Origin: Candidatus Omnitrophota bacterium
Lineage (GTDB): Bacteria; Omnitrophota; Gorgyraeia; Zapsychrales; Zapsychraceae
Length of the DNA stretch: 64,000 nt
NCBI GenBank assembly: GCA_020429915.1
Contig: JAGQKV010000011.1
Coordinates: 36,744 to 100,743, forward strand
Reading direction: 5' to 3'
The notes under the pieces: generated by a model
Databases searched by the model: none
Told to the model about the DNA's origin: nothing
What the model saw: only the letters and a program-made list of their open reading frames with translations
Shown here: positions 1 to 64,000 of the stretch, one piece after another
Position numbering within the stretch: the first letter of the stretch is position 1
Layout: each line of letters starts with the position of its first letter
Position numbers and translations under genes: made by a program

Positions 1-585
1 GACCGGGACGTTCTCCACTTCAAACTGGCCATTGTCCATATTCTCGATGCGCAGACTGCCCGACACCACCGGCATCGCCAGCTCACCCGCGATATCGACG
101 TCCAATTCCTTGACCAACCCCTCCAAATGGCGGGTGTGCGGATTCTTCGGCAAATAACCGATGATTTCGCTGACGTCCAGTGCGCGGCTGAATACCGTCC
201 CTTCGAGACGGCCGTGGTCCACCCGTCCGTTAATCACGACCGCTTCGGAGACGGGTAACCGTAACCGTCCGTTCACGATCTCGGCTGTGATCCCGGTGCG
301 ATGAAACGATTCTATCCGGATGGAAAAGTTTTGGACAAGAAATTGAGAGTCCTTGGGCAGTTCGTCCAGGTCTTTGAGAACCAGGTTATTGAAGGTGATG
401 CCGTGGATCAGATCCCCCTCGACCGACTCGAACTGGACTTGTCGGTCCAAAGTGTAATGCTCAAGGATCTTACGGACCAGGAACTGACTTCCCGTGGGCG
501 TGCACAAGAGATAGTAAACACCGTAACATAGTGCCCACAACAGGAGCACCAGCAGCAGGGAAAATATTTTTGTTCTTAACCTCAT
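1..585 (-). CDS. TamB/AsmA-like membrane-anchored protein, 3' end outside window
   Basis: The visible part is the N-terminal 195 residues; the frame stays open to the window edge. It begins with one hydrophobic signal-anchor (residues 6-27, rich in Leu), followed by a pattern typical of AsmA/TamB-type inter-membrane lipid transport proteins: a T-P-x-G-S-x-F-L segment just after the helix, then alternating beta-strand repeats with the phrase VEGDLIHGITFNNL, which matches the 'G-x-L-x-x-G' strand-turn seen in TamB N-termini. The family spans the periplasm and helps move lipid or assemble outer membrane proteins. The ATG is preceded by AGGTC and, 23 bases further up, by a TATAAT box. Assignment to TamB rather than another AsmA-like family is an inference from a partial sequence. 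Confidence 0.6.
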   Translation of the reverse strand, partial: MRLRTKIFSLLLVLLLWALCYGVYYLLCTPTGSQFLVRKILEHYTLDRQVQFESVEGDLIHGITFNNLVLKDLDELPKDSQFLVQNFSIRIESFHRTGITAEIVNGRLRLPVSEAVVINGRVDHGRLEGTVFSRALDVSEIIGYLPKNPHTRHLEGLVKELDVDIAGELAMPVVSGSLRIENMDNGQFEVENVPV

Positions 586-678
586 GCTTGACCTGATTCA
601 AGCTGTCATTATAGCGAAATTATAACATATTGCACATCAGAAAAAGGATGACTGCGGAGGACGGCGGCGGGACGACAA

Positions 679-960
679 CTACGGGCGGGGCGGGCGGCTG
701 AAGATGCGGTGATAGGCGAGGTTCAGTATCTGATGCGCCTGCAGACTGCGCGCATCGACCTGATACAGGATGTGCCAAGCCAGCAGCGCGGCGTGATCGT
801 ACTCATCCGCGGACAGGAAGCCTTGGGCCTTCTCCAATAAATAGGACCGGCGCCGGCCCCGGTCGCGGATGCTTTTGGAAAAATTGATGGCCTTCCAGCA
901 GTCGTCCCGCCGCGCGATATAGACGGCCAATCGACCGGTCGATTGCGGAGAATTCACCAT
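679..960 (-). CDS. Small hypothetical protein, TPR-like, 93 aa
   Basis: I do not recognise a family. The ATG has a clear AAAGGAG Shine-Dalgarno sequence 6-7 bases upstream, which supports it as a real gene. The protein is basic at the N-terminus (several Arg/Lys around residues 32-45) and the C-terminal half (residues 46-90) looks like two helical hairpins with TPR-like spacing (AALLAWHILYQVDA, LQAHQILNLAYHRIF). No signal peptide or membrane segment is visible, so it is probably cytoplasmic. It stands alone between the TamB-like gene and a secreted protein gene. Confidence 0.5.
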   Translation of the reverse strand: MVNSPQSTGRLAVYIARRDDCWKAINFSKSIRDRGRRRSYLLEKAQGFLSADEYDHAALLAWHILYQVDARSLQAHQILNLAYHRIFSRPPRP

Positions 961-1055
961 GCCGGGCTCCTTTCCCCTGGGGTTAGCGGGAAGCGGGCGC
1001 CGGCCCGGGGAGACCGGCGCCCTGTGTTTCGGGGGGAGGGAATCTTGCTTCCGGT

Positions 1056-1442
1056 TTATTTTTCCGCCATGTCCAAATCAGCGGTCAGGACCGTGTTGGC
1101 TGCCTTCAGCGCGGCGGACTTGGCCTTGATCTCCTGAATCGCCAGGGCGATCTTGCCTTCGGCCGTTTCGGCGAATTCCACTTCAACCGCGTCGCCCAAG
1201 GCGATGTCCTCGGATTCATCCGCGGAGAACTTGGTTTCTTTGTTGATGGTCAGCTCAAACTGACTGATTTCCGTTCCTTCTTTGCTTTCCTGCTGGATCA
1301 CGATCGATTCCGGGGATATATCAACCACGATCCCGCGCACCTGAGCCTTTGCTTCCGCCTCCATTGCCTGAACGGACGTTGACAGAACGACACTCATGAC
1401 AGCGATCAGCACGAAAAACTTGGTAAATGTTTTTGTCATCAT
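1056..1442 (-). CDS. Secreted DUF5666-like small beta protein
   Basis: The start is placed at the first of two adjacent ATGs because an AGGAGAAAGGA Shine-Dalgarno stretch lies directly upstream; a longer reading frame upstream lacks one. The product (128 aa) has a signal peptide of about 26 residues ending in TSVQA. The mature part opens with VRGIVVDISPESIVIQQ, a short OB-like beta hairpin pattern as in DUF5666 proteins (a strand, a 'D-x-S-P-x-S-I' turn and a second strand), then a GDAVEVEF turn that repeats the pattern. It ends in an Ala/Lys-rich helix. Probably a periplasmic small beta-barrel protein; no enzymatic residues can be named. The gene lies 167 bases upstream of nothing on its own strand except the kinase end, so it is probably monocistronic. 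Confidence 0.6.
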   Translation of the reverse strand: MMTKTFTKFFVLIAVMSVVLSTSVQAMEAEAKAQVRGIVVDISPESIVIQQESKEGTEISQFELTINKETKFSADESEDIALGDAVEVEFAETAEGKIALAIQEIKAKSAALKAANTVLTADLDMAEK

Positions 1443-1609
1443 GACTTCCTTTCTCCTCTTAACTTCGGTTAGCTGACTGTTATGTCCGCAGCGCCCTCCC
1501 CGGGACAACCTCCTGCGGACCAATGACGTCGCCAACACTCTAACAAAGCCAACATTAAGAGAAGATTAAATTAGCATTAAATATTTTCATCTGGGAGGAG
1601 GCCTGTCCG

Positions 1610-3127
1610 CTATACGCGCGGCAGGGTGATGAAAAATGAGGTCCCTTTGTTCAACTCGCTGGTCACGCGAATGGTACCTTTGTGCAAGTGTGCCAAGGAC
1701 ATAGCAATACTGAGCCCGAGGCCGTGGCCGCCGCGAGGGCTGTTGGTGGTGCGGTAAAAGCGGTCGAAAATCTTGGAAATCTCGTCCTGCGGGATCCCGA
1801 TCCCGCTGTCCGATACGACGATTTGAATGTACTCCTGCTTCACGGACACGTCAATCTTCAGCAGGCCGCGCTCCGGCGTAAACTTGATGGCATTGTCTAT
1901 TACGTTGAAGAACAAGCGCCGCAGATGCACCCGGTCGGCCTTGATCTCGGCCGCACGTCCCGAAATATTCGCCTCCAGCCGGATATGTTTGTCGCGAACC
2001 AGGATTTCGGTCTGCTGAATAATTTCCTGGATATAGGGCACAAAATCGAACTGTTCGTAGATAAACACCTCCGGCCGGTAATCGATCTTGCTCAACAACA
2101 ACAGGTCGTCGACAATGCGCAACATCCGGTGAACCTCTTCCAGCGTGACGTTCATGGCCTGCCGGTATTCCTCCATGCTGCGTGTGTTGAGCAGCGCCAA
2201 TTCGGCCTCTCCCTTGATTACGGTGAGCGGCGTGCGTAGCTCATGCGCGGCATGCGAGGTAAATTCCTCGATATGCGCGAAGGAATTCTCCAGCCGGCCG
2301 ATCATGTCATTAAAGTCATCGATCAGATAGGCCACTTCCTGGTAATTGTACTTGGTCTGCACCCGGGCCGAAAGGTCCTCGTGTGAGACCTTGCGGGCGA
2401 TCGCGGCAATCTCGTCGACCGGACCGAGGATCCGCTTCACCAGCAGCCGGCCGATAAAACTGGTCAGGATCAAAATTGCTGGAATACTGATCACCACCGA
2501 TATAAGGAAGGTGAGGATCAGATCGATGATCGGACGCTGGTAAACGCCGACTTGGACATAATAGTGGTCCTGATCCTTGTAGGTAAAAGGATAATTGATG
2601 ATCCGGACCCGGCGGTCTTTGTAAGTCAGTGTTTTGTATGTCGGATCCCCGTCCTCGCTGGGAACCACGCTCTCCCGAATAAGGTCGATCAGATCTTCGG
2701 ACATATTCGGCGAGCGGGTAATCGACGCCTTGGTGGTGGATACGAAATTGATGAAGTACTCCTGCAGATCCATCGAATCAACCTGCTGCAACCAACGTTT
2801 CTCAAAACTGGATGTCCAGAACAGGAAACGCCGCGGACTCTTTTCTTCATCGGCAATCGCCTTTTCCAGTGCAAATTTCAACGGCTCCGCCTCTTCGCCG
2901 CGAACCTCGAGATACGAATTGATCGTAGAACAGATATTGACCGCCGTCGTCTTCAGCTCCCGGTCGAGTTCCCGGTGTACGGTCCGGAACAGCACGAAGT
3001 ACAACACCCCGCTGAAGGCCAGCAGAATCACCCCCAGGATCAGGCTGTACAAAAAACTGATCTCAAAGGAAATGGAGCGGTACTTAACGCCCTGATTGTC
3101 CTTGCGCAGCGGCCGGTCGACGTTCAT
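1610..3127 (-). CDS. Membrane sensor histidine kinase (HAMP, HisKA, HATPase_c)
   Basis: This 505-aa kinase senses a periplasmic signal and phosphorylates the response regulator encoded just upstream. It has a transmembrane helix at about 25-47, a periplasmic domain of about 150 residues, a second helix at about 201-224 and a HAMP linker (230-284). The HisKA box SHAAHELRTPLT places the phosphorylated histidine at H295. The ATPase domain shows the N box (NVIDNAIKFTPE, 408-419), G1 box (DSGIGIP), F box (FDRFYR) and G2 box (GHGLGLSIA). The arrangement resembles CusS-type metal-responsive kinases, but the sensor domain does not identify the ligand. The ATG overlaps the regulator's stop codon (ATGA), which indicates translational coupling. 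Confidence 0.93.
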   Translation of the reverse strand: MNVDRPLRKDNQGVKYRSISFEISFLYSLILGVILLAFSGVLYFVLFRTVHRELDRELKTTAVNICSTINSYLEVRGEEAEPLKFALEKAIADEEKSPRRFLFWTSSFEKRWLQQVDSMDLQEYFINFVSTTKASITRSPNMSEDLIDLIRESVVPSEDGDPTYKTLTYKDRRVRIINYPFTYKDQDHYYVQVGVYQRPIIDLILTFLISVVISIPAILILTSFIGRLLVKRILGPVDEIAAIARKVSHEDLSARVQTKYNYQEVAYLIDDFNDMIGRLENSFAHIEEFTSHAAHELRTPLTVIKGEAELALLNTRSMEEYRQAMNVTLEEVHRMLRIVDDLLLLSKIDYRPEVFIYEQFDFVPYIQEIIQQTEILVRDKHIRLEANISGRAAEIKADRVHLRRLFFNVIDNAIKFTPERGLLKIDVSVKQEYIQIVVSDSGIGIPQDEISKIFDRFYRTTNSPRGGHGLGLSIAMSLAHLHKGTIRVTSELNKGTSFFITLPRV

Positions 3128-3801
3128 GACGAAGCTTCTTTGAGAATGTATCCGGTCCCCCGGACCGTGTGAATGAGTTTTGTGGGATAGGGTTTGTCGA
3201 TCTTGTTACGCAGATAGCGGATATGGACATCGATCACATTGGTGAAGCTGTTGAAGTCCTCCTTCCAGACGTGTTCAGAGATCATGGTCCGGGTAACCAC
3301 CTGATTGGCGTGAAGCATCAAATATTCCAGCAGACCGTATTCCTTGCTGGTCAATTTGATATCTTGTTCACCCCGGCGGACTTCATGGTTGAGCAGGTTC
3401 ATTTCGAGGTCGGCGATACGCAGCACATCGACCTTCTCTTCCCTCCCCCGCCGCAAAAGCGCCCGGATGCGGGCCAGCAGCTCGGAAAACGAGAACGGTT
3501 TGGTCAGGTAGTCATCGGCGCCGGCGTCCAGACCCGACACTTTATCAGTGACAGCATCGCGGGCGGTCAGCATGAGGATGGGGGTGGCGTTTTTCCGCTG
3601 ACGCAGTTCCCGGCAAATGGACACACCGTCCTTTTTGGGCAGCATGATATCCAGCAGGATCAAGTCATAGGCGTTGACATCGGCCAGGTACTGGCCTTCT
3701 TCTCCGTCCCGGCCTACGTCCACCGTATAGTGATGTTCTTTCAGACCGCGTTCGATGAAACTCGCGATCTTTTCTTCGTCTTCAACTACGAGGATTCTCA
3801 T
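3124..3801 (-). CDS. OmpR/PhoB-family response regulator
   Basis: A 225-aa DNA-binding response regulator and partner of the kinase that follows it. The receiver domain starts with MRILVVEDEE (acidic pair E7/D8) and has the phospho-acceptor D51 in LILLDIMLPKKDG, the switch Thr in MLTARD and the Lys in YLTKPFSFSELLARIR. The C-terminal winged helix (about 130-222) shows the family pattern LTSKEYGLLEYLM and a recognition helix in VIDVHIRYLRNKID, ending in VRGTGYILKE. The start is the internal ATG preceded by AAGAAAGGGG; the upstream frame extension lacks family similarity. The gene overlaps the kinase by 4 bases. Confidence 0.93.
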   Translation of the reverse strand: MRILVVEDEEKIASFIERGLKEHHYTVDVGRDGEEGQYLADVNAYDLILLDIMLPKKDGVSICRELRQRKNATPILMLTARDAVTDKVSGLDAGADDYLTKPFSFSELLARIRALLRRGREEKVDVLRIADLEMNLLNHEVRRGEQDIKLTSKEYGLLEYLMLHANQVVTRTMISEHVWKEDFNSFTNVIDVHIRYLRNKIDKPYPTKLIHTVRGTGYILKEASS

Positions 3802-3948
3802 CAGACCCCTTTCTTCAAAGGTGATGACTGCGTTTCGGTCCCGTCGTAATGCGGCCATTCTAATGGGAAACCTCGGCGGAAACAAGCATAATTTCGTGAC
3901 GGCAAACTGAAAAGTATAAATGGTTGGACGGCGGGAAGTTATAACGGA

Positions 3949-4440
3949 TTAAACATGCCAGCCGCAAAGTGCCAGCGCGCACAGTGTCTTGGCGTCGCGC
4001 AACCGACCGCGCCTCAGCATATCTTTGATGTCGTCCCGGGAAACGTCCGTGACCGAGATGATTTCATCAGGATCACGGTCGGCCTGGCGCACAAACAAGT
4101 CCGTGGCGGCATAGAGGTGGATTTTCTCATTCGTAAATCCGGGGGCCGTGAAGATTTCACCCAATTTTTTCCAGGAGCGGGCACCAAAACCGGACTCCTC
4201 CGCCAGCTCACGGCGGGCACAGGCCAGCGGACGTTCCCCGGCCTCCAGGGTCCCGCAGGGAAACTCGTGCAGATACGCGCGCAACGCCGGCCGATACTGC
4301 CGCAGGAGAATCACCCGGCGCGAGTTGACAAAGGGAACGATCAATACCGCCCCAGGATGATCGATCATCCGGATCGTCCGGGTGACGCCGTTGGGGAGAC
4401 GGCGGCGTTCCGTCTTCAAAGTGAATTTTCGTTTGGGCAT
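3949..4440 (-). CDS. Nudix hydrolase, ADP-ribose pyrophosphatase-like
   Basis: This 163-aa protein hydrolyses a nucleoside diphosphate linked to another moiety, using Mg2+. The full Nudix box G-x5-E-x7-REL-x-EE-x-GF runs from G63 to F85. The strand ahead of it (VILLRQYRPALRAYLHEFPCG) and the following TAPGFTNEKIHLY match ADP-ribose pyrophosphatases, which typically have the dimer-forming N-terminal strand region seen here. It is the last gene of a six-gene minus-strand operon and its start lies 25 bases inside the end of the preceding SDR gene. The exact substrate is inferred from the family; NADH or a nucleotide sugar are also possible. Confidence 0.88.
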   Translation of the reverse strand: MPKRKFTLKTERRRLPNGVTRTIRMIDHPGAVLIVPFVNSRRVILLRQYRPALRAYLHEFPCGTLEAGERPLACARRELAEESGFGARSWKKLGEIFTAPGFTNEKIHLYAATDLFVRQADRDPDEIISVTDVSRDDIKDMLRRGRLRDAKTLCALALCGWHV

Positions 4441-5162
4441 GATGAGCTCATCCTGTCCTCATAGAATTTGTAAGCCTTTCGGGCGAGCATACGGGGTACG
4501 AACTTGTCGGCCAGGCAATAAAAGCGGCTTACCGGGTCCGGGCAGACCTGCCGGCGGCGGCGGTCAATGGCCCGCACGATACCGGGAGCGGATTGCTCCG
4601 GAAGCCGGCCGCCCGTGGTCCGCGCCCCCGGATAGTACCGGCTGTGGCCCGTATTCATCGGTCCCGGATAGACGCGGGTCACCGAAATCCCGTCTTTGAC
4701 CAAATAAGACTCCAGCGCCTGGGCAAAGCCGTCCAGCGCCCCCTTGCTGGCGCTGTAAGCCAAGGCGATCGGAAACGACAGGAACCGGGTCGCTGAACAG
4801 ATAAAAGCGATACGCCCGCCCGGAGCGATCAGCCGCTCACGCAACAAGTGCTTCACCAACCGCATATGCCCGGTAAAGTTGACGGCCATCACATCGCGCT
4901 CGGCGTCATCGGGAATCTCGATAAAGTCTCCGGAGACACTGATACCGGCATTGCAAATGACAATGTCGAACGGACCCGGCATCCGCGGCCACGTACCGTC
5001 GGGGACCGCGCCTAAATCCAGCTCAATATATTCGTGCTCCTCCGCCGGCTGCGGCGCCTCGCGGTCGAGGACCGTAACGGCGGCGCCGCGTTGACGGTAA
5101 AGCGCGGCCAAGCTGGCGCCCAAACCGTTCGATCCGCCGGTAATAAGGATACGCTCCGCCAT
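4416..5162 (-). CDS. Short-chain dehydrogenase/reductase (first SDR copy)
   Basis: A 248-aa classical SDR oxidoreductase. The nucleotide-binding motif TGGSNGLG is at residues 8-15, the NAG motif at 71-73, the catalytic Ser at S123 and the active-site pair Y136-x3-K140 in YSASK. The post-catalytic YPGPMNT segment is also typical. The substrate cannot be read. The gene follows the second SDR after a 3-base gap, so both are probably made from one message. The two SDRs are paralogous at fold level but diverged, so they need not use the same substrate. Confidence 0.88.
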   Translation of the reverse strand: MAERILITGGSNGLGASLAALYRQRGAAVTVLDREAPQPAEEHEYIELDLGAVPDGTWPRMPGPFDIVICNAGISVSGDFIEIPDDAERDVMAVNFTGHMRLVKHLLRERLIAPGGRIAFICSATRFLSFPIALAYSASKGALDGFAQALESYLVKDGISVTRVYPGPMNTGHSRYYPGARTTGGRLPEQSAPGIVRAIDRRRRQVCPDPVSRFYCLADKFVPRMLARKAYKFYEDRMSSSCPNENSL

Positions 5163-5165
5163 GGC

Positions 5166-5873
5166 CTAACCCGTCAGCCGGGCGAACATACGCAGCAGCG
5201 CCCAATCCCAGCTCAATGTCTTGAGCCCCTCATCCTGAAGCATGGCCTTATAAATCCGGCGGGCGATGGTATGGCAGTTTTTGTAAATAAAGGGATTCTT
5301 GGGTGTATCCGCACCGCCGGACTTTTTATGGATCGGGGTATCCACCGGGCCGATCTCGGCGCAGACCAGCGGCAACTGGGGATATTCCTTATGTAGGCAG
5401 CGGTAAAACTTGGAAAGACCCGCCTTGGTGACCGCATAGGTGGTGCAGTCATCCCGGGTGAGCTCGGAAATCAGCGAGCTGACCAACACGATCTTGCTGC
5501 GAATCTCCAGCGCGCGCGGCAGCAGCGCCCGGACCAGGCGCATATTCGCCCACAGATTGGCATCAATCAACTCATCGACGGATTCCTCATCCAGTTCGTG
5601 AAAGCGGCCGGTCAGTCCGGAGGCCGCATTCAGACAGATGTAGTCGAACCGCCGTTCGCGCAGATTGGCGCACAGCTCGAGGACCCGGTCGCGATCACTG
5701 AGATCGGTCTTGATGATCTCGATTTTATCGCCGAATTCTTCGGCCAGCCGGTCCCGCTCCTTTGATGAGCGCAACACGCCCGTGACACGCATCCCGTCAC
5801 GCACCGCCAGCCGCATAATGTCTTCTCCCAACCCCGAGGAAATACCTGTTATGAAAAGCGTTGATCCGATCAT
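5166..5873 (-). CDS. Short-chain dehydrogenase/reductase (second SDR copy)
   Basis: A 235-aa SDR with the dinucleotide motif TGISSGLG at 9-16, NAAS replacing the usual NAG near residue 82, a catalytic Ser in VSSLIS (S132/S133) and the active-site pair Y146-x3-K150 (YAVTK). An Arg/Ser pair after the second strand (LRSSKER) suggests NADP preference, which is an inference from the family. Its ATG overlaps the stop of the DUF218 gene (ATGA), so translation is coupled. All catalytic positions are present. Confidence 0.85.
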   Translation of the reverse strand: MIGSTLFITGISSGLGEDIMRLAVRDGMRVTGVLRSSKERDRLAEEFGDKIEIIKTDLSDRDRVLELCANLRERRFDYICLNAASGLTGRFHELDEESVDELIDANLWANMRLVRALLPRALEIRSKIVLVSSLISELTRDDCTTYAVTKAGLSKFYRCLHKEYPQLPLVCAEIGPVDTPIHKKSGGADTPKNPFIYKNCHTIARRIYKAMLQDEGLKTLSWDWALLRMFARLTG

Positions 5874-6541
5874 GATTTAGACCCCTGTTCTCTGAGATGC
5901 CGGACAATTCCGTGATACACACGGTGCGGCAGCCGCCGGACCGCGAACGCTGTCCATTCGTAGTGAATCGCCTTCCACATTTCCCACGGATTCAGCGGCG
6001 GATCGGCGCCGAAAAACGGATGCGGGGCGTAAAAAACAAATCTTCCCTGCAAATACCGCGAGTCATTCAGCGCCAGGATGCGATGGATATGCAACGGCGA
6101 GCTGATCAGCACCACGCTGAGCGGACGTTTCTTTCGTAAGATCTCAGCGGTGTTGCTCAAGTTGGTCAGGGTGTCGTAAGACCGCTCTTCCATCAGGATA
6201 TTCCCGGCAGGCACGCCCTTGTCGATGAGGTATTTGCGCATTAATTGCGCGCCGGAATAGTTCCGGACCGGCCGCGATCCGCCTACGCATAATATCTCCC
6301 GGAAGTATCCCTGCCGGTAAAGTTCCAGGGCATGATTGAGCCGCTGACGTGTCTGTTTTCCCAATGCCGTGAAATGATCGGAGGAGTCTCCCATTAACAC
6401 GATACCGAGTTCCGATGGATACAACTCGTAATCCTGCGCCAGTATCATCACGCGGGTCAACCACAGGCCCGACACCGTCAAATCCACGGCGATCAGGATA
6501 GCGGTGATCTTCGCCCACTTTCTCCAGTTCACTTTCGGCAC
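5870..6541 (-). CDS. DUF218 (YdcF/SanA-like) membrane-anchored protein
   Basis: This 223-aa protein has one N-terminal hydrophobic helix (residues 11-30) and then a DUF218 domain. It matches SanA/YdcF proteins: LGIVLMGDSSDHFTALGKQT (first strand and loop), a helix with RLNHALELYRQG, the strand ILCVGGSRP, the block LIDKGVPAGNILMEERSYDTLTN and VVLISSPLHIHRIL. Members are linked to envelope integrity and small-molecule transferase activity but no general reaction is settled. It overlaps the DUF924 gene upstream by 13 bases and the SDR gene downstream by 4, in the middle of the six-gene operon. Confidence 0.82.
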   Translation of the reverse strand: MPKVNWRKWAKITAILIAVDLTVSGLWLTRVMILAQDYELYPSELGIVLMGDSSDHFTALGKQTRQRLNHALELYRQGYFREILCVGGSRPVRNYSGAQLMRKYLIDKGVPAGNILMEERSYDTLTNLSNTAEILRKKRPLSVVLISSPLHIHRILALNDSRYLQGRFVFYAPHPFFGADPPLNPWEMWKAIHYEWTAFAVRRLPHRVYHGIVRHLREQGSKS

Positions 6542-7137
6542 AGGAACTCCTCTTCCTCCGCCGTCGATTGGCGCCCCAGGATTCCGTTACGGTTCGGAAA
6601 TCGTCCGAACCGCGCGATGATATCCCGGTACTTCAGGGCATATGTCAGATTACCGGCAAAATAGGCGCTGTTGTGCGGACAGCGCTGACCGGCAACGGCG
6701 GCCAGTTCCCGCGACCATTCCACCGACAATTCCTGGTCCGCCAGATTCTCGGAATGGGTCAACGGCATATAGATGAAAACCCGTTCGATCAACATGTAGC
6801 CGGCGTGGCGGCCGTCCGCGATCAAAGCCCGGCTTAGATCACGCGCCGTCTCATCATAAGCATAAGCCCGCGGCGTACCCCGAAACATATTGCGGACCAA
6901 CTGATCATACAGGATGATCCGACACAACGCCGTCCGGTCGGGAGCCTGATCCGGGTGCCGGACCTCTTCTTCCAGCAAATGGCCGAAACCGTCGCGCATC
7001 TCCTGGTCCAACACCCGCGTGCTGCGGAACCATTTGACGAACGGCGTACGCTTCTTGACGATAGGCCTCCCGTCGTCAATGCCTTCGAACCAGTATGCGT
7101 GAATGTCGGCCAGTGAATTCCGCACCGCCAGGCTCAC
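6529..7137 (-). CDS. DUF924 family protein
   Basis: A 202-aa soluble protein of the all-helical DUF924 family, whose biochemical role is not settled. Family landmarks are YWFEG near the N-terminus, ILYDQLVRNMFRGTPRAY in the centre, and ERVFIYMPLTHSENLADQ, followed by CPHNSAYFAGNLTYALKYRD and a conserved GRFPNRNGILGR tail; the usual length is 180-200 residues. The start codon is GTG and overlaps the stop of the TtcA-like gene (GTGA), with AAGGTGAAGGA upstream. Position in the operon directly after the tRNA-modification-like gene is the only hint to its role. Confidence 0.85.
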   Translation of the reverse strand: MSLAVRNSLADIHAYWFEGIDDGRPIVKKRTPFVKWFRSTRVLDQEMRDGFGHLLEEEVRHPDQAPDRTALCRIILYDQLVRNMFRGTPRAYAYDETARDLSRALIADGRHAGYMLIERVFIYMPLTHSENLADQELSVEWSRELAAVAGQRCPHNSAYFAGNLTYALKYRDIIARFGRFPNRNGILGRQSTAEEEEFLCRK

Positions 7138-7919
7138 TCCTTCACCTTCTCGATCAGATACTCGCTGCGCACGTTTTGCAGGCTGTTAAAAATATTGATC
7201 ACCACATCCGGATTATACTTTTCACTGTCACGCAGCATACGCTTGATGATCATCCGGTGGGAGGTGTCGTCGTTGGCGCATTTGGACTGCCCCATGGAGG
7301 CGATACCCAACCGCTCGGCCAATTGCTGCATGGCCTCCTCACGAACATAGGCCAGCGGACGAATGAGAGCCAGCTTGCCGCCGAACAGTTCCTGGTTGGG
7401 CTTCATCGCGCCGATCTCGCCGCGGTAAAACTGATTGAGAATGATAGTCTCGGCGATGTCATCGATGTGATGTCCGAAGGCGATCTTGTTGAAACCCTCG
7501 CGCTCACAGAGTTGGAACAAGGCTTTGCGTCGGTTGCGCGACCACCAGTAACAATCGATTTCATCATACCGCTCATCCTTAAGCCAATCGACGCTTTCCA
7601 GGAGGCAGGGAAACTCCTGTTCCCGGAGATAGGCAATCAGTCCCGCCGGATCGAAGTCGGCAAACCCGAAGTCGATATGCACCGCGACGAATTCAAATTT
7701 TACGGGACTAACCCGCAGCCGGTGGCGCAACACATGCAGCAATGACAAACTGTCCTTGCCGCCGGAGACCGCCACGGCGATCCGGTCACCGGCGCGTATC
7801 ATCCCGAAGTCCTTGATCGCCTTGCCCGCTTTCTTGGAGACAGCCAGCAATTCCGGGCATTCCTTGATCCTTTTCTTGGGCGGGTGTGCGCTGTCCCCTT
7901 CATTTTCCATACGTTCCAT
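7134..7919 (-). CDS. TtcA/TilS-type PP-loop ATPase with altered cluster cysteines
   Basis: This 261-aa protein is in the family of TtcA, which thiolates C32 of tRNA. The ATP pyrophosphatase loop SGGKDS is intact at 52-57, and the blocks AFGHHIDDIAETIILN, RPLAYVREE and MLRDSEKYNPDVVINIFNSL match TtcA closely. In E. coli TtcA a CxxC pair and a third Cys hold an Fe-S cluster. Here the pair is C123-Y-W-W126, so the second Cys is lost, while C214 is kept. The protein may therefore act without the usual cluster or on another substrate. The ATG has AAGGGAG ten bases upstream and is the first gene of the operon running down to the Nudix gene. Confidence 0.82.
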   Translation of the reverse strand: MERMENEGDSAHPPKKRIKECPELLAVSKKAGKAIKDFGMIRAGDRIAVAVSGGKDSLSLLHVLRHRLRVSPVKFEFVAVHIDFGFADFDPAGLIAYLREQEFPCLLESVDWLKDERYDEIDCYWWSRNRRKALFQLCEREGFNKIAFGHHIDDIAETIILNQFYRGEIGAMKPNQELFGGKLALIRPLAYVREEAMQQLAERLGIASMGQSKCANDDTSHRMIIKRMLRDSEKYNPDVVINIFNSLQNVRSEYLIEKVKE

Positions 7920-7979
7920 CCGACTTATGCTCCCTTACGCTGACGATCGCCCGCTTAACTTGACTGATTAAATAAGAAT

Positions 7980-8008
7980 TTGACAACTCTTCGCCCGCTC
8001 ATTATACT
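7980..8008 (+). promoter_or_regulatory. Sigma-70 promoter for the small lipoprotein gene
   Basis: TTGACA at 7980-7985 and TATACT at 8003-8008 are separated by exactly 17 bases. Transcription should start near 8015, about 30 bases before the lipoprotein ATG. The near-consensus boxes predict strong constitutive expression. Confidence 0.8.
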
Positions 8009-8045
8009 AGGCGAATTAATGAACCTGTTTCAAAGGAGGACCACC

Positions 8046-8207
8046 ATGAAGACCAGAAAATTCTCATTGTTGCTCGTTATCACTCTGCTCGTCGCCGGAA
8101 CCGCTATCGGATGCGACAACCGCAGCCAGATGGAAAAGGATGCCGACAAGGCGATGAAGAACATGGAAGCCGGCGCCAGCAAGGCCCTGGACAAAGTTTC
8201 CAACTAA
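8046..8207 (+). CDS. Small entericidin-like lipoprotein, 53 aa
   Basis: The ATG is preceded by a near-perfect AAAGGAGGACC ribosome site. A signal peptide of about 23 residues ends in the lipobox TAIGC, so the Cys should be lipidated. The mature part is a 30-residue charged amphipathic helix rich in Lys, Asp and Ala (MEKDADKAMKNMEAGASKA). Size, lipobox and helix recall entericidin or Lpp-like membrane lipoproteins; the specific function is unknown. A strong promoter upstream and a hairpin terminator directly downstream make it a well-defined monocistronic unit. Confidence 0.8.
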   Translation: MKTRKFSLLLVITLLVAGTAIGCDNRSQMEKDADKAMKNMEAGASKALDKVSN

Positions 8208-8221
8208 TTTTCGGTATCATG

Positions 8222-8252
8222 AGGCGGCCGGCGCGACCGGCCGCCTTTTTTT
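8222..8252. terminator. Rho-independent terminator between convergent lipoprotein genes
   Basis: A GC-rich inverted repeat (GCGGCCGG / CCGGCCGC around a short CGCGA loop) is followed on the plus strand by seven T. It ends the plus-strand lipoprotein transcript 15 bases after its stop. It abuts the stop of the minus-strand lipoprotein gene. Confidence 0.85.
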
Positions 8253-8397
8253 ATTGTTTGGGCGCACCGAGCTTTTCCGGGGCGTCCGCCAAAGACGGTA
8301 GTTTAATATCCTTAAAGGCGTCTTCGCATCCCCCAGCCAGCAGGCATCCCGCCGCCAGTATCACCAACATGAACCATTTCAGACCGTTATTTCGCAT
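8251..8397 (-). CDS. Very small lipoprotein, 48 aa
   Basis: This short gene has an ATG preceded by GGAGG with good spacing. Its 48 residues start MRNNGLKWFM, continue as a hydrophobic signal of about 14 residues and end in the lipobox LLAGGC, with Cys at residue 24. The mature peptide of about 25 residues is Pro/Lys/Ala-rich (KLPSLADAPEKLGAPKQ). It lies 23 bases after the stop of the VWA gene on the same strand, so it is probably the last gene of the ExbB/ExbD/TPR/VWA operon and may be an outer-membrane anchor or accessory part of that system. Confidence 0.68.
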   Translation of the reverse strand: MRNNGLKWFMLVILAAGCLLAGGCEDAFKDIKLPSLADAPEKLGAPKQ

Positions 8398-8420
8398 TCC
8401 CGTCCTCCGATTGACAGCGG

Positions 8421-10067
8421 TTAATCCAAATAAGGCGTCCTGATTTTGTAGCGCTTGGACAACGCGCGGATCTGCTCAATGAGCTGCGTATTATCTTCGC
8501 CCTCGCGCAGCTGTCCGATCAGTTCGTAAATCTTGTTGAAAGCCCAGTTCTTGGCGATGTCCTGCGTGCCTTCGGCCGCTTCATGCAGGGATGATTCGAT
8601 AACGAATTCTGTCACCTTTCCTTCGACGTTACCGACCAACTGCAACACAAAGTCGTCTTCGTCACTGTATTTCCCATACAAGGTAAACTCAATATTGCGG
8701 AAGAAATCCGGCAACAGTTTCGGATAGATATCCTGCTCGGCCAATCCGCTCACATGATAACGCAGATTCACCAGGACCGGCTCCTTGATTTTGTCGTACA
8801 TGTTCCCGAGGTACTGGCCGATCTGGTGTGACCGGTAGGAATATTCGCTCCAGCCGCGATTCTTGTAAGTGATAAAGTCCAGCAGGTAGCGATTAACATT
8901 CAGCCCGCCGCTGAACGCAAAGATCGATCGCAGTCCGTTATTCAATTCGGAGACCTCATGGATGATCCGGCTGGGCTCGGTCACCCCCTGGGTGGGATAA
9001 CCGTCGCTGAGGAAAATGATGTAGGAGGGATTGCGGTTGATCGGCCGGGATATGCTGCTCAGCAACGCGTTGTAAGCATCGGTCCGTGTCCCCAAGGTGA
9101 GCTCGTCGACAAAACGCAGGGCCTGGCGGACATTCTCTGCGTTGGGAACCACCGACTGCGGCTTGAATTCTACGATGAACTTTTTGAAAGCCAGGATATT
9201 GAACGTGTCTCCGGGATTCAAATTGCTCAGGCTGTACTCCAATCCTTCCTTAAACTCGCGGAATCGTTTTTCGGTGGTACTCTTGGAACAGTCGATCAGA
9301 AATACGACTTCTTTGGTAATGGTCTTGAGTTCGGCGGCGTCCTTACCGACCTTCATATTGATCTGGAAATATTTCTCCTTGGTCTTCGGGTCGGTGTATG
9401 TCAGAACCTCGCTGACCAAGTACTCTTTCAAATCGGTAAACCGGCTTTTCTTGGAGACCAGCGGTTTGAAGTCCCCATGAATGACGCCCGACGTCTCGGC
9501 GGACTTGAAATCTTTGACCTGCGGATTCCACTTGGGGGTGAAGCCAGGCATCTTTTCATAAAACTCTTCCGGCTCTATTCGTTGATCGATCACCTGACCG
9601 GGCTCTACAGCAGTGTTCTCCACGGTCAGCTGACTGATCTCGATAATCGGAGCGTTGGTCTTCACCGCGGGTTTGCGTTTGAGTCCGGAAAGGTCGCGGA
9701 AATACTGCGCCGGGTCCCGCTTGATCTCCTGATTGCGGGACGCGAACAACTCTTCGATCTTGGCATCATATTCCTCGAGCACCGGATCGTTCTTCCCGGT
9801 CTCGAATTTATCGAACTCCTTCTTGGCCAAGTCCATTTCGGCGGGCTGTTCGAACTTGATCCGTTCGGTATAATCGATCGGCTGGGTCTCAAAGGCCTTG
9901 CGTTCGGGAATATCGACGTGGAGCTTCTGAATCTGGAAATTCTTGCGCTCCGGGGTCTTGTTCTCAGGCGCCCCCTGCAAACGCACATGGGTCGCGCCGA
10001 AAAAGAGCAGGACGTGCAGTCCGACAGACACGATCAGGGCGGTTATGATTTCGTCACGGTAATTCAT
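8421..10067 (-). CDS. VWA-domain protein with TonB/TolA-type energy-transduction helix
   Basis: A 548-aa inner-membrane-anchored protein. The N-terminal helix (8-26) carries S14-x3-H18 (IVSVGLHVLLF), the SxxxH signature by which TonB and TolA contact ExbBD or TolQR. A charged, Pro/Glu-rich periplasmic stretch (30-245) follows, then a von Willebrand A domain with a complete metal-ion-dependent adhesion site: D259-x-S261-x-S263, T329 and D355 (LSDG). The C-terminal 130 residues form a beta-rich region. ExbB- and ExbD-like genes are in the same operon, so the protein probably couples proton flow to a metal-dependent binding event in the periplasm; this is inference. Its ATG overlaps the TPR gene stop (ATGA). 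Confidence 0.85.
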   Translation of the reverse strand: MNYRDEIITALIVSVGLHVLLFFGATHVRLQGAPENKTPERKNFQIQKLHVDIPERKAFETQPIDYTERIKFEQPAEMDLAKKEFDKFETGKNDPVLEEYDAKIEELFASRNQEIKRDPAQYFRDLSGLKRKPAVKTNAPIIEISQLTVENTAVEPGQVIDQRIEPEEFYEKMPGFTPKWNPQVKDFKSAETSGVIHGDFKPLVSKKSRFTDLKEYLVSEVLTYTDPKTKEKYFQINMKVGKDAAELKTITKEVVFLIDCSKSTTEKRFREFKEGLEYSLSNLNPGDTFNILAFKKFIVEFKPQSVVPNAENVRQALRFVDELTLGTRTDAYNALLSSISRPINRNPSYIIFLSDGYPTQGVTEPSRIIHEVSELNNGLRSIFAFSGGLNVNRYLLDFITYKNRGWSEYSYRSHQIGQYLGNMYDKIKEPVLVNLRYHVSGLAEQDIYPKLLPDFFRNIEFTLYGKYSDEDDFVLQLVGNVEGKVTEFVIESSLHEAAEGTQDIAKNWAFNKIYELIGQLREGEDNTQLIEQIRALSKRYKIRTPYLD

Positions 10068-12406
10068 GAATTTAACGCCGCCAACCGTTTCTGCGCCTCA
10101 TTGAAACGGTGGCTCTTGGTGTAAAGTTGAATGATTTCCTGATAAACATTACGCGCGTCGTTCAGTTTATTGAGCTGCTCAAAAATCTTTCCGGCCCGAA
10201 ACAGTGACTCCGGAGAATACCACGGATCGTTGTACAGTACGGCCACCAGCATGTAAAACTTGGCCGCCTCCTCCAGCTGTTCCTTCTTCTCCAGAAGACT
10301 GCCCATCTGAAAGCGTGCCTTGAGGCTGATCTCGGCCTCATCGGCATAACTCAGCAGCACCGTATCCAGAACGGCCTTGGCCGCGTCGATGTGATTGATC
10401 GTCATCAAACAGCGGGCCATGCCGAGATACGCCTTGGGGACAAACAAACGTTCCGACTCAATGTTGACGACTTTGTCGTACTCGGTCAACGCGCTCTGGC
10501 ACTGTCCCTGTTCCTGGTAAGCGGCGCCGCGGAAATAGGCCAGCGCCTGGCGGTCTTCGTCGGTGGTCAGCTTGGACTCGGCCTTCTTAAGAACGGCCAA
10601 CACCGTATTGTACGACTTGGCTTCCAGACTTTTCTCGGCGATCCACAAGTACATATCGATCTTCAGGTCATTCTCATCATAAGTCTCGATGATCTCTTTC
10701 AGCAGCAGGATCGCTTTTTCATATTCCTGACGGTCGAGGTGGATCAAGGCCATATTCTTCAACGCGGAATAATAAAGCGCCGTATCCTCGCCCTTGGGGA
10801 CCTGGCGGTAAAACGCCAGGGCATCATCCAACCGCTGCGCCAGCTGGAGATTGTAGGCAAGCAGGAACATACTCTCCAGACGTTTGGGATTCTCCAGGTC
10901 GCGCTGAACGATTTGTTCGAACGTCGCGATCGCCTGATCATACTGTTTGGTTTCCGAATACATGCTGCCCAGCAAAAACCGCACCCGGCCGACATTCTTG
11001 TCGTCGGGATAGGCCTTGAGGAATTCCAGCGAATCGGATATAGCCTTGTCGTAATCCTTAACCTTGCTTTTCAGCAGGATCTGATTGAATAACGCTTCTT
11101 TCTTCTTGCCTTCATCATCGGCGCTGGCAAAATATTCTTCAAACAGCGCGGCCGCTTCCGCTTCTTTTCCAAGCGCGTTCTTGGCATGCGCCAAGCCGTA
11201 CAGGGCCTCGCTCTTGTATTCGGTCGCATGATATTTCTCCAGCAACTGTGCATATAAACCGTGCGCCGCCTCAAAGTTTGCCAGACTATACTCCGACTCG
11301 GCCTTGAAGAACATGCCCTTCTCGGCATACGCCTCCTGACCCTTCCAGGACTCGTCGATCAGCTCGATGACATCGGCATATTTCCGGGACAAGAACAGGA
11401 TCTCCACTTTCACGTCCACCGCCTTATTCTTCTGGTCGGTGGTGAGGCCTTCCAGGGTCAGGGCCCGGTCGATCTCCGCCAGGGCCGCATCGTACTGATT
11501 GAGCTGCTTTAACGAGCGTGCGGTGACGTAGCGCACGTCAAACAACCGGCCGCCCGGAGTCAACTTGTCCTGATAGTGTTCGGCGCGCTTGATCACCGCA
11601 TTGTAAGCCGGCACATTGAACAAAGCCAGCAACAGATTACTGACGGCATCTTCCACCAGCGCCTTGTCTGGATTCAGGTCTACCACCTCGGCAAACAGGT
11701 CCGCGCTGACCTCATAATCTCCCGACAAGAACGCGGTCTCCGCCTGCTTGTAAAGAGCGATCCCTTTGAATGCGTTATCGGTGGCGTTGACCGTGGCCCG
11801 CTGGAAGGCATCCACGGCCGCGGCATGTTCCCCCCGGGCCTTGTAAATATCCCCGAGTTTGATGGTCGCCTCCAGGGCCGTGGAACTGGACGGGTCGATA
11901 AGGGCCGCCTTTTGATACTGTTCCACGGCGCCGTCGGTGTTCCCCCTGGCTTCGTACACCTGGGCGAGCACATAATACTTCTTTTGCAGCCACTCTTCCT
12001 CCAGCCCGTCCTCGCTGATGGCATTGACCGCCTCCAGGGCGGCATCAAACTGTTGCCGATTGATGTGACACTGCCCCAAACGCAATCGCGCCAACTGGAT
12101 CTTGTCACGGTTGGCAAAGTGCAACGTGTACTCTTTGTAATGCTGTCCCGCCCGCTCGTAGTTCTTGTTAAAGAAGTAACTCTCCGCCATACCGAACAGG
12201 GCCTCATGAGTATGCGGACTGTCCGGATTCTGCCGGATGAACTCGCGGTATTCACTGGCGGCCATATCGTACAGGCCACGCTGAAACAGCCCGTTGGCAA
12301 AATCGATCTTTTCAAACTGCGGATCGACCTGGTTCTGCGCCGCGGCCGGCAGGACGACGAGCGTCAGGATAACAAAGATAATGCTAAGCGCCAGTCGTGG
12401 TTTCAT
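10064..12406 (-). CDS. Periplasmic TPR-repeat protein, 780 aa
   Basis: The start chosen is the ATG overlapping the ExbD stop (ATGA); the product begins with a signal peptide of about 22 residues ending in LPAAA. The rest is an array of roughly 18-20 tetratricopeptide repeats. Examples are FQRGLYDMAASEYREFIRQ, ALFGMAESYFFNKNYERAG and LFRAGKIFEQLNKLNDARN. TPR proteins of this kind are scaffolds and resemble the BamD/YbgF-CpoB type that works with Tol. In this operon it is a candidate periplasmic scaffold for the VWA protein. No catalytic residue is visible. Confidence 0.85.
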   Translation of the reverse strand: MKPRLALSIIFVILTLVVLPAAAQNQVDPQFEKIDFANGLFQRGLYDMAASEYREFIRQNPDSPHTHEALFGMAESYFFNKNYERAGQHYKEYTLHFANRDKIQLARLRLGQCHINRQQFDAALEAVNAISEDGLEEEWLQKKYYVLAQVYEARGNTDGAVEQYQKAALIDPSSSTALEATIKLGDIYKARGEHAAAVDAFQRATVNATDNAFKGIALYKQAETAFLSGDYEVSADLFAEVVDLNPDKALVEDAVSNLLLALFNVPAYNAVIKRAEHYQDKLTPGGRLFDVRYVTARSLKQLNQYDAALAEIDRALTLEGLTTDQKNKAVDVKVEILFLSRKYADVIELIDESWKGQEAYAEKGMFFKAESEYSLANFEAAHGLYAQLLEKYHATEYKSEALYGLAHAKNALGKEAEAAALFEEYFASADDEGKKKEALFNQILLKSKVKDYDKAISDSLEFLKAYPDDKNVGRVRFLLGSMYSETKQYDQAIATFEQIVQRDLENPKRLESMFLLAYNLQLAQRLDDALAFYRQVPKGEDTALYYSALKNMALIHLDRQEYEKAILLLKEIIETYDENDLKIDMYLWIAEKSLEAKSYNTVLAVLKKAESKLTTDEDRQALAYFRGAAYQEQGQCQSALTEYDKVVNIESERLFVPKAYLGMARCLMTINHIDAAKAVLDTVLLSYADEAEISLKARFQMGSLLEKKEQLEEAAKFYMLVAVLYNDPWYSPESLFRAGKIFEQLNKLNDARNVYQEIIQLYTKSHRFNEAQKRLAALNS

Positions 12407-12834
12407 TCTTGATCGGAAGAAGGTTTCATGGTGGCGAAGGAAATGTTCCATATGCCTGCCTTGGCGCAGGCGTCCAGCGCATTGATCGTGTGTTTATGGA
12501 TGGTATTCTCATCCGCCCGGATAATGATCGACTGGTCCGGAAAAAGCGTCGAGACTCGCACCAGCATCTTTTCCAAGGCGTCCTGGGAGAGCTCTTTTTG
12601 ATTGACGACAAAGCGTCCGTCGGTATCGATGTTAATGATGATCTCACCCGGACTGCGGGCCGCGTCCTTGGATTCCTGTGCCTGCGGCACGCTGATGTTG
12701 ATCTCCGTTTCCTGCTGGTTGAAGATCGAGATGGTCATGAAGAAGACCAGCGTCAAAAAAACGATATCGATCAGCGGCGCCATCTGCACCACCGGGCGTT
12801 GTTTCTGGTATTCCGAAATCGCGTACTTTGCCAT
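12403..12834 (-). CDS. ExbD/TolR-family biopolymer transport protein
   Basis: A 143-aa protein with a short cytoplasmic N-terminus, one transmembrane helix (about 19-38) and a periplasmic domain. The proton-carrying Asp is D23 in MAPLIDIVFLTLVFFM, the hallmark of ExbD/TolR. The periplasmic part ends with the family pattern IIIRADENTIHKHTINALDACAKAGI. It forms the stator of a proton-driven motor with the ExbB-like protein encoded two bases upstream. The TonB-like partner is predicted to be the VWA protein of the same operon. Confidence 0.92.
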   Translation of the reverse strand: MAKYAISEYQKQRPVVQMAPLIDIVFLTLVFFMTISIFNQQETEINISVPQAQESKDAARSPGEIIINIDTDGRFVVNQKELSQDALEKMLVRVSTLFPDQSIIIRADENTIHKHTINALDACAKAGIWNISFATMKPSSDQE

Positions 12835-12836
12835 GA

Positions 12837-13601
12837 TCAGGCCCCCATCTCTTCGAATATCTTGATGATGTCGGTCCCGTAGGTTTCGATTTCATGGGCG
12901 ATTCCCTGCACCTTGCCGCGGAAATAGGTATAGAAGAGCATCACCGGAATGGCGACGACCAGCCCGCCCGCCGTGGTGACCATTGCCTTGGAAACACCGC
13001 CCGCCAGCAATATCGGCTTAACCACAGCCTCCTGAAACGCGATGACGTTGAACGCTTGAATCATCCCCAAAACCGTTCCCAGCAGACCGATCAGCGGAGC
13101 CACCGCCGCGATATCCGCCAAGTAGCTGATGCCTTGCCACAATTCCCCGATTTCGCGCCGGACCTGGTTCTCCATGGCCTCCTTGGCGAAGATCATACCC
13201 CGCTTCTTTTTGTTAAGTCCGGCCATGATAATCCGGACCACGGCGTTGGACTCGTTCTTGCAGGTCTCACGGATGGTATTTTCATGACCGCCTTCCAGCT
13301 GCTCGATCAGTTTTTCGGTAAACTCGCGTGGCACCAACTTGCCCGAGTTCAGGTGCAGAAAGAGATAGCAGATGATCGTCACCGCCACCACGGACAGTCC
13401 GCAGAGCACCCACATAATGATGCCCCCGCTCTGGATCGTGTCCCACAGGCTCATTCCCTGTTTGGAGGCCTCGAGAGACTCCACGTAGCCCTGCACCTTG
13501 TCTCCGGATTGCGCCAATGCCGTGACAGGGCTCAGACAGCCCGCCGTAAGCATGAGTAGTAGAGCGAAAATGATTTGACCTGACCAAGCGTGTGCTTTCA
13601 T
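12837..13601 (-). CDS. ExbB/TolQ/MotA-family proton channel protein
   Basis: The start is the ATG preceded by AAAGGAGATCCAT. The 254-aa product begins with a cleavable-looking signal sequence ending near ALA (residue 31) and an extra periplasmic segment, as in some ExbB proteins outside Enterobacteria. Three membrane helices follow (about 60-82, 160-185 and 200-225). The family core is clear in ISYLADIAAVAPLIGLLGTV and VSKAMVTTAGGLVVAIPVML. It conducts protons with ExbD. It is the first gene of the ExbB/ExbD/TPR/VWA/lipoprotein operon. Confidence 0.92.
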   Translation of the reverse strand: MKAHAWSGQIIFALLLMLTAGCLSPVTALAQSGDKVQGYVESLEASKQGMSLWDTIQSGGIIMWVLCGLSVVAVTIICYLFLHLNSGKLVPREFTEKLIEQLEGGHENTIRETCKNESNAVVRIIMAGLNKKKRGMIFAKEAMENQVRREIGELWQGISYLADIAAVAPLIGLLGTVLGMIQAFNVIAFQEAVVKPILLAGGVSKAMVTTAGGLVVAIPVMLFYTYFRGKVQGIAHEIETYGTDIIKIFEEMGA

Positions 13602-13806
13602 ATGGATCTCCTTTAACCTGTAGAATATGGCGAATATTCTGGAATTGCGATTGCGGAATTGAGTATGCCGGCCGGCCTCCCGGGGAAGCCGTCGCCGTAT
13701 AGGACGGTTAATCTTTCTCACTATTCTAAGAAATTTCCGGGTTAAATCAAATGATTATTTGACTGGAAATACGGCCTGAGGGGGTGTGGATGACGCGCGG
13801 CTGCCG

Positions 13807-14820
13807 CTAGCGGGTGTCCTCGTTCATGCGCTTCCGGAGTTGATAGACAATTCCGCCGGCAAAAGCCGATTTGGGAAGCATGAATTTGCGGGCCGAGACC
13901 GTGATGGCCGTCTCCCCCGCTTCGGTTTCGGTGATGTCGAAACGGACATCATGACCATCAATCTTGGCGGCCAGGTATCCCTTCTCGCGGTGCTGTTTCT
14001 TCAATGCGCCCCGCTCGGCGATGAATTCCCGGCAAAAATCGAAGGCCTTGTCCCTGCTCATACGCGTGGCCAACACCGAATCGTCGTCCGCCACCATGAT
14101 GCCCAGGATCCCGGCCGGGAGAAATCCGACGCCGAGCACGGCGGCCGCCGCGTATATCCCCGCACTCTTAATGGCCGTGGGGCCCATCGCATGGACGATC
14201 AGCACCGTCATCAATTTCTCAAAACTGTCGACATCGCGGATCACCTTGTCCTTCAGCGGGATATCGTAAACCTGGATCACCGGGGTCTCGCCTTTGCTGA
14301 AATCCTTGACCACCACCTGCTCGACATTGAGCCGCAGCTCCTGTATGAAGAATTTGGGCTTCTTCACCTTCTTAACCGGCTTATCCTCTTTAGCCGGCGG
14401 GTCTTTTCCGCTCTGTGCGATCTTCAGGGCGTCGACATTCAACTTCTTATCGGCATTTTTAATAATCACCAGCTCCTTCATATTGATGACCACGGCGGAC
14501 ATTGCCAGCCGGCCGGTCAGCATCCGCCACGGGTTCAGGCGCACACTGACTTCCGGGACGTCGAGCATAACCTCATCGGGAAAACCATCGGGATTGTAGA
14601 GCTTGAAGCCTTTGATGGCCATACGCTGGCGCACAAGACTCAGAGAAATGCGACCGACCTCCAGGCGGGCTCCAATGACTTTGGGGCCGAGTCCGATCAG
14701 CAATTGTTTAAGGAAGAAATTTTTGAGGCCTCCCAGGAGGAGAAGGAGGGCCAAGACGACAGCAGCCAATTGCAGGATCTGCTGATAATTCCATCGTTTT
14801 GGACGACCGGGCGTCTTCAT
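13807..14820 (-). CDS. AsmA/DUF748-like membrane-anchored protein
   Basis: A 337-aa protein with one transmembrane helix (about 17-36) and a periplasmic beta-rich domain. The phrases GARLEVGRISLSLVRQRMAI and FKLYNPDGFPDEVMLDVPEV are typical of the AsmA/DUF748 N-terminal repeat, which forms part of lipid-transfer proteins. The length is much less than classical AsmA (about 600 aa), so it is a short member. The C-terminal third contains a hydrophobic stretch (about 215-240) and a charged domain with no recognised motif. The start has AGGAGG upstream. A hairpin at 14840-14875 separates it from the next gene upstream. Confidence 0.65.
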   Translation of the reverse strand: MKTPGRPKRWNYQQILQLAAVVLALLLLLGGLKNFFLKQLLIGLGPKVIGARLEVGRISLSLVRQRMAIKGFKLYNPDGFPDEVMLDVPEVSVRLNPWRMLTGRLAMSAVVINMKELVIIKNADKKLNVDALKIAQSGKDPPAKEDKPVKKVKKPKFFIQELRLNVEQVVVKDFSKGETPVIQVYDIPLKDKVIRDVDSFEKLMTVLIVHAMGPTAIKSAGIYAAAAVLGVGFLPAGILGIMVADDDSVLATRMSRDKAFDFCREFIAERGALKKQHREKGYLAAKIDGHDVRFDITETEAGETAITVSARKFMLPKSAFAGGIVYQLRKRMNEDTR

Positions 14821-14839
14821 TCCGTTCCTCCTGAAAGAA

Positions 14840-14875
14840 GGGGGCAGATCCGCTCACGCGAGTGAATCTGCCCCC
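14840..14875 (-). terminator. Terminator-like hairpin after the DUF3332 gene
   Basis: The arms GGGGGCAGAT (14840-14849) and ATCTGCCCCC (14866-14875) are perfectly complementary and enclose a 16-base loop with its own weak pairing. On the minus strand it is followed by TTCTTTC, a weak U-tract. It lies 26 bases downstream of the DUF3332 gene stop and just before the AsmA-like gene's ribosome site. Confidence 0.55.
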
Positions 14876-14900
14876 GGGAATGCACAGGTTCGGGTCGTAT

Positions 14901-15437
14901 CTATTTCAGAAGCTGTTGCTTCAGGCCCTCAAACTGGTCGGCATTGATGCTCTTGACCATTTGGATCTGGTCGTTGTAAAGCGCCAAATCACCGTTGTCT
15001 CCGCGAACGGATGAGGACAGGATATTACCTTCGGCATCTTTGGCGATAACCGCGGCATCCGTCCGCTCAAGGATAATCGTTTCGGTGGTTCCATCGGCAT
15101 TGCTCGCCGTAACGGTAATAGCATCGGATTTCTCGTCGTACGACATCACCAGCTTGTCACCGTCGGTGCTGACGAATTTCTTCGGACCGTTGGGATTATA
15201 AACGATCGGATTTTCGTCAGTCCAGAACTCGATGGAGTTGAAAATGACGGCGTCACACCAGGTCGCGATTCCGTAAATCGGCAGAATGGCAACGACCAGG
15301 AATACCAACTCATCCGCCCACTTGTCGCTTTGTGACCGGTGCGCATCATAAACCTTTCGGGTCAGGTTGAAAGAACCTGTACATCCGATGCTGGTTGTGA
15401 CGGTTAACACCAGTAATAACGCGATGACCTTTTTCAA
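14901..15437 (-). CDS. DUF3332 family lipoprotein
   Basis: The start codon is TTG, chosen because AAGGAGGAAGC lies at the correct distance and the signal peptide begins there (MKKVIALLLVLT). The lipobox is TSIGC with Cys at residue 19. The segment FNLTRKVYDAHRSQSDKWAD followed by a hydrophobic helix (ELVFLVVAILPIYGIATWCD) and FNSIEFWT matches DUF3332 lipoproteins, which have no settled role. The 178-aa length is normal for the family. A TATAAT box lies about 40 bases upstream at 15476-15481. The C-terminal part is a beta-rich domain of simple sequence. Confidence 0.85.
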   Translation of the reverse strand: MKKVIALLLVLTVTTSIGCTGSFNLTRKVYDAHRSQSDKWADELVFLVVAILPIYGIATWCDAVIFNSIEFWTDENPIVYNPNGPKKFVSTDGDKLVMSYDEKSDAITVTASNADGTTETIILERTDAAVIAKDAEGNILSSSVRGDNGDLALYNDQIQMVKSINADQFEGLKQQLLK

Positions 15438-15508
15438 AGCTTCCTCCTTGCTTTGGGTTAATAAAATTTATCCCCATTATACCACAAAAGGGTTTTTGGC
15501 AACCTCCT

Positions 15509-16279
15509 TCACAGAGTTTTTTGGCGTCGGGCTTCGTAAATCAGGATCGACGCGCTGACCGTCACGTTAAGCGAGGACGCGGCGCCCTGCATGGGAATCC
15601 TGACACGGTGGTCGCTGCGCCGGGTCCAGAAGTCGGACACGCCGGCGTGCTCGTTGCCCACAATGATCGCCGTCGGCCCGCGCATATCCACGGCGGTATA
15701 TTCTTCGGCGGCATGGGCCGATGCCGACAGAATGGCGCACCCGCGTTCACGCAAATAGACGTAGGTTTGTTCGGACGTAGCCGCCGTTACGGGGACCGTA
15801 AAGACGGTACCGATACTGGAGCGCACCACATGCTGATTGTACAGGTCGGTCTTCCCGTCGCACAGGATGACGGCGGCCACCCCGGCTCCGTCCGCGGTCC
15901 GCAGCACCGCCCCCAGATTGCCGGGCTTCTCCACCGCCTCCAGAACCACCACCGTGGCATCCCCCGGGACGGACACATCGGCCAATGCCAGCGGCTCGGG
16001 CCGACACACGGCCAGGATGCCCTTCAGGCGGGAACCGAAGGCCATGGCGGCAAAAACGTCGCGGGGGACCTCGGTCACCGGAATATTTTCCGGAATTCCG
16101 GACTCGGGTTGAAAGATCTCCGGGCAAAGATACATGGCGTCCACACGGACCCCGGCCTTTAAAGCCCGTGAGACTTCAGGCCAACCTTCGACGATCACTT
16201 GGCCGGTCTTGCGGCGATAGGCGCGGGTGCGCAACCGTTTGACGCCCTGGACCGCATCCGTCCATAAATGCTCGGGCAT
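15509..16279 (-). CDS. SpoU-family RNA 2'-O-methyltransferase (RlmB/TrmH-type)
   Basis: A 256-aa SPOUT enzyme that methylates a ribose 2'-OH in rRNA or tRNA using SAM. The N-terminal substrate-binding domain covers about 1-105. The three SPOUT motifs are EKPGNLGAVLRTADGAG (115-131, with the catalytic Arg), IIVGNEHAGVS and IPMQGAASSLNVTVSASI, the last forming the trefoil knot and SAM site. The ATG has GGAGGGAAT upstream. Which nucleotide is modified cannot be read from the sequence. Confidence 0.9.
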   Translation of the reverse strand: MPEHLWTDAVQGVKRLRTRAYRRKTGQVIVEGWPEVSRALKAGVRVDAMYLCPEIFQPESGIPENIPVTEVPRDVFAAMAFGSRLKGILAVCRPEPLALADVSVPGDATVVVLEAVEKPGNLGAVLRTADGAGVAAVILCDGKTDLYNQHVVRSSIGTVFTVPVTAATSEQTYVYLRERGCAILSASAHAAEEYTAVDMRGPTAIIVGNEHAGVSDFWTRRSDHRVRIPMQGAASSLNVTVSASILIYEARRQKTL

Positions 16280-16414
16280 ATTCCCTCCTTTGTCCGGTTA
16301 GTCTTGGTCAGGCGGGCTCATCATACCGTAAACCACGAAGACGGGCAAGCCTCGGACGCCGGTCTGATCGTATGTCGATACCATTCTATATCTTACGCTC
16401 TTACGGATGGGCGG

Positions 16415-16570
16415 TCAGCCGGCGGACGGGACGGGATCCGGTTCGGGGACGGTCAGGGGGACTGCCTGACGGCGGCCGCGGCGCGCGGCCAGGTGAATGC
16501 ACAATTCGCCGATGAGTAATCCGGCCGTCAGACCGATGATACCGCACAGGATGAAAAAGAGGATCGTCAT
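16415..16570 (-). CDS. Small single-pass membrane protein, 51 aa
   Basis: This frame encodes 51 residues with one strong membrane helix at 3-22 (FFILCGIIGLTAGLLIGEL), a positively charged patch RRGRR at 30-34 and a Pro-rich tail (VPEPDPVPSAG). The positive-inside rule would place the C-terminus in the cytoplasm. The upstream GGTAAGGT is only a weak ribosome site. The gene lies in an otherwise empty gap between the SpoU gene and the ROK gene. I do not recognise it; the hydrophobic helix followed by a basic patch is the main evidence that it is real. Confidence 0.5.
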   Translation of the reverse strand: MTILFFILCGIIGLTAGLLIGELCIHLAARRGRRQAVPLTVPEPDPVPSAG

Positions 16571-16686
16571 GATGTACCTTACCTGGATGTCGTTTCCGTG
16601 GGATCTTGACTACAGGATGTAGTATGCCGGACCAATGTAAAATTTCGGTGAAGGTCCGGAAAAATCTGGGAAATATCCGCGGAAGG

Positions 16687-18039
16687 CTAAACCGCCGGCA
16701 CGTGGGAGACAAACAGCGCCTTGCGCTTTCCCCATGAAGAATAGAGCCGGAAAGCCTCTTCCAGCGAAAGGATTTTGATCTCGGTTCCGTTCTGCAAGAG
16801 AAAATCGCGACCTTCCCGGGTCAACCGGATACGCCGGTCCTTTTGGGCGACGATCAGCATCTTCGTTTTCTTACGGCAGATCAGGGTCAGCAACGCCGCG
16901 TCCAGCGTGCTCTTCTGGTAGTAATTCTTAAACTCGACCCGTCCGTTGACCTGGCGCACCTTGCCGTCGGCCCGGATGTAAAAATCCCGGTGCATGACGA
17001 GCTCGTCCAACAGGATCTTTCCGCGTTGAAGCGTTACGTGCGGATACAGCTTGGACTTGAGTGCCGGATCCGTTTTCAGGGAATCCTTCAGGAATGCCAC
17101 CGCCCCCAAGATCACCGCGTCGTCACCCAGTTGCGACGGGACGATCCGGCAGGCGTCGATGCCGGAGAGAAAAGGATTGGCCCCTGACCGCCGCCGGACG
17201 CGCGGTAATATGTAGTCCCCGCAGGCCTCGATCAAACCGCCACCCAGGATGATCAGTTCCGGATTGAAAATATGCCGCATGGAAATGCAGGCATTGCCCA
17301 ACGTTTTACAGACGTCATTGACGACACGCATAACGACCCGATCCTTTTTAGCCAGTGCCTGGGCGATAATCTTGCTCTTGATCTGATCCGTCCGGTCGCC
17401 CAGCATCTCGCCGACCACGGATTTCTCACCTTTCTCGATCGCGGCGCGGATTTCCCGCTCGACGGCCCGCCGGCTGGCCAGCCCCTCGATCGTACCCGGC
17501 AGCCCCGCATTCATACACGCGCTGCTCTGGTCGATGATCACGTGACCGAGCTCGCCCGCCACGCCCTGCTCACCGATCAGCAGTTTTCCGTCCAGAATGA
17601 TGCCGCCGCCGACCCCGGTTCCGGGGAATAACCCGATGATATTATTGCATCGCTGCCCGGCGCCCAACCATTGTTCACCGAGCAATCCCAGATTGACGTC
17701 GTTCCCGAGGATGACCCTCACTCCGAAATACTTGGACAGACGCTGCGCCAGCGGAAATCCGGCCAGCTGAATGTTCGGGGTGCGCAGGATATCGATTTGG
17801 TTGGGCATCACGATCCCGGGGATGCCCATGCCGATTCCCGCCAGCTCGTCAGGCGTGACATCGTTGTCGGAAAACAGCCCGCTCAGATGATTGCGGATCT
17901 CCTCATATATGCGCTGCGGACGCGCGCCCTGGGGGGTGGGGCATTTTTTTCGCGCCATCACCTTTCCGCGCCCGTCGACCAACGCCGCCAATATTTTGGT
18001 GCCTCCGACATCCACTCCGCAAAAAATTTTATTCGCCAT
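16687..18039 (-). CDS. ROK-family sugar kinase with C-terminal Mth938-like domain
   Basis: A 450-aa protein whose first 315 residues are a ROK kinase. The phosphate loop DVGGTK is at 10-15, the catalytic Asp is D114 in GNDVN, the second phosphate loop is GTGVGGG, and GELGH gives H166. The usual ROK zinc motif (C-x-C-G-x-x-G-C-x-E) is replaced by SACMNAGLPGTIE, leaving a single Cys. The last 110 residues are not ROK. The pattern LIVAQKDRRIRLTREG, then LSLEEAFRLYSSWGKRKALF, resembles the small Mth938/NDUFAF3 fold. It is the last gene of a polyphosphate operon, so polyphosphate as phosphate donor is possible; this is inference. Confidence 0.85.
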   Translation of the reverse strand: MANKIFCGVDVGGTKILAALVDGRGKVMARKKCPTPQGARPQRIYEEIRNHLSGLFSDNDVTPDELAGIGMGIPGIVMPNQIDILRTPNIQLAGFPLAQRLSKYFGVRVILGNDVNLGLLGEQWLGAGQRCNNIIGLFPGTGVGGGIILDGKLLIGEQGVAGELGHVIIDQSSACMNAGLPGTIEGLASRRAVEREIRAAIEKGEKSVVGEMLGDRTDQIKSKIIAQALAKKDRVVMRVVNDVCKTLGNACISMRHIFNPELIILGGGLIEACGDYILPRVRRRSGANPFLSGIDACRIVPSQLGDDAVILGAVAFLKDSLKTDPALKSKLYPHVTLQRGKILLDELVMHRDFYIRADGKVRQVNGRVEFKNYYQKSTLDAALLTLICRKKTKMLIVAQKDRRIRLTREGRDFLLQNGTEIKILSLEEAFRLYSSWGKRKALFVSHVPAV

Positions 18040-18066
18040 GTCCTGTCCTTGGTTAGTACCGCCTGT

Positions 18067-19431
18067 CTATCCGCGTACGGCGGACGGCTTCCAGTTAATG
18101 GTAATGTTTTTTCCAAAAATGTCGCGGAACAGGTCGGCCTTCTTCAAGGCCGCCTCCTTTTCCACTTCGGAAAAGTCATCCGCGTCGATATTCAACGCGA
18201 CGGCATCTTTACGGACGGCACAGTGCACATCGTCCACCGCACTGATGCGCCGCCGGTCGAGGCCATCGGCAATCCGCAGAATCGCCGCAAGTTTTTTCAA
18301 AGCCGTCTGCCGCTCCTCCGGCAGGTCCGCATAATACTTATGCGATTCCCGCGGGAGACTGCGCCGATGGTAGCGCGCAACCAGAGCGACGATGACCTTC
18401 TCTTCTCTGGTCAAAGGCAGCCGGAAGGATCTCAAGATAATATCCCGCGCTGTCTTGTGATGCCGCAAACGCCCCTTGATCCACCCGATATCATGCAATA
18501 ACGAAGCCGATTGCAGCAGGAGCCGGTTACGCTCGGACAGTTGATGCAAATCCTGCAAATCATCATACATCCGCAACGCGATCCTGGTGACTTGATGCGA
18601 ATGCTGTTTTTCATACGAATACGAACGGGCCAACTTGACGACCTCTTTCAAAACCTCCGTGTCACCGCTGTCCCGACGCCGGCCGTCCAGAATATCGTCC
18701 AGATGGCGCGCCTTTTCAATCGACTCGCATACATCCTTGGGAAATCCTTCGCTGCGCATCTTGCGGATCACCTTCGTCACATCATAGGCGACACGCATAT
18801 TCCGTACCGCGATCCCGGCCGGGCTCTGTTCCAGGATAACATAAGAAGCCGCCGGATTGCCGTCAAAGGACCGGCCGACGCTGCCGGGATTCACGAAATA
18901 TTTGCCGGCGATCTTCTTTGAAAAATACTGATGCGTGTGTCCGCAAAGAATAACATCCTCCTCCACGTTCGCGGCCAATTGCTTAAACCGTTCCGGCGGG
19001 GTGTCCGCGGTAAGCGGTTCGTCGACAGCCTCGGGACTGCCGTGCACCAGCAGGAAGGTGCGCCCCAAAGCCGCGGCCGTGGTTCGCGCCGGCAGCCGGG
19101 CAAGATAGTCTTTGTCCTCGCGTTTCAATTGCTTGAACGTCCACTCGAAGGAATACATTTTGGAAGGGTCTTTACGCTGGATCCATTTCTTGCGTTTGCG
19201 AGGCAGCCGCAAGACATTCAAATCGTAGTTGCCGACGATGGCCTTGGCGACACGCTTCTTCAACTCCGTGATTACCCGTCGCGGGTACGGGCCGTAGCCG
19301 ATAAAATCGCCGAGGTACCATATTTCCGAGATGCTCTTGCGGGCGAGGTCTCCCAGCACGGCCTCCAGCGCCGGCCAATTAGCGTGGGCGTCGGCGAGAA
19401 CGGCAATTTTGGGCGGGCTAGTGGTGGGCAT
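18067..19431 (-). CDS. Calcineurin-like phosphoesterase fused to Ppx-type HD domain
   Basis: A 454-aa two-domain protein. Residues 8-205 are a YfcE/MJ0936-type metallophosphoesterase: D14-x-H16, GD 41-42, GN 67-68, H130 and GHTH 164-167 make a complete two-metal site. Residues 265-445 resemble the C-terminal HD part of exopolyphosphatases, with H279, the pair H313-D314 and D389. The related module in the Ppx of this operon has HN in place of HD, so here the HD metal site is kept. The start is the ATG that overlaps the CHAD stop by 14 bases, with GGAATTC upstream; the longer frame starts inside the CHAD gene. It probably acts on polyphosphate or (p)ppGpp-like compounds, by context. Confidence 0.85.
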   Translation of the reverse strand: MPTTSPPKIAVLADAHANWPALEAVLGDLARKSISEIWYLGDFIGYGPYPRRVITELKKRVAKAIVGNYDLNVLRLPRKRKKWIQRKDPSKMYSFEWTFKQLKREDKDYLARLPARTTAAALGRTFLLVHGSPEAVDEPLTADTPPERFKQLAANVEEDVILCGHTHQYFSKKIAGKYFVNPGSVGRSFDGNPAASYVILEQSPAGIAVRNMRVAYDVTKVIRKMRSEGFPKDVCESIEKARHLDDILDGRRRDSGDTEVLKEVVKLARSYSYEKQHSHQVTRIALRMYDDLQDLHQLSERNRLLLQSASLLHDIGWIKGRLRHHKTARDIILRSFRLPLTREEKVIVALVARYHRRSLPRESHKYYADLPEERQTALKKLAAILRIADGLDRRRISAVDDVHCAVRKDAVALNIDADDFSEVEKEAALKKADLFRDIFGKNITINWKPSAVRG

Positions 19432-20314
19432 AAACGAATTCCAGCATTTCCTCAAAATGACGGCTTTGCAGCGCGCGATGCCAGCGCTGAACAAAAATGC
19501 GGTATCGGCTGTCTCTTACCTTCTTGAGATAATTATATAATACATTAAGACTGTTGCCCATATCCGAATTCATCTTATAAGCGGCACGGTAACGGCTCAG
19601 CATATCCAACCACACGTCGCAGTCATGAATGTCGCCGAGAATCTTGTGGAAGAAATAGACGCGGCCGATGTACAATTCCAACCGGACATCAAAGTAGGGC
19701 CGGATGCCCTCCAGGGTGTAACGCAGATGCTTGGCGCATTTACGCATCTCATGCAACTCCGTCTTTTTCTCGGGATAGGGAACGATGACATTATAGGCGA
19801 GCAGATGATGCGTGCTTTTCTCCACCCGGCGATGAAAGATATCCATCATCGTGTGGGCGACCTCGGCGTCGGCCTTCTTCATTTTACGCTCCAGCACACC
19901 GACGACCTTGTCGGCGCTCAGCCGAGCCGCATACTTCCTGAGAGCCCTGGAAACCGCCGGCTGCAGCGCAGCCCGTTGCCGACGCAGATCGGCAAGGAGA
20001 TCGCGGATGCTCTGACGCTGGACGTCGCTGCGCAATTTGGACTTGTAATCCTGCAAAAAAAAGAGATACACATCCAGATCACGCAGCTGCGACGCCTCCC
20101 GCGCCGTCATTTGAAGCAAACGGTTAAACCGTTTCACGGCGGCCTTGTCGAACAGCAGCGAGTATGTCTTTAGGGCGTTGCGGAAACGCCGGGCATTGGT
20201 CCGCAATTGATGAATGGAGCGCACCGTGCCCTTGTCGCAGGCCGTCCGGTAGTAACGGTGAAACACGGTGAAATGGCGGTGCAAGGCTTTAAGGGCGATC
20301 TTGGCGGGGGACAT
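19418..20314 (-). CDS. CHAD-domain polyphosphate-binding protein
   Basis: A 298-aa all-helical protein with the conserved CHAD pattern: VHQLRTNARRFRNALKTY-like (IHQLRTNARRFRNALKTYS), SQLRDLDVYLFFL, ELHEMRKCAKHLRYTLEGI and LGDIHDCDVWLDML. CHAD proteins use Arg/Lys-lined helical bundles to bind inorganic polyphosphate, which fits the neighbouring ppk1 and ppx genes. Its ATG follows the ppk1 stop with no gap (TAA then ATG). No signal peptide is present, so it should be cytoplasmic, probably at polyphosphate granules. Confidence 0.9.
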   Translation of the reverse strand: MSPAKIALKALHRHFTVFHRYYRTACDKGTVRSIHQLRTNARRFRNALKTYSLLFDKAAVKRFNRLLQMTAREASQLRDLDVYLFFLQDYKSKLRSDVQRQSIRDLLADLRRQRAALQPAVSRALRKYAARLSADKVVGVLERKMKKADAEVAHTMMDIFHRRVEKSTHHLLAYNVIVPYPEKKTELHEMRKCAKHLRYTLEGIRPYFDVRLELYIGRVYFFHKILGDIHDCDVWLDMLSRYRAAYKMNSDMGNSLNVLYNYLKKVRDSRYRIFVQRWHRALQSRHFEEMLEFVYAHH

Positions 20315-22348
20315 TTACGCTCCGTACAACTTCAGCAGATAATTCTGAAAGCTGAAAGGAGCGGACTTTGACTTTGGCTTGGCGTACTTCATGTCGGATC
20401 CGAGGATCCAGGCCTTTTGGTTGTCCTTCCAGCTGTAATCCATGATGCTCATCAAATGCGACTTCAGGTCGGCCTTGTTCACCTCAAACAATAACTCGAT
20501 GCGCCGGTCGAAATTGCGCATCATCCAGTCCGCGGACCCCATGAAAACCCGCGGACTATCGTTGTTGTTGTAAATAAATATCCGGCTATGTTCCAGAAAA
20601 CGGCCGATGATGCTGCGGACCTCGATATTCTCACTCATACCCTTTACGCCGGGAATCAGGCAGCAGATACCCCGCACCACCAGCCGGATCTTGACTCCGG
20701 CCTTCGATGCCTCGTAAAGCTTATCGACAATCTTCAAATCTTCCAATGAGTTGAATTTCGCGAAAATCTTTCCGTTGCGGTATTTCTTCTGGAATTTGAT
20801 TTCGCGCTCGATCAGGGAGACCGTGTAATCGCGCAGGCTGTCCGGAGAGGTTACGATGCTATCCCACCGTGCCGGCTGAGAGTAGCCGGTGATGACATTG
20901 AAAAGCTCGGAAATATCCCGGGCCACATCGTCATTGGCGGTGAAGTAACCGATGTCGGTGTAGACGTTGGCCGTAGTTTCATTGTAGTTACCGGTGGAAA
21001 TATGCACATAGCGTTGGATCCGTCCCTCCTCCTCACGGACGATCAGGGTCATCTTGCTGTGGACCTTAAGGCCGGGGATACCGTAAATGACGTGGCAGCC
21101 GGCTTCTTCAAGCTGGCGTGTCCATTTGATATTGTTGGCCTCGTCGAAACGGGCCTTGATCTCGACCAGTGTGGTGACCTGCTTGCCGTTGATAGCCGCT
21201 TCCTTCAAGGCGTCGATAATAGCCGATCCCTTGTTCGTCCGATACAGGGTCATCTTGATCGCCAGGACGTTCGGATCACGCGCGGCGGTCTGAATCAGGT
21301 CGACGGTGGGATAGAACGGCTGATAGGGCATATGGATCATCATGTCGTCTTCCTTGACCCGTTCAAAAATATGATCGTACTCAATCTTCCGAGGGATAAA
21401 GCCTTCATAAGTCAGCCGCGGCAGATCGACATGTCCGAACAATTCAAACAGGAAAGTCAGATCGAAATTGCTCTTGATTTGGGTCACCTCATCCTGATTG
21501 AAATGCAGCCCCTCGCACAACATCGAACGCAACTCAGCGCTGCAGCTCGCCTCAGCCTCCAGATAAACCGGCTTGGCGAAGGTCCTTTTCTTCACCTGGT
21601 CATCGATGGCCTTGAGGATATCGGACGTCAGCTCCTCGTCGCCTTCGATCTCACTATCCCGGATAACGCGAAACAGGGAATACTCCGTGACCCGATAACT
21701 CTTGAAAAAGTCCGTCAGGTATGTTCGCAAAATATCTTCGATAAGGATGAAGTGGTACTCGTCGCGCGGGGACGGCAGGCGTAGCAGGCGTGGGATGTTT
21801 TTCGGGACCGGCACAATGGCCAGATGACTCTCCCCTTTGCGCTTGATGTGGACGGCAAACGACATCGTCTTTGAAGGCAGGACCGGAAAGGGATGCCCCG
21901 GGTCCACCGCCATCGGCGTGATGATCGGGAACATCGTGGTCTCAAAGTAATCTTTGATAAAGCGTTTTTGGTCCCGCGACAATTCGGCCGGACCGCAAAT
22001 GAAGATTTTATTCCGGGCCAGCTGCTTCAAAATCTTGTTGGTGTACACATCGTAAAGGTCGCGGATCATTCCGGCTGATTTTTCCAGAATCATGTCGAGC
22101 AGTTCGGTCTGCGAATAACCGTAGTGGGACTTGCGGGTAATCTTTGTCTCAATCAGATTCTTCAGCCCGGCCACCCGGACCATGAAGAATTCATCCATGT
22201 TGGAAACAAAGATCGCCAAAAACTTGGCCCGCTCCAAGAGCGGATTGGACAGGTCCGTGGCCTCCTTCAACACACGCTCGTTAAACATCAGCCAGCTGAT
22301 GTCACGGGGAATGTATTGCTCTCTCTCTGTGGGTTGTGTCTTACTCAT
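20315..22348 (-). CDS. ppk1: Polyphosphate kinase 1
   Basis: A 677-aa enzyme that makes inorganic polyphosphate from ATP. The N-terminal domain opens with YIPRDISWLMFNERVL, and PIITPMAVDPGHPFPVLP is conserved. The autophosphorylated His lies in KVHSKMTLIV, followed by YVHISTGNYNETTANVYTD. The second essential His is in GRFLEHSRIFIYNNN, and MGSADWMMRNFDRRIELL closes the phospholipase D-like fold. Length and motifs fit family 1. The start overlaps the ppx stop (ATGA), indicating coupled synthesis of the making and the degrading enzyme. Confidence 0.96.
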   Translation of the reverse strand: MSKTQPTEREQYIPRDISWLMFNERVLKEATDLSNPLLERAKFLAIFVSNMDEFFMVRVAGLKNLIETKITRKSHYGYSQTELLDMILEKSAGMIRDLYDVYTNKILKQLARNKIFICGPAELSRDQKRFIKDYFETTMFPIITPMAVDPGHPFPVLPSKTMSFAVHIKRKGESHLAIVPVPKNIPRLLRLPSPRDEYHFILIEDILRTYLTDFFKSYRVTEYSLFRVIRDSEIEGDEELTSDILKAIDDQVKKRTFAKPVYLEAEASCSAELRSMLCEGLHFNQDEVTQIKSNFDLTFLFELFGHVDLPRLTYEGFIPRKIEYDHIFERVKEDDMMIHMPYQPFYPTVDLIQTAARDPNVLAIKMTLYRTNKGSAIIDALKEAAINGKQVTTLVEIKARFDEANNIKWTRQLEEAGCHVIYGIPGLKVHSKMTLIVREEEGRIQRYVHISTGNYNETTANVYTDIGYFTANDDVARDISELFNVITGYSQPARWDSIVTSPDSLRDYTVSLIEREIKFQKKYRNGKIFAKFNSLEDLKIVDKLYEASKAGVKIRLVVRGICCLIPGVKGMSENIEVRSIIGRFLEHSRIFIYNNNDSPRVFMGSADWMMRNFDRRIELLFEVNKADLKSHLMSIMDYSWKDNQKAWILGSDMKYAKPKSKSAPFSFQNYLLKLYGA

Positions 22349-23886
22349 GCGGTTGTGACCGGTTTGACTTTAAGGTTAACGACGGAACCGGATATCTCTT
22401 CGTAGAATTTCTTACGGTCGGTAAACATCGAACGCTCCAGGGCAAGACTCTCTTGAGCGGAGACGACCAGATCGATTTCCCCGGGCCGGACAAACTCCAC
22501 ATCCAGCGCCTTGACCTTCTGCTTGTGCGAGGCGTCCAGACTGTTGGCGATGCGCAGAATGGAACTCAACTTTTGCACCAGGATCCGTTCGCTGACCGCG
22601 AGGCTCTGGTAATAAAAATGCGACTTCTGCGGAATGGCCTTGCGGTGATAGCGAGCGATACACGCGATACAGCGAATCTCGACCGGCTTAAGCCGGAACA
22701 AGCTCAGAGAATTGATAATGTACTCCGTGTGCTTGTGATGGGCGCGGTTATTAATGAACAATCCGATGTTATGCAAATACGACGCCAGCAGCAAATAAAG
22801 CAGGTCCTTGTCCTTTAGTCCCATGGCCGACTGCAGCCGCTTGAAAAGCTCTTCCGACAAAAAGGCCACCTGTTTGGCGTGCTTGATATCCAGGTCGAAT
22901 TTGTAGCACAGGAACTTCGCCACCGAGATCAACTGATTTTCCTTGCTGTACTTCGCAGCGAGCTCCGTCCCGTAAATAACGTTCGCCAGCAAGGCCTCCG
23001 CCAGCGAGGTCTCCAGAATATAGATCGATCTTTTTTTCAGCAGCTTGAACAGTTTGTTCAGAACAATGGCGTAGCCGTCGATCGCCTCGGTATGCTCAAA
23101 AGGAATATCATAAAATTCGGACAAGTCATCCAGCTTCTTTCCCTTGATCCGGGAAATCAGCAGATTCGACTCCCGGAATTGAAAGGTGAAAAAACTGGCC
23201 GCGCGGTTCTTGTTGGGAATAACCTTGTGCAGCTCGGTGGAATAACTTTCGTCGATCAGGATAATATCGTCGATCTTGATATCCGGAAAAGAACGCTTCG
23301 TGTTGATGATCTCGTTCTCCACGTACTCTTCCAGGGCCTGATAAATCTCTTTCTTGCTCCCGACAATGCCGGCTTTGAATTGCTTCAGGCGCAAGGTTCC
23401 CAGCGGCATCCCGAAACTGGCGACCGCGAACCCCTTTTCCATGACAGAGATGTCCAGGCTGCCGGCGCCCAATTCCACGATCAGCAGATTCTTTTCATTA
23501 ATCGGATAAGTTTTCTTGAGCTTGTAGGACAGAAAGGCGTCGATGTAATAAACCACATCCCCCACATTGAGGATCTCCACATCGAAACCGGTCATCCGGC
23601 GCACCGTATCCAGGAAAATATCGCGGTTTTGCGCCTCCCGCACCGCGGTGGTGGCAATGATCTTGACCTTATCCACCTCGTACTGGGTGATCACTTCTTT
23701 GTATTTATTAAGAACGCTGATAACCTCATGAAAAATATCCTGGGCAATCCTGCCCTTATAAAAAGTGCTGCGGCCGATCTGGTTGACATTTTTCAGGCTG
23801 TCGATAATACGCAGATTTTGCCCGTCACTCTCTCCGATGACAAGCTTGGTGGAATTGGATCCGATGTCGATAACTGCTGCTCTCAT
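22345..23886 (-). CDS. ppx: Ppx/GppA exopolyphosphatase
   Basis: A 513-aa enzyme that releases phosphate from polyphosphate ends or from pppGpp. The actin-like fold starts with AAVIDIGSNSTKLVIGES and shows ATTAVREAQN, then LLIVELGAGSLDISVMEKG and GMPLGTLRL. The C-terminal HD-like domain (about 325-505) has YLHNIG, with Asn in place of the metal-binding Asp, as expected for a domain that mainly binds the polymer. It is the first gene of the polyphosphate operon, with a promoter 20-50 bases upstream. Exopolyphosphatase rather than pppGpp hydrolase is inferred from the ppk1 neighbour. Confidence 0.93.
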   Translation of the reverse strand: MRAAVIDIGSNSTKLVIGESDGQNLRIIDSLKNVNQIGRSTFYKGRIAQDIFHEVISVLNKYKEVITQYEVDKVKIIATTAVREAQNRDIFLDTVRRMTGFDVEILNVGDVVYYIDAFLSYKLKKTYPINEKNLLIVELGAGSLDISVMEKGFAVASFGMPLGTLRLKQFKAGIVGSKKEIYQALEEYVENEIINTKRSFPDIKIDDIILIDESYSTELHKVIPNKNRAASFFTFQFRESNLLISRIKGKKLDDLSEFYDIPFEHTEAIDGYAIVLNKLFKLLKKRSIYILETSLAEALLANVIYGTELAAKYSKENQLISVAKFLCYKFDLDIKHAKQVAFLSEELFKRLQSAMGLKDKDLLYLLLASYLHNIGLFINNRAHHKHTEYIINSLSLFRLKPVEIRCIACIARYHRKAIPQKSHFYYQSLAVSERILVQKLSSILRIANSLDASHKQKVKALDVEFVRPGEIDLVVSAQESLALERSMFTDRKKFYEEISGSVVNLKVKPVTTA

Positions 23887-23912
23887 AGGTTTTACCGTAC
23901 TTGAAGATCAAC

Positions 23913-23940
23913 ATTATACACTATCTCTATGGAAACACAA
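23913..23940 (-). promoter_or_regulatory. Promoter of the polyphosphate operon
   Basis: On the minus strand TTGTGT (23940-23935) and TATAAT (23918-23913) are 16 bases apart. The start site should be near 23906, giving a 20-base leader before the ppx ATG. No strong Shine-Dalgarno sequence lies in that leader. Confidence 0.55.
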
Positions 23941-23962
23941 ACCTCTGTTTACGGACCAAATA

Positions 23963-23998
23963 GGTATATAGCGCATGTATTGCGTTTCGCTATATACC
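23963..23998. repeat. Perfect 11-bp inverted repeat, possible operator or terminator
   Basis: GGTATATAGCG (23963-23973) and CGCTATATACC (23988-23998) are exact complements around a 14-base loop. It lies just upstream of the ppx promoter and has no T-run on either side, so a protein-binding role or cruciform is as likely as termination. Confidence 0.55.
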
Positions 23999-24106
23999 CT
24001 TTAATGGTAGGGATTCAGGTAAGATGATGAAGGAGAAAAGCGAGGATTGGTTGGCTGGAGTCCGCTTTGGGTCTATATTCAGACCGGCATGGAACTTGTT
24101 CAGATT

Positions 24107-24126
24107 TCCTATAACCCTTTATAGGA
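24107..24126. repeat. Palindrome TCCTATAA-N4-TTATAGGA
   Basis: The half-sites at 24107-24114 and 24119-24126 are perfect inverted repeats with a CCCT spacer. Centre-to-centre spacing is 12 bases, slightly over one helical turn, suitable for a dimeric regulator. A related palindrome lies at 29389-29413. Confidence 0.5.
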
Positions 24127-24194
24127 CCAGTCTGTTATGGGAATGTGTCCGGCATGTGAAATTTGGGTAAACTCAGACAAATCAGGAAGGAAAA

Positions 24195-24209
24195 GCCTGA
24201 AAATCAGGC
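24195..24209 (-). terminator. Weak terminator after the reductase-like gene
   Basis: On the minus strand GCCTG-ATTTT-CAGGC is followed directly by TTTTCC. The stem has only five pairs. It lies 39 bases after the stop of the ketopantoate-reductase-like gene, the last gene of its operon. Confidence 0.4.
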
Positions 24210-24247
24210 ATGATGCCCGCAAAACAGAGGAAAATCCACGATCGCGG

Positions 24248-25015
24248 TTACTTTGAAGCCAGGGAAATGTGTTGCAGGGTTTCGGCGGCAATACCGAGCT
24301 GCTCGGCCTGGGCCAGCGCCCGTTCGAGTCTGGCCGGAGCCGACCGGCCCATGCATTTGTGCTGCGGATCGCCGTCAAAGGCCTTTTGCATCGCCGCGAT
24401 CAGCGGTTCCCGCGGGCATTCCTTGCCCGCCAGCCGGAATTGGATATCAAGGACCTCGTTCGCCACGCCGCGCGCCAGGTCCTGATGCAGCGACCATAAC
24501 TCTCCGACATTCCCGCCGACCTTCAGACCGCACACGTTGGTAGTCAGGATGTACAGATTCTTCAGGATCAACTCGGCCAACAAGTCATCTTCATCGGCGC
24601 AGATCTTGGTGGGGATATTCAAAGCGGCCAAGGCATCGGCCACCAGCCCGGCACAAGGTCCGTACACGGGCGAAGGGATAATAACTTTAAAGTCATTCGG
24701 CTGTTTCTTTTCAAACCAGACGCTGATGACCGTCGGGTTTTGCAGTCCGTGTGATTGCCAATCCTGGGGCAACAGCTCGTTCTGAACAAGCACGGTCCGG
24801 TCGCGCCACGACGCGGGCAAGCCTTTCAACGTGGCGGCCAGATCCTTTTCGCCGACCGCAACCACGACCGCGGCGCTGTGCGGCCAATCCGTGGGCAGCT
24901 TCGCCAAATCCATCGACCGGGTTACCGGATAGACCGGATGTCCGCTTCTCAAGAATCCGCGGGCAAATACCCCGCCGACCTCTCCCACTCCGATGATCGT
25001 GACCGCCTCGTTCAT
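24248..25015 (-). CDS. Ketopantoate reductase-like NAD(P)-binding protein
   Basis: A 255-aa protein with an N-terminal Rossmann fold: VTIIGVGEVGGVFARGFLRS carries the GxGxxG pattern (9-14), followed by AAVVVAVGEKDL and TVLVQNELLP as expected for strands 4 and 5. The C-terminal half is helical (AELILKNLYILTTNVCGLKV), with a Lys at the position where 6-phosphogluconate dehydrogenase-like enzymes keep a catalytic Lys. It resembles ApbA/PanE ketopantoate reductases but is shorter than typical PanE (about 300 aa) and the family signature near the C-terminus is weak. The substrate is unknown. A GCGAGGAG site precedes the ATG, 11 bases after the HisI-like gene. Confidence 0.6.
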   Translation of the reverse strand: MNEAVTIIGVGEVGGVFARGFLRSGHPVYPVTRSMDLAKLPTDWPHSAAVVVAVGEKDLAATLKGLPASWRDRTVLVQNELLPQDWQSHGLQNPTVISVWFEKKQPNDFKVIIPSPVYGPCAGLVADALAALNIPTKICADEDDLLAELILKNLYILTTNVCGLKVGGNVGELWSLHQDLARGVANEVLDIQFRLAGKECPREPLIAAMQKAFDGDPQHKCMGRSAPARLERALAQAEQLGIAAETLQHISLASK

Positions 25016-25026
25016 GATACTCCTCG

Positions 25027-25467
25027 CTATTTGTTGGTAAATTCCAGATGATCGCCGACAATCTTACGGTAGTAGCACCCGAGGCGCGTCTGGCCGTCGG
25101 CATGTTTGGTGTGACAGGACCCCTTGCCCACCATGCGCACCTTGTACAGCAGCGAATTCTGCTCGCAATTGACATAAACGTCCACGAGGTCAAGCTGATC
25201 CCCGGAGGTTAACCCCTTGACCCACAACTCGTTGCGCGACGTTGACCAGAAGGCGGCCACACGGTGCTCGATCGTATAGCGCAGCGCCTCTTCATTCGCG
25301 TAGCCTACCAGCAGCACTTCCCCGCTATCCGCGTCCTGAACGACCACCGGCACCACGGCCGACTTGGTCGCCGCGATCTTGTCCAGCTTGGTAAAATCCA
25401 GCAGCAACGCCTCACTTTCCTCCAATACCTGCGATGTCATCTCGCCCTGATAGTCTTTCCGGTTCAT
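25027..25467 (-). CDS. HisI-like phosphoribosyl-AMP cyclohydrolase homologue
   Basis: A 146-aa protein matching HisI: DADSGEVLLVGYANEEAL, then AAFWSTSRNELWVKGLTSGD (the W-x-KG-x-TSG motif) and GSCHTKHADGQTRLGCYYRK. HisI opens the purine ring of phosphoribosyl-AMP in histidine synthesis and needs Zn and Mg. The Mg motif D-C-D-x-D is here N-C-E-Q-N, so two of three acids are changed to Asn and one to Glu, and the Cys-containing tail has about five extra residues. Zn-type Cys residues are kept. The function may have shifted. The start with AGGAAGG upstream is preferred over a longer frame. No other his gene is in the window. Confidence 0.75.
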   Translation of the reverse strand: MNRKDYQGEMTSQVLEESEALLLDFTKLDKIAATKSAVVPVVVQDADSGEVLLVGYANEEALRYTIEHRVAAFWSTSRNELWVKGLTSGDQLDLVDVYVNCEQNSLLYKVRMVGKGSCHTKHADGQTRLGCYYRKIVGDHLEFTNK

Positions 25468-25583
25468 CTTGCCTTCCTCTCTTCGTTGATGGCGACCAGC
25501 ATGGTCTGTCTCCTGTAATAAGCCCCCATTATACATGAAATCGGAAATTATACAAATCAAGGGGAGGGAAACGGCAAATTAAA

Positions 25584-26102
25584 TCAGTTCTGCGGATGCG
25601 ACGGCGGGTTGAGGACGGCGTCAAAGAAGGTGAGGACATCGTGGCGGGTGAGAATCCCGACCACTTCGCGGCGCTGGTTGATGATCGGGATACAGCCGAT
25701 TTTGCGTGCCGCAAACAGGCGCAACGCCTTGCCTAACGGATCTTCGGGATACAGGACTTCGGGACGGTCCTGCATCACCTGCTCCAACGCGATATCGTGC
25801 AGACGCTGTTTGTCGTAAAAGTGTTCTCCGTCTTCCACAAGCGATCCGGCGGCCAACGGGTCCGGGCCGCTGGCGTCCCGGGTGGGCGACACGGCCCGAT
25901 ACAGATCACGCTGCGTGATCACCCCGACAATGCGGTTATCGTCGTCCACCACCGGGAGGTGACGGATATGATAGGTCAGAAAGGCCTGCTCCACCTGGCC
26001 CAAGTCCGCTCCTTCATTGATGACCTGGACGGGATGCGTCATCATCGTTCCGACCTGCCGCTGACACCACTGGTGCTGCAGTGAGTTTGTTTCGTCGTTC
26101 AT
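25584..26102 (-). CDS. CBS-domain pair protein
   Basis: A 172-aa soluble protein of two CBS domains: residues 15-75 (VGTMMTHPVQVINEGADL ... RIVGVITQRDLYRAV) and 106-165 (LEQVMQDRPEVLYPEDPL ... EVVGILTRHDVLTFF). CBS pairs bind adenosine ligands such as AMP, ATP or SAM and usually control a partner protein. No effector domain is attached, so it must act in trans. It lies 16 bases after the stand-alone receiver gene, suggesting a role in the same signalling pathway. Confidence 0.9.
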   Translation of the reverse strand: MNDETNSLQHQWCQRQVGTMMTHPVQVINEGADLGQVEQAFLTYHIRHLPVVDDDNRIVGVITQRDLYRAVSPTRDASGPDPLAAGSLVEDGEHFYDKQRLHDIALEQVMQDRPEVLYPEDPLGKALRLFAARKIGCIPIINQRREVVGILTRHDVLTFFDAVLNPPSHPQN

Positions 26103-26118
26103 GGCTTTCCTCGCGTAA

Positions 26119-26496
26119 TCAGACGGCGGTCAAATCAAGGCTCTTCTGAATCGCCGGGACCAGCTTCTCATAGATGTCGCTCTTGGCCACAAAAGCGGCC
26201 GCCTTCAAATCGGCCGCCGCCTGCTTAAAGACATCGACCTCGAACATCGTTAGCACGATCAGTTTCGTATCGGGATATTCGCCGAGAATTTCGCGCGCGG
26301 CCGTCAAGCCGTTGGCCTTGGGCAAACTGATGTCCATCAGGATGACGTGCGGTTTGACGAATGAGGCCTTGGTAACACCCATTTCGCCGGTGCCGGCCTC
26401 GAATATTTCCAACGGCAGTTCCTGCGTTGCGAGATAGCTTTTCAACATGGTCCGGAATTCCATATTATCGTCCACAATCAGCAGTCGTTTTTTCAT
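26119..26496 (-). CDS. Stand-alone response-regulator receiver domain
   Basis: A 125-aa CheY-like protein with no output domain. The acidic pair D9-D10 (IVDDN), phospho-acceptor D55 (ILMDISLP), switch Thr in VLTMFEVD and Lys in AAFVAKSD are all present. The ATG has AAGGAGGGCGG upstream. It lies 113 bases after the NarL-type regulator gene and just before the CBS gene, so it may act as a phosphate sink or protein-interaction switch within that cluster; this is inferred from context. Confidence 0.88.
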   Translation of the reverse strand: MKKRLLIVDDNMEFRTMLKSYLATQELPLEIFEAGTGEMGVTKASFVKPHVILMDISLPKANGLTAAREILGEYPDTKLIVLTMFEVDVFKQAAADLKAAAFVAKSDIYEKLVPAIQKSLDLTAV

Positions 26497-26609
26497 CCGC
26501 CGCCCTCCTTGTCGGTTGATGGGTCCGTATCCTGTAATAATATATATTCACTGACAAACCGGCGAAATTGGCTAATGTACGTACCGGCATAGGTACTTCT
26601 ACGGAAGGA

Positions 26610-27257
26610 TTAAACCAGACCTTTGGTCATGGCATATTTGACGAGCCCGGCCGTGGCCTTAATCCCGAGCTTGTTAGTCAGGTTGTTGCGATGGGTCTCG
26701 ACGGTGCGCACACTGATATTGAGTTCATTGGCAATGTTTTTGTTCGCCAGACCGGCGGCAACAAGTCGCAAGATTTCCTGTTCGCGCTTGGTGAGAATAT
26801 TTAACGAGGGCGCGTCGGTGTCATCCATCGCCCTCAAATAACGGTCGGTTTCCATCTGCGACACCGACGGGGACACGTACTTCTTGCCTTTGGCCAGGGT
26901 CTTAACGGCCAAAACGAATTGATCGTAAGCATCATCCTTAAGAATGTATCCGGAAGCCCCGCTGTTCATGGCGTGACGGAAATGTTCGTGATCTTTGAGC
27001 ATCGTCAGCACGAGAATCCGCGCCCGGGAACGGAATTTGAGAATATTGCGAATAGCCGACAGCCCGTCCATATTAGGCATGGAAAGATCGGTTACGATGA
27101 CATCGCACGGCTTGGCGCGCACGGCATCGATCAGCTCCTCACCGTCCCTGGCCTCGGCTACGATCTGAATAGCGGAATCCTTACCGATGAGACTCTTGAG
27201 CCCTTCCCGGAATATTTCATGATCATCCGCCAGTATGATGTCCAGTTGTTGTTCCAT
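26610..27257 (-). CDS. NarL/FixJ-family response regulator
   Basis: A 215-aa DNA-binding regulator. The receiver has D11-D12, the phospho-acceptor D57 (VIVTDLSMPNMDG) and the Lys in GYILKDD. The C-terminal LuxR-type helix-turn-helix is clear: LTKREQEILRLVAAGLANKN, IANELNISVRTVETHRNNLT. Its start lies 35 bases inside the end of the upstream PAS-kinase gene, so the two are a coupled pair. The targets are unknown; palindromes at 24107 and 29389 are candidates only. Confidence 0.92.
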   Translation of the reverse strand: MEQQLDIILADDHEIFREGLKSLIGKDSAIQIVAEARDGEELIDAVRAKPCDVIVTDLSMPNMDGLSAIRNILKFRSRARILVLTMLKDHEHFRHAMNSGASGYILKDDAYDQFVLAVKTLAKGKKYVSPSVSQMETDRYLRAMDDTDAPSLNILTKREQEILRLVAAGLANKNIANELNISVRTVETHRNNLTNKLGIKATAGLVKYAMTKGLV

Positions 27258-28311
27258 TGGTTTTCACCGGCAACGTGATGCGAATTTCGGTCCCTTTACC
27301 TTTGGCCGAATACAAATCGAACGATCCCCGCAGGATCACGGCCCGTTCCCGCATGGTCGACAATCCCAACCCGCGGCCCTCTGTTTTTCCCGGAGTAAAA
27401 CCGCGTCCGTCGTCTTTTATGAGTAATTCATAGCGAGCGCCTTTTTTCCGGAAGCGGATTTCCACACACCGGGCAGCGGCGTGCTTGTAGATATTGTTCA
27501 ACGCCTCCTGGATAATCCGGTAAATATTGATCACATCCCCGTGGAAACTCACCTTATCCAGACGGCCCGTATATAATTTGATATCGAATGCGCCCAGCGA
27601 CCGGTAGTCGGCGACTAAGGTCTTGATCGCCGTGGGCAATCCGAGTATCTCCAGCGTCGCGGGACTGAGTCCGGCCGACAGGCGGCGGGTCTTGTCGATG
27701 ATCCGGTTCACGTACTCGATCGTCTTATCGACGACCGGTTTGATCTCGGCGTACTGGCGGGCGTGTTCAGCGAATGACGCCTGGATAAACATCTTTATCG
27801 AGGCCAATGATTGCCCCAGATCATCGTGGATCTCACGCGCGATATGCGAGCGCTCTTGCTCCTGGACCCGCATAATTTCCTTGGGCAGAGCGCGGATATC
27901 TTCCTCGAGCTGCTTGAGACGCGTGATATCATACCGAATCGATATGTACTGATCCGGACGCCCCTTGGTGTTGAGAATCGGGACGATCGTCGTGTCGACC
28001 CAGTAAATTGATCCGTTCCTCGCCCGGTTGCGGATCTCCCCGCGCCAAATCTCTCCGCCGGCAATTGTTTTCCAAAGATCCCGAAAGAATTCCTTGGAAT
28101 GGTATCGGGAATTGATGATCCGGTGATCTTTCCCGATCAATTCCTTTTCCCGGTAGCCTGAAATCTGGCAAAATTTGGCGTTGACGTACGTAATGCGCCC
28201 GCGGATATCGGTAATAGCCACTATGACCGACCGATCCAGGGCAAAATTGATGTCAGTCAGCGGATTCGCCGGCCGCGAACTCTTGGACGTGGAAGAAGGT
28301 GTGCTGTTCAT
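27223..28311 (-). CDS. PAS-domain NarL-type histidine kinase (HisKA_3)
   Basis: A 362-aa cytoplasmic kinase without membrane segments. A PAS/PAC domain spans about 22-135 (ITDIRGRITYVNAKFCQISG, GEIRNRARNGSIYWVDTTI). The HisKA_3 motif RSHIAREIHDDLGQSLASIK gives the phosphorylated H162. The ATPase domain has IIQEALNNIYKHA (N box), DDGRGF and GRGLGLSTMRERA. A cofactor-bound or redox-sensing PAS is possible but no ligand residue can be named. The -10 box lies only 12 bases before the ATG and no Shine-Dalgarno site is present, so the leader should be very short. Confidence 0.92.
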   Translation of the reverse strand: MNSTPSSTSKSSRPANPLTDINFALDRSVIVAITDIRGRITYVNAKFCQISGYREKELIGKDHRIINSRYHSKEFFRDLWKTIAGGEIWRGEIRNRARNGSIYWVDTTIVPILNTKGRPDQYISIRYDITRLKQLEEDIRALPKEIMRVQEQERSHIAREIHDDLGQSLASIKMFIQASFAEHARQYAEIKPVVDKTIEYVNRIIDKTRRLSAGLSPATLEILGLPTAIKTLVADYRSLGAFDIKLYTGRLDKVSFHGDVINIYRIIQEALNNIYKHAAARCVEIRFRKKGARYELLIKDDGRGFTPGKTEGRGLGLSTMRERAVILRGSFDLYSAKGKGTEIRITLPVKTNGTTTGHHTGG

Positions 28312-28323
28312 GAGATTGGTTGG

Positions 28324-28352
28324 ATTATATCACCAATTCAGTCCGGCAACAA
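28324..28352 (-). promoter_or_regulatory. Promoter of the PAS kinase gene, short leader
   Basis: On the minus strand TTGTTG (28352-28347) and TATAAT (28329-28324) are 17 bases apart. With initiation about seven bases after the -10 box the leader would be only about 5 bases, leaving no room for a ribosome site. Confidence 0.65.
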
Positions 28353-28380
28353 ACATCCTCCGCGCCTAATCGCACGGCGG

Positions 28381-28854
28381 CTACACCACGATGCGGACCA
28401 CCTTCACGGGTTTGGGTTTAATCAACCGGTCGAAGTCGATGTAACGCATCTTGATGATTTCCCGATGATTGCCCGCGTTAAACGAAATGAGATCATTCCC
28501 GGCGAGGTGCTCGTCAACCATGACCTCCAGACCGTATATCTCACCGAACGGAGGCATCGCCCCCACTTCACAGTCCGGAAACATAGCGGCAAGTTCGGTT
28601 TCCGTCGCCAACACCACGCTTCCGGCATGAAATACTTCGGCAAGGTGTCTGAGATCCACCTGCTCATGCGCCGGCAGGACGATCATCTTCATGACCCCGT
28701 CGACATTACAAACCACGGTTTTGGCAAATTCCTTGCCTGATTCATGCGCGGTCTCGGCGATCTCCGGTGCCGTAAAGGCCTGTGCATGATGGATCACCTG
28801 GTAGTGAATCTGATGACCGTCAAGCAGTTTACGTAATCGTGAACTGATAGACAT
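28381..28854 (-). CDS. YbaK/ProX-type aminoacyl-tRNA deacylase-like protein
   Basis: A 157-aa protein of the YbaK family, which hydrolyses mischarged aminoacyl-tRNAs in trans. The pattern fits: HYQVIHHAQAFTAPEIAETA, then GKEFAKTVVCNVDGVMKMIV with the conserved Lys, and VGAMPPFGEIYGLEVMVDEH. The start is placed at the second ATG because AGGGAGGG touches the first and has correct spacing only to the second. The downstream C-terminal part is Lys/Val-rich and probably reaches the tail. The amino acid it acts on cannot be read. Confidence 0.85.
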   Translation of the reverse strand: MSISSRLRKLLDGHQIHYQVIHHAQAFTAPEIAETAHESGKEFAKTVVCNVDGVMKMIVLPAHEQVDLRHLAEVFHAGSVVLATETELAAMFPDCEVGAMPPFGEIYGLEVMVDEHLAGNDLISFNAGNHREIIKMRYIDFDRLIKPKPVKVVRIVV

Positions 28855-28870
28855 GATCATCCCTCCCTTG

Positions 28871-29323
28871 TCACGCGGCCAGCCCCTCGCTGTCCATGCA
28901 GGACTTGATCTTCTTCACCTGCCCCAGCTTGCGTTGAATCAGCATATCCAGCAGATCCTTGGACTGCTGATAGACCACGATCTTCCGCAGATGCTGATAG
29001 ACACTCAGCAACTCCTCTTCGTAGTCAAAGACCTGGTCCAGAACATCTTTGGCAGTGGCCAGCTCAGTCAATTTAAAATCCGGAATGATATTTCGGTTCC
29101 CGTAATTCGGCAGGTTCTTTTGGTATTCCAGATCTTCATCTTTCTTGAGCGTGATGCGTTCCAGCATCTCCACGGTCCCTTCCTGATCCTTCTTGAGTAG
29201 TCCTGTCAGAAGGCGGGCCGATTCGTCCTTGAGATTGTGATCAAGCAGGCCATAGAATTCCTGCAGATCCTTCTCCCATCCGGTGATAATGGTGATGATT
29301 TGATTGAGACTGTAAACGGCCAT
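28871..29323 (-). CDS. Four-helix-bundle (ferritin-like) hypothetical protein
   Basis: The start is the internal ATG preceded by GGAAGGAAAAAG. The 150-aa product is predicted all-helical, with a repeated pattern of acidic and hydrophobic residues: QIITIITGWEKDLQEFYGLL, LKDESARLLTGLLKKDQEGT and VLDQVFDYEEELLSVYQHLR. This resembles rubrerythrin/ferritin-like bundles, but the full ExxH metal motifs are not seen, so metal binding is doubtful. It lies 16 bases upstream of the YbaK gene and is probably cotranscribed with it. Two AT-rich palindromes lie between it and the photolyase operon. Confidence 0.6.
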   Translation of the reverse strand: MAVYSLNQIITIITGWEKDLQEFYGLLDHNLKDESARLLTGLLKKDQEGTVEMLERITLKKDEDLEYQKNLPNYGNRNIIPDFKLTELATAKDVLDQVFDYEEELLSVYQHLRKIVVYQQSKDLLDMLIQRKLGQVKKIKSCMDSEGLAA

Positions 29324-29388
29324 GACTTTTTCCTTCCGCAAATGAGTCAAAAACCATTAAAGATAGGACCTCTACTTAAATTGTATCT

Positions 29389-29448
29389 CCCTATATATAA
29401 ATAGGATATAGGGCTTTGTACGGGCATGATTACGTAATACTACGTAAT
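29389..29448. repeat. AT-rich palindromes upstream of the helical-bundle gene
   Basis: CCCTATAT (29389-29396) and ATATAGGG (29406-29413) form an 8-bp inverted repeat with a 9-base spacer. Next to it ATTACGTAAT (29429-29438) is a perfect palindrome, directly followed by the near copy ACTACGTAAT (29439-29448). They occupy the region upstream of the 29323 start, where a regulator would bind. Confidence 0.5.
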
Positions 29449-29463
29449 TGAGGGCGCGGGAGA

Positions 29464-29916
29464 TCATCGCAAATGGCGCAGCATGGCCAAGAGAACAGAA
29501 CACAGCAGGCCGCTGCGGGCGGTCCAGGCGAGGGTCCGGATCCAGTTGGTGAAGGTTAAAAACGACTGGTCCCGCGGCAGATAGCGTTCGGCCAACCGGT
29601 GGTGGCAGGGCACCTGCAGGATGATCGTCGACAGCCAAATCACCGCCACCAGGCCGATGCCGATCCAGACGGCCGAAGTCGACATCGCGGGCGGGCGGAA
29701 GCGCAGCAACAATCCGGCGGAAAACAACTCCAGCAGCATAGGCACGGCCACGACGGCCGTCATGCGCCGCATATGCTCATGATGATAAGCGGAAAAGTGC
29801 TCCGCCCCGACGCGGGCGAACAAGGGATAGTGGACCCATTGCACGGTCCAGATCAACCCCGTAAGGAACAGGGTGACGGCCAGATTGAGGATAAAGATAC
29901 CGACGGTGGGTGTCAC
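29464..29916 (-). CDS. Integral membrane protein, four helices (DUF1772-like)
   Basis: The start is a GTG that overlaps the photolyase stop (GTGA); the long upstream frame lies inside phrB and is not real. The 150-aa product has four predicted membrane helices at about 5-25, 50-72, 80-100 and 128-147. The first is VGIFILNLAVTLFLTGLIWT, followed by VQWVHYPLFARVG and YHHEHMRRMTAVV. The W-x-x-H-Y-P-L-F and H-x-x-H-x-R-R patterns recall small DUF1772/DUF4149-like membrane proteins, with His residues that could bind a metal or haem. It is translationally coupled to phrB. Confidence 0.68.
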   Translation of the reverse strand: MTPTVGIFILNLAVTLFLTGLIWTVQWVHYPLFARVGAEHFSAYHHEHMRRMTAVVAVPMLLELFSAGLLLRFRPPAMSTSAVWIGIGLVAVIWLSTIILQVPCHHRLAERYLPRDQSFLTFTNWIRTLAWTARSGLLCSVLLAMLRHLR

Positions 29917-31289
29917 AGGGCCTTGAACATCTCTTTGATCTTTTTTGTCTCTTCTTTGTGATCGACCATGGGGGCCGGATAGTCGGGCGCGAACAGGCCG
30001 CCGCTGCCGTCCCAGGCATGGATTTCCTGGGGAGACAATTCCTTCAACTCCGGGACCCAGTGCTTGATGTAGCGACAGTCCGGATCGAAGCGTTCCTGCT
30101 GGCGCCACGGATTGAAGACGCGAAAATAAGGCTGCACGTCGCATCCGGTCGAGGCCACCCACTGCCAGTTCCCGTTGTTGACCAACGGATCATAATCGAT
30201 CAGTTGCTGCGCGAAGTACTTCTCGCCCCAGCGCCAATCGATCTGCAGGTCTTTCACCAGCAGCGACGCCGTAATCATGCGCACCCGGTTGTGCATGAAT
30301 CCCGTGGCATTAAGCTCCCGCATACCGGCATCAACGATGGGAAAACCGGTCCGGCCCGCACACCACGTCTCAAAATCCTCTTTCGAATCGCGCCATTTGA
30401 TCTTGTTGTACTTCTCATGAAAAGCGCTGCCCAGCACTTCGGGATGATGATATCCCACGTGCGTGAAGAAATCCCGCCAGTAAAGTTGATTGATGAGCGT
30501 ATGATTCCGGCCGAGCGCGTCGTTAACCGCGTAGTATACCTCGCGCGGGGAAAGCGTACCGAATTTAAGATGCGCCGAGAGATTGGTGGTCCCGTCGACG
30601 GACGGGATATCTCGCTCGTCATCATAATTCTTGTAGCGGTCTACGCCCTTCAGGATTTTCAATCCGTTTTGTCGGCCGCCGTGTTGGGCGATCCGTTCAT
30701 TCGACTTGGCTAGAATCTCTTGGTGAATCTTCTCTCCCTCATCCATCGGGATGGGACGGGCATAAAAATTCCTGCGCTGATTGGCCTGCGGATGGCGCAC
30801 TTCATTCTCACGCGACTTGTTCTTGAACGGCGTGTAGACGCTGTATACCCCGCCGTCTTCACGGAGCACTTCGTACGGTTCGTTCAGGAGGCAGTCGGCA
30901 AAATCCTTGAACAACACATTCTTCTTGCGGCACTCGTCCTGTATCGACAAGTCCCGGTGAATGCTGAAAGGCGTGTAATCGTGATTCATAAAGACCGCAT
31001 CGACGGCCTCCTGTGCGATCAGATCACGGACCACCTCCGGGGCCTTGCCCTGGAACCGGTACAAACGGCCGTCCTTTTGTTGAAGCTGCCGGTCGAGATC
31101 ATCGAGCGACTCGAGCATGAACTGCAGCGCGTTGTCCGAACGGTACGGATTGTTCTTCAACTGCCGGGGATCGAAGATAAAACAGGGAATAACTTCCTCC
31201 GAATTCTTCAAGGCTTCAAGCAAGCCGGTATTGTCGTGCAGGCGCAGGTCCCGGCGGAAAATAAACAGTGTTTTTTTAAGAGCTCCCAT
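29913..31289 (-). CDS. phrB: Deoxyribodipyrimidine photolyase, class I
   Basis: A 458-aa flavoenzyme that repairs cyclobutane pyrimidine dimers with blue light. The N-terminal antenna domain opens with LFIFRRDLRLHDNTGLLEAL. The FAD domain shows LSAHLKFGTLSPREVYYAV, LYWRDFFTHVGYH, WCAGRTGFPIVDAGMREL and GNWQWVASTGCDVQPYFRVF, then NPWRQQERFD. These match CPD photolyases rather than cryptochromes. GAGGTATTAAG precedes the ATG, one base after the stop of the DUF523/DUF1722 gene. The E. coli ybgA-phr pair has the same order. Confidence 0.95.
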   Translation of the reverse strand: MGALKKTLFIFRRDLRLHDNTGLLEALKNSEEVIPCFIFDPRQLKNNPYRSDNALQFMLESLDDLDRQLQQKDGRLYRFQGKAPEVVRDLIAQEAVDAVFMNHDYTPFSIHRDLSIQDECRKKNVLFKDFADCLLNEPYEVLREDGGVYSVYTPFKNKSRENEVRHPQANQRRNFYARPIPMDEGEKIHQEILAKSNERIAQHGGRQNGLKILKGVDRYKNYDDERDIPSVDGTTNLSAHLKFGTLSPREVYYAVNDALGRNHTLINQLYWRDFFTHVGYHHPEVLGSAFHEKYNKIKWRDSKEDFETWCAGRTGFPIVDAGMRELNATGFMHNRVRMITASLLVKDLQIDWRWGEKYFAQQLIDYDPLVNNGNWQWVASTGCDVQPYFRVFNPWRQQERFDPDCRYIKHWVPELKELSPQEIHAWDGSGGLFAPDYPAPMVDHKEETKKIKEMFKAL

Positions 31290-31290
31290 C

Positions 31291-32268
31291 TTAATACCTC
31301 GTATTGCGTCCCAGTCCGGAATCGGAGATTTCGATCAATTCCTCGGGATAGGGTTCAAAATATGTCTGCCCGAGCAGATACTCTTTATTGTATTTCAGCG
31401 ACCAGGAATGCAGCACGGCGAGAATCGCGCTTAAGGGCAGCCGCTCCGCCCTGAATTTGTCGAGCAACCCCAGGAAGTGAGCCTTCTCGCGGGTCGTCGC
31501 CTCCTTTTTAAAATATCCGAGGGCATGCATCAGAACGTTGATATGCGACGTGTACCGGGCGTAGCGGGCAAAGGCCTCGAACAAATGCGATTGGTATTCC
31601 CCCATAACGCGCGGCATCCGGGCCCCGTTCGCTCCGGCGACCAACCGCCCCATCAAACGCAGATGCTTCTGACTGTAAGCCATCAGCATCAGTTTGTGGC
31701 GGGCGTGAAAGTCAACCAAGCCGTGCAGCCGGCCGAGCTGTCTGACCCGGCGAAAGTCCGCCAGCATGAACACCTTGGTTAAAAAGTGTTCGCGCAGCCG
31801 GAAGTTACTCAACCGCCCCTCGTCTTCAACCGCCAGCCCCGGGAACCGTTCCAGGACGGCCGCCGCAAACATCCCCGGCCCCTTTCCCGTGACGATCGGG
31901 TTCAGCTCATCATTGTACATCTTGGCGTCCTTCAGAGCGCAGGACGGCGACCCGAACTTCAGGATGAATCCGTCGACCTCCTCGAGACCGCCCAGAAATT
32001 GCCGGTTGAAGCGATTCATCCGTGCGGTCAAATCAAGCCGGGTGGACGGCTGGTATAAACGAAGTTCGTCATCGGCCCCTATCAGCTTGATCGGATCCCT
32101 GGGGATTCCCAGGCCGATCTCCACCTCGGGACAGACCGGCAGAAAGCGGACGTATTCGGTAATCTTGCGGACAAACTTGGCGGGGATGACCGCCCCGTTG
32201 TAACGGCATTTGTCGAACTCCAGACATTTGCTGACAACGATGACGGGTTTGGCAAACGTTCGGGTCAC
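31291..32268 (-). CDS. DUF523-DUF1722 protein (YbgA-like)
   Basis: A 325-aa protein with two fused domains. DUF523 (about 5-150) contains VSKCLEFDKCRYNG, LPVCPEVEIGLGIPRDPIKL and KFGSPSCALKDA, giving four conserved cysteines that could hold a metal or Fe-S cluster. DUF1722 (about 185-310) contains FHARHKLMLMAYS, LMHALGYFKKE and ERLPLSAILAVLHSWSLKYN. This is the layout of E. coli YbgA, which also sits beside phr. A role in thiouracil breakdown or in tRNA chemistry has been suggested for related domains, but it is not settled. The start codon is GTG with AGGAAAGGT upstream. Confidence 0.9.
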   Translation of the reverse strand: MTRTFAKPVIVVSKCLEFDKCRYNGAVIPAKFVRKITEYVRFLPVCPEVEIGLGIPRDPIKLIGADDELRLYQPSTRLDLTARMNRFNRQFLGGLEEVDGFILKFGSPSCALKDAKMYNDELNPIVTGKGPGMFAAAVLERFPGLAVEDEGRLSNFRLREHFLTKVFMLADFRRVRQLGRLHGLVDFHARHKLMLMAYSQKHLRLMGRLVAGANGARMPRVMGEYQSHLFEAFARYARYTSHINVLMHALGYFKKEATTREKAHFLGLLDKFRAERLPLSAILAVLHSWSLKYNKEYLLGQTYFEPYPEELIEISDSGLGRNTRY

Positions 32269-32470
32269 AGGACCTTTCCTGATTGACGCGGCGTGAGTTT
32301 GAGGCGCACAGCGCGCGCCCTGTGGATAATTTCATCCATCATACCACCAAAGATATCATGAGGGAAGGGTTCGTGACGTGCCCAACGCGATTAACCAAAC
32401 GCCCGGTCGGCACCGCAACACAGGCAATGCAGGTATGTTTCATTCATATTTCGTTCAGGGGGGCGGACAT

Positions 32471-32507
32471 AAAAAACCCCCCGGGAAAAGATTTCCCGGG
32501 GGGTTTA
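32471..32507. terminator. Strong bidirectional terminator
   Basis: AAACCCCCCGGGAAA (32474-32488) and TTTCCCGGGGGGTTT (32492-32506) are perfect 15-bp complements with a 3-base loop. On the minus strand the hairpin is followed by a T-run. It lies just after the stop of the secreted repeat-protein gene. Confidence 0.92.
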
Positions 32508-32533
32508 TCATCTGATATCTGAGCAGTCGAAAA

Positions 32534-33505
32534 TCAGTTTCCGAAGATCGAACGCAACCCGCCGCCGATCACATCGCGCGTGGTGTCACGGATGGTGGAC
32601 TTGACGGCATTGCCGGTCTCGTCTTTAATGATCCCGCCGACCTCTTCGACCAAATCTTCGCCGGGCATTTCGTTGCCCGCCGCATTTTGCACCTGCTGCG
32701 ATCCGGCGGCCGCCTTCATCGCTTCTTTATATTCGGGACTGCCGGTAAAATCCTGCATCTGGCGCATCGCTTTCATGGCTTCCGGATCGTTCTGCATTTC
32801 TTTGAACTGCCGCATGGCTTCCGCCATTTCCGGATCGTTCTGCAAATTCTTCATGGTCTCCCGGGCCTGCTGGATTTCTTCGGCCGACGGCATATCACTG
32901 GGATCCACCTCCGCAATTTCCATACCTGACGGCAAACGGAGCTTGGCCTGATCGATATTCGCGTTTTCCTTGAATTCAACGGCCTGCATTTCGTAGGAAA
33001 AGCCCATCATTTGCATCTCGGCCTTAAGGGCCAACCCTTTGTAAACCCACACCCTGTAGTCGCCGATATTGTTCAGCTTGTAGATGGTCGCCTTGCGGCC
33101 CAGGATTTTCTCAGTGCCGATCTTTTCCCCGCCGAAGGCATCCAGCATCTGCTCGGTAAATTCCCGCGGCTGCTGGGACTTGCTGCCGGACATCTGCTTC
33201 ATCATCTGCTCGTAGTCGATTTTTGATGCCTTGCTGCTGCCTTTCTCAAAATTGTAAGCCCAACGCCCGTCAATGATATTGACGGACTGATTACTCTGGG
33301 TCATGCCGAAGACGGTCACAGTCGAATCCGTGTAGCGGGCCTCCTGATCGCCGTAGTTGTCCCAATACAGCTCTTCCGTCCCCTGGGACGTTTCGTACTT
33401 GATGTAGCCGGATTTGACATCATATCGCTTGGCAGCCTCGGCCGACCCGGATACCAAAAGGCCTGCCATAAGGATTGCTGTCATAATGGTCGTTATCTGT
33501 CGCAT
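32534..33505 (-). CDS. Secreted protein with STI1-like repeats
   Basis: A 323-aa protein with a signal peptide (cleavage near SAEA, residue 24). Residues 25-200 form a beta-rich domain that resembles DUF4412/LolA-like outer-membrane-associated proteins (YNFEKGSSK, ATIYKLNNIGDYRVWVYKG). Residues 207-265 are Met/Gln/Asp-rich repeats built on N-D-P-x-M/A (LQNDPEMAEAMRQFKEMQ then NDPEAMKAMRQMQ), like STI1 chaperone-binding repeats. The tail (290-323) is Gly/Val/Asp-rich. Such repeats in an exported protein are unusual. Probably it binds hydrophobic peptide or lipid in the periplasm; this is inference. Confidence 0.65.
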   Translation of the reverse strand: MRQITTIMTAILMAGLLVSGSAEAAKRYDVKSGYIKYETSQGTEELYWDNYGDQEARYTDSTVTVFGMTQSNQSVNIIDGRWAYNFEKGSSKASKIDYEQMMKQMSGSKSQQPREFTEQMLDAFGGEKIGTEKILGRKATIYKLNNIGDYRVWVYKGLALKAEMQMMGFSYEMQAVEFKENANIDQAKLRLPSGMEIAEVDPSDMPSAEEIQQARETMKNLQNDPEMAEAMRQFKEMQNDPEAMKAMRQMQDFTGSPEYKEAMKAAAGSQQVQNAAGNEMPGEDLVEEVGGIIKDETGNAVKSTIRDTTRDVIGGGLRSIFGN

Positions 33506-33670
33506 TTTTTCCCCCGTAGATAGTGGTTGATAGAGACCCCATTTTACACTTTCGGGTCGAAAATAACAACATTTTCTGCGGAGGCTACGAGCACCTCAAA
33601 TCCACCGGATCCCGAGCCCGCGACGTCCGGCATTCCGAGGGAGCCGGGGCATCGGCTGAGGCAGCCGCGC

Positions 33671-34390
33671 TCACTGCGGGGACTGACGGACGCTCCAGTA
33701 TTGCTGGGCAAACTGCTCCACATCCCGTCCCGTGAGATTGCGCCACCACATACGGATGTCAAAACCCAGCACACGGTATATACCCCGATCCAGAAACCGG
33801 CGGGCCGAGGTCACCATGTCCCGATGGACCAGCGCCAATTCTCCGCGGCGCTCGACTTTTCGACAGAAATCGGAGGCCTCCATGAGCGTGACTTCAGGGT
33901 AGCCGCCCGACTCCTCAAAGATGTCGCGCCGGACGAAGATCCCCTGGTCACCGTAGTACCAAGGCCATATCCGGTACCGCAACCGGTTGATGAATTCCAC
34001 CACCCGCAGGCCGAATTCCCGTCCTTGCAGCTTGAATTCAAAGGCGCCCCCCACGCAACCGGGCAGGCGAAGCGCCGTCAGGATTTCGGCATCCCACCGC
34101 TCAGGCACCAGTGAGTCGGCATCCAGAAAAAGGAGAATGTCGCCGGTCGCGCGGGCAGCCCCGCAATTCAACAGATACGCCCTGCCGCGGGGCGCGTCCG
34201 GAAAAAAGATAACTTTGGCCCCGGCCTCCCGGGCCACCTCCCCGGTTCCGTCGGTCGATCCGCCGTCGACAACGATAATCTCGTGGCGAGCGGTGAACGC
34301 CGACCGGTCCGTCAACGCCCGCAGTACGCCGGGAAGACATTCCGCCTCATTGAGCGCCGGGATGATGATACTGATGGTTTTCGTAATCAT
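33671..34390 (-). CDS. Family 2 glycosyltransferase, TIGR04283-like
   Basis: A 239-aa GT-A fold enzyme. The N-terminal block ISIIIPALNEAECLPGVLRA, then EIIVVDGGSTDGT and ILLFLDADSLVP (the DxD metal site), are typical of family 2. GDQGIFVRRDIFEESGGYPE and EASDFCRKVERRGEL (the acidic ED-like catalytic pair) follow. The short size and C-terminal pattern match the TIGR04283 subgroup, often found near sterol or carotenoid-type pathways. The acceptor and donor are unknown. It is separated from its neighbours by gaps of about 100-165 bases. Confidence 0.88.
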   Translation of the reverse strand: MITKTISIIIPALNEAECLPGVLRALTDRSAFTARHEIIVVDGGSTDGTGEVAREAGAKVIFFPDAPRGRAYLLNCGAARATGDILLFLDADSLVPERWDAEILTALRLPGCVGGAFEFKLQGREFGLRVVEFINRLRYRIWPWYYGDQGIFVRRDIFEESGGYPEVTLMEASDFCRKVERRGELALVHRDMVTSARRFLDRGIYRVLGFDIRMWWRNLTGRDVEQFAQQYWSVRQSPQ

Positions 34391-34490
34391 AATACCGGAT
34401 TCAAACGGTTGACTTAGAGGATAGCAACAAACCGATCGTGTCTATGCTGTCACAGGGATTCACCGTACGGAACGATATCGTGGCGGGGTG

Positions 34491-35249
34491 TTACAGGTAA
34501 AGGATGTTGGGAAAGACTTCCTCGATCAATTCGAACAGGGCGGGATCATTTTCCTGCATTTCCTCCCGGGTCTTGAAGAGGTACTCGCCGTTGCGGACCA
34601 TTTCCTTTCCCTGCCACAGTCCGTAGTAAACTTCCAAACCGATCGTCAGATAAAGGGCGGTCCATTCGCTACGGGGCTCTGCGTCCAGGGCATTATGCGG
34701 ATTGAAACGGCCGTCGGCATAGGCGGACCGTTGCGCCCGGGTTAAACGCTGCGCCCATCCCGGATACGCCTGCCTGATCCCGCCGTAGTAAATCGTTTCG
34801 GCGACGTCGGCGAATGACTCGTCGACCATCCCGTGCTGTTCGGCCAGGGACCCCAAGTAGTGGACTTCAATGGCGATGATCGGCACGGGCTGGCAGCCTT
34901 TCACGTCGTTGAAAATCTGATACTCGAATTCTTCCAAATCCTCGCCGTCTTCGAAGATCATAAATACGATCTTGGCCTGCTTGATCGCGCTGCGGATTTT
35001 GCCGTCCAGCTGATCATCCCGGACGAGCATGCGGTTGAACAGATAAGAGATATGATTGATGTGGTCTTCGGATACTTCGGGAACCGCATAGAGCGGAATG
35101 CCTTTGAGGTCACGGTGAACGGTCAACGCTTGTTCCAACTCCGGGGTAAGACAGGTGAGCGACGGCGCCGCGGCCGGGACATTTTGAGCCATGACGGGAG
35201 CCACGCCCAACAGGAACACCAAGGATGTCAGTGAAAGGATTCGAATCAT
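34491..35249 (-). CDS. Secreted hypothetical protein, 252 aa
   Basis: I do not recognise a family. The product has a signal peptide (MIRILSLTSLVFLLGVAPVMA) of about 21 residues. The mature part is mostly helical with conserved-looking acidic and aromatic residues: LDGKIRSAIKQAKIVFMIFE, DGEDLEEFEYQIFND, IAIEVHYLGSLAEQHGM, then YYGGIRQAYPGWAQRLTRAQ. Two Cys residues (about positions 33 and 120) could form a disulfide. It is probably periplasmic and monocistronic. The gene sits between a glycosyltransferase and an SGNH hydrolase, which gives no firm clue to its role. Confidence 0.5.
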   Translation of the reverse strand: MIRILSLTSLVFLLGVAPVMAQNVPAAAPSLTCLTPELEQALTVHRDLKGIPLYAVPEVSEDHINHISYLFNRMLVRDDQLDGKIRSAIKQAKIVFMIFEDGEDLEEFEYQIFNDVKGCQPVPIIAIEVHYLGSLAEQHGMVDESFADVAETIYYGGIRQAYPGWAQRLTRAQRSAYADGRFNPHNALDAEPRSEWTALYLTIGLEVYYGLWQGKEMVRNGEYLFKTREEMQENDPALFELIEEVFPNILYL

Positions 35250-35333
35250 TGAAATCGCCGGACAGGTTTGAGGTTACGAGCCAATTATAGCATAACAGGA
35301 TCGGATGACAAGGGCGCAAGTCGCGCCCGATCT

Positions 35334-36482
35334 CTACTCCGCACTCAGCCAGCCCAATGCCCGCAAACGGCGCACGACCGCGTCGGCATAAACCCCGATT
35401 CCCCGCGCGTTGATATGAAGCTGGTCCTCGGGATGGAAAATCTCGTCGACCGGGACCTTTTCATCACGGATGACCTGAGGAAGCGACAGGATCGGAACAC
35501 CGTTTTCTTCCGCGATCCGGGCTAGGGCGGCGGACCATTTATCAAACGCGAACTGATCGCCGTAAATCTTGCGGATCCGCTCCCGTCCCTCCTCCGTGAG
35601 CACCGGCCGGTACGGCATCTCAACAATCAGGACCCTTGCCCCCGATGCCGTGAGCGTTTTAACCAGGCGGGTCAGGATCTTATCCGTCAACGACATGGCG
35701 CGGACATCTTCGGGACTATAATTGATTTTGAACGGGCGCAACTCGAAGTGTTCCTCCAGCGGATAAAAGGCCTTGAGATCCGGGTGACGGATCAGGCCAA
35801 GCCGACGCAGCGAATAGGAGTGTTCCCATAACCACCAGCGCCATCCCGATCGGCGGCCGGCATCTTCCTCGGCCGGGACCGGCACACCTTCCATCCGAAT
35901 GCCGTCGGCAGAGGTGGGATCCGGCACAAAATACGGTTTGCCGGACTGTCGGAGATTATCCCACACATCGTTGATGCAGACATGCAGCAGGACGATGTCC
36001 GGACGGAAAGACGCCACCTCCTCGGTAAACAGCACATAGAGCTGATCGAGGCCATACCCCCTGACTCCGAAATTCAGAACCTCCCAATCCTTCCCCAGCT
36101 TCTCGGCCAACACCTCGTGACCCCGGGCTTCGGGGGGAGCCTCCCAGAACTCGGCGGTGGAGTCGCCCAACAAGGCCAGCCGTGGACGGGTCTTGGTCAC
36201 CAGCCGCTCGCGGTCCGCAAACCCGTGTTCATTGACTTCCACCCAATACCGGGTACCGTCGCGATACCGGTGCCAGAACCCGCGGGCCCCGGGCCGGTGA
36301 AACGTACCGAGCCTCGGATGATGCGCAAAAAACCGTTCCGCATCGTGCCCCGGAGCCCGAACACCGAAGACGGTGTAGGCTGTCAGGTCGACTATCCCCA
36401 GGACCAGGACCAGTCCCAACAACGAAACCGCCGCGATGACGAACATGTCCCGCAACACAGTCTTTTCGGCGAGAAATTTCAT
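35334..36482 (-). CDS. SGNH/GDSL-type hydrolase, membrane-anchored (copy 1)
   Basis: A 382-aa protein with one N-terminal membrane helix (about 12-33) and a periplasmic SGNH hydrolase domain. Block I is LLGDSTAEFWEAP with the nucleophile S108, block II is LNFGVRGYGLDQ with the conserved Gly, block III is HVCINDVWDN with the Asn, and block V near the C-terminus is DEIFHPEDQLHINARG with the Asp and His. The paralogue at 57774-58991 shares the LNFGV-x-GYGLDQ and FRPDIVL segments. Such membrane-anchored SGNH enzymes often act on acetylated envelope sugars. Confidence 0.8.
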   Translation of the reverse strand: MKFLAEKTVLRDMFVIAAVSLLGLVLVLGIVDLTAYTVFGVRAPGHDAERFFAHHPRLGTFHRPGARGFWHRYRDGTRYWVEVNEHGFADRERLVTKTRPRLALLGDSTAEFWEAPPEARGHEVLAEKLGKDWEVLNFGVRGYGLDQLYVLFTEEVASFRPDIVLLHVCINDVWDNLRQSGKPYFVPDPTSADGIRMEGVPVPAEEDAGRRSGWRWWLWEHSYSLRRLGLIRHPDLKAFYPLEEHFELRPFKINYSPEDVRAMSLTDKILTRLVKTLTASGARVLIVEMPYRPVLTEEGRERIRKIYGDQFAFDKWSAALARIAEENGVPILSLPQVIRDEKVPVDEIFHPEDQLHINARGIGVYADAVVRRLRALGWLSAE

Positions 36483-36512
36483 TTTATTCGGGTTGAAAAT
36501 TACAGTTACGCA

Positions 36513-36540
36513 TTTACAATAGTCTGAATCCCATTATAAT
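36513..36540 (+). promoter_or_regulatory. Promoter of the mla operon
   Basis: TTTACA (36513-36518) and TATAAT (36535-36540) are 16 bases apart. The predicted start near 36547 leaves about 20 bases before mlaE with no Shine-Dalgarno site. The TATAAT box is palindromic (ATTATAAT), so the same site could serve the divergent SGNH gene. Confidence 0.65.
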
Positions 36541-36567
36541 AGGATTAACATAAATTACATCTTCAAT

Positions 36568-37362
36568 ATGGACAATTGCACCAATCCCCTTCAAATCACC
36601 GGCCGAAATACGATCGCTGTGATACGCGAAATGGGAAGAATGGGCTGTTTTTTGGTCACATCCCTTTTCTTCCTGTTGTCGCCTCCCCTGCTTCTTAAGC
36701 GCATCATCAAACAGATGCACTTCATCGGCGTCAAAACGATTCTCGTCATTGTTCTGACCGGATCGTTTACCGGAATGGTCTTGTCGTTGCAAAGTTACCA
36801 CGTATTAATCTTATTCGGAGCCGAGGCAAAGCTGGGATCCATCCTCGCCCTGTCACTTATCAGAGAAATCGGTCCGGTCATTACCGCGCTGATGATCGTC
36901 GGCCGGGCCGGGTCGGCTCTGACCGCGGAAATCGGCATCATGCGCATGTCCGAACAGGTCGATGCGCTGGATGCCATGGGATTGAACCCGTACAAATATC
37001 TGATCAATCCCAATTTGATCGCCGGCATCCTGGTCTTTCCCGTGCTGACCGCGTTTTTTATCGTCGCCGGCATTTGGGGCGGCTACCTGGTGGCGGTGAA
37101 ACTCACCGGACTTTCCAGCGGCCTGTTCTACGGCGCGATGGCCGAATCCATCCTGATGCTGGACCTGAAACTGGGCCTCTACAAGTCCGTCAGCTTCGGG
37201 CTGCTGGTCACCTGGATTTGCTGTTACAAAGGCTTTTATGCCGGTGTGGGCGGGAATTTCGGCGCGGAGGGCGTCAGCCGGGCCACCACCGACGCGGTGG
37301 TCCTCTGCTCGGTCCTGGTGCTGGTGCTGGACTACTATATCACATCAGTTATGTTATTCTGA
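36568..37362 (+). CDS. mlaE: ABC transporter permease MlaE
   Basis: A 264-aa inner-membrane permease with five to six hydrophobic helices. Hallmarks are VKTILVIVLTGSFTGMVLSL near the N-terminus, then LIREIGPVITALMIVGRAGS and SALTAEIGIMRMSEQVDALD, in which EQVDAL is the coupling helix that contacts the MlaF ATPase. With MlaF and MlaD it moves phospholipids across the periplasm to keep outer-membrane asymmetry. It is the first gene of the five-gene operon. The chosen ATG has no clear ribosome site; an internal Met at about residue 22 is an alternative. Confidence 0.93.
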   Translation: MDNCTNPLQITGRNTIAVIREMGRMGCFLVTSLFFLLSPPLLLKRIIKQMHFIGVKTILVIVLTGSFTGMVLSLQSYHVLILFGAEAKLGSILALSLIREIGPVITALMIVGRAGSALTAEIGIMRMSEQVDALDAMGLNPYKYLINPNLIAGILVFPVLTAFFIVAGIWGGYLVAVKLTGLSSGLFYGAMAESILMLDLKLGLYKSVSFGLLVTWICCYKGFYAGVGGNFGAEGVSRATTDAVVLCSVLVLVLDYYITSVMLF

Positions 37363-37369
37363 CACACAC

Positions 37370-38098
37370 ATGATTCAAATCATCGACTTGCACAAGAAAT
37401 TCGGCGAAAATCACGTCCTTAGAGGCGTCAGCCTTACCGTCAACCGTGGTGAAAGCTTTGCGCTCATCGGTGCCTCCGGCAAGGGGAAGTCCGTCCTGCT
37501 GAAACATCTCATCGGATTAATGAAACCGGATAAAGGCCAGGTACTGGTCGACGGCGAAGACATCGGCCAAATGCGTGGCCGCAAGCTCAAGGCCCTCAAG
37601 GACCGGTTCGGGATCGTATTTCAGTTCGGCGCTCTCTTCGACTCTCTGACCGTCTACGAAAACGTTGCTTTTCCCCTGCAGGAAAAGACCAAGCACTCGG
37701 CGGCGGAAATCGACAAGATCGTCAGACGGGAGCTCGCCAATGTCGACCTGGAGGAAGCAGCCGACAACTACCCCGCCCAAATCAGCGGCGGCATGCGTAA
37801 ACGGGTCGCCGTGGCCCGGTGCATGGTCATGAACCCGGAGGTGATCCTTTTTGATGAACCGACAACCGGTTTGGATCCAGTCATATCCAATTCGATTTAT
37901 CATATGATCCAGAATCTCCGCAATACCGATAACCTGACCAGCTTTATCATCAGCCACGACATCCCCGGCATATTCAAGGTCGTCGACCGGGTTGCGATGT
38001 TGCACGAGGGAAAGATCGTGGCGTCCGGCACCGCGGAGGAAATCCAGAATTCGGATAACCCGGTCGTAAGAAAGTTTCTCATGGGAGAAATCGAATAA
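37370..38098 (+). CDS. mlaF: ABC transporter ATP-binding protein MlaF
   Basis: A 242-aa ATPase that powers the Mla transporter. The Walker A motif is GASGKGKS, the signature is ISGGMRKRVAVAR, the Walker B motif is VILFDEPTTGLDP, and the H-loop is SFIISHDIPGIFKV. The start MIQIIDLHKKFGENHVLRGV follows the mlaE stop by 7 bases; the longer frame reads back into mlaE and is not real. Length and motifs match MlaF of other bacteria. Confidence 0.95.
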   Translation: MIQIIDLHKKFGENHVLRGVSLTVNRGESFALIGASGKGKSVLLKHLIGLMKPDKGQVLVDGEDIGQMRGRKLKALKDRFGIVFQFGALFDSLTVYENVAFPLQEKTKHSAAEIDKIVRRELANVDLEEAADNYPAQISGGMRKRVAVARCMVMNPEVILFDEPTTGLDPVISNSIYHMIQNLRNTDNLTSFIISHDIPGIFKVVDRVAMLHEGKIVASGTAEEIQNSDNPVVRKFLMGEIE

Positions 38099-38150
38099 GC
38101 TGGTGGATTATGCATTATTTCTCCGATAGAATAGCGAAAGGTGGACAAAT

Positions 38151-38588
38151 ATGAAAAAGAGCATCATCGAGATTATCGTAGGACTCTTCATGGTCGCCGG
38201 CATTCTGGCCATGGTGTACATCTCCGTCAATCTCGGGCACGTCGACTTTTTCGGTCAGGATGAATACCAGCTCACCGCAACGTTTTCCACGGTCACCGGA
38301 CTCAAAAAAGATACCAATGTCGAAATCGCGGGCGTGCCGGTCGGCAAGGTCGCAGACATTAAACTGAAAGACAGTCAGGCGGTCGTCACCCTCAATATCA
38401 ATAAGGGCGTTAAGGTCCAGGACGATGCCATTGCTTCGATCCGCACACAGGGCCTGCTGGGGGCTCAATTCATAGAGCTGCTTCCCGGCGCATCAGATGT
38501 TATACTTGAAGGTGGAGACGAGATTTTCGACACCGAACCCCCATTCGATTTAATGCTGGTCATAAAGAACCTGGCCGTGGACGAATAA
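38151..38588 (+). CDS. mlaD: MCE-domain lipid-binding protein MlaD
   Basis: A 145-aa protein anchored by one N-terminal helix (about 6-26). The MCE domain (about 38-115) shows ATFSTVTGLKKDTNVEIAGV, then VGKVADIKL and ASIRTQGLLGAQFIEL, the pattern of the hexameric ring that channels lipid. It is slightly shorter than E. coli MlaD (183 aa) and lacks its C-terminal extension. An AGGTGG site lies upstream. It takes lipid from or passes lipid to MlaC. Confidence 0.93.
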   Translation: MKKSIIEIIVGLFMVAGILAMVYISVNLGHVDFFGQDEYQLTATFSTVTGLKKDTNVEIAGVPVGKVADIKLKDSQAVVTLNINKGVKVQDDAIASIRTQGLLGAQFIELLPGASDVILEGGDEIFDTEPPFDLMLVIKNLAVDE

Positions 38589-38610
38589 CCTTGCAGTAAA
38601 GGAAGGATCT

Positions 38611-39216
38611 ATGAACAAATCCATTATTGCCGCCATCACCACCGTCGCCTTGGTTACCACCTCACCGGTCCTTGCCCGGGCCGATGATCCGGGACAACTG
38701 CTGACGTCCACCATCAGCAAGGGATTTGAAATCCTGCGCGATCCTATGCTGCAGCAGCCGGACCAATTGGCCAATCGCCGCAAAAAATTGTGGGACCTGT
38801 TAGGCCCGATATTCGGTTTCGAAGAAATCGCCAAGCGGGCACTCGGTTATCACTGGAAGGAAATCAACGCCGAACAACGCCGTGAGTTTACCGAGACTTT
38901 CACCGAAATGCTGAAAGATGTCTATCTAAGCAAGTCGGACGATTTCCAGGACGGCGAGATCAAATTTGTACGGCAAATCGTCAAAGGCGACCGCAGCAAG
39001 GTGCAAACGCATTTCGTTAACGGCGAGAAGAAAATCATCGTCGACTTCAGCATGACAAAGATCGACGGTCAATGGATGATCTATGACCTTACCGTTGAAA
39101 AATCGGTGAGCTTCCTGGCTAACTACCGCACGCAATTCAACAGCATTCTCAGCAAAGGCACTTTCGAGGACCTTCTGCAGCGCTTGCGGGACAAAAACAT
39201 CGAATTATCGAATTAA
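38611..39216 (+). CDS. mlaC: Periplasmic lipid shuttle MlaC
   Basis: A 201-aa protein with a signal peptide of about 24 residues ending in LARA. The mature part has the MlaC/Ttg2D pattern: LGPIFGFEEIAKRALGYHWK, then NAEQRREFTETFTEMLKDVY and KTHFVNGEKKIIVDFSM-like text, and VEKSVSFLANYRTQFNSIL at the C-terminus. It ferries phospholipid between MlaA at the outer membrane and MlaFEDB. AAAGGAAGG precedes the ATG. It overlaps none of its neighbours. Confidence 0.92.
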   Translation: MNKSIIAAITTVALVTTSPVLARADDPGQLLTSTISKGFEILRDPMLQQPDQLANRRKKLWDLLGPIFGFEEIAKRALGYHWKEINAEQRREFTETFTEMLKDVYLSKSDDFQDGEIKFVRQIVKGDRSKVQTHFVNGEKKIIVDFSMTKIDGQWMIYDLTVEKSVSFLANYRTQFNSILSKGTFEDLLQRLRDKNIELSN

Positions 39217-39228
39217 GGACATACCTCT

Positions 39229-40026
39229 ATGAACCGTACGTTTTGGACCTCTGCCGTTCTGATCTGTTTTTTGTTTCTCACCGCCTCCCCCAACTCCGCT
39301 CATGCCCAATTTTTCTCGATCGGCACAACAGAAGTGGCTACACCCGAGGATGATGACGACTTTCAACTGGATGAGGACGATTGGGATGCGTATGAACCCG
39401 TTATCGTTATCAAGGACCCTTACGAAGGCTTTAACCGCTGGATGTTCAAGGTTAACGATAAGATCTACCGCTACATTTTCAACCCCATTTCGGACGTATA
39501 CGACTTTATCCTGCCCAACCGCGTTCAGGAGTGCGTCGACGATTTCTTCAAGAATGCCAAGACACCGGTGCCGTTGGTGAACAACCTGCTGCAGGGAAAA
39601 TTCACACAAGCCGCCACGGTAGGCGGCCGCTTCCTGGTCAATTCTACCGTCGGCATAAGCGGCCTGTTCGACCCGGCCGAATACTATCTCAAATGGAGCG
39701 AATATGATGAAGACTTCGGGCAGACGCTGGGTTATTACGGCATGGGCAGCGGCCCGTACCTGATCCTCCCCCTTCTGGGCCCGTCCAGTGGACGGGACGT
39801 CCTGGGCTGGATCGGGGATTACGCCCTCAATCCGTTTCTGTGGCTGGGCATATTTGACGTGGAGAAGGAAGAAGTCTTTACCGGCCTGTCATATTTGCGG
39901 CGGGTCAACGCCTATACCTACCGCCAGCGCGACGATTACGAAACCGTCATGGTGGGCGCGATCGATCCCTACATTGCATTGCAGAACTTTTATGTGCAAA
40001 TCCGCGAGGCCAAATCCAAGGAATAG
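39229..40026 (+). CDS. mlaA: Outer-membrane lipid exchange protein MlaA (VacJ)
   Basis: A 265-aa member of the MlaA/VacJ family. After the signal peptide, DPYEGFNRWMFKVNDKIYRY is the family hallmark, followed by FFKNAKTPVPLVNNLLQGKF, VGGRFLVNSTVGISGLFD and GSGPYLILPLLGPSSGRDV. Most MlaA proteins are lipoproteins; here the signal peptide ends in NSAHA with no lipobox Cys, so it should be a soluble or peripherally bound periplasmic protein. The mlaA gene is inside the operon rather than elsewhere in the genome, and ends it before a terminator. Confidence 0.92.
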   Translation: MNRTFWTSAVLICFLFLTASPNSAHAQFFSIGTTEVATPEDDDDFQLDEDDWDAYEPVIVIKDPYEGFNRWMFKVNDKIYRYIFNPISDVYDFILPNRVQECVDDFFKNAKTPVPLVNNLLQGKFTQAATVGGRFLVNSTVGISGLFDPAEYYLKWSEYDEDFGQTLGYYGMGSGPYLILPLLGPSSGRDVLGWIGDYALNPFLWLGIFDVEKEEVFTGLSYLRRVNAYTYRQRDDYETVMVGAIDPYIALQNFYVQIREAKSKE

Positions 40027-40043
40027 GCCCCGGGCAAAAACAT

Positions 40044-40086
40044 AAAAAAAGCGCCTGGCATCACAAAGATGCAGGCGCTTTTTTAT
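40044..40086. terminator. Terminator after mlaA, bidirectional
   Basis: A run of seven A, a stem GCGCCTGGCATC/GATGCAGGCGC with one bulge and a loop of five bases, and a run of T make a hairpin that works on both strands. It lies 17 bases after the mlaA stop and 16 bases before the stop of the convergent gene. Confidence 0.9.
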
Positions 40087-40101
40087 TAATATGAAAAGTC
40101 A

Positions 40102-40779
40102 TTACGGCCCGACCAGGCGCGTAACTGACCCGGTGGGTGATTTGCGATAAACAAACAATCCATCGGAAGGCCGGTAAAAATAGGTGCGCCGGTAATAACG
40201 GGCGAACTTACCGGTCGGATTGTATTTCACTTCCACCGCCTCGATCTCTTCTCCCATTATTTTCATCCGCTTTGTGCCGTCCCGCTGGGCCTCCATCAAG
40301 TACGGCGTCAACTTGTCCTTGCGGAGCGTCCAAAATTCCGTCTTGGACTCGCCGGACAATATCAGCTTCTGCAAATTAAATTTCGGACTGAAATAAAAGG
40401 GCCGGTCGTCTTCCAACTCGATCGTCTTGTCCAACGGCTCCCCATCCAGCGTCCCCTTAAGAATGATGGTCCGTCCGTTCTTTTTTCCCGTGTAACTCGT
40501 GCTGCCGTCACCGCCTTTGTTGGTCCATTCCACAGTATCGAAGTTCTCGTCCAGAATAAAGTCCTCGTACTTGTCCACTTCTTCATCGTCACCGACAATG
40601 GTCCGCGAATACTTCCGCCGGCCGTCGGGCAGCGGTTCGATCTTGACGGTATAGGCGTTTATGTCTTCCCGCGTCCGCGGATTCTGCGTCTGATAGTCGT
40701 AACTTTGGATTTCGGCGGCTACCGGCCCCGCGCCGGCCAATGCCAGGCCCAATACAATCGTCGGGATAAAAGATTTCAT
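40102..40779 (-). CDS. Secreted DUF3108-like protein, 225 aa
   Basis: A protein with a signal peptide of about 22 residues ending in GPVAA. The mature domain is beta-rich with strands such as YDYQTQNPRTREDINAYTVK and a C-terminal repeat of aromatic strands (FARYYRRTYFYRPSDGLFVY). The overall pattern resembles DUF3108 outer-membrane-associated proteins, which probably have a lipocalin- or LolA-like barrel; the match is loose. The function is unknown. It is convergent with the mla operon and lies just after the VTT membrane protein gene. Confidence 0.55.
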   Translation of the reverse strand: MKSFIPTIVLGLALAGAGPVAAEIQSYDYQTQNPRTREDINAYTVKIEPLPDGRRKYSRTIVGDDEEVDKYEDFILDENFDTVEWTNKGGDGSTSYTGKKNGRTIILKGTLDGEPLDKTIELEDDRPFYFSPKFNLQKLILSGESKTEFWTLRKDKLTPYLMEAQRDGTKRMKIMGEEIEAVEVKYNPTGKFARYYRRTYFYRPSDGLFVYRKSPTGSVTRLVGP

Positions 40780-40795
40780 AATGGATGTCCGTTGG

Positions 40796-41545
40796 TTATG
40801 GTTCGAGGGTCAGGCCTGCCTCGGGGACCGCATCCTCGAGGAGCTTCTTGGAAATGTATACGACGTAGTAAGTCACACCGACAGTGGCCAGCAATCCCAT
40901 CCACAACAAAATCCACTCAAAAGTGACGCGGGTGGGATTGGCCCCGTCGATACCGGAGGTGTAACCCACCAGATATCCGAGGTAGACGTAAACGAACGTC
41001 TGCGGCAACCGCCCCACAAAGGAGGCCACCACAAAGTCCCGCGACGGCATCTTGGTGACTCCGCAGACGTAATTCAGAAACAGCGCATTACCGACCGGAA
41101 TATTGCGCAACAGCATCAGAATCTTCCAGCCTTCCTTCTCGATAAGGAGATCCAAACGCTTCCATTTCGGGTTCGCCTGAATCTTTTTATTGATCGTATC
41201 CCGGAAGAAATATCGGGCGAGGAGAAACTTGATATATGAGGAAATGCAGGCCGCCAGCGAAGCCACCAGCACACCCTGGAACACGCCGAAGACCGTTCCC
41301 GCAAAAACCTTGAACACGGCCGACGGCAAAATGACCCCCGACATTACGATATACAGCACCACATAGAGCACAGGAGCCCACCAGCCCAAGCTGCGAATAT
41401 TCTCAAAAAACTGCCGCACGAGCTCACTGTCTTGAAGGTTTTTGGAGAAGAGATAGACGCCGAGCACGATCAGACCGGCACCGAGACACTTCAGATTAAT
41501 ATCGTCAGGGCCTCTAAGTCTCGCGATGAGTTTGCCTGCCGTCAT
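40796..41545 (-). CDS. TVP38/TMEM64 (VTT-domain) membrane protein
   Basis: A 249-aa integral membrane protein. The VTT/DedA-like core is present: GVILPSAVFKVFAGTVFGVF, then VSLAACISSYIKFLLARYFF-like and LRNIPVGNALFLNYVCGVTK, and the family stretch SRDFVVASFVGRLPQTFVYV. About six membrane helices are predicted. VTT proteins are lipid scramblases or related transporters. The start is the internal ATG with GGGAG upstream, overlapping the end of the nucleotidyltransferase gene by 32 bases; a longer upstream frame is a shadow of that gene. Confidence 0.82.
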   Translation of the reverse strand: MTAGKLIARLRGPDDINLKCLGAGLIVLGVYLFSKNLQDSELVRQFFENIRSLGWWAPVLYVVLYIVMSGVILPSAVFKVFAGTVFGVFQGVLVASLAACISSYIKFLLARYFFRDTINKKIQANPKWKRLDLLIEKEGWKILMLLRNIPVGNALFLNYVCGVTKMPSRDFVVASFVGRLPQTFVYVYLGYLVGYTSGIDGANPTRVTFEWILLWMGLLATVGVTYYVVYISKKLLEDAVPEAGLTLEP

Positions 41546-42392
41546 GCGTGTTGATCCGGACTCCCAACCGGCTGAGTTCGTTGTAAATGTTTCGCATCTC
41601 GCGTTCCATCTGCTTTCGCCCTGTTTGCCGGGCCTCATCCAATTCAATCTTGGCCAGTTCGTAATCAATCGGTTTGTCCACATCAACCCCCATCTCGGCA
41701 AAGGGGGAAACAAAGATCTTGCACTTGGTCTTAAGTTTACGGGACAGCACCTCGGCAATCCCGTTATAGTTCTTGTCCTTGCAGCCGATATGCTCCAGGA
41801 TCTTGACCGGATCCTTGCGATAACTTCGTAAAATCACGATATCGCGCAGCACGCGGAGCAGTCCGCGAAAATAGCGCACATAGTAGATATTGGAACCCGT
41901 GTATTTTCCTCCGGCCACCGGCATGTAACTGCGATTTTCAACCGGAAAGCCCGCCTTGGCCAGGGTGTCCTTGTGGACATAATGGAGCACGAGCCCCGGG
42001 TTGTGCCGGTCCAGATTCGCGATGGTTTTGTCGATGATCTCGGTGTTTAAGTAGGCCGCATCACAAAAAGAAATCAGATAGCCGTTGTGCCGGAAGGCGA
42101 ACTTGTACAGAGCCGCCTTAACGTACAGGATGCCATGCAGCAAGTTTTGCAGAAAGGATCCTCCCTCCGGAACCCGTTTGTGGACATATTTCATGGCTGC
42201 CAGCTGGTCCAGCTCCCGGGACCCGACCACCACGATTTTGTCCACATACTGGCTGCGCCGATACGCCTTAATGACGCGGCCGAGCATGGGTTCCCCGTTG
42301 ATGGGCAGAAAGGCCTTTCTATTGTAACCGTATTGGTTGCACCAGTCTTCGTTCTCTCCGCCGGCTAGAATAATGACATTGTACTTTTTCAT
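41514..42392 (-). CDS. MobA-like/GT-A fold nucleotidyltransferase
   Basis: A 292-aa protein starting MKKYNVIILAGGENEDWCNQ with AGGA upstream. The N-terminal LAGG motif and FLPINGEPMLGRVIKAYR match molybdopterin-guanine or sugar nucleotidyltransferases of the NTP_transferase fold, and YLISFCDAAYLNTEIID resembles the D-x-D metal region. The Mg-binding loop after LAGG is changed from the usual G-x-S-x-R-M to GENEDWCNQYG. The C-terminal third is helical and basic. Its substrate is not clear; it may transfer a nucleotide to a sugar or to a cofactor. Confidence 0.7.
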   Translation of the reverse strand: MKKYNVIILAGGENEDWCNQYGYNRKAFLPINGEPMLGRVIKAYRRSQYVDKIVVVGSRELDQLAAMKYVHKRVPEGGSFLQNLLHGILYVKAALYKFAFRHNGYLISFCDAAYLNTEIIDKTIANLDRHNPGLVLHYVHKDTLAKAGFPVENRSYMPVAGGKYTGSNIYYVRYFRGLLRVLRDIVILRSYRKDPVKILEHIGCKDKNYNGIAEVLSRKLKTKCKIFVSPFAEMGVDVDKPIDYELAKIELDEARQTGRKQMEREMRNIYNELSRLGVRINTHDGRQTHRET

Positions 42393-42506
42393 GGGTCCTG
42401 TCGCATTTGACCAATTTTTAGGCATTTACGGGCATAACGTATTACCAAAGCTATTTATTTTAACCAAATTACTTATGATTGCAAACAGAAACCTGCAAGA
42501 ACAGCC

Positions 42507-45500
42507 TCAGGGAGTCGTTTGGCGGGCAAGCCGGGTAGACCGGTCCGGAACCAGGGCCAACGGCCTTTCGGCGGGTCCGTGTACCGATGGTTGAGCGGGA
42601 TCCGGGACGATCACACCCAACAGCATGGGCAGGGTATGGACCGGTGTAATCTCGATTATGACGGGAACGAACCCTTCGATCCGGATATCCCGGATCGGCT
42701 GCAGGTCCACGGGCAGCGGAATCCCATCGGCATCCCGCAGGATCCGCAGGTCCATGCCGGCCGGGTTCAAATCGATCCCCCCGACCTGTTCCTCGGCCGT
42801 TAAGGCCTCATCTCTTTCACTCAATACGGATTGGTCGATGGTTGCGTGAGAGAGCAGTCGTGTTTCGCCCATGATCGCCCGCTCCCACTTCTCGCCGTTC
42901 CATTTTTCCAGTTCTGAAGCGAACCGACGGACCAGCTGCCCTTCGTGGACCTCGGCATCGCTCACGTGTAAACGGACACGGACCTTATCGCCGACGAAGA
43001 TCGCCTTGAGGAAAGTGAAATTCTGTTCATCCAGATACACGCCGTCCAGCAGACGCCCGCCGCGCGCATAGCCGGTAATCAGGGCGGCCCCCAGCAGGCC
43101 GTGGGCGATCCGTTGTTTGAAGATACCGTATTGATTGGCTATAGCGGGATCCTCTGCCTGGTGCACCGGATTGTAGTCTCCGGACACCCGGCTCATTTCC
43201 TCCAGCAACTCTTCGGTGATCACCATCTCGTGGGACTGCAAGGTCTGGCGGTACTCGATCTCGTCTTTCGCGAACTTCAAATGCGGCCTTTCCGGCAGGT
43301 TATCGTATTGTTCGGGCGCGTCGACCAGCAGACGGGATTCTCCGTCCAGCAACAGCTCACCGTCCACGGCCACGACCATGGTGCGAACCGTGACCTCTGC
43401 CTTCCCTTGAAGTTTCGGATTCTTGACACTTTCTGTAATAACGCCGAGCACGGATATCGGCCCTTTGCCGATGTGGTCCTGCCAGTCGTCGTTGACATAG
43501 CTGATCGTCTGGTTCATATAGATCGACAGCGGCAGCTGAGCGCCGAACGACAACTCTTGCCCGGGATCTCCCAGGAACGCAGACACCTTCGCCGCCAACA
43601 AAATCTTTCCTTCCTCACGGATGACGTCTGCGTTATCCGGTTCGGTTCCGGCAATCGGGGATGCGAGTGCCCGCATGGCCTGCACGTCGTCAGGGGTAAC
43701 CGTGTCCTGAAACAACATCACGTTTCCCGGCGATACAACCTGACTGGGCGGATGCTTTTCGGCCAACTGCATGGTATGCAACCGTCCCTCCGGCGAGAGC
43801 AGGGTGGCCAGGGTGACCTCCAGATCGCTGATGTTACTCCCGGTGCCGACATTCAGGATATGTTTGACGCCTTCCTCACGCAGCTCCGCCGATATCTCTT
43901 CCATAGCCAGGTAAGGCAATACCGCGGCGCCTTCCGCCTTGATCCCGTGCACCCGCTTGTATCCGATCTTCTCCTGGATTTTAGTCGAATCGACCATCAC
44001 CAACCCGTCGGCCAGCCGCCACAGAATCTCAAAGGCCAGCGGTTCCATGGATTTGGTATCGATCCCGTCTTCATCCAGCTTGTCGCGGTATTCGTCGACA
44101 TAATTATGCATCCGACCTTCGTTCAGTGAGTCGAAGGCGTGACGCGTTCGTTCCGTCTGCACCAGGATGACTTTGGCCCGCGGCTCGCGCAGCTTGGCGG
44201 AAATAGCCACCCCGCTCGCCAAACCGCCGGCACCGACCGGCACAAAGATGGCCGACTTGCTCAGGTCATGTCCTTCAGCGATGAACTTATCCACAATCGC
44301 CTCGCCCAACGCCGCGTAGCTGATGATTGCCGATGTATCGGCATGATAGACGTAATATGCCTCGTCGCCCAAGCGCGCGGCTTCGGCCTCGGCGGCCTTG
44401 AACGCGTCATCATAATTCTCGAACAGACTTTCCTCACGCGGGTCTCCGATAATGGTCGCGCCTAACCGCGACATTTCCTCAAGCTTTTCCGGCGGCGTGT
44501 TCTTTCCGACGTAGATAACCGCTTCAAACGGCCGGCCGTAAAACGCGCTCAGCGTCCGCGCGACCCAGGCCACGGCAATCCCCTGGTTGCCGGTAGTCGA
44601 GGTAATGATCTTGCGCAAATCCGGATTCACTTGGGCCTCCTGCAATATCCCGTAGGCGATCCAGGGCTTGAAGGAATTCGTGGGCTGTCTCCCCAACACC
44701 GCCACTTCCACATCGTGACCGTCAAATTCAGGCAAGGGGACCATGTCGATGGCATCAAGATGAAGATTGTTCCGCATGGCGTAACGCGCGTGACGGATCA
44801 TGTCCGTCAACCGGCGGTCGCCGCTGCCGAGCATTTCTCGCACCTCACCTAATTCCGTGGGACGGTCGCGCCACAACATGGGCCGGCCGGATGCGGTCCG
44901 CCGTTCCAAAAAGACATCTTCGGCCGCCATCGCTTCGTCGCGGGTCGGCGCTGTTGATTTGCTGAAGTGATAGATGCCGACCGTGGCCATGGGTTCATTC
45001 GGATAGGTCGCCAAAGTCTTGACGCGGTAACCAGCCTCCTCGGCCATGGCAATAAAGACCGGCCGTTCAACGATGTATTGGTCGGACAACAGATGCGAAA
45101 GATAATAGGGCACGTCAAGCGTCCGGCCGAGATTGCCTGCGACGGCGTCTTCGTCCAAGGTATGCAGTTCAATAATCAGCAGCTCTTCAGCCAGTTCGGC
45201 CCAGCCGGCGAAGTGTTCTTTAAGATTCTGCTCGACGTAGTTGTTGGGAATCAATTCCCCGCGGTAAGCGAACACGGACGTTGAGATCGGTTCACGCTCT
45301 TCGGCCGCTGCCGGGTCGCGGACATCGGCCCACTGACGGTTATGATCGAGCATCGACCGGATATTGAACATAATGTCGGCCCGTATCTTCATCTCCGCGA
45401 ATTTCTGCTGCATGGTGGCCAGAATTTCTTGCGGCTTGCCGATGTCTCCGTCCAGGATAATATGCGGGATACCTTGTGTCTGGAAATTTGCGGCCATATT

Positions 45501-48500
45501 GTCGCGCGCCGCGCGATTGAAATCAATACCCACCAGCACCACCCGGTAAAGATCGGGATACTCACGCATCAATTCTCCGAACGGGGAATTCATCACGACA
45601 TCGTACATGTTCAGGAGAAATCCCCCCTTGCCGGCGCCCACATCGGAAATCATAAACGTAAACGGCTGATCTCCGGCATCCACCCGGCGCTGCATCTCAG
45701 CCGGAGCAGGAATCCGTTCTTCGGCAAACATTCCGCTCATGATGTGGCCGAATTCAGTCTTGACCTTCTTGAAGTAACCCTCATGCGATTTGTCTGATCC
45801 GTCGGTATTGAGAATCCGGTCGACCAGCGTCTCGATCCCGTCCGCGGTGTAACGTTCAATCGACTTGGGATCGCCGAACATCAATTCTTCGGCCAGGGCG
45901 TAGGTCGGGTAATACGATACGGGCACGCCGTAATTGAGCGTCCGGCGGAAGTTGGCTTCTCCCTTTTTGGTAATCCGGACGTCCAATCCGTACACGTCCA
46001 CAAATCCGACATTCTCCAAAATGGAAAAGGCGGCCCGGAACCGTCCCAAGCTGAGCTCGTTGGTCGCGTAGTGGCGCAAATCGATCCATTGATCAGACAC
46101 CAGACTCGGGGCAATGTTCAATTCACGGTCGCGCAACACGGTCAACAGCGGGCCGACAATAAAACCATCCAATTGTTGCCGGATCTCCTCGCGCAACGCC
46201 GGATCAATGTCCTGCGGCAAATCCCAGCCGCCGCGCGACAGAGTCGCTATCTTTCCCAAAATCTTGTTGAACACTTCCACGGTTTCTCGGGGCGATTCAT
46301 CGCGCAAATAACGGGAAAGCTTCAAAGCAATACGGTCGAAGTCGGCTGCCTGCGCATAGGCATCCGCCACCCGCAAGACGGCCTTGCCTTTGTCTGTAAG
46401 CGTAAAGGTCATGGCATCGTTAGCCTGACGGCCTGAACGGGTCAGCCAGCCGAGTTTAGCAAAGGTATAGAGAATACCGTGCAGGTATCCCTTGTTCGCG
46501 TTCTTGCCGCGCGCCTTCAAATGCGCAGCGATCTCGGCCATGGACGGGCTGCGGCGTCCCTCGGCAAACAATCCGAAGATCTCTTCGCGGGCAAACGCGC
46601 GCACGGAAGTGGCGACCACCCCCGCCGTAAATCCCATCAGATTGCCGATGGCGTTGTCCCGCGCGGTCCATTTGATGTACGCGTCGAGCAATCTCTGTTC
46701 GCCGTCCGGATCGAGTAATTTAATGAGCGTAATCTCGGGATGCTGATGCCGGTTAATGGCAATGACCAAGAATTGATTGGTTTGAAAACCGTCGATCAAT
46801 TCCTGGACGTCCATTCCGGCACGAACAAAGCCGGCCTGGATCTTGGCCATCAAATCATGGTAGGCATCAATGTCGGTGGCCTGAAAGTATTCCAGCACAT
46901 TGCGCGTCCATACCGGCAGATTCTGCCAGTCCAACGGATCAAACCCGTCATAGCCGCTACGGATAATCTCGTCGCGACGGTCCGCCTGCTCAGGGGTTAC
47001 GATCAAGGCCTGATCGTCCACACCGGTGAAATCCGGCACATCGTTCTCGCCGACAAGTACCGCGAAGTCGGGCATACGCGCACGCAAACGGTCGAAGACG
47101 GCATGATTCTTGTCGAAAACGATATTCAGCAGAGACCGCGAGAAGTCTTCGGGATGACGGGCGAGAACCGCTTCGAACAGGGTCGGCGGGATCAGCCACA
47201 ACTCAGAGATTTCGTTCAGATTGTAATTGGCTTCGATGGCGGCCAACTCCTCGTCGGTCACCCGGTAGGCGTAAACGGTGACAAACTTACGGATGATCGC
47301 GTCCGGAAGGATTTCCTCACGGAATATCTCATTGAGCCCTGTCACCCGGGTGAGGCGATCCGGATTGAGAGCGATACCCACTTCTTCCCGGGCCTCGCGC
47401 AAAGCGGCCGCCAGTGGCTCTTCATCTTTATCCACGTGGCCGCTGACCGATACCTGCAATTTACCGATCGCTTCTTTCTTGTGATCGGAACGCCGTTGTA
47501 GCAACAATCGGCCGCGCGAATCATAGAGATAGATGTTCACCGCCATATGCGGAATGCCCCGCGCATGCGCGACCGCCTTTTCCTGACTGCCGATAACACG
47601 TCCCTCCCGGTCGGTCACGGTGATCAACTCCCCAGGCAGATTGATATGGCCGGCCTTCCCCCCGGACAGGATTCGGATCTGAGGATCGTTGCGCCACTGG
47701 TCAATGGCCATCACGGCGGCATCGGCGTCGGGTGCAATCTCACGCAGATTGACCACCACATTCTCAAGGCGTCCGCTCAAGGCCTGCGGATCGGTTTCCA
47801 GCAGCGCCGCGATATTGCGGCGGGCGAGCCCGGAAAGTTGCGCATAGTCCGCCGTCGCCTGGAACACACCCATCTGCTCCACTTGCAGTCCCGCCCCGCC
47901 GGAAAAGTACTGACGGACCACCGTGGTCTGCCGGACGGGATCGAAATCTTCCTTGATGTAGTTGTAAACGCCCTTGCGAAAAGCGGCCAGATACTGATCG
48001 TAAATGCGCTGCTTATCTTCCTTATCCGGCACATCAACGCCGCTCACCTTGTTCCGGTCGACATAAACCCGGGCCAACAGGCCTTCCTTCAGGGATTTCT
48101 TGTACCAGGTGGCCAGGATCAGGGCATGATAGATTTGACGCAGTTTGGCAAAATGCGCGCCTTCGTTGACTTCGCGTTCAATCTCCGGGATGACCACTTC
48201 CCTGATCACCTCGGCGGCGATTTCATTTTCAGCAGTTTCGTCACCACCCCCGTTCCGACGCGCCAAATAATCTGCCTCCATCATGACCTTTAGGTGGCTG
48301 TCCGCCACAAAGGCGGATGAACCCTGCTCGAAGACCGTTGCGCGTTCCGGTACGATCCAGACCTTGTTGAAGGTATTCACCGGAATATCCGTGGTGCCGT
48401 ACAAATTTTGCGCCCGACGGTAAACCCGAGACCAAAAACGCTCTCCGAGTTCGTCTTCGGGATACATCAGCGAGGCGGTCAATTGTTTCAGCAGATAATC

Positions 48501-48923
48501 CTGCGCCAGCAGGTCACGAGCCATTTCGGTATAGCTGAACTGCTCCGGAACCATGCGGTCTTTTTCGTACGGCGAAAGATTGACCCACAGGTCCTTTTCC
48601 GGAACGGTCAGCGCGGCGAGAAAATACTTAACCAGGGTCGCATACTCGGACTCGCGATCATCACCGGCCAGCGCTTCTTCGCCGCGGTCCACGATAAAAT
48701 TGAATTTGAGGGGATTTTCGGGATAGACCGTCATTCCCTTGAGGATGGCCGGCTCCGCCGGCGCAGAGACGCCGACCCGGACACCCGGCTGCGGCAGGAC
48801 ATCAAGAATGTCGGCCCCGGCGGATACGGGGACTCCGCTGACCAACAAGGCAGCACTGATAACAAGGCTCAGGAATTTCCGGACAGGAATAAAATTCTTA
48901 CACATCATACGGCATCTTGGCAT
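42507..48923 (-). CDS. Giant exported multidomain protein 1 (2138 aa)
   Basis: A signal peptide (about 1-35) is followed by a conserved head (40-345) with DLWVNLSPYEKDR and PVNTFNKVWIVPE. The cargo then holds in order: a Nudix domain (about 455-600, complete box G495-E501-R509-E514-I517); a winged-helix region (785-850); a methyltransferase-like Rossmann domain with ISDVGAGKGGFLLN (1092-1105); a PLP fold type II domain (1375-1720) with Lys K1419, STTGNQG and VPVGAGG; and a double hot-dog/MaoC dehydratase (1780-2010) with D1916-x4-H1921 and IAHGLLG. The tail (2045-2105) has VGGIDLNP. Head and tail match those of the 53243-57517 protein. Such cytosol-type enzymes behind a signal peptide are unusual. 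No strong ribosome site was seen; ATGs at residues 6-7 are alternative starts. Confidence 0.9.
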   Translation of the reverse strand: MPRCRMMCKNFIPVRKFLSLVISAALLVSGVPVSAGADILDVLPQPGVRVGVSAPAEPAILKGMTVYPENPLKFNFIVDRGEEALAGDDRESEYATLVKYFLAALTVPEKDLWVNLSPYEKDRMVPEQFSYTEMARDLLAQDYLLKQLTASLMYPEDELGERFWSRVYRRAQNLYGTTDIPVNTFNKVWIVPERATVFEQGSSAFVADSHLKVMMEADYLARRNGGGDETAENEIAAEVIREVVIPEIEREVNEGAHFAKLRQIYHALILATWYKKSLKEGLLARVYVDRNKVSGVDVPDKEDKQRIYDQYLAAFRKGVYNYIKEDFDPVRQTTVVRQYFSGGAGLQVEQMGVFQATADYAQLSGLARRNIAALLETDPQALSGRLENVVVNLREIAPDADAAVMAIDQWRNDPQIRILSGGKAGHINLPGELITVTDREGRVIGSQEKAVAHARGIPHMAVNIYLYDSRGRLLLQRRSDHKKEAIGKLQVSVSGHVDKDEEPLAAALREAREEVGIALNPDRLTRVTGLNEIFREEILPDAIIRKFVTVYAYRVTDEELAAIEANYNLNEISELWLIPPTLFEAVLARHPEDFSRSLLNIVFDKNHAVFDRLRARMPDFAVLVGENDVPDFTGVDDQALIVTPEQADRRDEIIRSGYDGFDPLDWQNLPVWTRNVLEYFQATDIDAYHDLMAKIQAGFVRAGMDVQELIDGFQTNQFLVIAINRHQHPEITLIKLLDPDGEQRLLDAYIKWTARDNAIGNLMGFTAGVVATSVRAFAREEIFGLFAEGRRSPSMAEIAAHLKARGKNANKGYLHGILYTFAKLGWLTRSGRQANDAMTFTLTDKGKAVLRVADAYAQAADFDRIALKLSRYLRDESPRETVEVFNKILGKIATLSRGGWDLPQDIDPALREEIRQQLDGFIVGPLLTVLRDRELNIAPSLVSDQWIDLRHYATNELSLGRFRAAFSILENVGFVDVYGLDVRITKKGEANFRRTLNYGVPVSYYPTYALAEELMFGDPKSIERYTADGIETLVDRILNTDGSDKSHEGYFKKVKTEFGHIMSGMFAEERIPAPAEMQRRVDAGDQPFTFMISDVGAGKGGFLLNMYDVVMNSPFGELMREYPDLYRVVLVGIDFNRAARDNMAANFQTQGIPHIILDGDIGKPQEILATMQQKFAEMKIRADIMFNIRSMLDHNRQWADVRDPAAAEEREPISTSVFAYRGELIPNNYVEQNLKEHFAGWAELAEELLIIELHTLDEDAVAGNLGRTLDVPYYLSHLLSDQYIVERPVFIAMAEEAGYRVKTLATYPNEPMATVGIYHFSKSTAPTRDEAMAAEDVFLERRTASGRPMLWRDRPTELGEVREMLGSGDRRLTDMIRHARYAMRNNLHLDAIDMVPLPEFDGHDVEVAVLGRQPTNSFKPWIAYGILQEAQVNPDLRKIITSTTGNQGIAVAWVARTLSAFYGRPFEAVIYVGKNTPPEKLEEMSRLGATIIGDPREESLFENYDDAFKAAEAEAARLGDEAYYVYHADTSAIISYAALGEAIVDKFIAEGHDLSKSAIFVPVGAGGLASGVAISAKLREPRAKVILVQTERTRHAFDSLNEGRMHNYVDEYRDKLDEDGIDTKSMEPLAFEILWRLADGLVMVDSTKIQEKIGYKRVHGIKAEGAAVLPYLAMEEISAELREEGVKHILNVGTGSNISDLEVTLATLLSPEGRLHTMQLAEKHPPSQVVSPGNVMLFQDTVTPDDVQAMRALASPIAGTEPDNADVIREEGKILLAAKVSAFLGDPGQELSFGAQLPLSIYMNQTISYVNDDWQDHIGKGPISVLGVITESVKNPKLQGKAEVTVRTMVVAVDGELLLDGESRLLVDAPEQYDNLPERPHLKFAKDEIEYRQTLQSHEMVITEELLEEMSRVSGDYNPVHQAEDPAIANQYGIFKQRIAHGLLGAALITGYARGGRLLDGVYLDEQNFTFLKAIFVGDKVRVRLHVSDAEVHEGQLVRRFASELEKWNGEKWERAIMGETRLLSHATIDQSVLSERDEALTAEEQVGGIDLNPAGMDLRILRDADGIPLPVDLQPIRDIRIEGFVPVIIEITPVHTLPMLLGVIVPDPAQPSVHGPAERPLALVPDRSTRLARQTTP

Positions 48924-49066
48924 AGATTAGAGCACTTCCGCCCGGCGGGACATAGCTCGGTACGGGATTGATAAGCGGATTAACCAAAAGTTGACAAGCG
49001 GAAATGAAAATACCGAAACCGGAAAGGGCTTCGTCGATGGGGAATCGTGACTTGATTATGTTTATA

Positions 49067-49095
49067 AGTATAGTATTAATAAGGTGGCAAGTCAA
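49067..49095 (-). promoter_or_regulatory. Sigma-70 promoter of giant gene 1
   Basis: On the minus strand TTGACT (49095-49090) and TATACT (49072-49067) are 17 bases apart. The start should fall near 49060, giving a leader of about 137 bases before the predicted ATG. The strong boxes suggest good expression. Confidence 0.75.
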
Positions 49096-49098
49096 TGG

Positions 49099-49120
49099 CG
49101 ACCCTCTGCGGGGAGGGTCG
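49099..49120. repeat. Inverted repeat between giant gene 1 and the radical SAM gene
   Basis: CGACCCTC (49099-49106) and GAGGGTCG (49113-49120) pair perfectly around a 6-base loop. It lies 84 bases after the radical SAM stop and directly upstream of the giant-gene promoter, so it may end the PHP-GT/radical SAM transcript, but no U-tract follows. Confidence 0.45.
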
Positions 49121-49204
49121 GATACCGAAAGCAACACAAATCATTGGTATAAATAAATTTATGCTTGAGGAGCAAAGGGGGTTGCGAAGTTTGGCCTGCG
49201 CAGT

Positions 49205-50503
49205 CTAGTTGAGGATGGATGGCCGTTCGCGCAGGAAGTTTTGCAGTTTGCCGTAGTCCGGCGCCTTGCGACCGCTGAAAAGCTCGCAGGCCTGGTAGTA
49301 AGCCAGATCACAGCGCCACAAATCGAAAAACAACGGCTCTTTCTTGAGCTTGCGAAACAATGAAATGGGCGTGCGGATGCCTTCCAGAAAGGGACCGAAC
49401 AAGAACGACGGATCGCGGAAGCATTCCCAATCACATTTGTTGCAGGTATCATTACGATCCACGGTACTCATATCGAGCTGATCGTAGTCGCCCAGGTTTT
49501 CGTCACCGCGGAACCCGCAGGGGTACGTCTTTCCGTCTTTCGAGTCGACGAAAAAGAAATCCACACCGCCGCGGCAACCGTAACCCAGGTCCTTTCCCTC
49601 CTGATACTGCTTCTTAAGGGCATACAACGAGGCCAACGGGGTGAAGATGCGTAATTCGGAACGGTACTGCGGGACCACCTGCAGCAGGGCGTTGAACAAC
49701 TGAACACGTTCCTGCCGCGAAAAGTTAACCACCTTGTCTATCGAGGTGGCCGTGTAAACGGAGGCCAGCTCGTCGTTACCGGTTCCTACGCTCATCGGAT
49801 AACACATATTGACCGTGGTGAAACCCATGTCTTTGACGAACCGGTAGAACCGGTCGAAGCCGGCACAGAATTCGTCGTGAAATCTTTCCAGATACTGATC
49901 ATCCTGTTGGCCCGGTTCCTGAAAAATGGCCATGGTGCGCGGCCCGCCGAGATTCCTGTTGATACCCAGATTGGCCGACGGATACAGCCCCGCCTCATGA
50001 AACATCGGCACGACCTTCTCAATACCCTTGATCAACCCATCGAACCCGCGCATCTCCTCGTGGGTCTTCGGGTCGGCCGAATCAATGCTGATCCAGAAAT
50101 TGCGGAGTTTGGTTTTGGCAAGGGCATCGACCACCCGGCGCACACGCGACTGAAACTCGTCCTCGCTCTTGCCGTAGCGCAGCATGTAGCCGTTGGTTCC
50201 CGTGCGGATGTATTCGATGCCGGCCTTGGCCGCGTGGTCAATCAACTCGACCAGCTGTTTAAAAAACAACATCGGCTCGCCGCCCGTGAACGATATCGCC
50301 TCCACTCCGTTCTCGGCCGCCTTGTCGATATAACGCTTGATCTTGTCGACTTCGAGGATGGACCGCTGAAAGTCGGCGGTCTTGCGCATGCCGCACTGCG
50401 GGCACAACGCGTTGCAGTGATCGGTCATCTGGATGATCAGTTGACCGGGAATTTTGTTCTGAATAATTTTGAAATAACGCGTCAGGTCACTTTGTGCTAA
50501 CAT
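49205..50503 (-). CDS. Radical SAM protein with SPASM-like C-terminal cysteines
   Basis: A 432-aa enzyme that binds a [4Fe-4S] cluster through C30-x3-C34-x2-C37 (CNALCPQCG) and cleaves SAM to start radical chemistry. The SAM-binding GGEP motif is in ISFTGGEPMLFF. The C-terminal part holds further cysteines: DLGYGCRGGVDFFF, KTYPCGFRGDENLGDY and NDTCNKCDWECFRDP, a SPASM-like auxiliary cluster region found in enzymes that modify peptides or sugars. The start is the ATG with GGGAG six bases upstream, inside the end of the PHP-GT gene, so the two are coupled. The substrate is unknown. Confidence 0.88.
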   Translation of the reverse strand: MLAQSDLTRYFKIIQNKIPGQLIIQMTDHCNALCPQCGMRKTADFQRSILEVDKIKRYIDKAAENGVEAISFTGGEPMLFFKQLVELIDHAAKAGIEYIRTGTNGYMLRYGKSEDEFQSRVRRVVDALAKTKLRNFWISIDSADPKTHEEMRGFDGLIKGIEKVVPMFHEAGLYPSANLGINRNLGGPRTMAIFQEPGQQDDQYLERFHDEFCAGFDRFYRFVKDMGFTTVNMCYPMSVGTGNDELASVYTATSIDKVVNFSRQERVQLFNALLQVVPQYRSELRIFTPLASLYALKKQYQEGKDLGYGCRGGVDFFFVDSKDGKTYPCGFRGDENLGDYDQLDMSTVDRNDTCNKCDWECFRDPSFLFGPFLEGIRTPISLFRKLKKEPLFFDLWRCDLAYYQACELFSGRKAPDYGKLQNFLRERPSILN

Positions 50504-52961
50504 CTTCTTCTCCCATTTCATCCAGGACATTCAGCACAATGCGGCGCGGCTCATTCGCCACGATCATGTCCTGTTCCCTACCTGTCAGTATATTGAACCC
50601 AAGCAGGTTTTCCAGTGATTTTTCCATGGAGAAGATTTGTTTGACGCGTTCGGAAGCCTTATTGCGCATACTGACATAACTGTCGGGGGTATATTCACTA
50701 ACCTTGATTAAAGACAGGATCTTGTCCACCCACAGGCGGGGATGATCGACCGGCAGTACGAAGCCGGTTTCCTGATCGACGATAATCTCCTGCGGTCCTC
50801 CGACGTCGGTTACCAAGGCGAGCAATCCGCAGCTCTGCGCCTCCAGCACGACCATCCCGAAGGTATCGGTCGTACTCGGAAACAGCAACAGGTCGGAGCT
50901 GCTGTAGAGCTTGGCCAGTTCGGAGCTTTCCACCTGTCCGGTAAAAACAACACGCTCGTCGCCGGCGAAGTCTTCGCGCAATTGCGGCAGGGCCGGCCCG
51001 TTCCCGGCGATGATGAGGTTGACATCCCCACGCGTTTGAACGACTTCTCGATAAACCTTGGCCAAGAAATCGAGATTTTTGTCCTTGCTGATGCGCCCGG
51101 CATAAATCAGATTGAACCCTTCGGGAATGGCGTATTTGCGCAGCGTCGTTTGTTTTTCGGAAAGGTCAAAGCGGAACAAATCGGTATCGATACCGCGTTT
51201 GAAAACCGACATCTTGTCCTCCCGCATATTTTTGCGCGACAGGATATCGATATACTCCTTCGTCGGAACCTGCAGCTCATCGACCTGGTTGAAAAACCAA
51301 TTGGTGTAGCGTTCGATCATACGCGGGGAGTAGCCGTCACCCATGATGTAATCGAATTGCGCGCCGAAATCCGAATGATAGATCCCTTTGCACTTGATCC
51401 CCAGCAAACGGGCCGCCAGCAATCCGATCATCCCGACCGGACCGGGAGTGGATATGATAATTTCCTGAGGGTTTTCGCGTTCAATGATCTCGACGGATCG
51501 CAGGAACGACGGAAAGTGCATGGTGTAGGTATTGTATATTTCGGGAGTGAAGGAAAAGTGCGTCGGAAGATTGATGACGTTCTGATGCTCGCACGGCTCG
51601 TTGTCGAGATTCTTGTGCGAAGTGACCACGTGCAGCGGGATGTCGTGTTCCCGGGCAGCACGCAGCATATTGTTAATCGTCTTGGACACGCCGTTGAGAT
51701 CGACGAAGGTATCGGTAAACCAGAAGACCTTCCCCTTCTCGTCGCGTTTGGTCCGGGCATACGCATTCTTAAAACGTTCCAACAGTTTTCGGTCCTTGTT
51801 GAGATGCATCCAGGTGGAGGAAAACGGCAGCGTCATGTAGGCCATCGGAACCAGGGAGGTCAGGTTGTTGATCGCCTTGAAGACATTCCCTCTGTCCATA
51901 TCCTTGCGGAATCGCTTGATGAAATATTTGAGATATTCGTCTCCCAGCCGACAAATATTGTCGTAGACCGCATTAATCCGGTCTTCCAGCTTGATATTCT
52001 GATGCAGAATCTGCGTTTCCAGCCGGTCGATAAAACGGGCCAGGATACGCTCCCGCTTTTTGCTGCTGACCTTCATCCGGTGAATGATATAGGCATCCTT
52101 GAGCTTGGGTGCTTCGTCACGAAAAACGATGTCGGTGATGATCTTCAGCACACGGTTCTGATTCTTGTTATTGGAATGGAGCAGAAAGTCGTTGTAGATC
52201 TTGTAGAACACATACGCCATCGTCTTGTAATTGTTGCTCCGGCCCATGGCCAGACTGTGTTTGTTCTTGATGGCCGCGATAAATTCAGCCTTCGTACTGG
52301 CCTCGCACTCCGTCCAGGTGTCGGCGGAAAACAGGCCGGCATGGTCGTCGGACCCTCCTGTGAATCCCTTGACCCAGGGATCCCGGCTGATCGGTTCGAT
52401 CTTGTGCTTCTGGTACATGCGGTCGATATCTTCCGGCGTTAAATTGCGCAAACCGTCCATCCACACTTCATTGAAGTAGGGATTGCGGGCGCCGTTGATG
52501 CCTTCGAAAACATCGAACATCAGGATCAATTTTTCAAAGACATCCATATTGAGCCGTCCGTTCACCGCGTAGGTAGCATGGGCGACCGAGTAACCGATGT
52601 CGTTTTCAATGATGTACTCTCTCAAAGTGTAGATATTGTGACGAATCTTTTCGATATGCCGGTATTGTTCGGCGGTGATATCGAACAGCAGGACGTGCAT
52701 CTTGCATCCGTCTTCGGGAAAGCCGGTGGTCACTTCGACGCCGATAATCGTGTCTTCGGGATATTTTTGATTCAGACGGACGGCCCCGTCCACCGTATTG
52801 TGGTCGGTAATGATGACATAATCCATTCCCTTGCCCTTGGCCCGCGCATAAACCTCTTCTACCTCTATATAGCACTCATTCATTCCGATTTGACGCAACG
52901 CCCATTCCGAAGGATCGTTGGAATAATTGGAATGGACATGCATGTCCGCTTTTTTCATCAT
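50487..52961 (-). CDS. PHP phosphoesterase fused to family 4 glycosyltransferase
   Basis: An 824-aa bifunctional protein. Residues 1-250 are a PHP domain with H8-x-H10 (MHVHSNYS), DYVIITDHNTVDG and the strand GVEVTTG, matching metal-dependent phosphoesterases of the YciV/trpH type. A linker with many basic residues (250-400) follows. Residues 400-800 are a GT-B fold glycosyltransferase: IYAGRISKDKNLDFLAK, then LIIAGNGPALPQL and SSSDLLLFPSTTDTFGMVVL with the E-x7-E type donor motif (FGMVVLEAQSCG). PHP linked to GT4 is rarely seen. It may remove a phosphate and add a sugar on one lipid or sugar carrier. The two adjacent ATGs follow AGGAGACGT. Confidence 0.85.
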   Translation of the reverse strand: MMKKADMHVHSNYSNDPSEWALRQIGMNECYIEVEEVYARAKGKGMDYVIITDHNTVDGAVRLNQKYPEDTIIGVEVTTGFPEDGCKMHVLLFDITAEQYRHIEKIRHNIYTLREYIIENDIGYSVAHATYAVNGRLNMDVFEKLILMFDVFEGINGARNPYFNEVWMDGLRNLTPEDIDRMYQKHKIEPISRDPWVKGFTGGSDDHAGLFSADTWTECEASTKAEFIAAIKNKHSLAMGRSNNYKTMAYVFYKIYNDFLLHSNNKNQNRVLKIITDIVFRDEAPKLKDAYIIHRMKVSSKKRERILARFIDRLETQILHQNIKLEDRINAVYDNICRLGDEYLKYFIKRFRKDMDRGNVFKAINNLTSLVPMAYMTLPFSSTWMHLNKDRKLLERFKNAYARTKRDEKGKVFWFTDTFVDLNGVSKTINNMLRAAREHDIPLHVVTSHKNLDNEPCEHQNVINLPTHFSFTPEIYNTYTMHFPSFLRSVEIIERENPQEIIISTPGPVGMIGLLAARLLGIKCKGIYHSDFGAQFDYIMGDGYSPRMIERYTNWFFNQVDELQVPTKEYIDILSRKNMREDKMSVFKRGIDTDLFRFDLSEKQTTLRKYAIPEGFNLIYAGRISKDKNLDFLAKVYREVVQTRGDVNLIIAGNGPALPQLREDFAGDERVVFTGQVESSELAKLYSSSDLLLFPSTTDTFGMVVLEAQSCGLLALVTDVGGPQEIIVDQETGFVLPVDHPRLWVDKILSLIKVSEYTPDSYVSMRNKASERVKQIFSMEKSLENLLGFNILTGREQDMIVANEPRRIVLNVLDEMGEEDVSTK

Positions 52962-53200
52962 ACGTCTCCTGTTCGCCGTAATAATGTTCCGTTTTCAGTT
53001 CACGTCACTATAGAGTATGGCCTGATATTGTTACGGAAATGTGTCTTTTTGGTTACTATGCGGTAAATGATTGGCATCAAATATTTTATACTACTGCAAA
53101 AATTCACATTTGTAAATGCATTACTGACAGCGTCTTGCAGGATTCGACCCGTTTGGGGGCCAAATTTCACTTGACTTGAAAGTTAATATGGCAAGATTCT

Positions 53201-53219
53201 TTGCCTAGTTTCTAGGCAA
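53201..53219. repeat. Hairpin TTGCCTAG-N3-CTAGGCAA after giant gene 2
   Basis: The arms at 53201-53208 and 53212-53219 are perfect complements with a 3-base loop. It lies 24 bases downstream of the stop of giant gene 2 and could be its terminator, although a U-tract is lacking on either strand. Confidence 0.5.
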
Positions 53220-53242
53220 CAGCAATGGAGACGCTTGCAAGG

Positions 53243-56200
53243 CTAAAGGGATTGGTCGGCAGCGCGTAGCTGTCCAGGTGAAACGGCGGACAACTGGATT
53301 TGGCTGTCAGCGGGACCTTCCGGATTGTCCAGGTCATTGATCCCTAACAGCAGCGGGAGATTGGTGACCGGAACAATCTGGAAAATAACCGGGGTGAAGC
53401 CCTCAATCTGTATATTTTCCAGATCCTGCATGTCGACCGGAGTTTCCAGTTCGATGCCGCGGCCTTCCGACTGTATTTCCAGCAAGGAGGGATTAAGATC
53501 GATACCCCCGACATTCTGCTCCGCCACCTCATTCGCCGGCGTGTCCCGGTCCGTGACCAGAACGGCCCGGTCCGAACCGCCTTCGGGAGATTCACGGTCC
53601 GACCCGGCATACGCTGCCCATAAATCAAGCAGGTAAAACGGACTCGCTTCCAACTGTCCGCGATCGATCTCTACAAAATCCTGTCGCGGCGTAACGGGAA
53701 TGGCCATGACCTGAGTCCGGTTATTGTCGAACCAGGCATCCTGCCGGCCGCGCACCGTATAGTTGTCGGTGTCGCGGAGGATGATATCGATGTCGGTGTT
53801 GTCCTGCAGATCGCTGAGGTCCTGCGCCTGAAACCGACGGATGATCCCTCCACGGATAAATAGCCGCGGCGCATCCTCCTTTCGCGGAGCCGCCTGGTAC
53901 AGTACATCCAACTCCGCCACAACAGCCTGCAAATTACGATTCAATGAGTACAGGTTATCAAGTTTACCGAAGGCTTCTATGGCCTCAATCACTTTCGCGC
54001 CGTAACGCTCCACCCATTGCGTCCGCAAGTCGGAACTGACCGTGTATGTGCGCGGATTTTGCGGCATACGCCGTCCGTCATCACTCAAAACCGCCCGGTC
54101 TTTTCCGTCCGCGACGGAGCGACGCTCCTCCGTCGGCAAGCCGAATGCCGCCACCAGATCCTCACGTTCCTGCGCCCAAAAATCCGCCACCGGACGGTTG
54201 TATCGCGGAACGACGGTATCGGCCGCGACATCCGCCAACTGGTCCACGCGCTGAATAAATCGCTCCTGGAAGACCGCCGGCAGCTCCTCCAAATAGGCCC
54301 GGTTGCGCAAGGTGCTGACCACCTGCGCGACAAAATAAGGATATGTCCCTTCTTCCGAAACGAACGGCAGCTCATTGGCCAGCCCGCGGATTACCGCCTC
54401 ATTAACCGATGCCGAAGTCAACCAGAAGTTGCCGGACAAATCAGCCATTTCCAGACGGTTGGCCAACTCAAAGACCTTGGACCGGCGTTCCGCCGGAATA
54501 TTGCGCAGGGCCCCCAGGAACCCGACGTCAATGGCTTGCCGGCGGCGGAGGAAGGTCAGGGCCGTATTCCTGACCTCGTCCCGATTGTCCGCACCGTAAA
54601 CAAAGTTATTGTAATCTTCGTCGACGCGTTGAAAGGCAATGTCCCAACGTTCCGCGATCCGGTCGAGAAGCTGGGTGTATGTTTGCTCGCCGGCAAGCCA
54701 ACTCCGGATATTGGCGTCCAGACTGTATCGCTGCAATCCGGCCAGCTCCTGATAGGTAATTTCCGGTGTTGCCACGTCCGATGCAAAATCGGTCCGCCGG
54801 ATCGCGGCCGTGACGTCCGCGAAGAAATCGGCCAACGATGTTTCCTCCCCGAGAAAGCCCCGCAAGGCCCGGCGAAAGCCCTCCTTGTCCGTCTCGCCTA
54901 CCCGTTCGCTGTAATCGGCATTCTCGACCTCGGGCCGGGTGTAGGTGGTAACGCCCATGAGATCTCCGATCTGCTCCATCGTCTCCGGAACATACGCGGC
55001 GGTGACCCACCGCCGGCCGTTGGCGTCTTGTGGACCGAGCACCTGGCGTAACTGAAAGTCATGCAAGAGGGCCGACGCGAAAACGACTTTGAAATCCCGG
55101 GCGTTTTCGATCTGACCGGCACTCATATTCCAAATCAGACTGCCCATTGTGACCAGCATATTGTGAAAATGGTTGTGGTAATTGTCGACCGTGAGATTAA
55201 TCTCAGCTCCCTGTTCGTCGGTGGCACGGAGACCCGCGTACTGCCCGCGCACTCGTTCAAGAAGATCCATGGCGAAAGGCAGGCTGCGCTCGATCTCCGC
55301 TGCCTGCTCCGCGGGAAGAGTCCGCGCGAATCCGCGAATAACGTTTTCAATGTCGGCCGGGAGATTCCGGTACATCTCCTCCACCGTTTGGTAAGAGCGA
55401 GCGGATTGCGTAACCGCGTCCAGGTCCTGAGTGCGCGCCAGGACGGCCTTTTGGCGGCCGATCGTCAGCACACCCGGCCGGACGACGGCATTCTCGCCGA
55501 ACAGGGCCTCCGACAGCAGAAAAGACAGAAACGCGGCCCGGCGGGTGGGACGAATGTTGTAACCCTCGGCAAAGGGACTGCGCTCGGTCCCCCACGCCTG
55601 CGGCGGAAACCGCGGCGTCCACCGGGTATTGAAGTAGGCCTCCGAGTTCATGGAGGCCTCGAAAAACTCCTGGTCCATTTCCAACTGGTGAATTACCGGA
55701 TAACTTTCCAATCCCTCGGGGGTTTCACCATAAGAACCCGGTTCCTCGATGGAATGGATCACCAGCCGTTGCGAAAAATCCTCCACCCCTTCCCGTTCGG
55801 CCCACTGCTCCAGCAGCCCGACAAATCGGGCAAATGTCCGTCCTCCGCCGAGAAAATCACTGACCACAATCGGCGCGGTGGATCCGCGGACATCGGCTCC
55901 GATAGTATCGTTAAGATAATCCATGTACCGTCCGGCCTGATCCTCGGAGATCGGATTGTCGCTCAGCAGCGAGAAGGCCAGATAACGGACACGGTCAAAT
56001 TCGGGATTGGCCAGCTGCAAACTGCGATAGATCCACTCGGGACTCGATCCCAGTGAGATGAACAAGGCCTCCTCGCCGACCCGGTCCACGACATTAGTCT
56101 TGGTCATCGCGGCCTGTTCGAGCGTGGCCCGCACAAAATCACCAACCGCGTAGCGTTGTTCCCCCCGTCCGACGACCTGAACGCTGCCGATGCGCCGCTC

Positions 56201-57517
56201 GGCCTGAGTCCGGATTTGCTGGCGCTGGGCGGCGGTGAGCTGTTGGTAATTCTCAATAGTCGGTTCGTTGTAGAACTGGGTTACCAGGATAGCCGCGTCG
56301 CGCCGCGACTCCGGACTGGTCAATTCCAGTCCCGTCGGAGCAATACGCAATCGGTCTTCGGTTTGCGCCATGACCGCCCGGTCGGCGGGCGACAACGTGC
56401 GGGTGACCTCAAAGGTCTCGTTGGACAACGCCAGCGACGTCCCGCCCGAGAAGTACTTGCGGGGGATGACTTCCTGGGTGACGGGATCGAACTCCTCTTT
56501 AATGTAGCTGTAAGCCCCTTCCCGGAACGCCTCCAGATACTGCTGGTATATTTTATTCTTGATATTCTTGTCGTCGACATCCACGCCGGACAGCTTCTTT
56601 TGATCCACATATTTGCGGCCCAGGAAACTCTGACGGAGATTACGTTTGAACCAGGTAGCCAGTATCATGGAGTGATAAATCTGTCGCAGCGGACGAAAGT
56701 GCTCGCCTTCATTGACCTCCCGCTCAATCTCGGGGATCATGACCTCCCTGATAATTTCCGTCACCTCCGGTGACTGCTCCTCGCTGCCCGCCGCCTGACC
56801 GGTCTGCAGACGGAACGCGGCGTTGGGTTTGCGGCTCGCCTCGGTGGCCAAATAATCCTCCTCGAGCATAACCTTCAGCCGGCTGCGCACCACATAGGCG
56901 GTATCCCCGTTTTCGTAAACCACCGCCTTTTCCGGGACAATCCACACTTTGTTGAAGGTATTGACCGGTATATCTGTGGTGCCGAACAGGCGCTGGGCCT
57001 TGGTATAAACGCGCTCCCAAAATTTCTTGCCGACATCGTCCTCCGGATACATGAGTGATGCCGTGATCTGTTTGAGAATATAATCCTGTGCGAGCATATC
57101 CCGGCCCATCTCGGTAATGCCGAAGCTGGCGGGCACGATGCGGTCGTTTTCATAGGGCGAGAGATTGACCCACATTTCGTCCTCGGGGACGGTTAACGCC
57201 GCCAGAAAATATTTGATCAACCGCCTCGTTTCCTGCGTCAGCTCATCACCGGCGAGTCCGCTCTGACCGACATCGATAATAAAGTCAAAACGCAACGGGT
57301 TGTCGGCAAAGACCCGCATCCCCCGAATAAGAGCCGGTTCATAGTGGTCACTGAGGTGAACCATGGTTCCCGGTTGAGGCAGGGCCTCCAGCAGCGGAGA
57401 ACTCGCATAACCGACGGCGGGCAGAACCGGCGTCAGGATCAGCGCGCACACCAATCCTGCGACCAATTGCCGGCACAGAAAGTGTTGACGGATTTTGTAG
57501 AGATGAGAAATCAGCAT
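53243..57517 (-). CDS. Giant exported multidomain protein 2 (1424 aa)
   Basis: A signal peptide (about 1-38) leads into a head (43-358) homologous to that of giant protein 1, with EMWVNLSPYENDR and PVNTFNKVWIVPE. The cargo differs: a PRTase-like segment (about 480-665, IVVSDFLGGGRTFARFVG); an HD domain (775-915) with YHN 780-782, HD 819-820 and TD 909-910, resembling class I cyclic-nucleotide phosphodiesterases; a helical region; and a polymerase-beta-type nucleotidyltransferase motif (IRGGIIRRF, then D1242-x-D1244). The tail (1335-1393) carries VGGIDLNP and LPLLLG. Complete metal-site residues suggest active enzymes. No strong Shine-Dalgarno site precedes the ATG. It lies at the far end of the same strand block as giant gene 1. 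Confidence 0.9.
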   Translation of the reverse strand: MLISHLYKIRQHFLCRQLVAGLVCALILTPVLPAVGYASSPLLEALPQPGTMVHLSDHYEPALIRGMRVFADNPLRFDFIIDVGQSGLAGDELTQETRRLIKYFLAALTVPEDEMWVNLSPYENDRIVPASFGITEMGRDMLAQDYILKQITASLMYPEDDVGKKFWERVYTKAQRLFGTTDIPVNTFNKVWIVPEKAVVYENGDTAYVVRSRLKVMLEEDYLATEASRKPNAAFRLQTGQAAGSEEQSPEVTEIIREVMIPEIEREVNEGEHFRPLRQIYHSMILATWFKRNLRQSFLGRKYVDQKKLSGVDVDDKNIKNKIYQQYLEAFREGAYSYIKEEFDPVTQEVIPRKYFSGGTSLALSNETFEVTRTLSPADRAVMAQTEDRLRIAPTGLELTSPESRRDAAILVTQFYNEPTIENYQQLTAAQRQQIRTQAERRIGSVQVVGRGEQRYAVGDFVRATLEQAAMTKTNVVDRVGEEALFISLGSSPEWIYRSLQLANPEFDRVRYLAFSLLSDNPISEDQAGRYMDYLNDTIGADVRGSTAPIVVSDFLGGGRTFARFVGLLEQWAEREGVEDFSQRLVIHSIEEPGSYGETPEGLESYPVIHQLEMDQEFFEASMNSEAYFNTRWTPRFPPQAWGTERSPFAEGYNIRPTRRAAFLSFLLSEALFGENAVVRPGVLTIGRQKAVLARTQDLDAVTQSARSYQTVEEMYRNLPADIENVIRGFARTLPAEQAAEIERSLPFAMDLLERVRGQYAGLRATDEQGAEINLTVDNYHNHFHNMLVTMGSLIWNMSAGQIENARDFKVVFASALLHDFQLRQVLGPQDANGRRWVTAAYVPETMEQIGDLMGVTTYTRPEVENADYSERVGETDKEGFRRALRGFLGEETSLADFFADVTAAIRRTDFASDVATPEITYQELAGLQRYSLDANIRSWLAGEQTYTQLLDRIAERWDIAFQRVDEDYNNFVYGADNRDEVRNTALTFLRRRQAIDVGFLGALRNIPAERRSKVFELANRLEMADLSGNFWLTSASVNEAVIRGLANELPFVSEEGTYPYFVAQVVSTLRNRAYLEELPAVFQERFIQRVDQLADVAADTVVPRYNRPVADFWAQEREDLVAAFGLPTEERRSVADGKDRAVLSDDGRRMPQNPRTYTVSSDLRTQWVERYGAKVIEAIEAFGKLDNLYSLNRNLQAVVAELDVLYQAAPRKEDAPRLFIRGGIIRRFQAQDLSDLQDNTDIDIILRDTDNYTVRGRQDAWFDNNRTQVMAIPVTPRQDFVEIDRGQLEASPFYLLDLWAAYAGSDRESPEGGSDRAVLVTDRDTPANEVAEQNVGGIDLNPSLLEIQSEGRGIELETPVDMQDLENIQIEGFTPVIFQIVPVTNLPLLLGINDLDNPEGPADSQIQLSAVSPGQLRAADQSL

Positions 57518-57571
57518 AGAATCAGTAAATTTGAGTTCAGATATGACTGGACCTTGTAATATTGCTCATTA

Positions 57572-57601
57572 AGTATAGTATAACACATATACTTATACCA
57601 A
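57572..57601 (-). promoter_or_regulatory. Promoter of giant gene 2
   Basis: On the minus strand TTGGTA (57601-57596) and TATACT (57577-57572) are 18 bases apart; a second, overlapping TATACT starts at 57582. The start should lie near 57565, giving a leader of about 48 bases. The -10 region TATACTTA resembles that of giant gene 1. Confidence 0.55.
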
Positions 57602-57737
57602 TCGGTATTTGCCGGCCCCGGCCTCCGGCAGGATAAACGCCGTAAGATACTGATACAAAAAACCTTACGAAGATAGAATAATGCGGAGCCGTTTTCGTCC
57701 CGGCCGCATAGAATCACCCGTAAATGCCGATTAGGCC

Positions 57738-57765
57738 TTGGGGACGTTGCGAATTGATGTATAAT
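57738..57765 (+). promoter_or_regulatory. Promoter of SGNH copy 2, leaderless geometry
   Basis: TTGGGG (57738-57743) and TATAAT (57760-57765) are 16 bases apart and the ATG begins 8 bases after the -10 box. The transcript should begin at or within two bases of the ATG. No ribosome site lies upstream. Confidence 0.65.
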
Positions 57766-57773
57766 ATCCGGAT

Positions 57774-58991
57774 ATGACCAAAAAAAGCTTCCTGTTTACC
57801 GCCATCCTCATCCTGTTAAATCTGGTCGTCCTGGAAGGACTCGCCGGACTGGGGCTCCTCTACCTGCACCACCGCAAAAATATTGAGTACCGGCCAGCCA
57901 TGAAAGACCGGCTGTCGGATGGTCAGCGGGCGATGATCCGCAAGATCCTGGACGGCAAAGCCGAGTATATTTCCCACAGTCCCGAGCTGGGTTGGTCCAT
58001 TTTACCCAACGGTGAACACGATATCTACCGGGCCAATGCGCAGGGACTCCGGGCCGACAGCGACTATACGCTCACACCCGGATCGAAACTGCGCATCGCG
58101 GCCTTCGGCGATTCCTTTGTCCACTGTGACGAAGTTTCTAATGACCAGACATGGACCAAGCACCTGACCCGTTTGGACCCCGGACTCGAAACGTTGAACT
58201 TCGGCGTCGGCGGTTACGGACTTGACCAGGCCTATCTCCGCTATCTGCATGACGGCCGCCGCTTCCGGCCCGACATTGTTCTGATCGGTTTTATGACGGA
58301 AAACCCCACACGGAACATGTCCATTTTCCGTCCCTTTTACCTGCCGCATTCCATGATGCCGTTATCCAAACCACGCTTTCGTCTGGATGGAGAGAAGCTC
58401 ACCCTGATTGCGAATCCCCTCGACGAATTGGCAGATTACGAACGTCTGCTGAGAGACGAAAAGAATGTCCGGCAGGAACTCAGCCATCTGGATTTCTTCT
58501 ATTTTTACCGTTACAGCGAGGATCCGCTCGACTTCTTTCTAACGGCCCGACTCTTTAAAGTTCTGAAGAAGATTTACCTTAAACCGCGCGACAAGATTTT
58601 TAACGGATATGAGTATAACCCCCGCTCGGAGGTATTCCGGGTGTCGATGGCTATTGTCGAGGAATTCGCGGCTGAGGTGCGCAAAGAGGGGGCGATCCCG
58701 ATCGTGGTCTTCCTGCCCAACAGCGGCGATTTTTGGCGGCTGAAGGATCACAACGTCAAGAACTACCGGCCGTTCATGGAGATCATGGACGAAAAAGGCA
58801 TTTCATACTTCGACTTCACGGCGGAACTCCTCGACGAAATCCTCAAGGATGAAGACCCCGCGACCTTTTACTCACCCCAGTATCATTTTTCGGGAAAAGG
58901 AAATGAATACGTGGCCCGGCACATCTACCGCCGCCTCAAAGAAGGCGGCTTCCTGGATGAGGCCCGGCACCGCCGGCCCGGCGGGCACTAA
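57774..58991 (+). CDS. SGNH/GDSL-type hydrolase, membrane-anchored (copy 2)
   Basis: A 405-aa paralogue of the 35334-36482 protein. The N-terminal membrane helix (8-28) is followed by an SGNH domain: FGDSFVHCDEV with S114, LNFGVGGYGLDQAY with the Gly block, FRPDIVLIGF, and a C-terminal YSPQYHFSGKGNEYVA with the catalytic His. The Asn of block III (usually GxND) is not clear here (FMTENPTRN may supply it). Probably a periplasmic esterase or deacylase acting on envelope glycans. It is convergent with the SPFH gene, overlapping by 4 bases. Confidence 0.75.
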   Translation: MTKKSFLFTAILILLNLVVLEGLAGLGLLYLHHRKNIEYRPAMKDRLSDGQRAMIRKILDGKAEYISHSPELGWSILPNGEHDIYRANAQGLRADSDYTLTPGSKLRIAAFGDSFVHCDEVSNDQTWTKHLTRLDPGLETLNFGVGGYGLDQAYLRYLHDGRRFRPDIVLIGFMTENPTRNMSIFRPFYLPHSMMPLSKPRFRLDGEKLTLIANPLDELADYERLLRDEKNVRQELSHLDFFYFYRYSEDPLDFFLTARLFKVLKKIYLKPRDKIFNGYEYNPRSEVFRVSMAIVEEFAAEVRKEGAIPIVVFLPNSGDFWRLKDHNVKNYRPFMEIMDEKGISYFDFTAELLDEILKDEDPATFYSPQYHFSGKGNEYVARHIYRRLKEGGFLDEARHRRPGGH

Positions 58992-59875
58992 TTCGTGTCC
59001 GTCATCTTGACCAGCGGAATCCCGTTGGTTCCGACGGGAATGTAAATAACAGTATTGTTGGGACTGTTGGCCATTTTCATCTGGCTCTGGATGGCTTCGT
59101 GCTGCAGATATTCCTGGGTCAGGGTTTTGTTGATGATTTCCTGGGACTTGGCAATCCCCTCCGCCTCGATGATACGGCGTTCGGCTTCCTTGCGCTCTTT
59201 GTCGAGAATGAATCGCATCTGTTCGGCTTCCTGTTCCGCCTTGAGCTTCTGTTCAATCGCCCCGCCGACGGTAGGCGGCAGTTGTATGGCCCGCAACAGG
59301 ACGTTCTCCAGAACGATGCCACGTTCGGCCAGCAGATCACGCAGGTCGTCCTTAATGCGTCCGGCGATCTCCTCCCGGTTGGATGTATAAAGCGCCTTGG
59401 CCTCGTAATCGACAGTCGCGCCGCGCACGACGGAGCGAAATTGGGGGATGATAACGATGCCGCGGTACCCCTGTCCGACCGTGGTATAAATGTCGCTGGC
59501 CTTCTCGGGAAGCATCCGGTAAAGAATGGATACATCCACGTTAATAGACAGCCCTTCCTGCGAAGGAACGACCATCACCTCTTTGATTTCTTCGGTCTTG
59601 ATATTCATGATCTGCAGCTTGGCGAAAGGATTTACAAAATTCAATCCCGGCAGCCGCTCGGCGTCTTTCACGCGCCCGAACAAATCATACACGCCGACAG
59701 TCCCCGCCGGAACGATCCGGATGAAACTGCTTACGATGAATACCGCCGCCAACGCGATCAGCGAGATCCCCACGATGTTGGTGGCATTATTCCGATCCCG
59801 CTTCTCAAACCGCGAAACAAGCAGCGCTGCTCCGATCACCAACAGGATCCCCCCCAGAATAAATGTCATGTGCAT
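58988..59875 (-). CDS. SPFH/prohibitin-like membrane protein
   Basis: A 295-aa protein with two N-terminal hydrophobic segments (3-20 and 34-53) and an SPFH domain: VPAGTVGVYDLFGRVKDAER, then LPGLNFVNPFAKLQIMNIKT and VDVSILYRMLPEKASDIYTT. A charged coiled coil (about 205-265) with KQ/EA/ER repeats follows, as in HflK/HflC/prohibitins, where it forms ring assemblies that guard membrane proteases. The C-terminal tail NSPNNTVIYIPVGTNGIPLV is also typical. GGGGAG lies ten bases before the ATG. Confidence 0.88.
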   Translation of the reverse strand: MHMTFILGGILLVIGAALLVSRFEKRDRNNATNIVGISLIALAAVFIVSSFIRIVPAGTVGVYDLFGRVKDAERLPGLNFVNPFAKLQIMNIKTEEIKEVMVVPSQEGLSINVDVSILYRMLPEKASDIYTTVGQGYRGIVIIPQFRSVVRGATVDYEAKALYTSNREEIAGRIKDDLRDLLAERGIVLENVLLRAIQLPPTVGGAIEQKLKAEQEAEQMRFILDKERKEAERRIIEAEGIAKSQEIINKTLTQEYLQHEAIQSQMKMANSPNNTVIYIPVGTNGIPLVKMTDTN

Positions 59876-59925
59876 GATATTTGTTCTCCCCGTTTAACCA
59901 TGGCCCGGCAGGCCGGTTTCTTTTC

Positions 59926-60231
59926 TTAGTATTTATTCCGCCGCATGAGACTGCGTGTCAGGCGTTGATGGTCGCGCTGGCGCTGTTTGTAGGACTCGAC
60001 AAGGCTGCGGTGATCCCGACGGATTTGATCGGCACGGGCGTTCCACTTCTTTTCCGTGGTGACGGGGCTGTACAGCTCCTCCCGCCCTTTGGTTTTGACT
60101 TGCTCGACCTTTACGGATTCATCCGCCTCCTGGCTGCGGATATAGGACTTGTAGAACAGTAATCCCGTGTAAAAGGACGCGGAAACCCAAATCAGGCCGA
60201 TAATGAGGTAGAATTCAATCTTCGATGTCAT
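59926..60231 (-). CDS. Small membrane-anchored coiled-coil protein, 101 aa
   Basis: The start at the internal ATG is supported by a -10 box placed just 6 bases before it. Residues 8-27 (YLIIGLIWVSASFYTGLLFY) form one membrane helix. The remaining 75 residues are charged, with many Arg/Lys/Glu and a heptad-like pattern (ADQIRRDHRSLVESYKQRQR). No family is recognised. The basic C-terminus is probably cytoplasmic. It is divergent from the thpR gene and lies 50 bases from the SPFH gene on the same strand, so it may be an accessory protein of the SPFH assembly; this is inference. Confidence 0.55.
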   Translation of the reverse strand: MTSKIEFYLIIGLIWVSASFYTGLLFYKSYIRSQEADESVKVEQVKTKGREELYSPVTTEKKWNARADQIRRDHRSLVESYKQRQRDHQRLTRSLMRRNKY

Positions 60232-60237
60232 GCCGTC

Positions 60238-60266
60238 ATTATAGGGGAAGGACCGTTCCCGTTCAA
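60238..60266 (-). promoter_or_regulatory. Promoter with exact leaderless geometry
   Basis: On the minus strand TTGAAC (60266-60261) and TATAAT (60243-60238) are 17 bases apart. Only six bases separate the -10 box from the ATG at 60231, so the transcript should begin at the A of the start codon. No ribosome site exists. Confidence 0.75.
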
Positions 60267-60356
60267 TTACAAAGTCGGGTCGATCTTGGAACTTCGCGGC
60301 TCGCACACACCCGCGCGGCCCCTGTTATGGTAGAATTCTTAGGAAGGAGAAATATC

Positions 60357-60938
60357 ATGCCCAGGACTTTTATCGCCTTTGCCCTATCCGAGATCAATCA
60401 GGACCGTCTGGTTCGAATCAAGACAGACCTGGACTGGACCGGAGCCGACATCAAGTGGGTCGACGCCGGTAATATCCATCTGACACTGCGTTTCTTGGGA
60501 AATATTTCGGATGACCTGGTGCCGAAGATTGCGGAGGGCTTGGCAGATATTTTTGCTGGTACGCCCGGGATACCGGTGACGATCTCACGGTTGGGAGCCT
60601 TCCCTTCCGCGGGCCGCCCCAAGGTGATCTGGGCCGGAATCGACGATCCGGAGGCACAGATCGTTGCGGTGTACACCCGTCTGCAGGAATTCCTGATCGG
60701 GCTGGGCCTCCCCGCTGAAGACCGGCCTTTCGCCGCGCATCTCACCATAGGCCGGGTCCGCCGGCTGGACAGACGTCATGTCCTAAAAAACACTCTCTCC
60801 GCCTTCACCTTTGAACCGCCTTTGCGGCAGTCCTTAACGCGGATCGTGTTATACCAAAGCGCACTTACTCCGGCGGGACCGGTTTATTCGGTCCTTGGAG
60901 AAGTTTCGCTTAGGGACATGTCTACTCCTCGAGAATGA
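60357..60938 (+). CDS. thpR: RNA 2',3'-cyclic phosphodiesterase ThpR
   Basis: A 193-aa enzyme of the 2H phosphoesterase family that opens cyclic phosphates at RNA ends. The two catalytic tetrapeptides are H41-L-T43-L (HLTLRFLG) and H128-L-T130-I (HLTIGRVRR). The N-terminus RTFIAFALSEINQDRL and the C-terminal ESALTPAGPVYSVLG-like ending are typical. The start is the ATG with AGGAAGGAGAAAT upstream; the longer frame runs into the divergent gene. The stop overlaps the end of the pseudopilin gene by 17 bases on the opposite strand. Confidence 0.93.
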   Translation: MPRTFIAFALSEINQDRLVRIKTDLDWTGADIKWVDAGNIHLTLRFLGNISDDLVPKIAEGLADIFAGTPGIPVTISRLGAFPSAGRPKVIWAGIDDPEAQIVAVYTRLQEFLIGLGLPAEDRPFAAHLTIGRVRRLDRRHVLKNTLSAFTFEPPLRQSLTRIVLYQSALTPAGPVYSVLGEVSLRDMSTPRE

Positions 60939-61395
60939 ATGTGTACCTGCCGTTGGGAGTCTGCTTAAAGAATCCTGAGGTCAGGTCGCCATCATCAAAG
61001 GCAACATCCAGTATTGTCAATTCCTCTACGGTCGCGGTTGTTCCGAACAAGGAGATTCCGGCATAGTCGTAGGGACCGCCCTCTCCCCATGTCGGCCCTT
61101 CCCAGTTGAATTGTCCGCCCATCGCATCCTTGGCCCAATCCTCGGGGTCAATGTAGACATCCATACCCGGTGGCAGGACAAGGTGTGAGTCCGGGGGCAA
61201 GGCCCCGTGGTCAACGGCATACATCTGGAATCCGGTGGCGAAGGTCTTGAGATTACTCGCCACCCGGGAGACACGGGCATTCAATCGCGCGCGCAGGATA
61301 TTGGGAATCGCAATGCTAGCCATTATTGCGATGATGGCAGTCACAATCAAGATTTCAACGAGGGTAAACGCTGAATTATTGGCTAATCGTTTCAT
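60922..61395 (-). CDS. Type IV pilin-like pseudopilin (PulG-type)
   Basis: A 157-aa protein with a class III prepilin signal. The leader MKRLANNSA is short and basic, and the mature part would begin FTLVEILIVTAIIAIMASIA, the hydrophobic helix with the conserved Glu at position +5. The residue before the cleavage site is Ala instead of the usual Gly, which may slow or block the prepilin peptidase. The globular part (about 60-157) is Pro/Gly-rich with negative charge and resembles major pseudopilins of type II secretion. No other pilus gene is nearby. The likely -10 box lies 5 bases before the ATG. Confidence 0.82.
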   Translation of the reverse strand: MKRLANNSAFTLVEILIVTAIIAIMASIAIPNILRARLNARVSRVASNLKTFATGFQMYAVDHGALPPDSHLVLPPGMDVYIDPEDWAKDAMGGQFNWEGPTWGEGGPYDYAGISLFGTTATVEELTILDVAFDDGDLTSGFFKQTPNGRYTFILEE

Positions 61396-61400
61396 TATAA

Positions 61401-61430
61401 TATAAAGAATAATAACGGTTTAAAAGCCAA
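61401..61430 (-). promoter_or_regulatory. Candidate promoter of the pseudopilin gene
   Basis: On the minus strand TTGGCT (61430-61425) and TTTATA (61406-61401) are 18 bases apart and the ATG begins 5 bases after the -10 box. The geometry again suggests a leaderless message, but the AT-rich context allows other -10 choices. Confidence 0.4.
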
Positions 61431-61513
61431 ATGCAGACGTACACACTCATTTCATCCATATCTGCCAGTTATTGCTATGCAAATATCCTGAGTTATGCTA
61501 GTTTATAAACAAA

Positions 61514-62302
61514 ATGACAGCAATGACAAAGAACAATCACATGACTACCTGTCCCGTCTGTGGTGAAGCGCAGTGGAAGAGTCTGTATAACTTAAAACCG
61601 TGGACCATCGAAGAATGCACGACGTGCCGGTTTGCCCGGATAGATCCACTGCCAGAGCGGGCCGAACGCCCGGATATGTATTCGGAAGAGAAGATCGTCA
61701 GCCGGCAGAACAAGAAGCGTGGGGCCATCAGTCAGGCTGCGCTGGTTTCAAAACGGTGGCTGAACAAAAACTTCCGTCATAATAAGAATAAAATATTTCT
61801 CGACAAATTGCACACCTATTTGCCCCGGGGAGGCCGCCTGCTGGACGGCGGGTGCGGGGCTGGCGGGATCCTGCTGCATGCCCGCGACCGCTACGAGTGC
61901 CACGGCATCGAGATTTCCGCCTACCTGGCGGAACTGGCCAACCGCAACAAAGGACTGAACGTTCAAGTCGGAGATCTACAAACATATGATTTTAAAGAAC
62001 TTAAGTTTGACGCGATCACGCTGGTCTCTATCATCGAACATCTGGACGATCCCGCCGGCATGGTCCGCAAGTGTTATGATCTGCTCGCCCCGGGCGGCGT
62101 CCTGCTGCTGAAGACTCCTAACTTCATGTGTCTGAACCGCTTTATCCGCCGCTCCGGCTGGCCGGGTCTGCGCCCGCCGGACCACCTCGTGTATTTCTCT
62201 CCCCGCAACCTGCAGCTGCTGCTGGAAAAGGCGGGTTTTCGCAGATTCAGGACCACCGCCTTGCCGTTCAATGATAATATGTACATCGACGCCTTTAAAT
62301 AG
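61514..62302 (+). CDS. SAM-dependent methyltransferase with N-terminal zinc ribbon
   Basis: A 262-aa class I methyltransferase. The N-terminal CPVCGEA and CTTCRFAR segments form a C-x2-C...C-x2-C zinc ribbon, as in many sugar or natural-product C-methyltransferases. The Rossmann motif I is LLDGGCGAGGILLHARDR, motif II is HGIEISAYLAELA, and IEHLDDPAGMVRKCYDLLAP with GGVLLLKTPN completes the fold. It probably methylates a sugar or an envelope small molecule. TTGCTA (61472) and TATGCT (61494) form a candidate promoter that leaves only about 8 bases before the ATG. Met at residue 4 or 10 are alternative starts. Confidence 0.85.
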   Translation: MTAMTKNNHMTTCPVCGEAQWKSLYNLKPWTIEECTTCRFARIDPLPERAERPDMYSEEKIVSRQNKKRGAISQAALVSKRWLNKNFRHNKNKIFLDKLHTYLPRGGRLLDGGCGAGGILLHARDRYECHGIEISAYLAELANRNKGLNVQVGDLQTYDFKELKFDAITLVSIIEHLDDPAGMVRKCYDLLAPGGVLLLKTPNFMCLNRFIRRSGWPGLRPPDHLVYFSPRNLQLLLEKAGFRRFRTTALPFNDNMYIDAFK

Positions 62303-62335
62303 ATCCCGGCCGGAACCCCACGGACCCGGCCCGTC

Positions 62336-62821
62336 ATGTCCGCCATGCGCAAACTTGCCCAACTCCGCCAAACCATCCTGATCGGCCTGTTCGCGATGAT
62401 CATCGTCACGGCCCATCCGGCGGGTCCGCTCGCCCCGCTGGCCTATCTGTTCTGGACCCCGCTGCACGCCACCGGATTAAACGTCTTTATGAAACCCTTC
62501 ACCTCCGACATGGTGTTCATGTATGACAGCGAATTGCAGCAGACCATGTACCGTTATCAGCTCAGCGTGACTTATTACGGAGAAACCGGCCCGCGGGAAA
62601 TCGCGGTCAGCGAGTTGTCGTTTCACCGCTGGCGCATCCCGTTTACCTGGTTGGGGGTGGCGGCCAAATTGCGCGAGGATCCGTCACCGTATGTGGAGAC
62701 GTTGTGCCGGGAACTCCAGCGCTCTTACGGGCCGGGCAACGGCTTCCGCATCAATTCGGATGCGCCGGCCGATGTCTCCCGAAAATACGGACTCAACAAG
62801 AAACTGATTTGCCATGAGTAA
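62336..62821 (+). CDS. Small membrane-associated hypothetical protein, 161 aa
   Basis: The N-terminal 40 residues hold one or two hydrophobic helices (TILIGLFAMIIVTAHPAG, PLAPLAYLFWTPLHA). The rest is a mixed alpha/beta region without a recognised motif (YRYQLSVTYYGETGPREIAV, then VETLCRELQRSYG). It overlaps the downstream HTTM gene by 8 bases, so the two are coupled and the product may be a partner of that membrane protein. In HTTM-type loci a small companion of this kind is common. Confidence 0.6.
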   Translation: MSAMRKLAQLRQTILIGLFAMIIVTAHPAGPLAPLAYLFWTPLHATGLNVFMKPFTSDMVFMYDSELQQTMYRYQLSVTYYGETGPREIAVSELSFHRWRIPFTWLGVAAKLREDPSPYVETLCRELQRSYGPGNGFRINSDAPADVSRKYGLNKKLICHE

Positions 62822-63680
62822 CCCTTCCCCCGCCAACGACAGCCTGCTTGAGATCGGATTCTTCCGGATCACACTGGGTATCTACTTGTTGATTTACAAT
62901 CTGCCGTTTTGGCCGAAACTCGATCTGATGTACGGCAGCCAGAGCATGCTGCCGCCGGGGTTCCTGCCCGATTATCTGGTGCGCGCCCCGGCATTCTTTC
63001 CGTGGCCCGCCGCCTGGTTTCCGCTCCTGTTCGGCCTCATGCTGCTGTTGATCGCGCTGTTCACCTGCGGGCTTCTGAATACGTGGACACTGGTTCCGCT
63101 CTATTTGCTGCAAGTCTATTTTTATCACGCCAATCCGTTGATCATTCATGAAGCGCAACCGCTGGCCAATTTGTTCCTGTTTTTGTTTTTCTTTCTGCCG
63201 CCGGACAGCCCCCCGGTTTTGATCGGCCGGCCCCGTTATGTTTTTACGGCTGAAAACGCGGCGGAACTGCGGGTACTCCTGCGCATCATCATCGGGTTCT
63301 TCGGCGTGTACTACTTCATCGTGGGGATTAAGAAACTGCCCGACCCGCTGTGGCGCGAAGGTCTGGCGTTGCAGTATATTCTCGACTGGAACGGCGTGGC
63401 CCGCGACAACTGGCTGACGGCGATAATCACCGGCCACCCGTGGCTGGCCAAGGTGATGTCTTACGGGACTTTAATGTTCGAGATGAGCTTTATATTCCTG
63501 ATCTTTACCCCGCTGCGGATTCTGTATATCATTGCCGGACTGGGCTTGCACGGCGGAATCTTTCTAACCATGGACGTCGGCAGTCTGTCGCTGGCCCTGG
63601 TTGTGTGGTACGCCCTGCTTTTTGATCAGCGGGTGCGGAAACAGATTCTGACCCTATTCTCAATCGGAAAAAAAGACTGA
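62814..63680 (+). CDS. HTTM-domain integral membrane protein
   Basis: A 288-aa protein with about six to seven membrane helices. It shows the horizontally transferred transmembrane (HTTM) pattern related to vitamin K-dependent gamma-carboxylase: LEIGFFRITLGIYLLIYNLP with the conserved Arg, a loop with LDLMYGSQSMLPPGFLPDYL, VYYFIVGIKKLPDPLWREGL and LGLHGGIFLTMDVGSLSLAL. The family is thought to be a membrane enzyme or lipid-linked transferase; its reaction is unknown here. It is translationally coupled to the 161-aa gene before it. Confidence 0.8.
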   Translation: MSNPSPANDSLLEIGFFRITLGIYLLIYNLPFWPKLDLMYGSQSMLPPGFLPDYLVRAPAFFPWPAAWFPLLFGLMLLLIALFTCGLLNTWTLVPLYLLQVYFYHANPLIIHEAQPLANLFLFLFFFLPPDSPPVLIGRPRYVFTAENAAELRVLLRIIIGFFGVYYFIVGIKKLPDPLWREGLALQYILDWNGVARDNWLTAIITGHPWLAKVMSYGTLMFEMSFIFLIFTPLRILYIIAGLGLHGGIFLTMDVGSLSLALVVWYALLFDQRVRKQILTLFSIGKKD

Positions 63681-63694
63681 CGGTTTTCGCACAC

Positions 63695-63997
63695 TTACTT
63701 TGCGGATTTAGATACGGCGTAGACTTTCTTGGCCTCGCGATGGGTCCCCTTCCAAATGTAGGCATCCCAAATGAAGTGACAGATCAGCGGAGTCATGACC
63801 AGCGCGGTAAGCAGGGCCTGACCGGTGGAGGTATCGCGGTAGCGATAGGCGTAATTCAGGGTCTCGAGAAAATCGGTGGCATAGCTTTCGATCGATGACA
63901 ACAACGCGGCCGTGAAGATCATCAGGCACAGCACTTTCAGAAAACTGGTGAAGATCGCAGGATTCAACCGCCGCAGGCTGACGTCCATAATCGCCAT
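63695..63997 (-). CDS. Membrane protein, 100 aa, possibly truncated at window edge
   Basis: The frame begins at the last ATG in the window, with only three bases upstream, so the real start may lie outside. Two hydrophobic helices are visible (about 13-33 VLCLMIFTAALLSSIESYA, and 60-78 ALLTALVMTPLICHFIWDAY), with a charged C-terminal tail of Lys/Ala. No family is recognised. It is convergent with the HTTM gene. Confidence 0.5.
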   Translation of the reverse strand: MAIMDVSLRRLNPAIFTSFLKVLCLMIFTAALLSSIESYATDFLETLNYAYRYRDTSTGQALLTALVMTPLICHFIWDAYIWKGTHREAKKVYAVSKSAK

Positions 63998-64000
63998 GTA

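What the first reader, a model, noticed from the sequence alone, without database searches (positions are those of the whole stretch)
42507..57517. Two giant exported proteins share head and tail modules around unrelated enzyme cargo
Both proteins start with a signal peptide and a homologous head of about 310 residues (shared strings: WVNLSPYE, AQDY-x-LKQ-x-TASLMYPED, PVNTFNKVWIVPE, PEIEREVNEG) and end with a homologous tail (VGGIDLNP, then I-x-I-E-G-F-x-PVI and LP-x-LLG). The cargo between them is different and consists of complete enzyme domains. This is a swap-in architecture, like polymorphic toxins, but with metabolic-type enzymes. From memory, similar head and tail strings are common in Omnitrophota; I know of no described function.
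Basis: partly seen in the sequence, partly recalled or inferred. Interest (0 to 1): 0.92.

Follow-up and report, generated by a model that had tools for sequence, protein, structure and literature searches.

The report
Exported carrier family with enzyme cargo
An uncultured Omnitrophota bacterium encodes about 35 very large, apparently exported proteins, all with the same front and back pieces but with different, almost cysteine-free cargo in between, including enzymes of central sugar metabolism that normally stay inside cells.

Summary
The window's two giants (2138 and 1424 aa) belong to a family with 35 head-bearing ORFs in this one genome (73,594 aa, about 6.6% of it); all 35 have one N-terminal head and a C-terminal GGIDLNP-type tail. 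Head matches occur in 53 of 56 close genomes searched (own included) and 56 of 193 drawn from the phylum; 72 of 80 named records are titled Omnitrophota/Omnitrophica. The head models confidently (pLDDT 86) and matched no family or fold searched. Cargo mostly differs within the genus, and modules recombine. Several cargoes are central-metabolism enzymes: malate synthase + class I aldolase + isocitrate lyase (no second copy found), GTP-PEPCK, PEP-synthase-like, and branching enzyme + starch-synthase domains + GH77. New signature: 30 of 35 cargoes have no cysteine, against 0 of 49 control ORFs of 400 aa or more; survivors include the isocitrate-lyase and PEP-synthase active-site cysteines. Best reading: a Sec-exported carrier whose head and tail probably form one domain with cargo inserted at a Gly-Gly loop, putting working enzymes outside the cytoplasm. 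The destination (host, prey, vacuole, own periplasm) is unproven. Polymorphic-toxin membership is not supported.

The parts
42507..48923 (-). Giant protein 1 (2138 aa), whole ORF
48813..48923 (-). Signal peptide of protein 1 (residues 1-37, AxA-type site judged by eye; both cysteines of the protein are here)
   Evidence: family-wide crude test
47895..48812 (-). Head module of protein 1 (residues 38-343, ending YFSGG)
   Evidence: structure
47187..47630 (-). Nudix hydrolase domain (residues 432-579) with intact Nudix box
44979..46619 (-). AprA_N (weak) / WH_AprA / AprA MT2-like methyltransferase block (residues 769-1315)
43872..44696 (-). PALP-fold PLP enzyme, threonine-dehydratase-like (residues 1410-1684)
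42942..43241 (-). MaoC-like hydratase (residues 1895-1994), GDxNPxH motif intact
42609..42785 (-). Tail module of protein 1 (residues 2047-2105, VGGIDLNP...LPMLLGVI)
53243..57517 (-). Giant protein 2 (1424 aa), whole ORF
57404..57517 (-). Signal peptide of protein 2 (residues 1-38, site judged by eye; both cysteines of the protein are here)
56441..57403 (-). Head module of protein 2 (residues 39-359, ending YFSGG)
53513..56440 (-). Cargo of protein 2 (residues 360-1335), no known family; three separate stretches match large ORFs of four other genomes
53342..53512 (-). Tail module of protein 2 (residues 1336-1392)

Best explanation
A lineage-specific exported carrier family. A Sec-type signal peptide takes the protein across the inner membrane. 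Head and tail are probably two halves of one domain; cargo, mostly about 250-4600 aa, sits as an insertion between the head's closing Y-F-S-G-G and the tail's opening G-G-I-D-L. The carrier handles export, surface docking or delivery, and the cargo supplies working enzymes and binding domains. Cargo is recruited from cytosolic and already-exported genes, purged of cysteine except where catalysis or pairing needs it, often grouped by pathway, and recombined between carriers. Likely role: a secreted enzyme set acting outside the bacterium's own cytoplasm, most plausibly on metabolites of a host, a prey cell or a vacuole. Shown: architecture, family, cysteine depletion, retained catalytic residues in several enzymes, no second copy for three enzymes, recombination. 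Inferred: export, activity, one-domain head and tail, origin of the cargo, destination.
For: 35 of 35 own-genome members have one N-terminal head and a tail. Crude signal-peptide rule: 33 of 35, strict AxA 31 of 35; the strict rule passes 36 of 229 control ORFs (giants were scored on the stretch before the head, controls on their first 80 residues). Cargo cysteine 10/57,283 against 1.49% in 125 cytosol-like ORFs and 0.58% in 29 SP-like soluble ORFs; 30 of 35 cargoes have none, against 0 of 49 controls of 400 aa or more and 24 of 229 of all controls. Surviving Cys include ICL KKCGH in three genomes and the Cys aligned with GICGQ of PEP synthase 2ols. Standalone GlgA of the same genome has 8 Cys and standalone GH77 2 after its first Met; the giant's copies have none. 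Branching enzyme aligns over 620 residues with catalytic motifs kept (motifs recalled). MS/class I aldolase/ICL have no second copy found in the 94%-complete genome; MS occurs in 5 of 56 genomes, each time in a large ORF with a head. Y[FM]SGG and GGID persist in most divergent homologues, and L247 (426 aa) has them fused with no cargo. The tail reaches pLDDT 92 while the cargo is mostly disordered.
Against: PEPCK, UDP-sugar pyrophosphorylase and PEP synthase need nucleotides not expected in a periplasm. PEPCK shows active-site departures (P-loop Cys to Gly, and a metal-ligand His to Gln by my reading). 9 of 35 cargoes have no Pfam hit at the thresholds used (10 at 1e-3), and several hits are weak or below the Pfam cut-off. 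Cysteine purge is weaker in the named-record sample (70/45,631; 18 of 49 cargoes Cys-free). Model of head+tail has mean pLDDT 64 and pTM 0.58; no PAE or coordinates were available, so docking is not shown. No secretion machine was identified or searched for. No proteomic evidence. Some head ORFs lack a recognisable tail (10 of 146).
Confidence: 0.55

Rival explanations
1. Effector or toxin family: cargo domains are weapons delivered into prey or competitors (polymorphic-toxin-like or predatory effectors), and metabolic domains sabotage the target.
For: High copy number and fast cargo turnover within a genus; methyltransferase, kinase-like, peptidase, HEAT and WD40 domains in cargo; related giant Omnitrophota proteins were read as predatory weapons (PMC12419801 and PMC10066038, passages seen).
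Against: No toxin family among the Pfam hits of the 35 cargoes; glyoxylate-shunt and glycogen enzymes kept with catalytic residues, and the glycogen giant kept colinear between congeners at 54% identity over 3592 columns; cargo is not C-terminal.
Confidence: 0.2
2. Repurposed, mostly non-catalytic domains used as adhesins, binding scaffolds or surface coat; enzyme folds are only convenient folds.
For: Many cargoes are too divergent for Pfam (9 of 35 with no hit); PEPCK active site altered; HEAT/WD40 cargoes; giant Omnitrophota proteins have been proposed as adhesins or coats (PMC10066038).
Against: Catalytic Cys of ICL and PEP synthase kept where nearly every other Cys is lost; intact branching enzyme, Nudix box and MaoC motif, aldolase active-site segments; MS and ICL share one giant in three genomes although the own-genome head is not sister to the other two.
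Confidence: 0.15
3. Membrane-anchored cytoplasmic metabolons: the N-terminal helix is a membrane anchor and cargo stays inside as channelled pathway assemblies.
For: Pathway grouping; nucleotide-dependent enzymes; no second copy found of MS, class I aldolase and ICL.
Against: Cysteine purge and AxA-type sites are those of exported proteins; basic residues before the hydrophobic stretch put the body outside; signal-peptide-like remnants (twin-arginine, lipobox) occur inside some cargoes.
Confidence: 0.08

Closest known systems
Chlamydia trachomatis secreted glycogen enzymes (PMC4829429, PMC9251005; abstracts and outlines seen)
   Same: Housekeeping glycogen-metabolism enzymes and a phosphoglucomutase sent outside the cell into a metabolically active vacuole; Chlamydiota and Omnitrophota are both placed in the PVC superphylum (PMC12057145, passage); overlapping enzyme classes here (glycogen synthase, branching enzyme, GH77, PGM-like; that GlgB and MalQ are among the secreted chlamydial enzymes is recalled).
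   Different: There: separate proteins through type III secretion. Here: giant polyproteins with Sec-type signals, a shared head and tail, cysteine purge, and glyoxylate/gluconeogenesis enzymes too.
Polymorphic toxins / CDI systems (PMC3482391 and PMC6336857, search listing only)
   Same: Conserved export parts, exchangeable payload; here also many copies per genome.
   Different: Payload is internal, large and often metabolic; no toxin domain among the Pfam hits of the 35 cargoes; immunity genes not looked for.
Giant ORFs of Omnitrophota and lipocone-bearing gigantic proteins (PMC10066038, PMC12057145, PMC12419801, passages and one section seen)
   Same: Same phylum, large modular proteins; PMC12419801 lists polysaccharide-biosynthesis enzymes, histidine-kinase relays and methylases in them.
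   Different: The text I saw mentions no shared head/tail family, cysteine depletion or glyoxylate/gluconeogenesis/glycogen cargo on a common carrier. The giant ORFs counted in PMC10066038 are longer than 20 kb and mostly have transmembrane helices; here the largest of 35 is 5139 aa and 26 of 35 cargoes have no TM-like segment. Some may still be the same proteins.
AprA (polyketide synthase-related) methyltransferase module
   Same: Protein 1 cargo aligns with AprA winged-helix and methyltransferase parts.
   Different: No other PKS part was hit by Pfam in protein 1; the module sits in a carrier with a signal peptide.

Membership tests
Head-cargo-tail carrier family (defined here) | One N-terminal head ending Y-F-S-G-G type plus C-terminal GGID tail around cargo | tested here: met
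   35 of 35 own members; of 146 complete head ORFs over all loci, 120 have the tail by HMM and 14 more a separate GGID-type motif; 2 have it fused to the head without cargo; 10 have none recognised (my re-reading of its rows)
Head-cargo-tail carrier family (defined here) | Sec-type signal peptide | tested here: met
   33 of 35 by a crude rule; SignalP not available
Polymorphic toxin systems | Conserved N-terminal trafficking part with variable C-terminal toxin domain | tested here: not met
   Payload is followed by a conserved tail in 35 of 35; no toxin family among the Pfam hits
Polymorphic toxin systems | Adjacent immunity gene | not tested
   Neighbours of the giants were not screened for immunity families
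Chlamydia-type secreted metabolic enzymes | Type III secretion signal and machine | not tested
   No T3SS search was made; giants carry Sec-type signals
Chlamydia-type secreted metabolic enzymes | Catalytically competent glycogen enzymes exported | tested here: inconclusive
   Branching enzyme intact by alignment, GH77 DHFRG motif kept; activity and location not testable here
Known Pfam/NCBIfam/PADLOC/PHROGs families | Head or tail matches a described family | tested here: not met
   Protein 2, which holds both head and tail, has 0 matches in all four libraries
Known protein folds | Head fold matches a solved or viral predicted structure | tested here: not met
   Best PDB E 0.15, query-normalised TM at most 0.15 in the 50 listed rows; BFVD best E 0.07. 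The second aligner was not available and AlphaFold DB of cellular proteins was not searched
Intracellular parasites with ATP/ADP translocase | TLC family gene in the genome | tested here: inconclusive
   0 of 56, but no control genome rang

The most novel reading that the evidence does not exclude
Omnitrophota run an extracytoplasmic central metabolism: glyoxylate shunt, gluconeogenic steps and glycogen synthesis on cysteine-free giant proteins that share one docking domain, used to turn host or prey metabolites into storage sugar in a compartment outside the bacterial cytoplasm.
Probability: 0.3. Interest if true: 0.95.

Novelty: categorically new. Interest (0 to 1): 0.86.

Why it matters
Exported proteins that carry whole central-metabolism enzymes would break the rule that such enzymes work only in a nucleotide-rich cytoplasm. 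The near-removal of cysteine with catalytic ones kept is a sequence-level record of enzymes adapted to life outside the cell, which makes location and activity directly testable. The family takes about 6.6% of this genome and occurs in most sampled close relatives, yet has no match in the family libraries searched, so it hides a sizeable share of the biology of a phylum described as having no isolate (PMC10066038 abstract). A natural carrier that tolerates inserts of 250-4600 aa at one place would also be a useful protein-engineering scaffold.

Tried and rejected
Rejected: chance or alignment artefact (E 4e-122 and a 35-member family). Rejected as membership: polymorphic toxins (tail after cargo, no toxin family hit). 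Rejected as known fold: Foldseek against PDB and BFVD gave nothing for the head, nor PDB for the head+tail model.

Idea that GGID motifs mark cleavage sites between cargo modules: internal GG[IVL][DN] motifs in cargo are 3 against 2.0 expected from shuffles in the own genome, 5 against 1.4 in G002 and 2 against 0.4 in G043, and two of these ten hits are at the head end; L236 has extra GGIDL motifs. Not supported in the own genome, left open.

The first head+tail alignment A1 misplaced the tail fragments and was dropped; A3 with whole short members was used instead. TLC translocase search inconclusive because no control rang. Literature searches in which a described head/tail family could have shown up: (titles and abstract starts), with passages read and section 12 of PMC10066038; nothing I saw describes it. 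bioRxiv is not held, and a preprint on giant genes in predatory bacteria that I recall was not read.

Caveats. ORFs in scripts run stop to stop, so true starts may lie downstream and the count of 59 Cys before the heads may include untranslated residues. Control ORFs are the longest non-overlapping ORFs of at least 150 aa and include some false ones. In one search four of the 18 motif-only ORFs (L120, L185, L188, L231) were scored on the head's own Gly-Gly; I count L120 and L231 as cargo-less and L185 and L188 as without a recognised tail. Pfam thresholds differed: 0.1 for protein 1, 0.05 for the ten cargoes, 0.001 for the rest. Catalytic motifs other than those aligned are recalled.
Full report
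WHAT IS THERE. The two ORFs are real: 42507-48923 (-), 2138 aa, and 53243-57517 (-), 1424 aa. They align at 50% identity over 432 columns at the N-terminus (E 4e-122) and at 38% over 139 columns at the C-terminus (E 5e-15); the other printed matches have E 1.3 or worse. Protein 1 carries a Nudix domain, an AprA-type winged-helix/methyltransferase block, a PALP enzyme and a MaoC hydratase; its Nudix box and MaoC GDxNPxH motif are intact. Protein 2 has no Pfam or NCBIfam match. Its cargo matched 5 of 56 genomes, own included: in the 4 others three separate stretches, each inside an ORF of 2174-8779 aa. The ORFs of G001 (2174 aa) and G041 (2601 aa) agree in contig and open-frame length with head matches; for the other two no head row was seen in the capped list.

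FAMILY. The own genome (3.35 Mb, 33 contigs, 94% complete) has 35 head matches in ORFs of 865-5139 aa. I fetched all of them (the window). All 35 have one N-terminal head, and all 35 have the tail: 34 by phmmer with the window tail and the last by a family HMM. Their open frames total 73,594 aa, about 221 kb or 6.6% of the genome. Among 56 genomes (own, genus, family, order) 53 have a head match; the misses are G017, G034 and G036. In an even draw from the phylum 56 of 193 have it, generally with fewer and more divergent copies outside the order. Of 54 complete head ORFs in those loci 49 have the tail, and 2 of the other 5 have a tail in the next ORF. Over all loci, 146 complete unique head ORFs: 120 with tail by HMM, 14 with a separate GGID-type motif only, 2 cargo-less with the motif fused to the head, 10 without a recognised tail (re-read as told under Tried and rejected). 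Median cargo of the 138 scored is about 1009 aa.

JUNCTIONS. Heads end in Y-F-S-G-G or close variants and tails begin with G-G-I-D-L or close variants: the strict patterns fit 52 and 56 of 60 members of the own and sister genome, and the printed exceptions are one-letter variants, contig-edge ORFs or boundary misses of the rule. Of 14 divergent ORFs from other families of the class the head-end motif was found in 11 and a GGID-type motif in 12; the two G084 ORFs have neither. In the 426-aa L247 the two are fused as YFSGGVDL with no cargo. The simplest reading is one ancestral domain with cargo inserted at a Gly-Gly loop. The head alone models at pLDDT 86 and pTM 0.85 and matches no solved or viral structure: best E 0.15 in PDB and 0.07 in BFVD. 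The head+tail model also has no PDB match.

CARGO. Pfam hits in the 35 cargoes include: malate synthase + class I aldolase + isocitrate lyase in one 3031-aa protein (L060); next to it on contig C1 UDP-sugar pyrophosphorylase + phosphoglucomutase-like (L051, 1796 aa) and GTP-PEPCK (L051, 1389 aa), with a weak, below-cut-off FBPase match (L031) further along (positions); CBM48/branching enzyme + starch-synthase domains + GH77 in one 4075-aa protein (L040); PEP-synthase/PPDK-like (L053); glutamate-dehydrogenase-like (L050); methyltransferases, HTH, histidine-kinase-type ATPase, receiver, HEAT and WD40 domains. 9 of 35 had no hit at the thresholds used (L058, L038, L039, L059, L034, L057, protein 2, one of two L033 members, L042); the other L033 member has only a hit at 0.012. 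The malate synthase / aldolase / isocitrate lyase segment has no other match in the genome beyond itself and two short matches of its first 77 residues to neighbouring giants; class II aldolase was not tested. Malate synthase occurs in 5 of 56 genomes, each time in an ORF of 982-4340 aa; four of these ORFs carry the head by HMM and the fifth (G001) agrees in contig and open-frame length with a head match. For glycogen the genome also has standalone GH77 and GlgA. Cargo of 8 divergent homologues includes a phosphoglycerate mutase, methyltransferases, a receiver, a metallophosphatase and FHA; 3 of 8 had no hit.

ARE THE ENZYMES INTACT. Branching enzyme aligns end to end with solved GlgB (642 bits, query residues 26-645), with RVDAV, AEEST and HDE segments in place (assignment as catalytic is recalled). 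Isocitrate lyase keeps KKCGH in three genomes; aldolase keeps its lysine and acid segments (recalled); the PEP-synthase-like protein keeps GGATSHAA and CGQ, though spread over long insertions. Against: PEPCK departs at the P-loop cysteine and, by my reading of the alignment, at a metal-binding histidine.

CYSTEINE. The cargo of the 35 giants has 10 Cys in 57,283 residues (0.02%); heads hold 2, tails 1, and the stretches before the heads 59. 125 cytosol-like control ORFs have 1.49%; 29 SP-like soluble controls have 0.58%, a group with some doubtful members. 30 of 35 cargoes have no Cys, against 24 of 229 controls of any length and 0 of 49 controls of 400 aa or more. At 0.58%, ten or fewer has log10 p of about -126 under independence. 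Of the ten, two are in GCKKCGH (isocitrate lyase), two in KCGLCGQ (PEP synthase), four in signal-peptide-like segments inside cargo, and two in an unexplained CC. The same genome's standalone GlgA has 8 Cys and the standalone GH77 2 after its first Met, so the GH77 contrast is small. G002 cargo has 0.02% and G043 0.04%; the named-record set is looser at 70/45,631, with 18 of 49 cargoes Cys-free. Together with the crude signal-peptide test (33 of 35; strict AxA 31 of 35; strict rule 36 of 229 in controls) this is the strongest evidence for export. The window also encodes MlaE, an ABC ATPase, MlaD, MlaC and MlaA, consistent with a cell that has an outer membrane.

SWAPPING. Of 35 own-genome cargoes 13 have any cargo match (E below 1e-8) in the 25 members taken from congener G002 (3 of them cut by contig ends), and 22 have none. 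One pair is full-length (L040, glycogen) and two share about 1900-2100 columns (L053, L050). Of 14 cargo-sharing pairs 5 have sister heads, one of them with support 0.59; support at the joining nodes of the other 9 runs from 0.2 to 1.0 or is missing. One G002 member (L099) shares different stretches with three own-genome giants (L034, L050, L046). Malate synthase and isocitrate lyase share one giant in three genomes, although the own-genome head is not sister to the other two. So both vertical descent and module exchange occur, and these pathway partners travel together.

MECHANISM. Shown: architecture, family extent, cysteine depletion, retained catalytic residues in several enzymes, no second copy for three enzymes, recombination. 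Inferred: Sec export, enzymatic activity, one-domain head and tail, and the destination. Enzymes that need ATP, GTP, UTP, CoA or SAM make sense outside the cytoplasm only where another cell supplies these, so a host, a prey cell or a vacuole is the likeliest place. Chlamydia gives a precedent: its glycogen enzymes and a phosphoglucomutase are secreted, the former shown in the vacuole lumen (PMC4829429, PMC9251005; abstracts and outlines seen). Earlier work on giant Omnitrophota proteins proposes adhesion, coat or predation roles (PMC10066038 passages and section 12; PMC12057145 passages; PMC12419801 passages). The last mentions enzymes in such proteins, but the text I saw has no head/tail family, cysteine depletion or glyoxylate/gluconeogenesis cargo.

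VERDICT. Observation confirmed; interpretation partly supported. A new carrier family by the libraries and papers searched; function and destination remain to be shown.

Noticed in passing
L052 ORF residue 1379, L034 ORF residue 363, L037 ORF around residues 445-464, L050 ORF around residue 2551: Signal-peptide-like remnants (twin-arginine-like and lipobox-like segments) buried inside cargo, as if whole exported-protein genes had been fused in, signal included.
   Followed up: partly
window 49205-52961: Between the two giants, same strand: a PHP + GT4 glycosyltransferase fusion (824 aa) and a radical SAM protein (441 aa), overlapping ends.
   Followed up: no
window 36568-40026: MlaE, ABC ATPase, MlaD, MlaC and MlaA in a row: outer-membrane lipid transport set.
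   Followed up: partly
G004:C51 and G024:C83 (L252, L253): ORFs of 8721 and 8779 aa that share single stretches with the cargo of protein 2; whether they carry the head was not checked.
   Followed up: no
L236: A distant homologue with three GGIDL motifs, two of them internal and followed by similar stretches (GVxExIGPVSSPA), possibly joints between cargo units.
   Followed up: partly
L039 ORF residues 1329-1330: An isolated CC pair in an otherwise cysteine-free 2200-aa cargo, unexplained.
   Followed up: no
G043 (L120, L121, L124 to L128, L130): A 2.2 Mb genome with 61 head matches, many in smaller members of about 630-1500 aa.
   Followed up: partly
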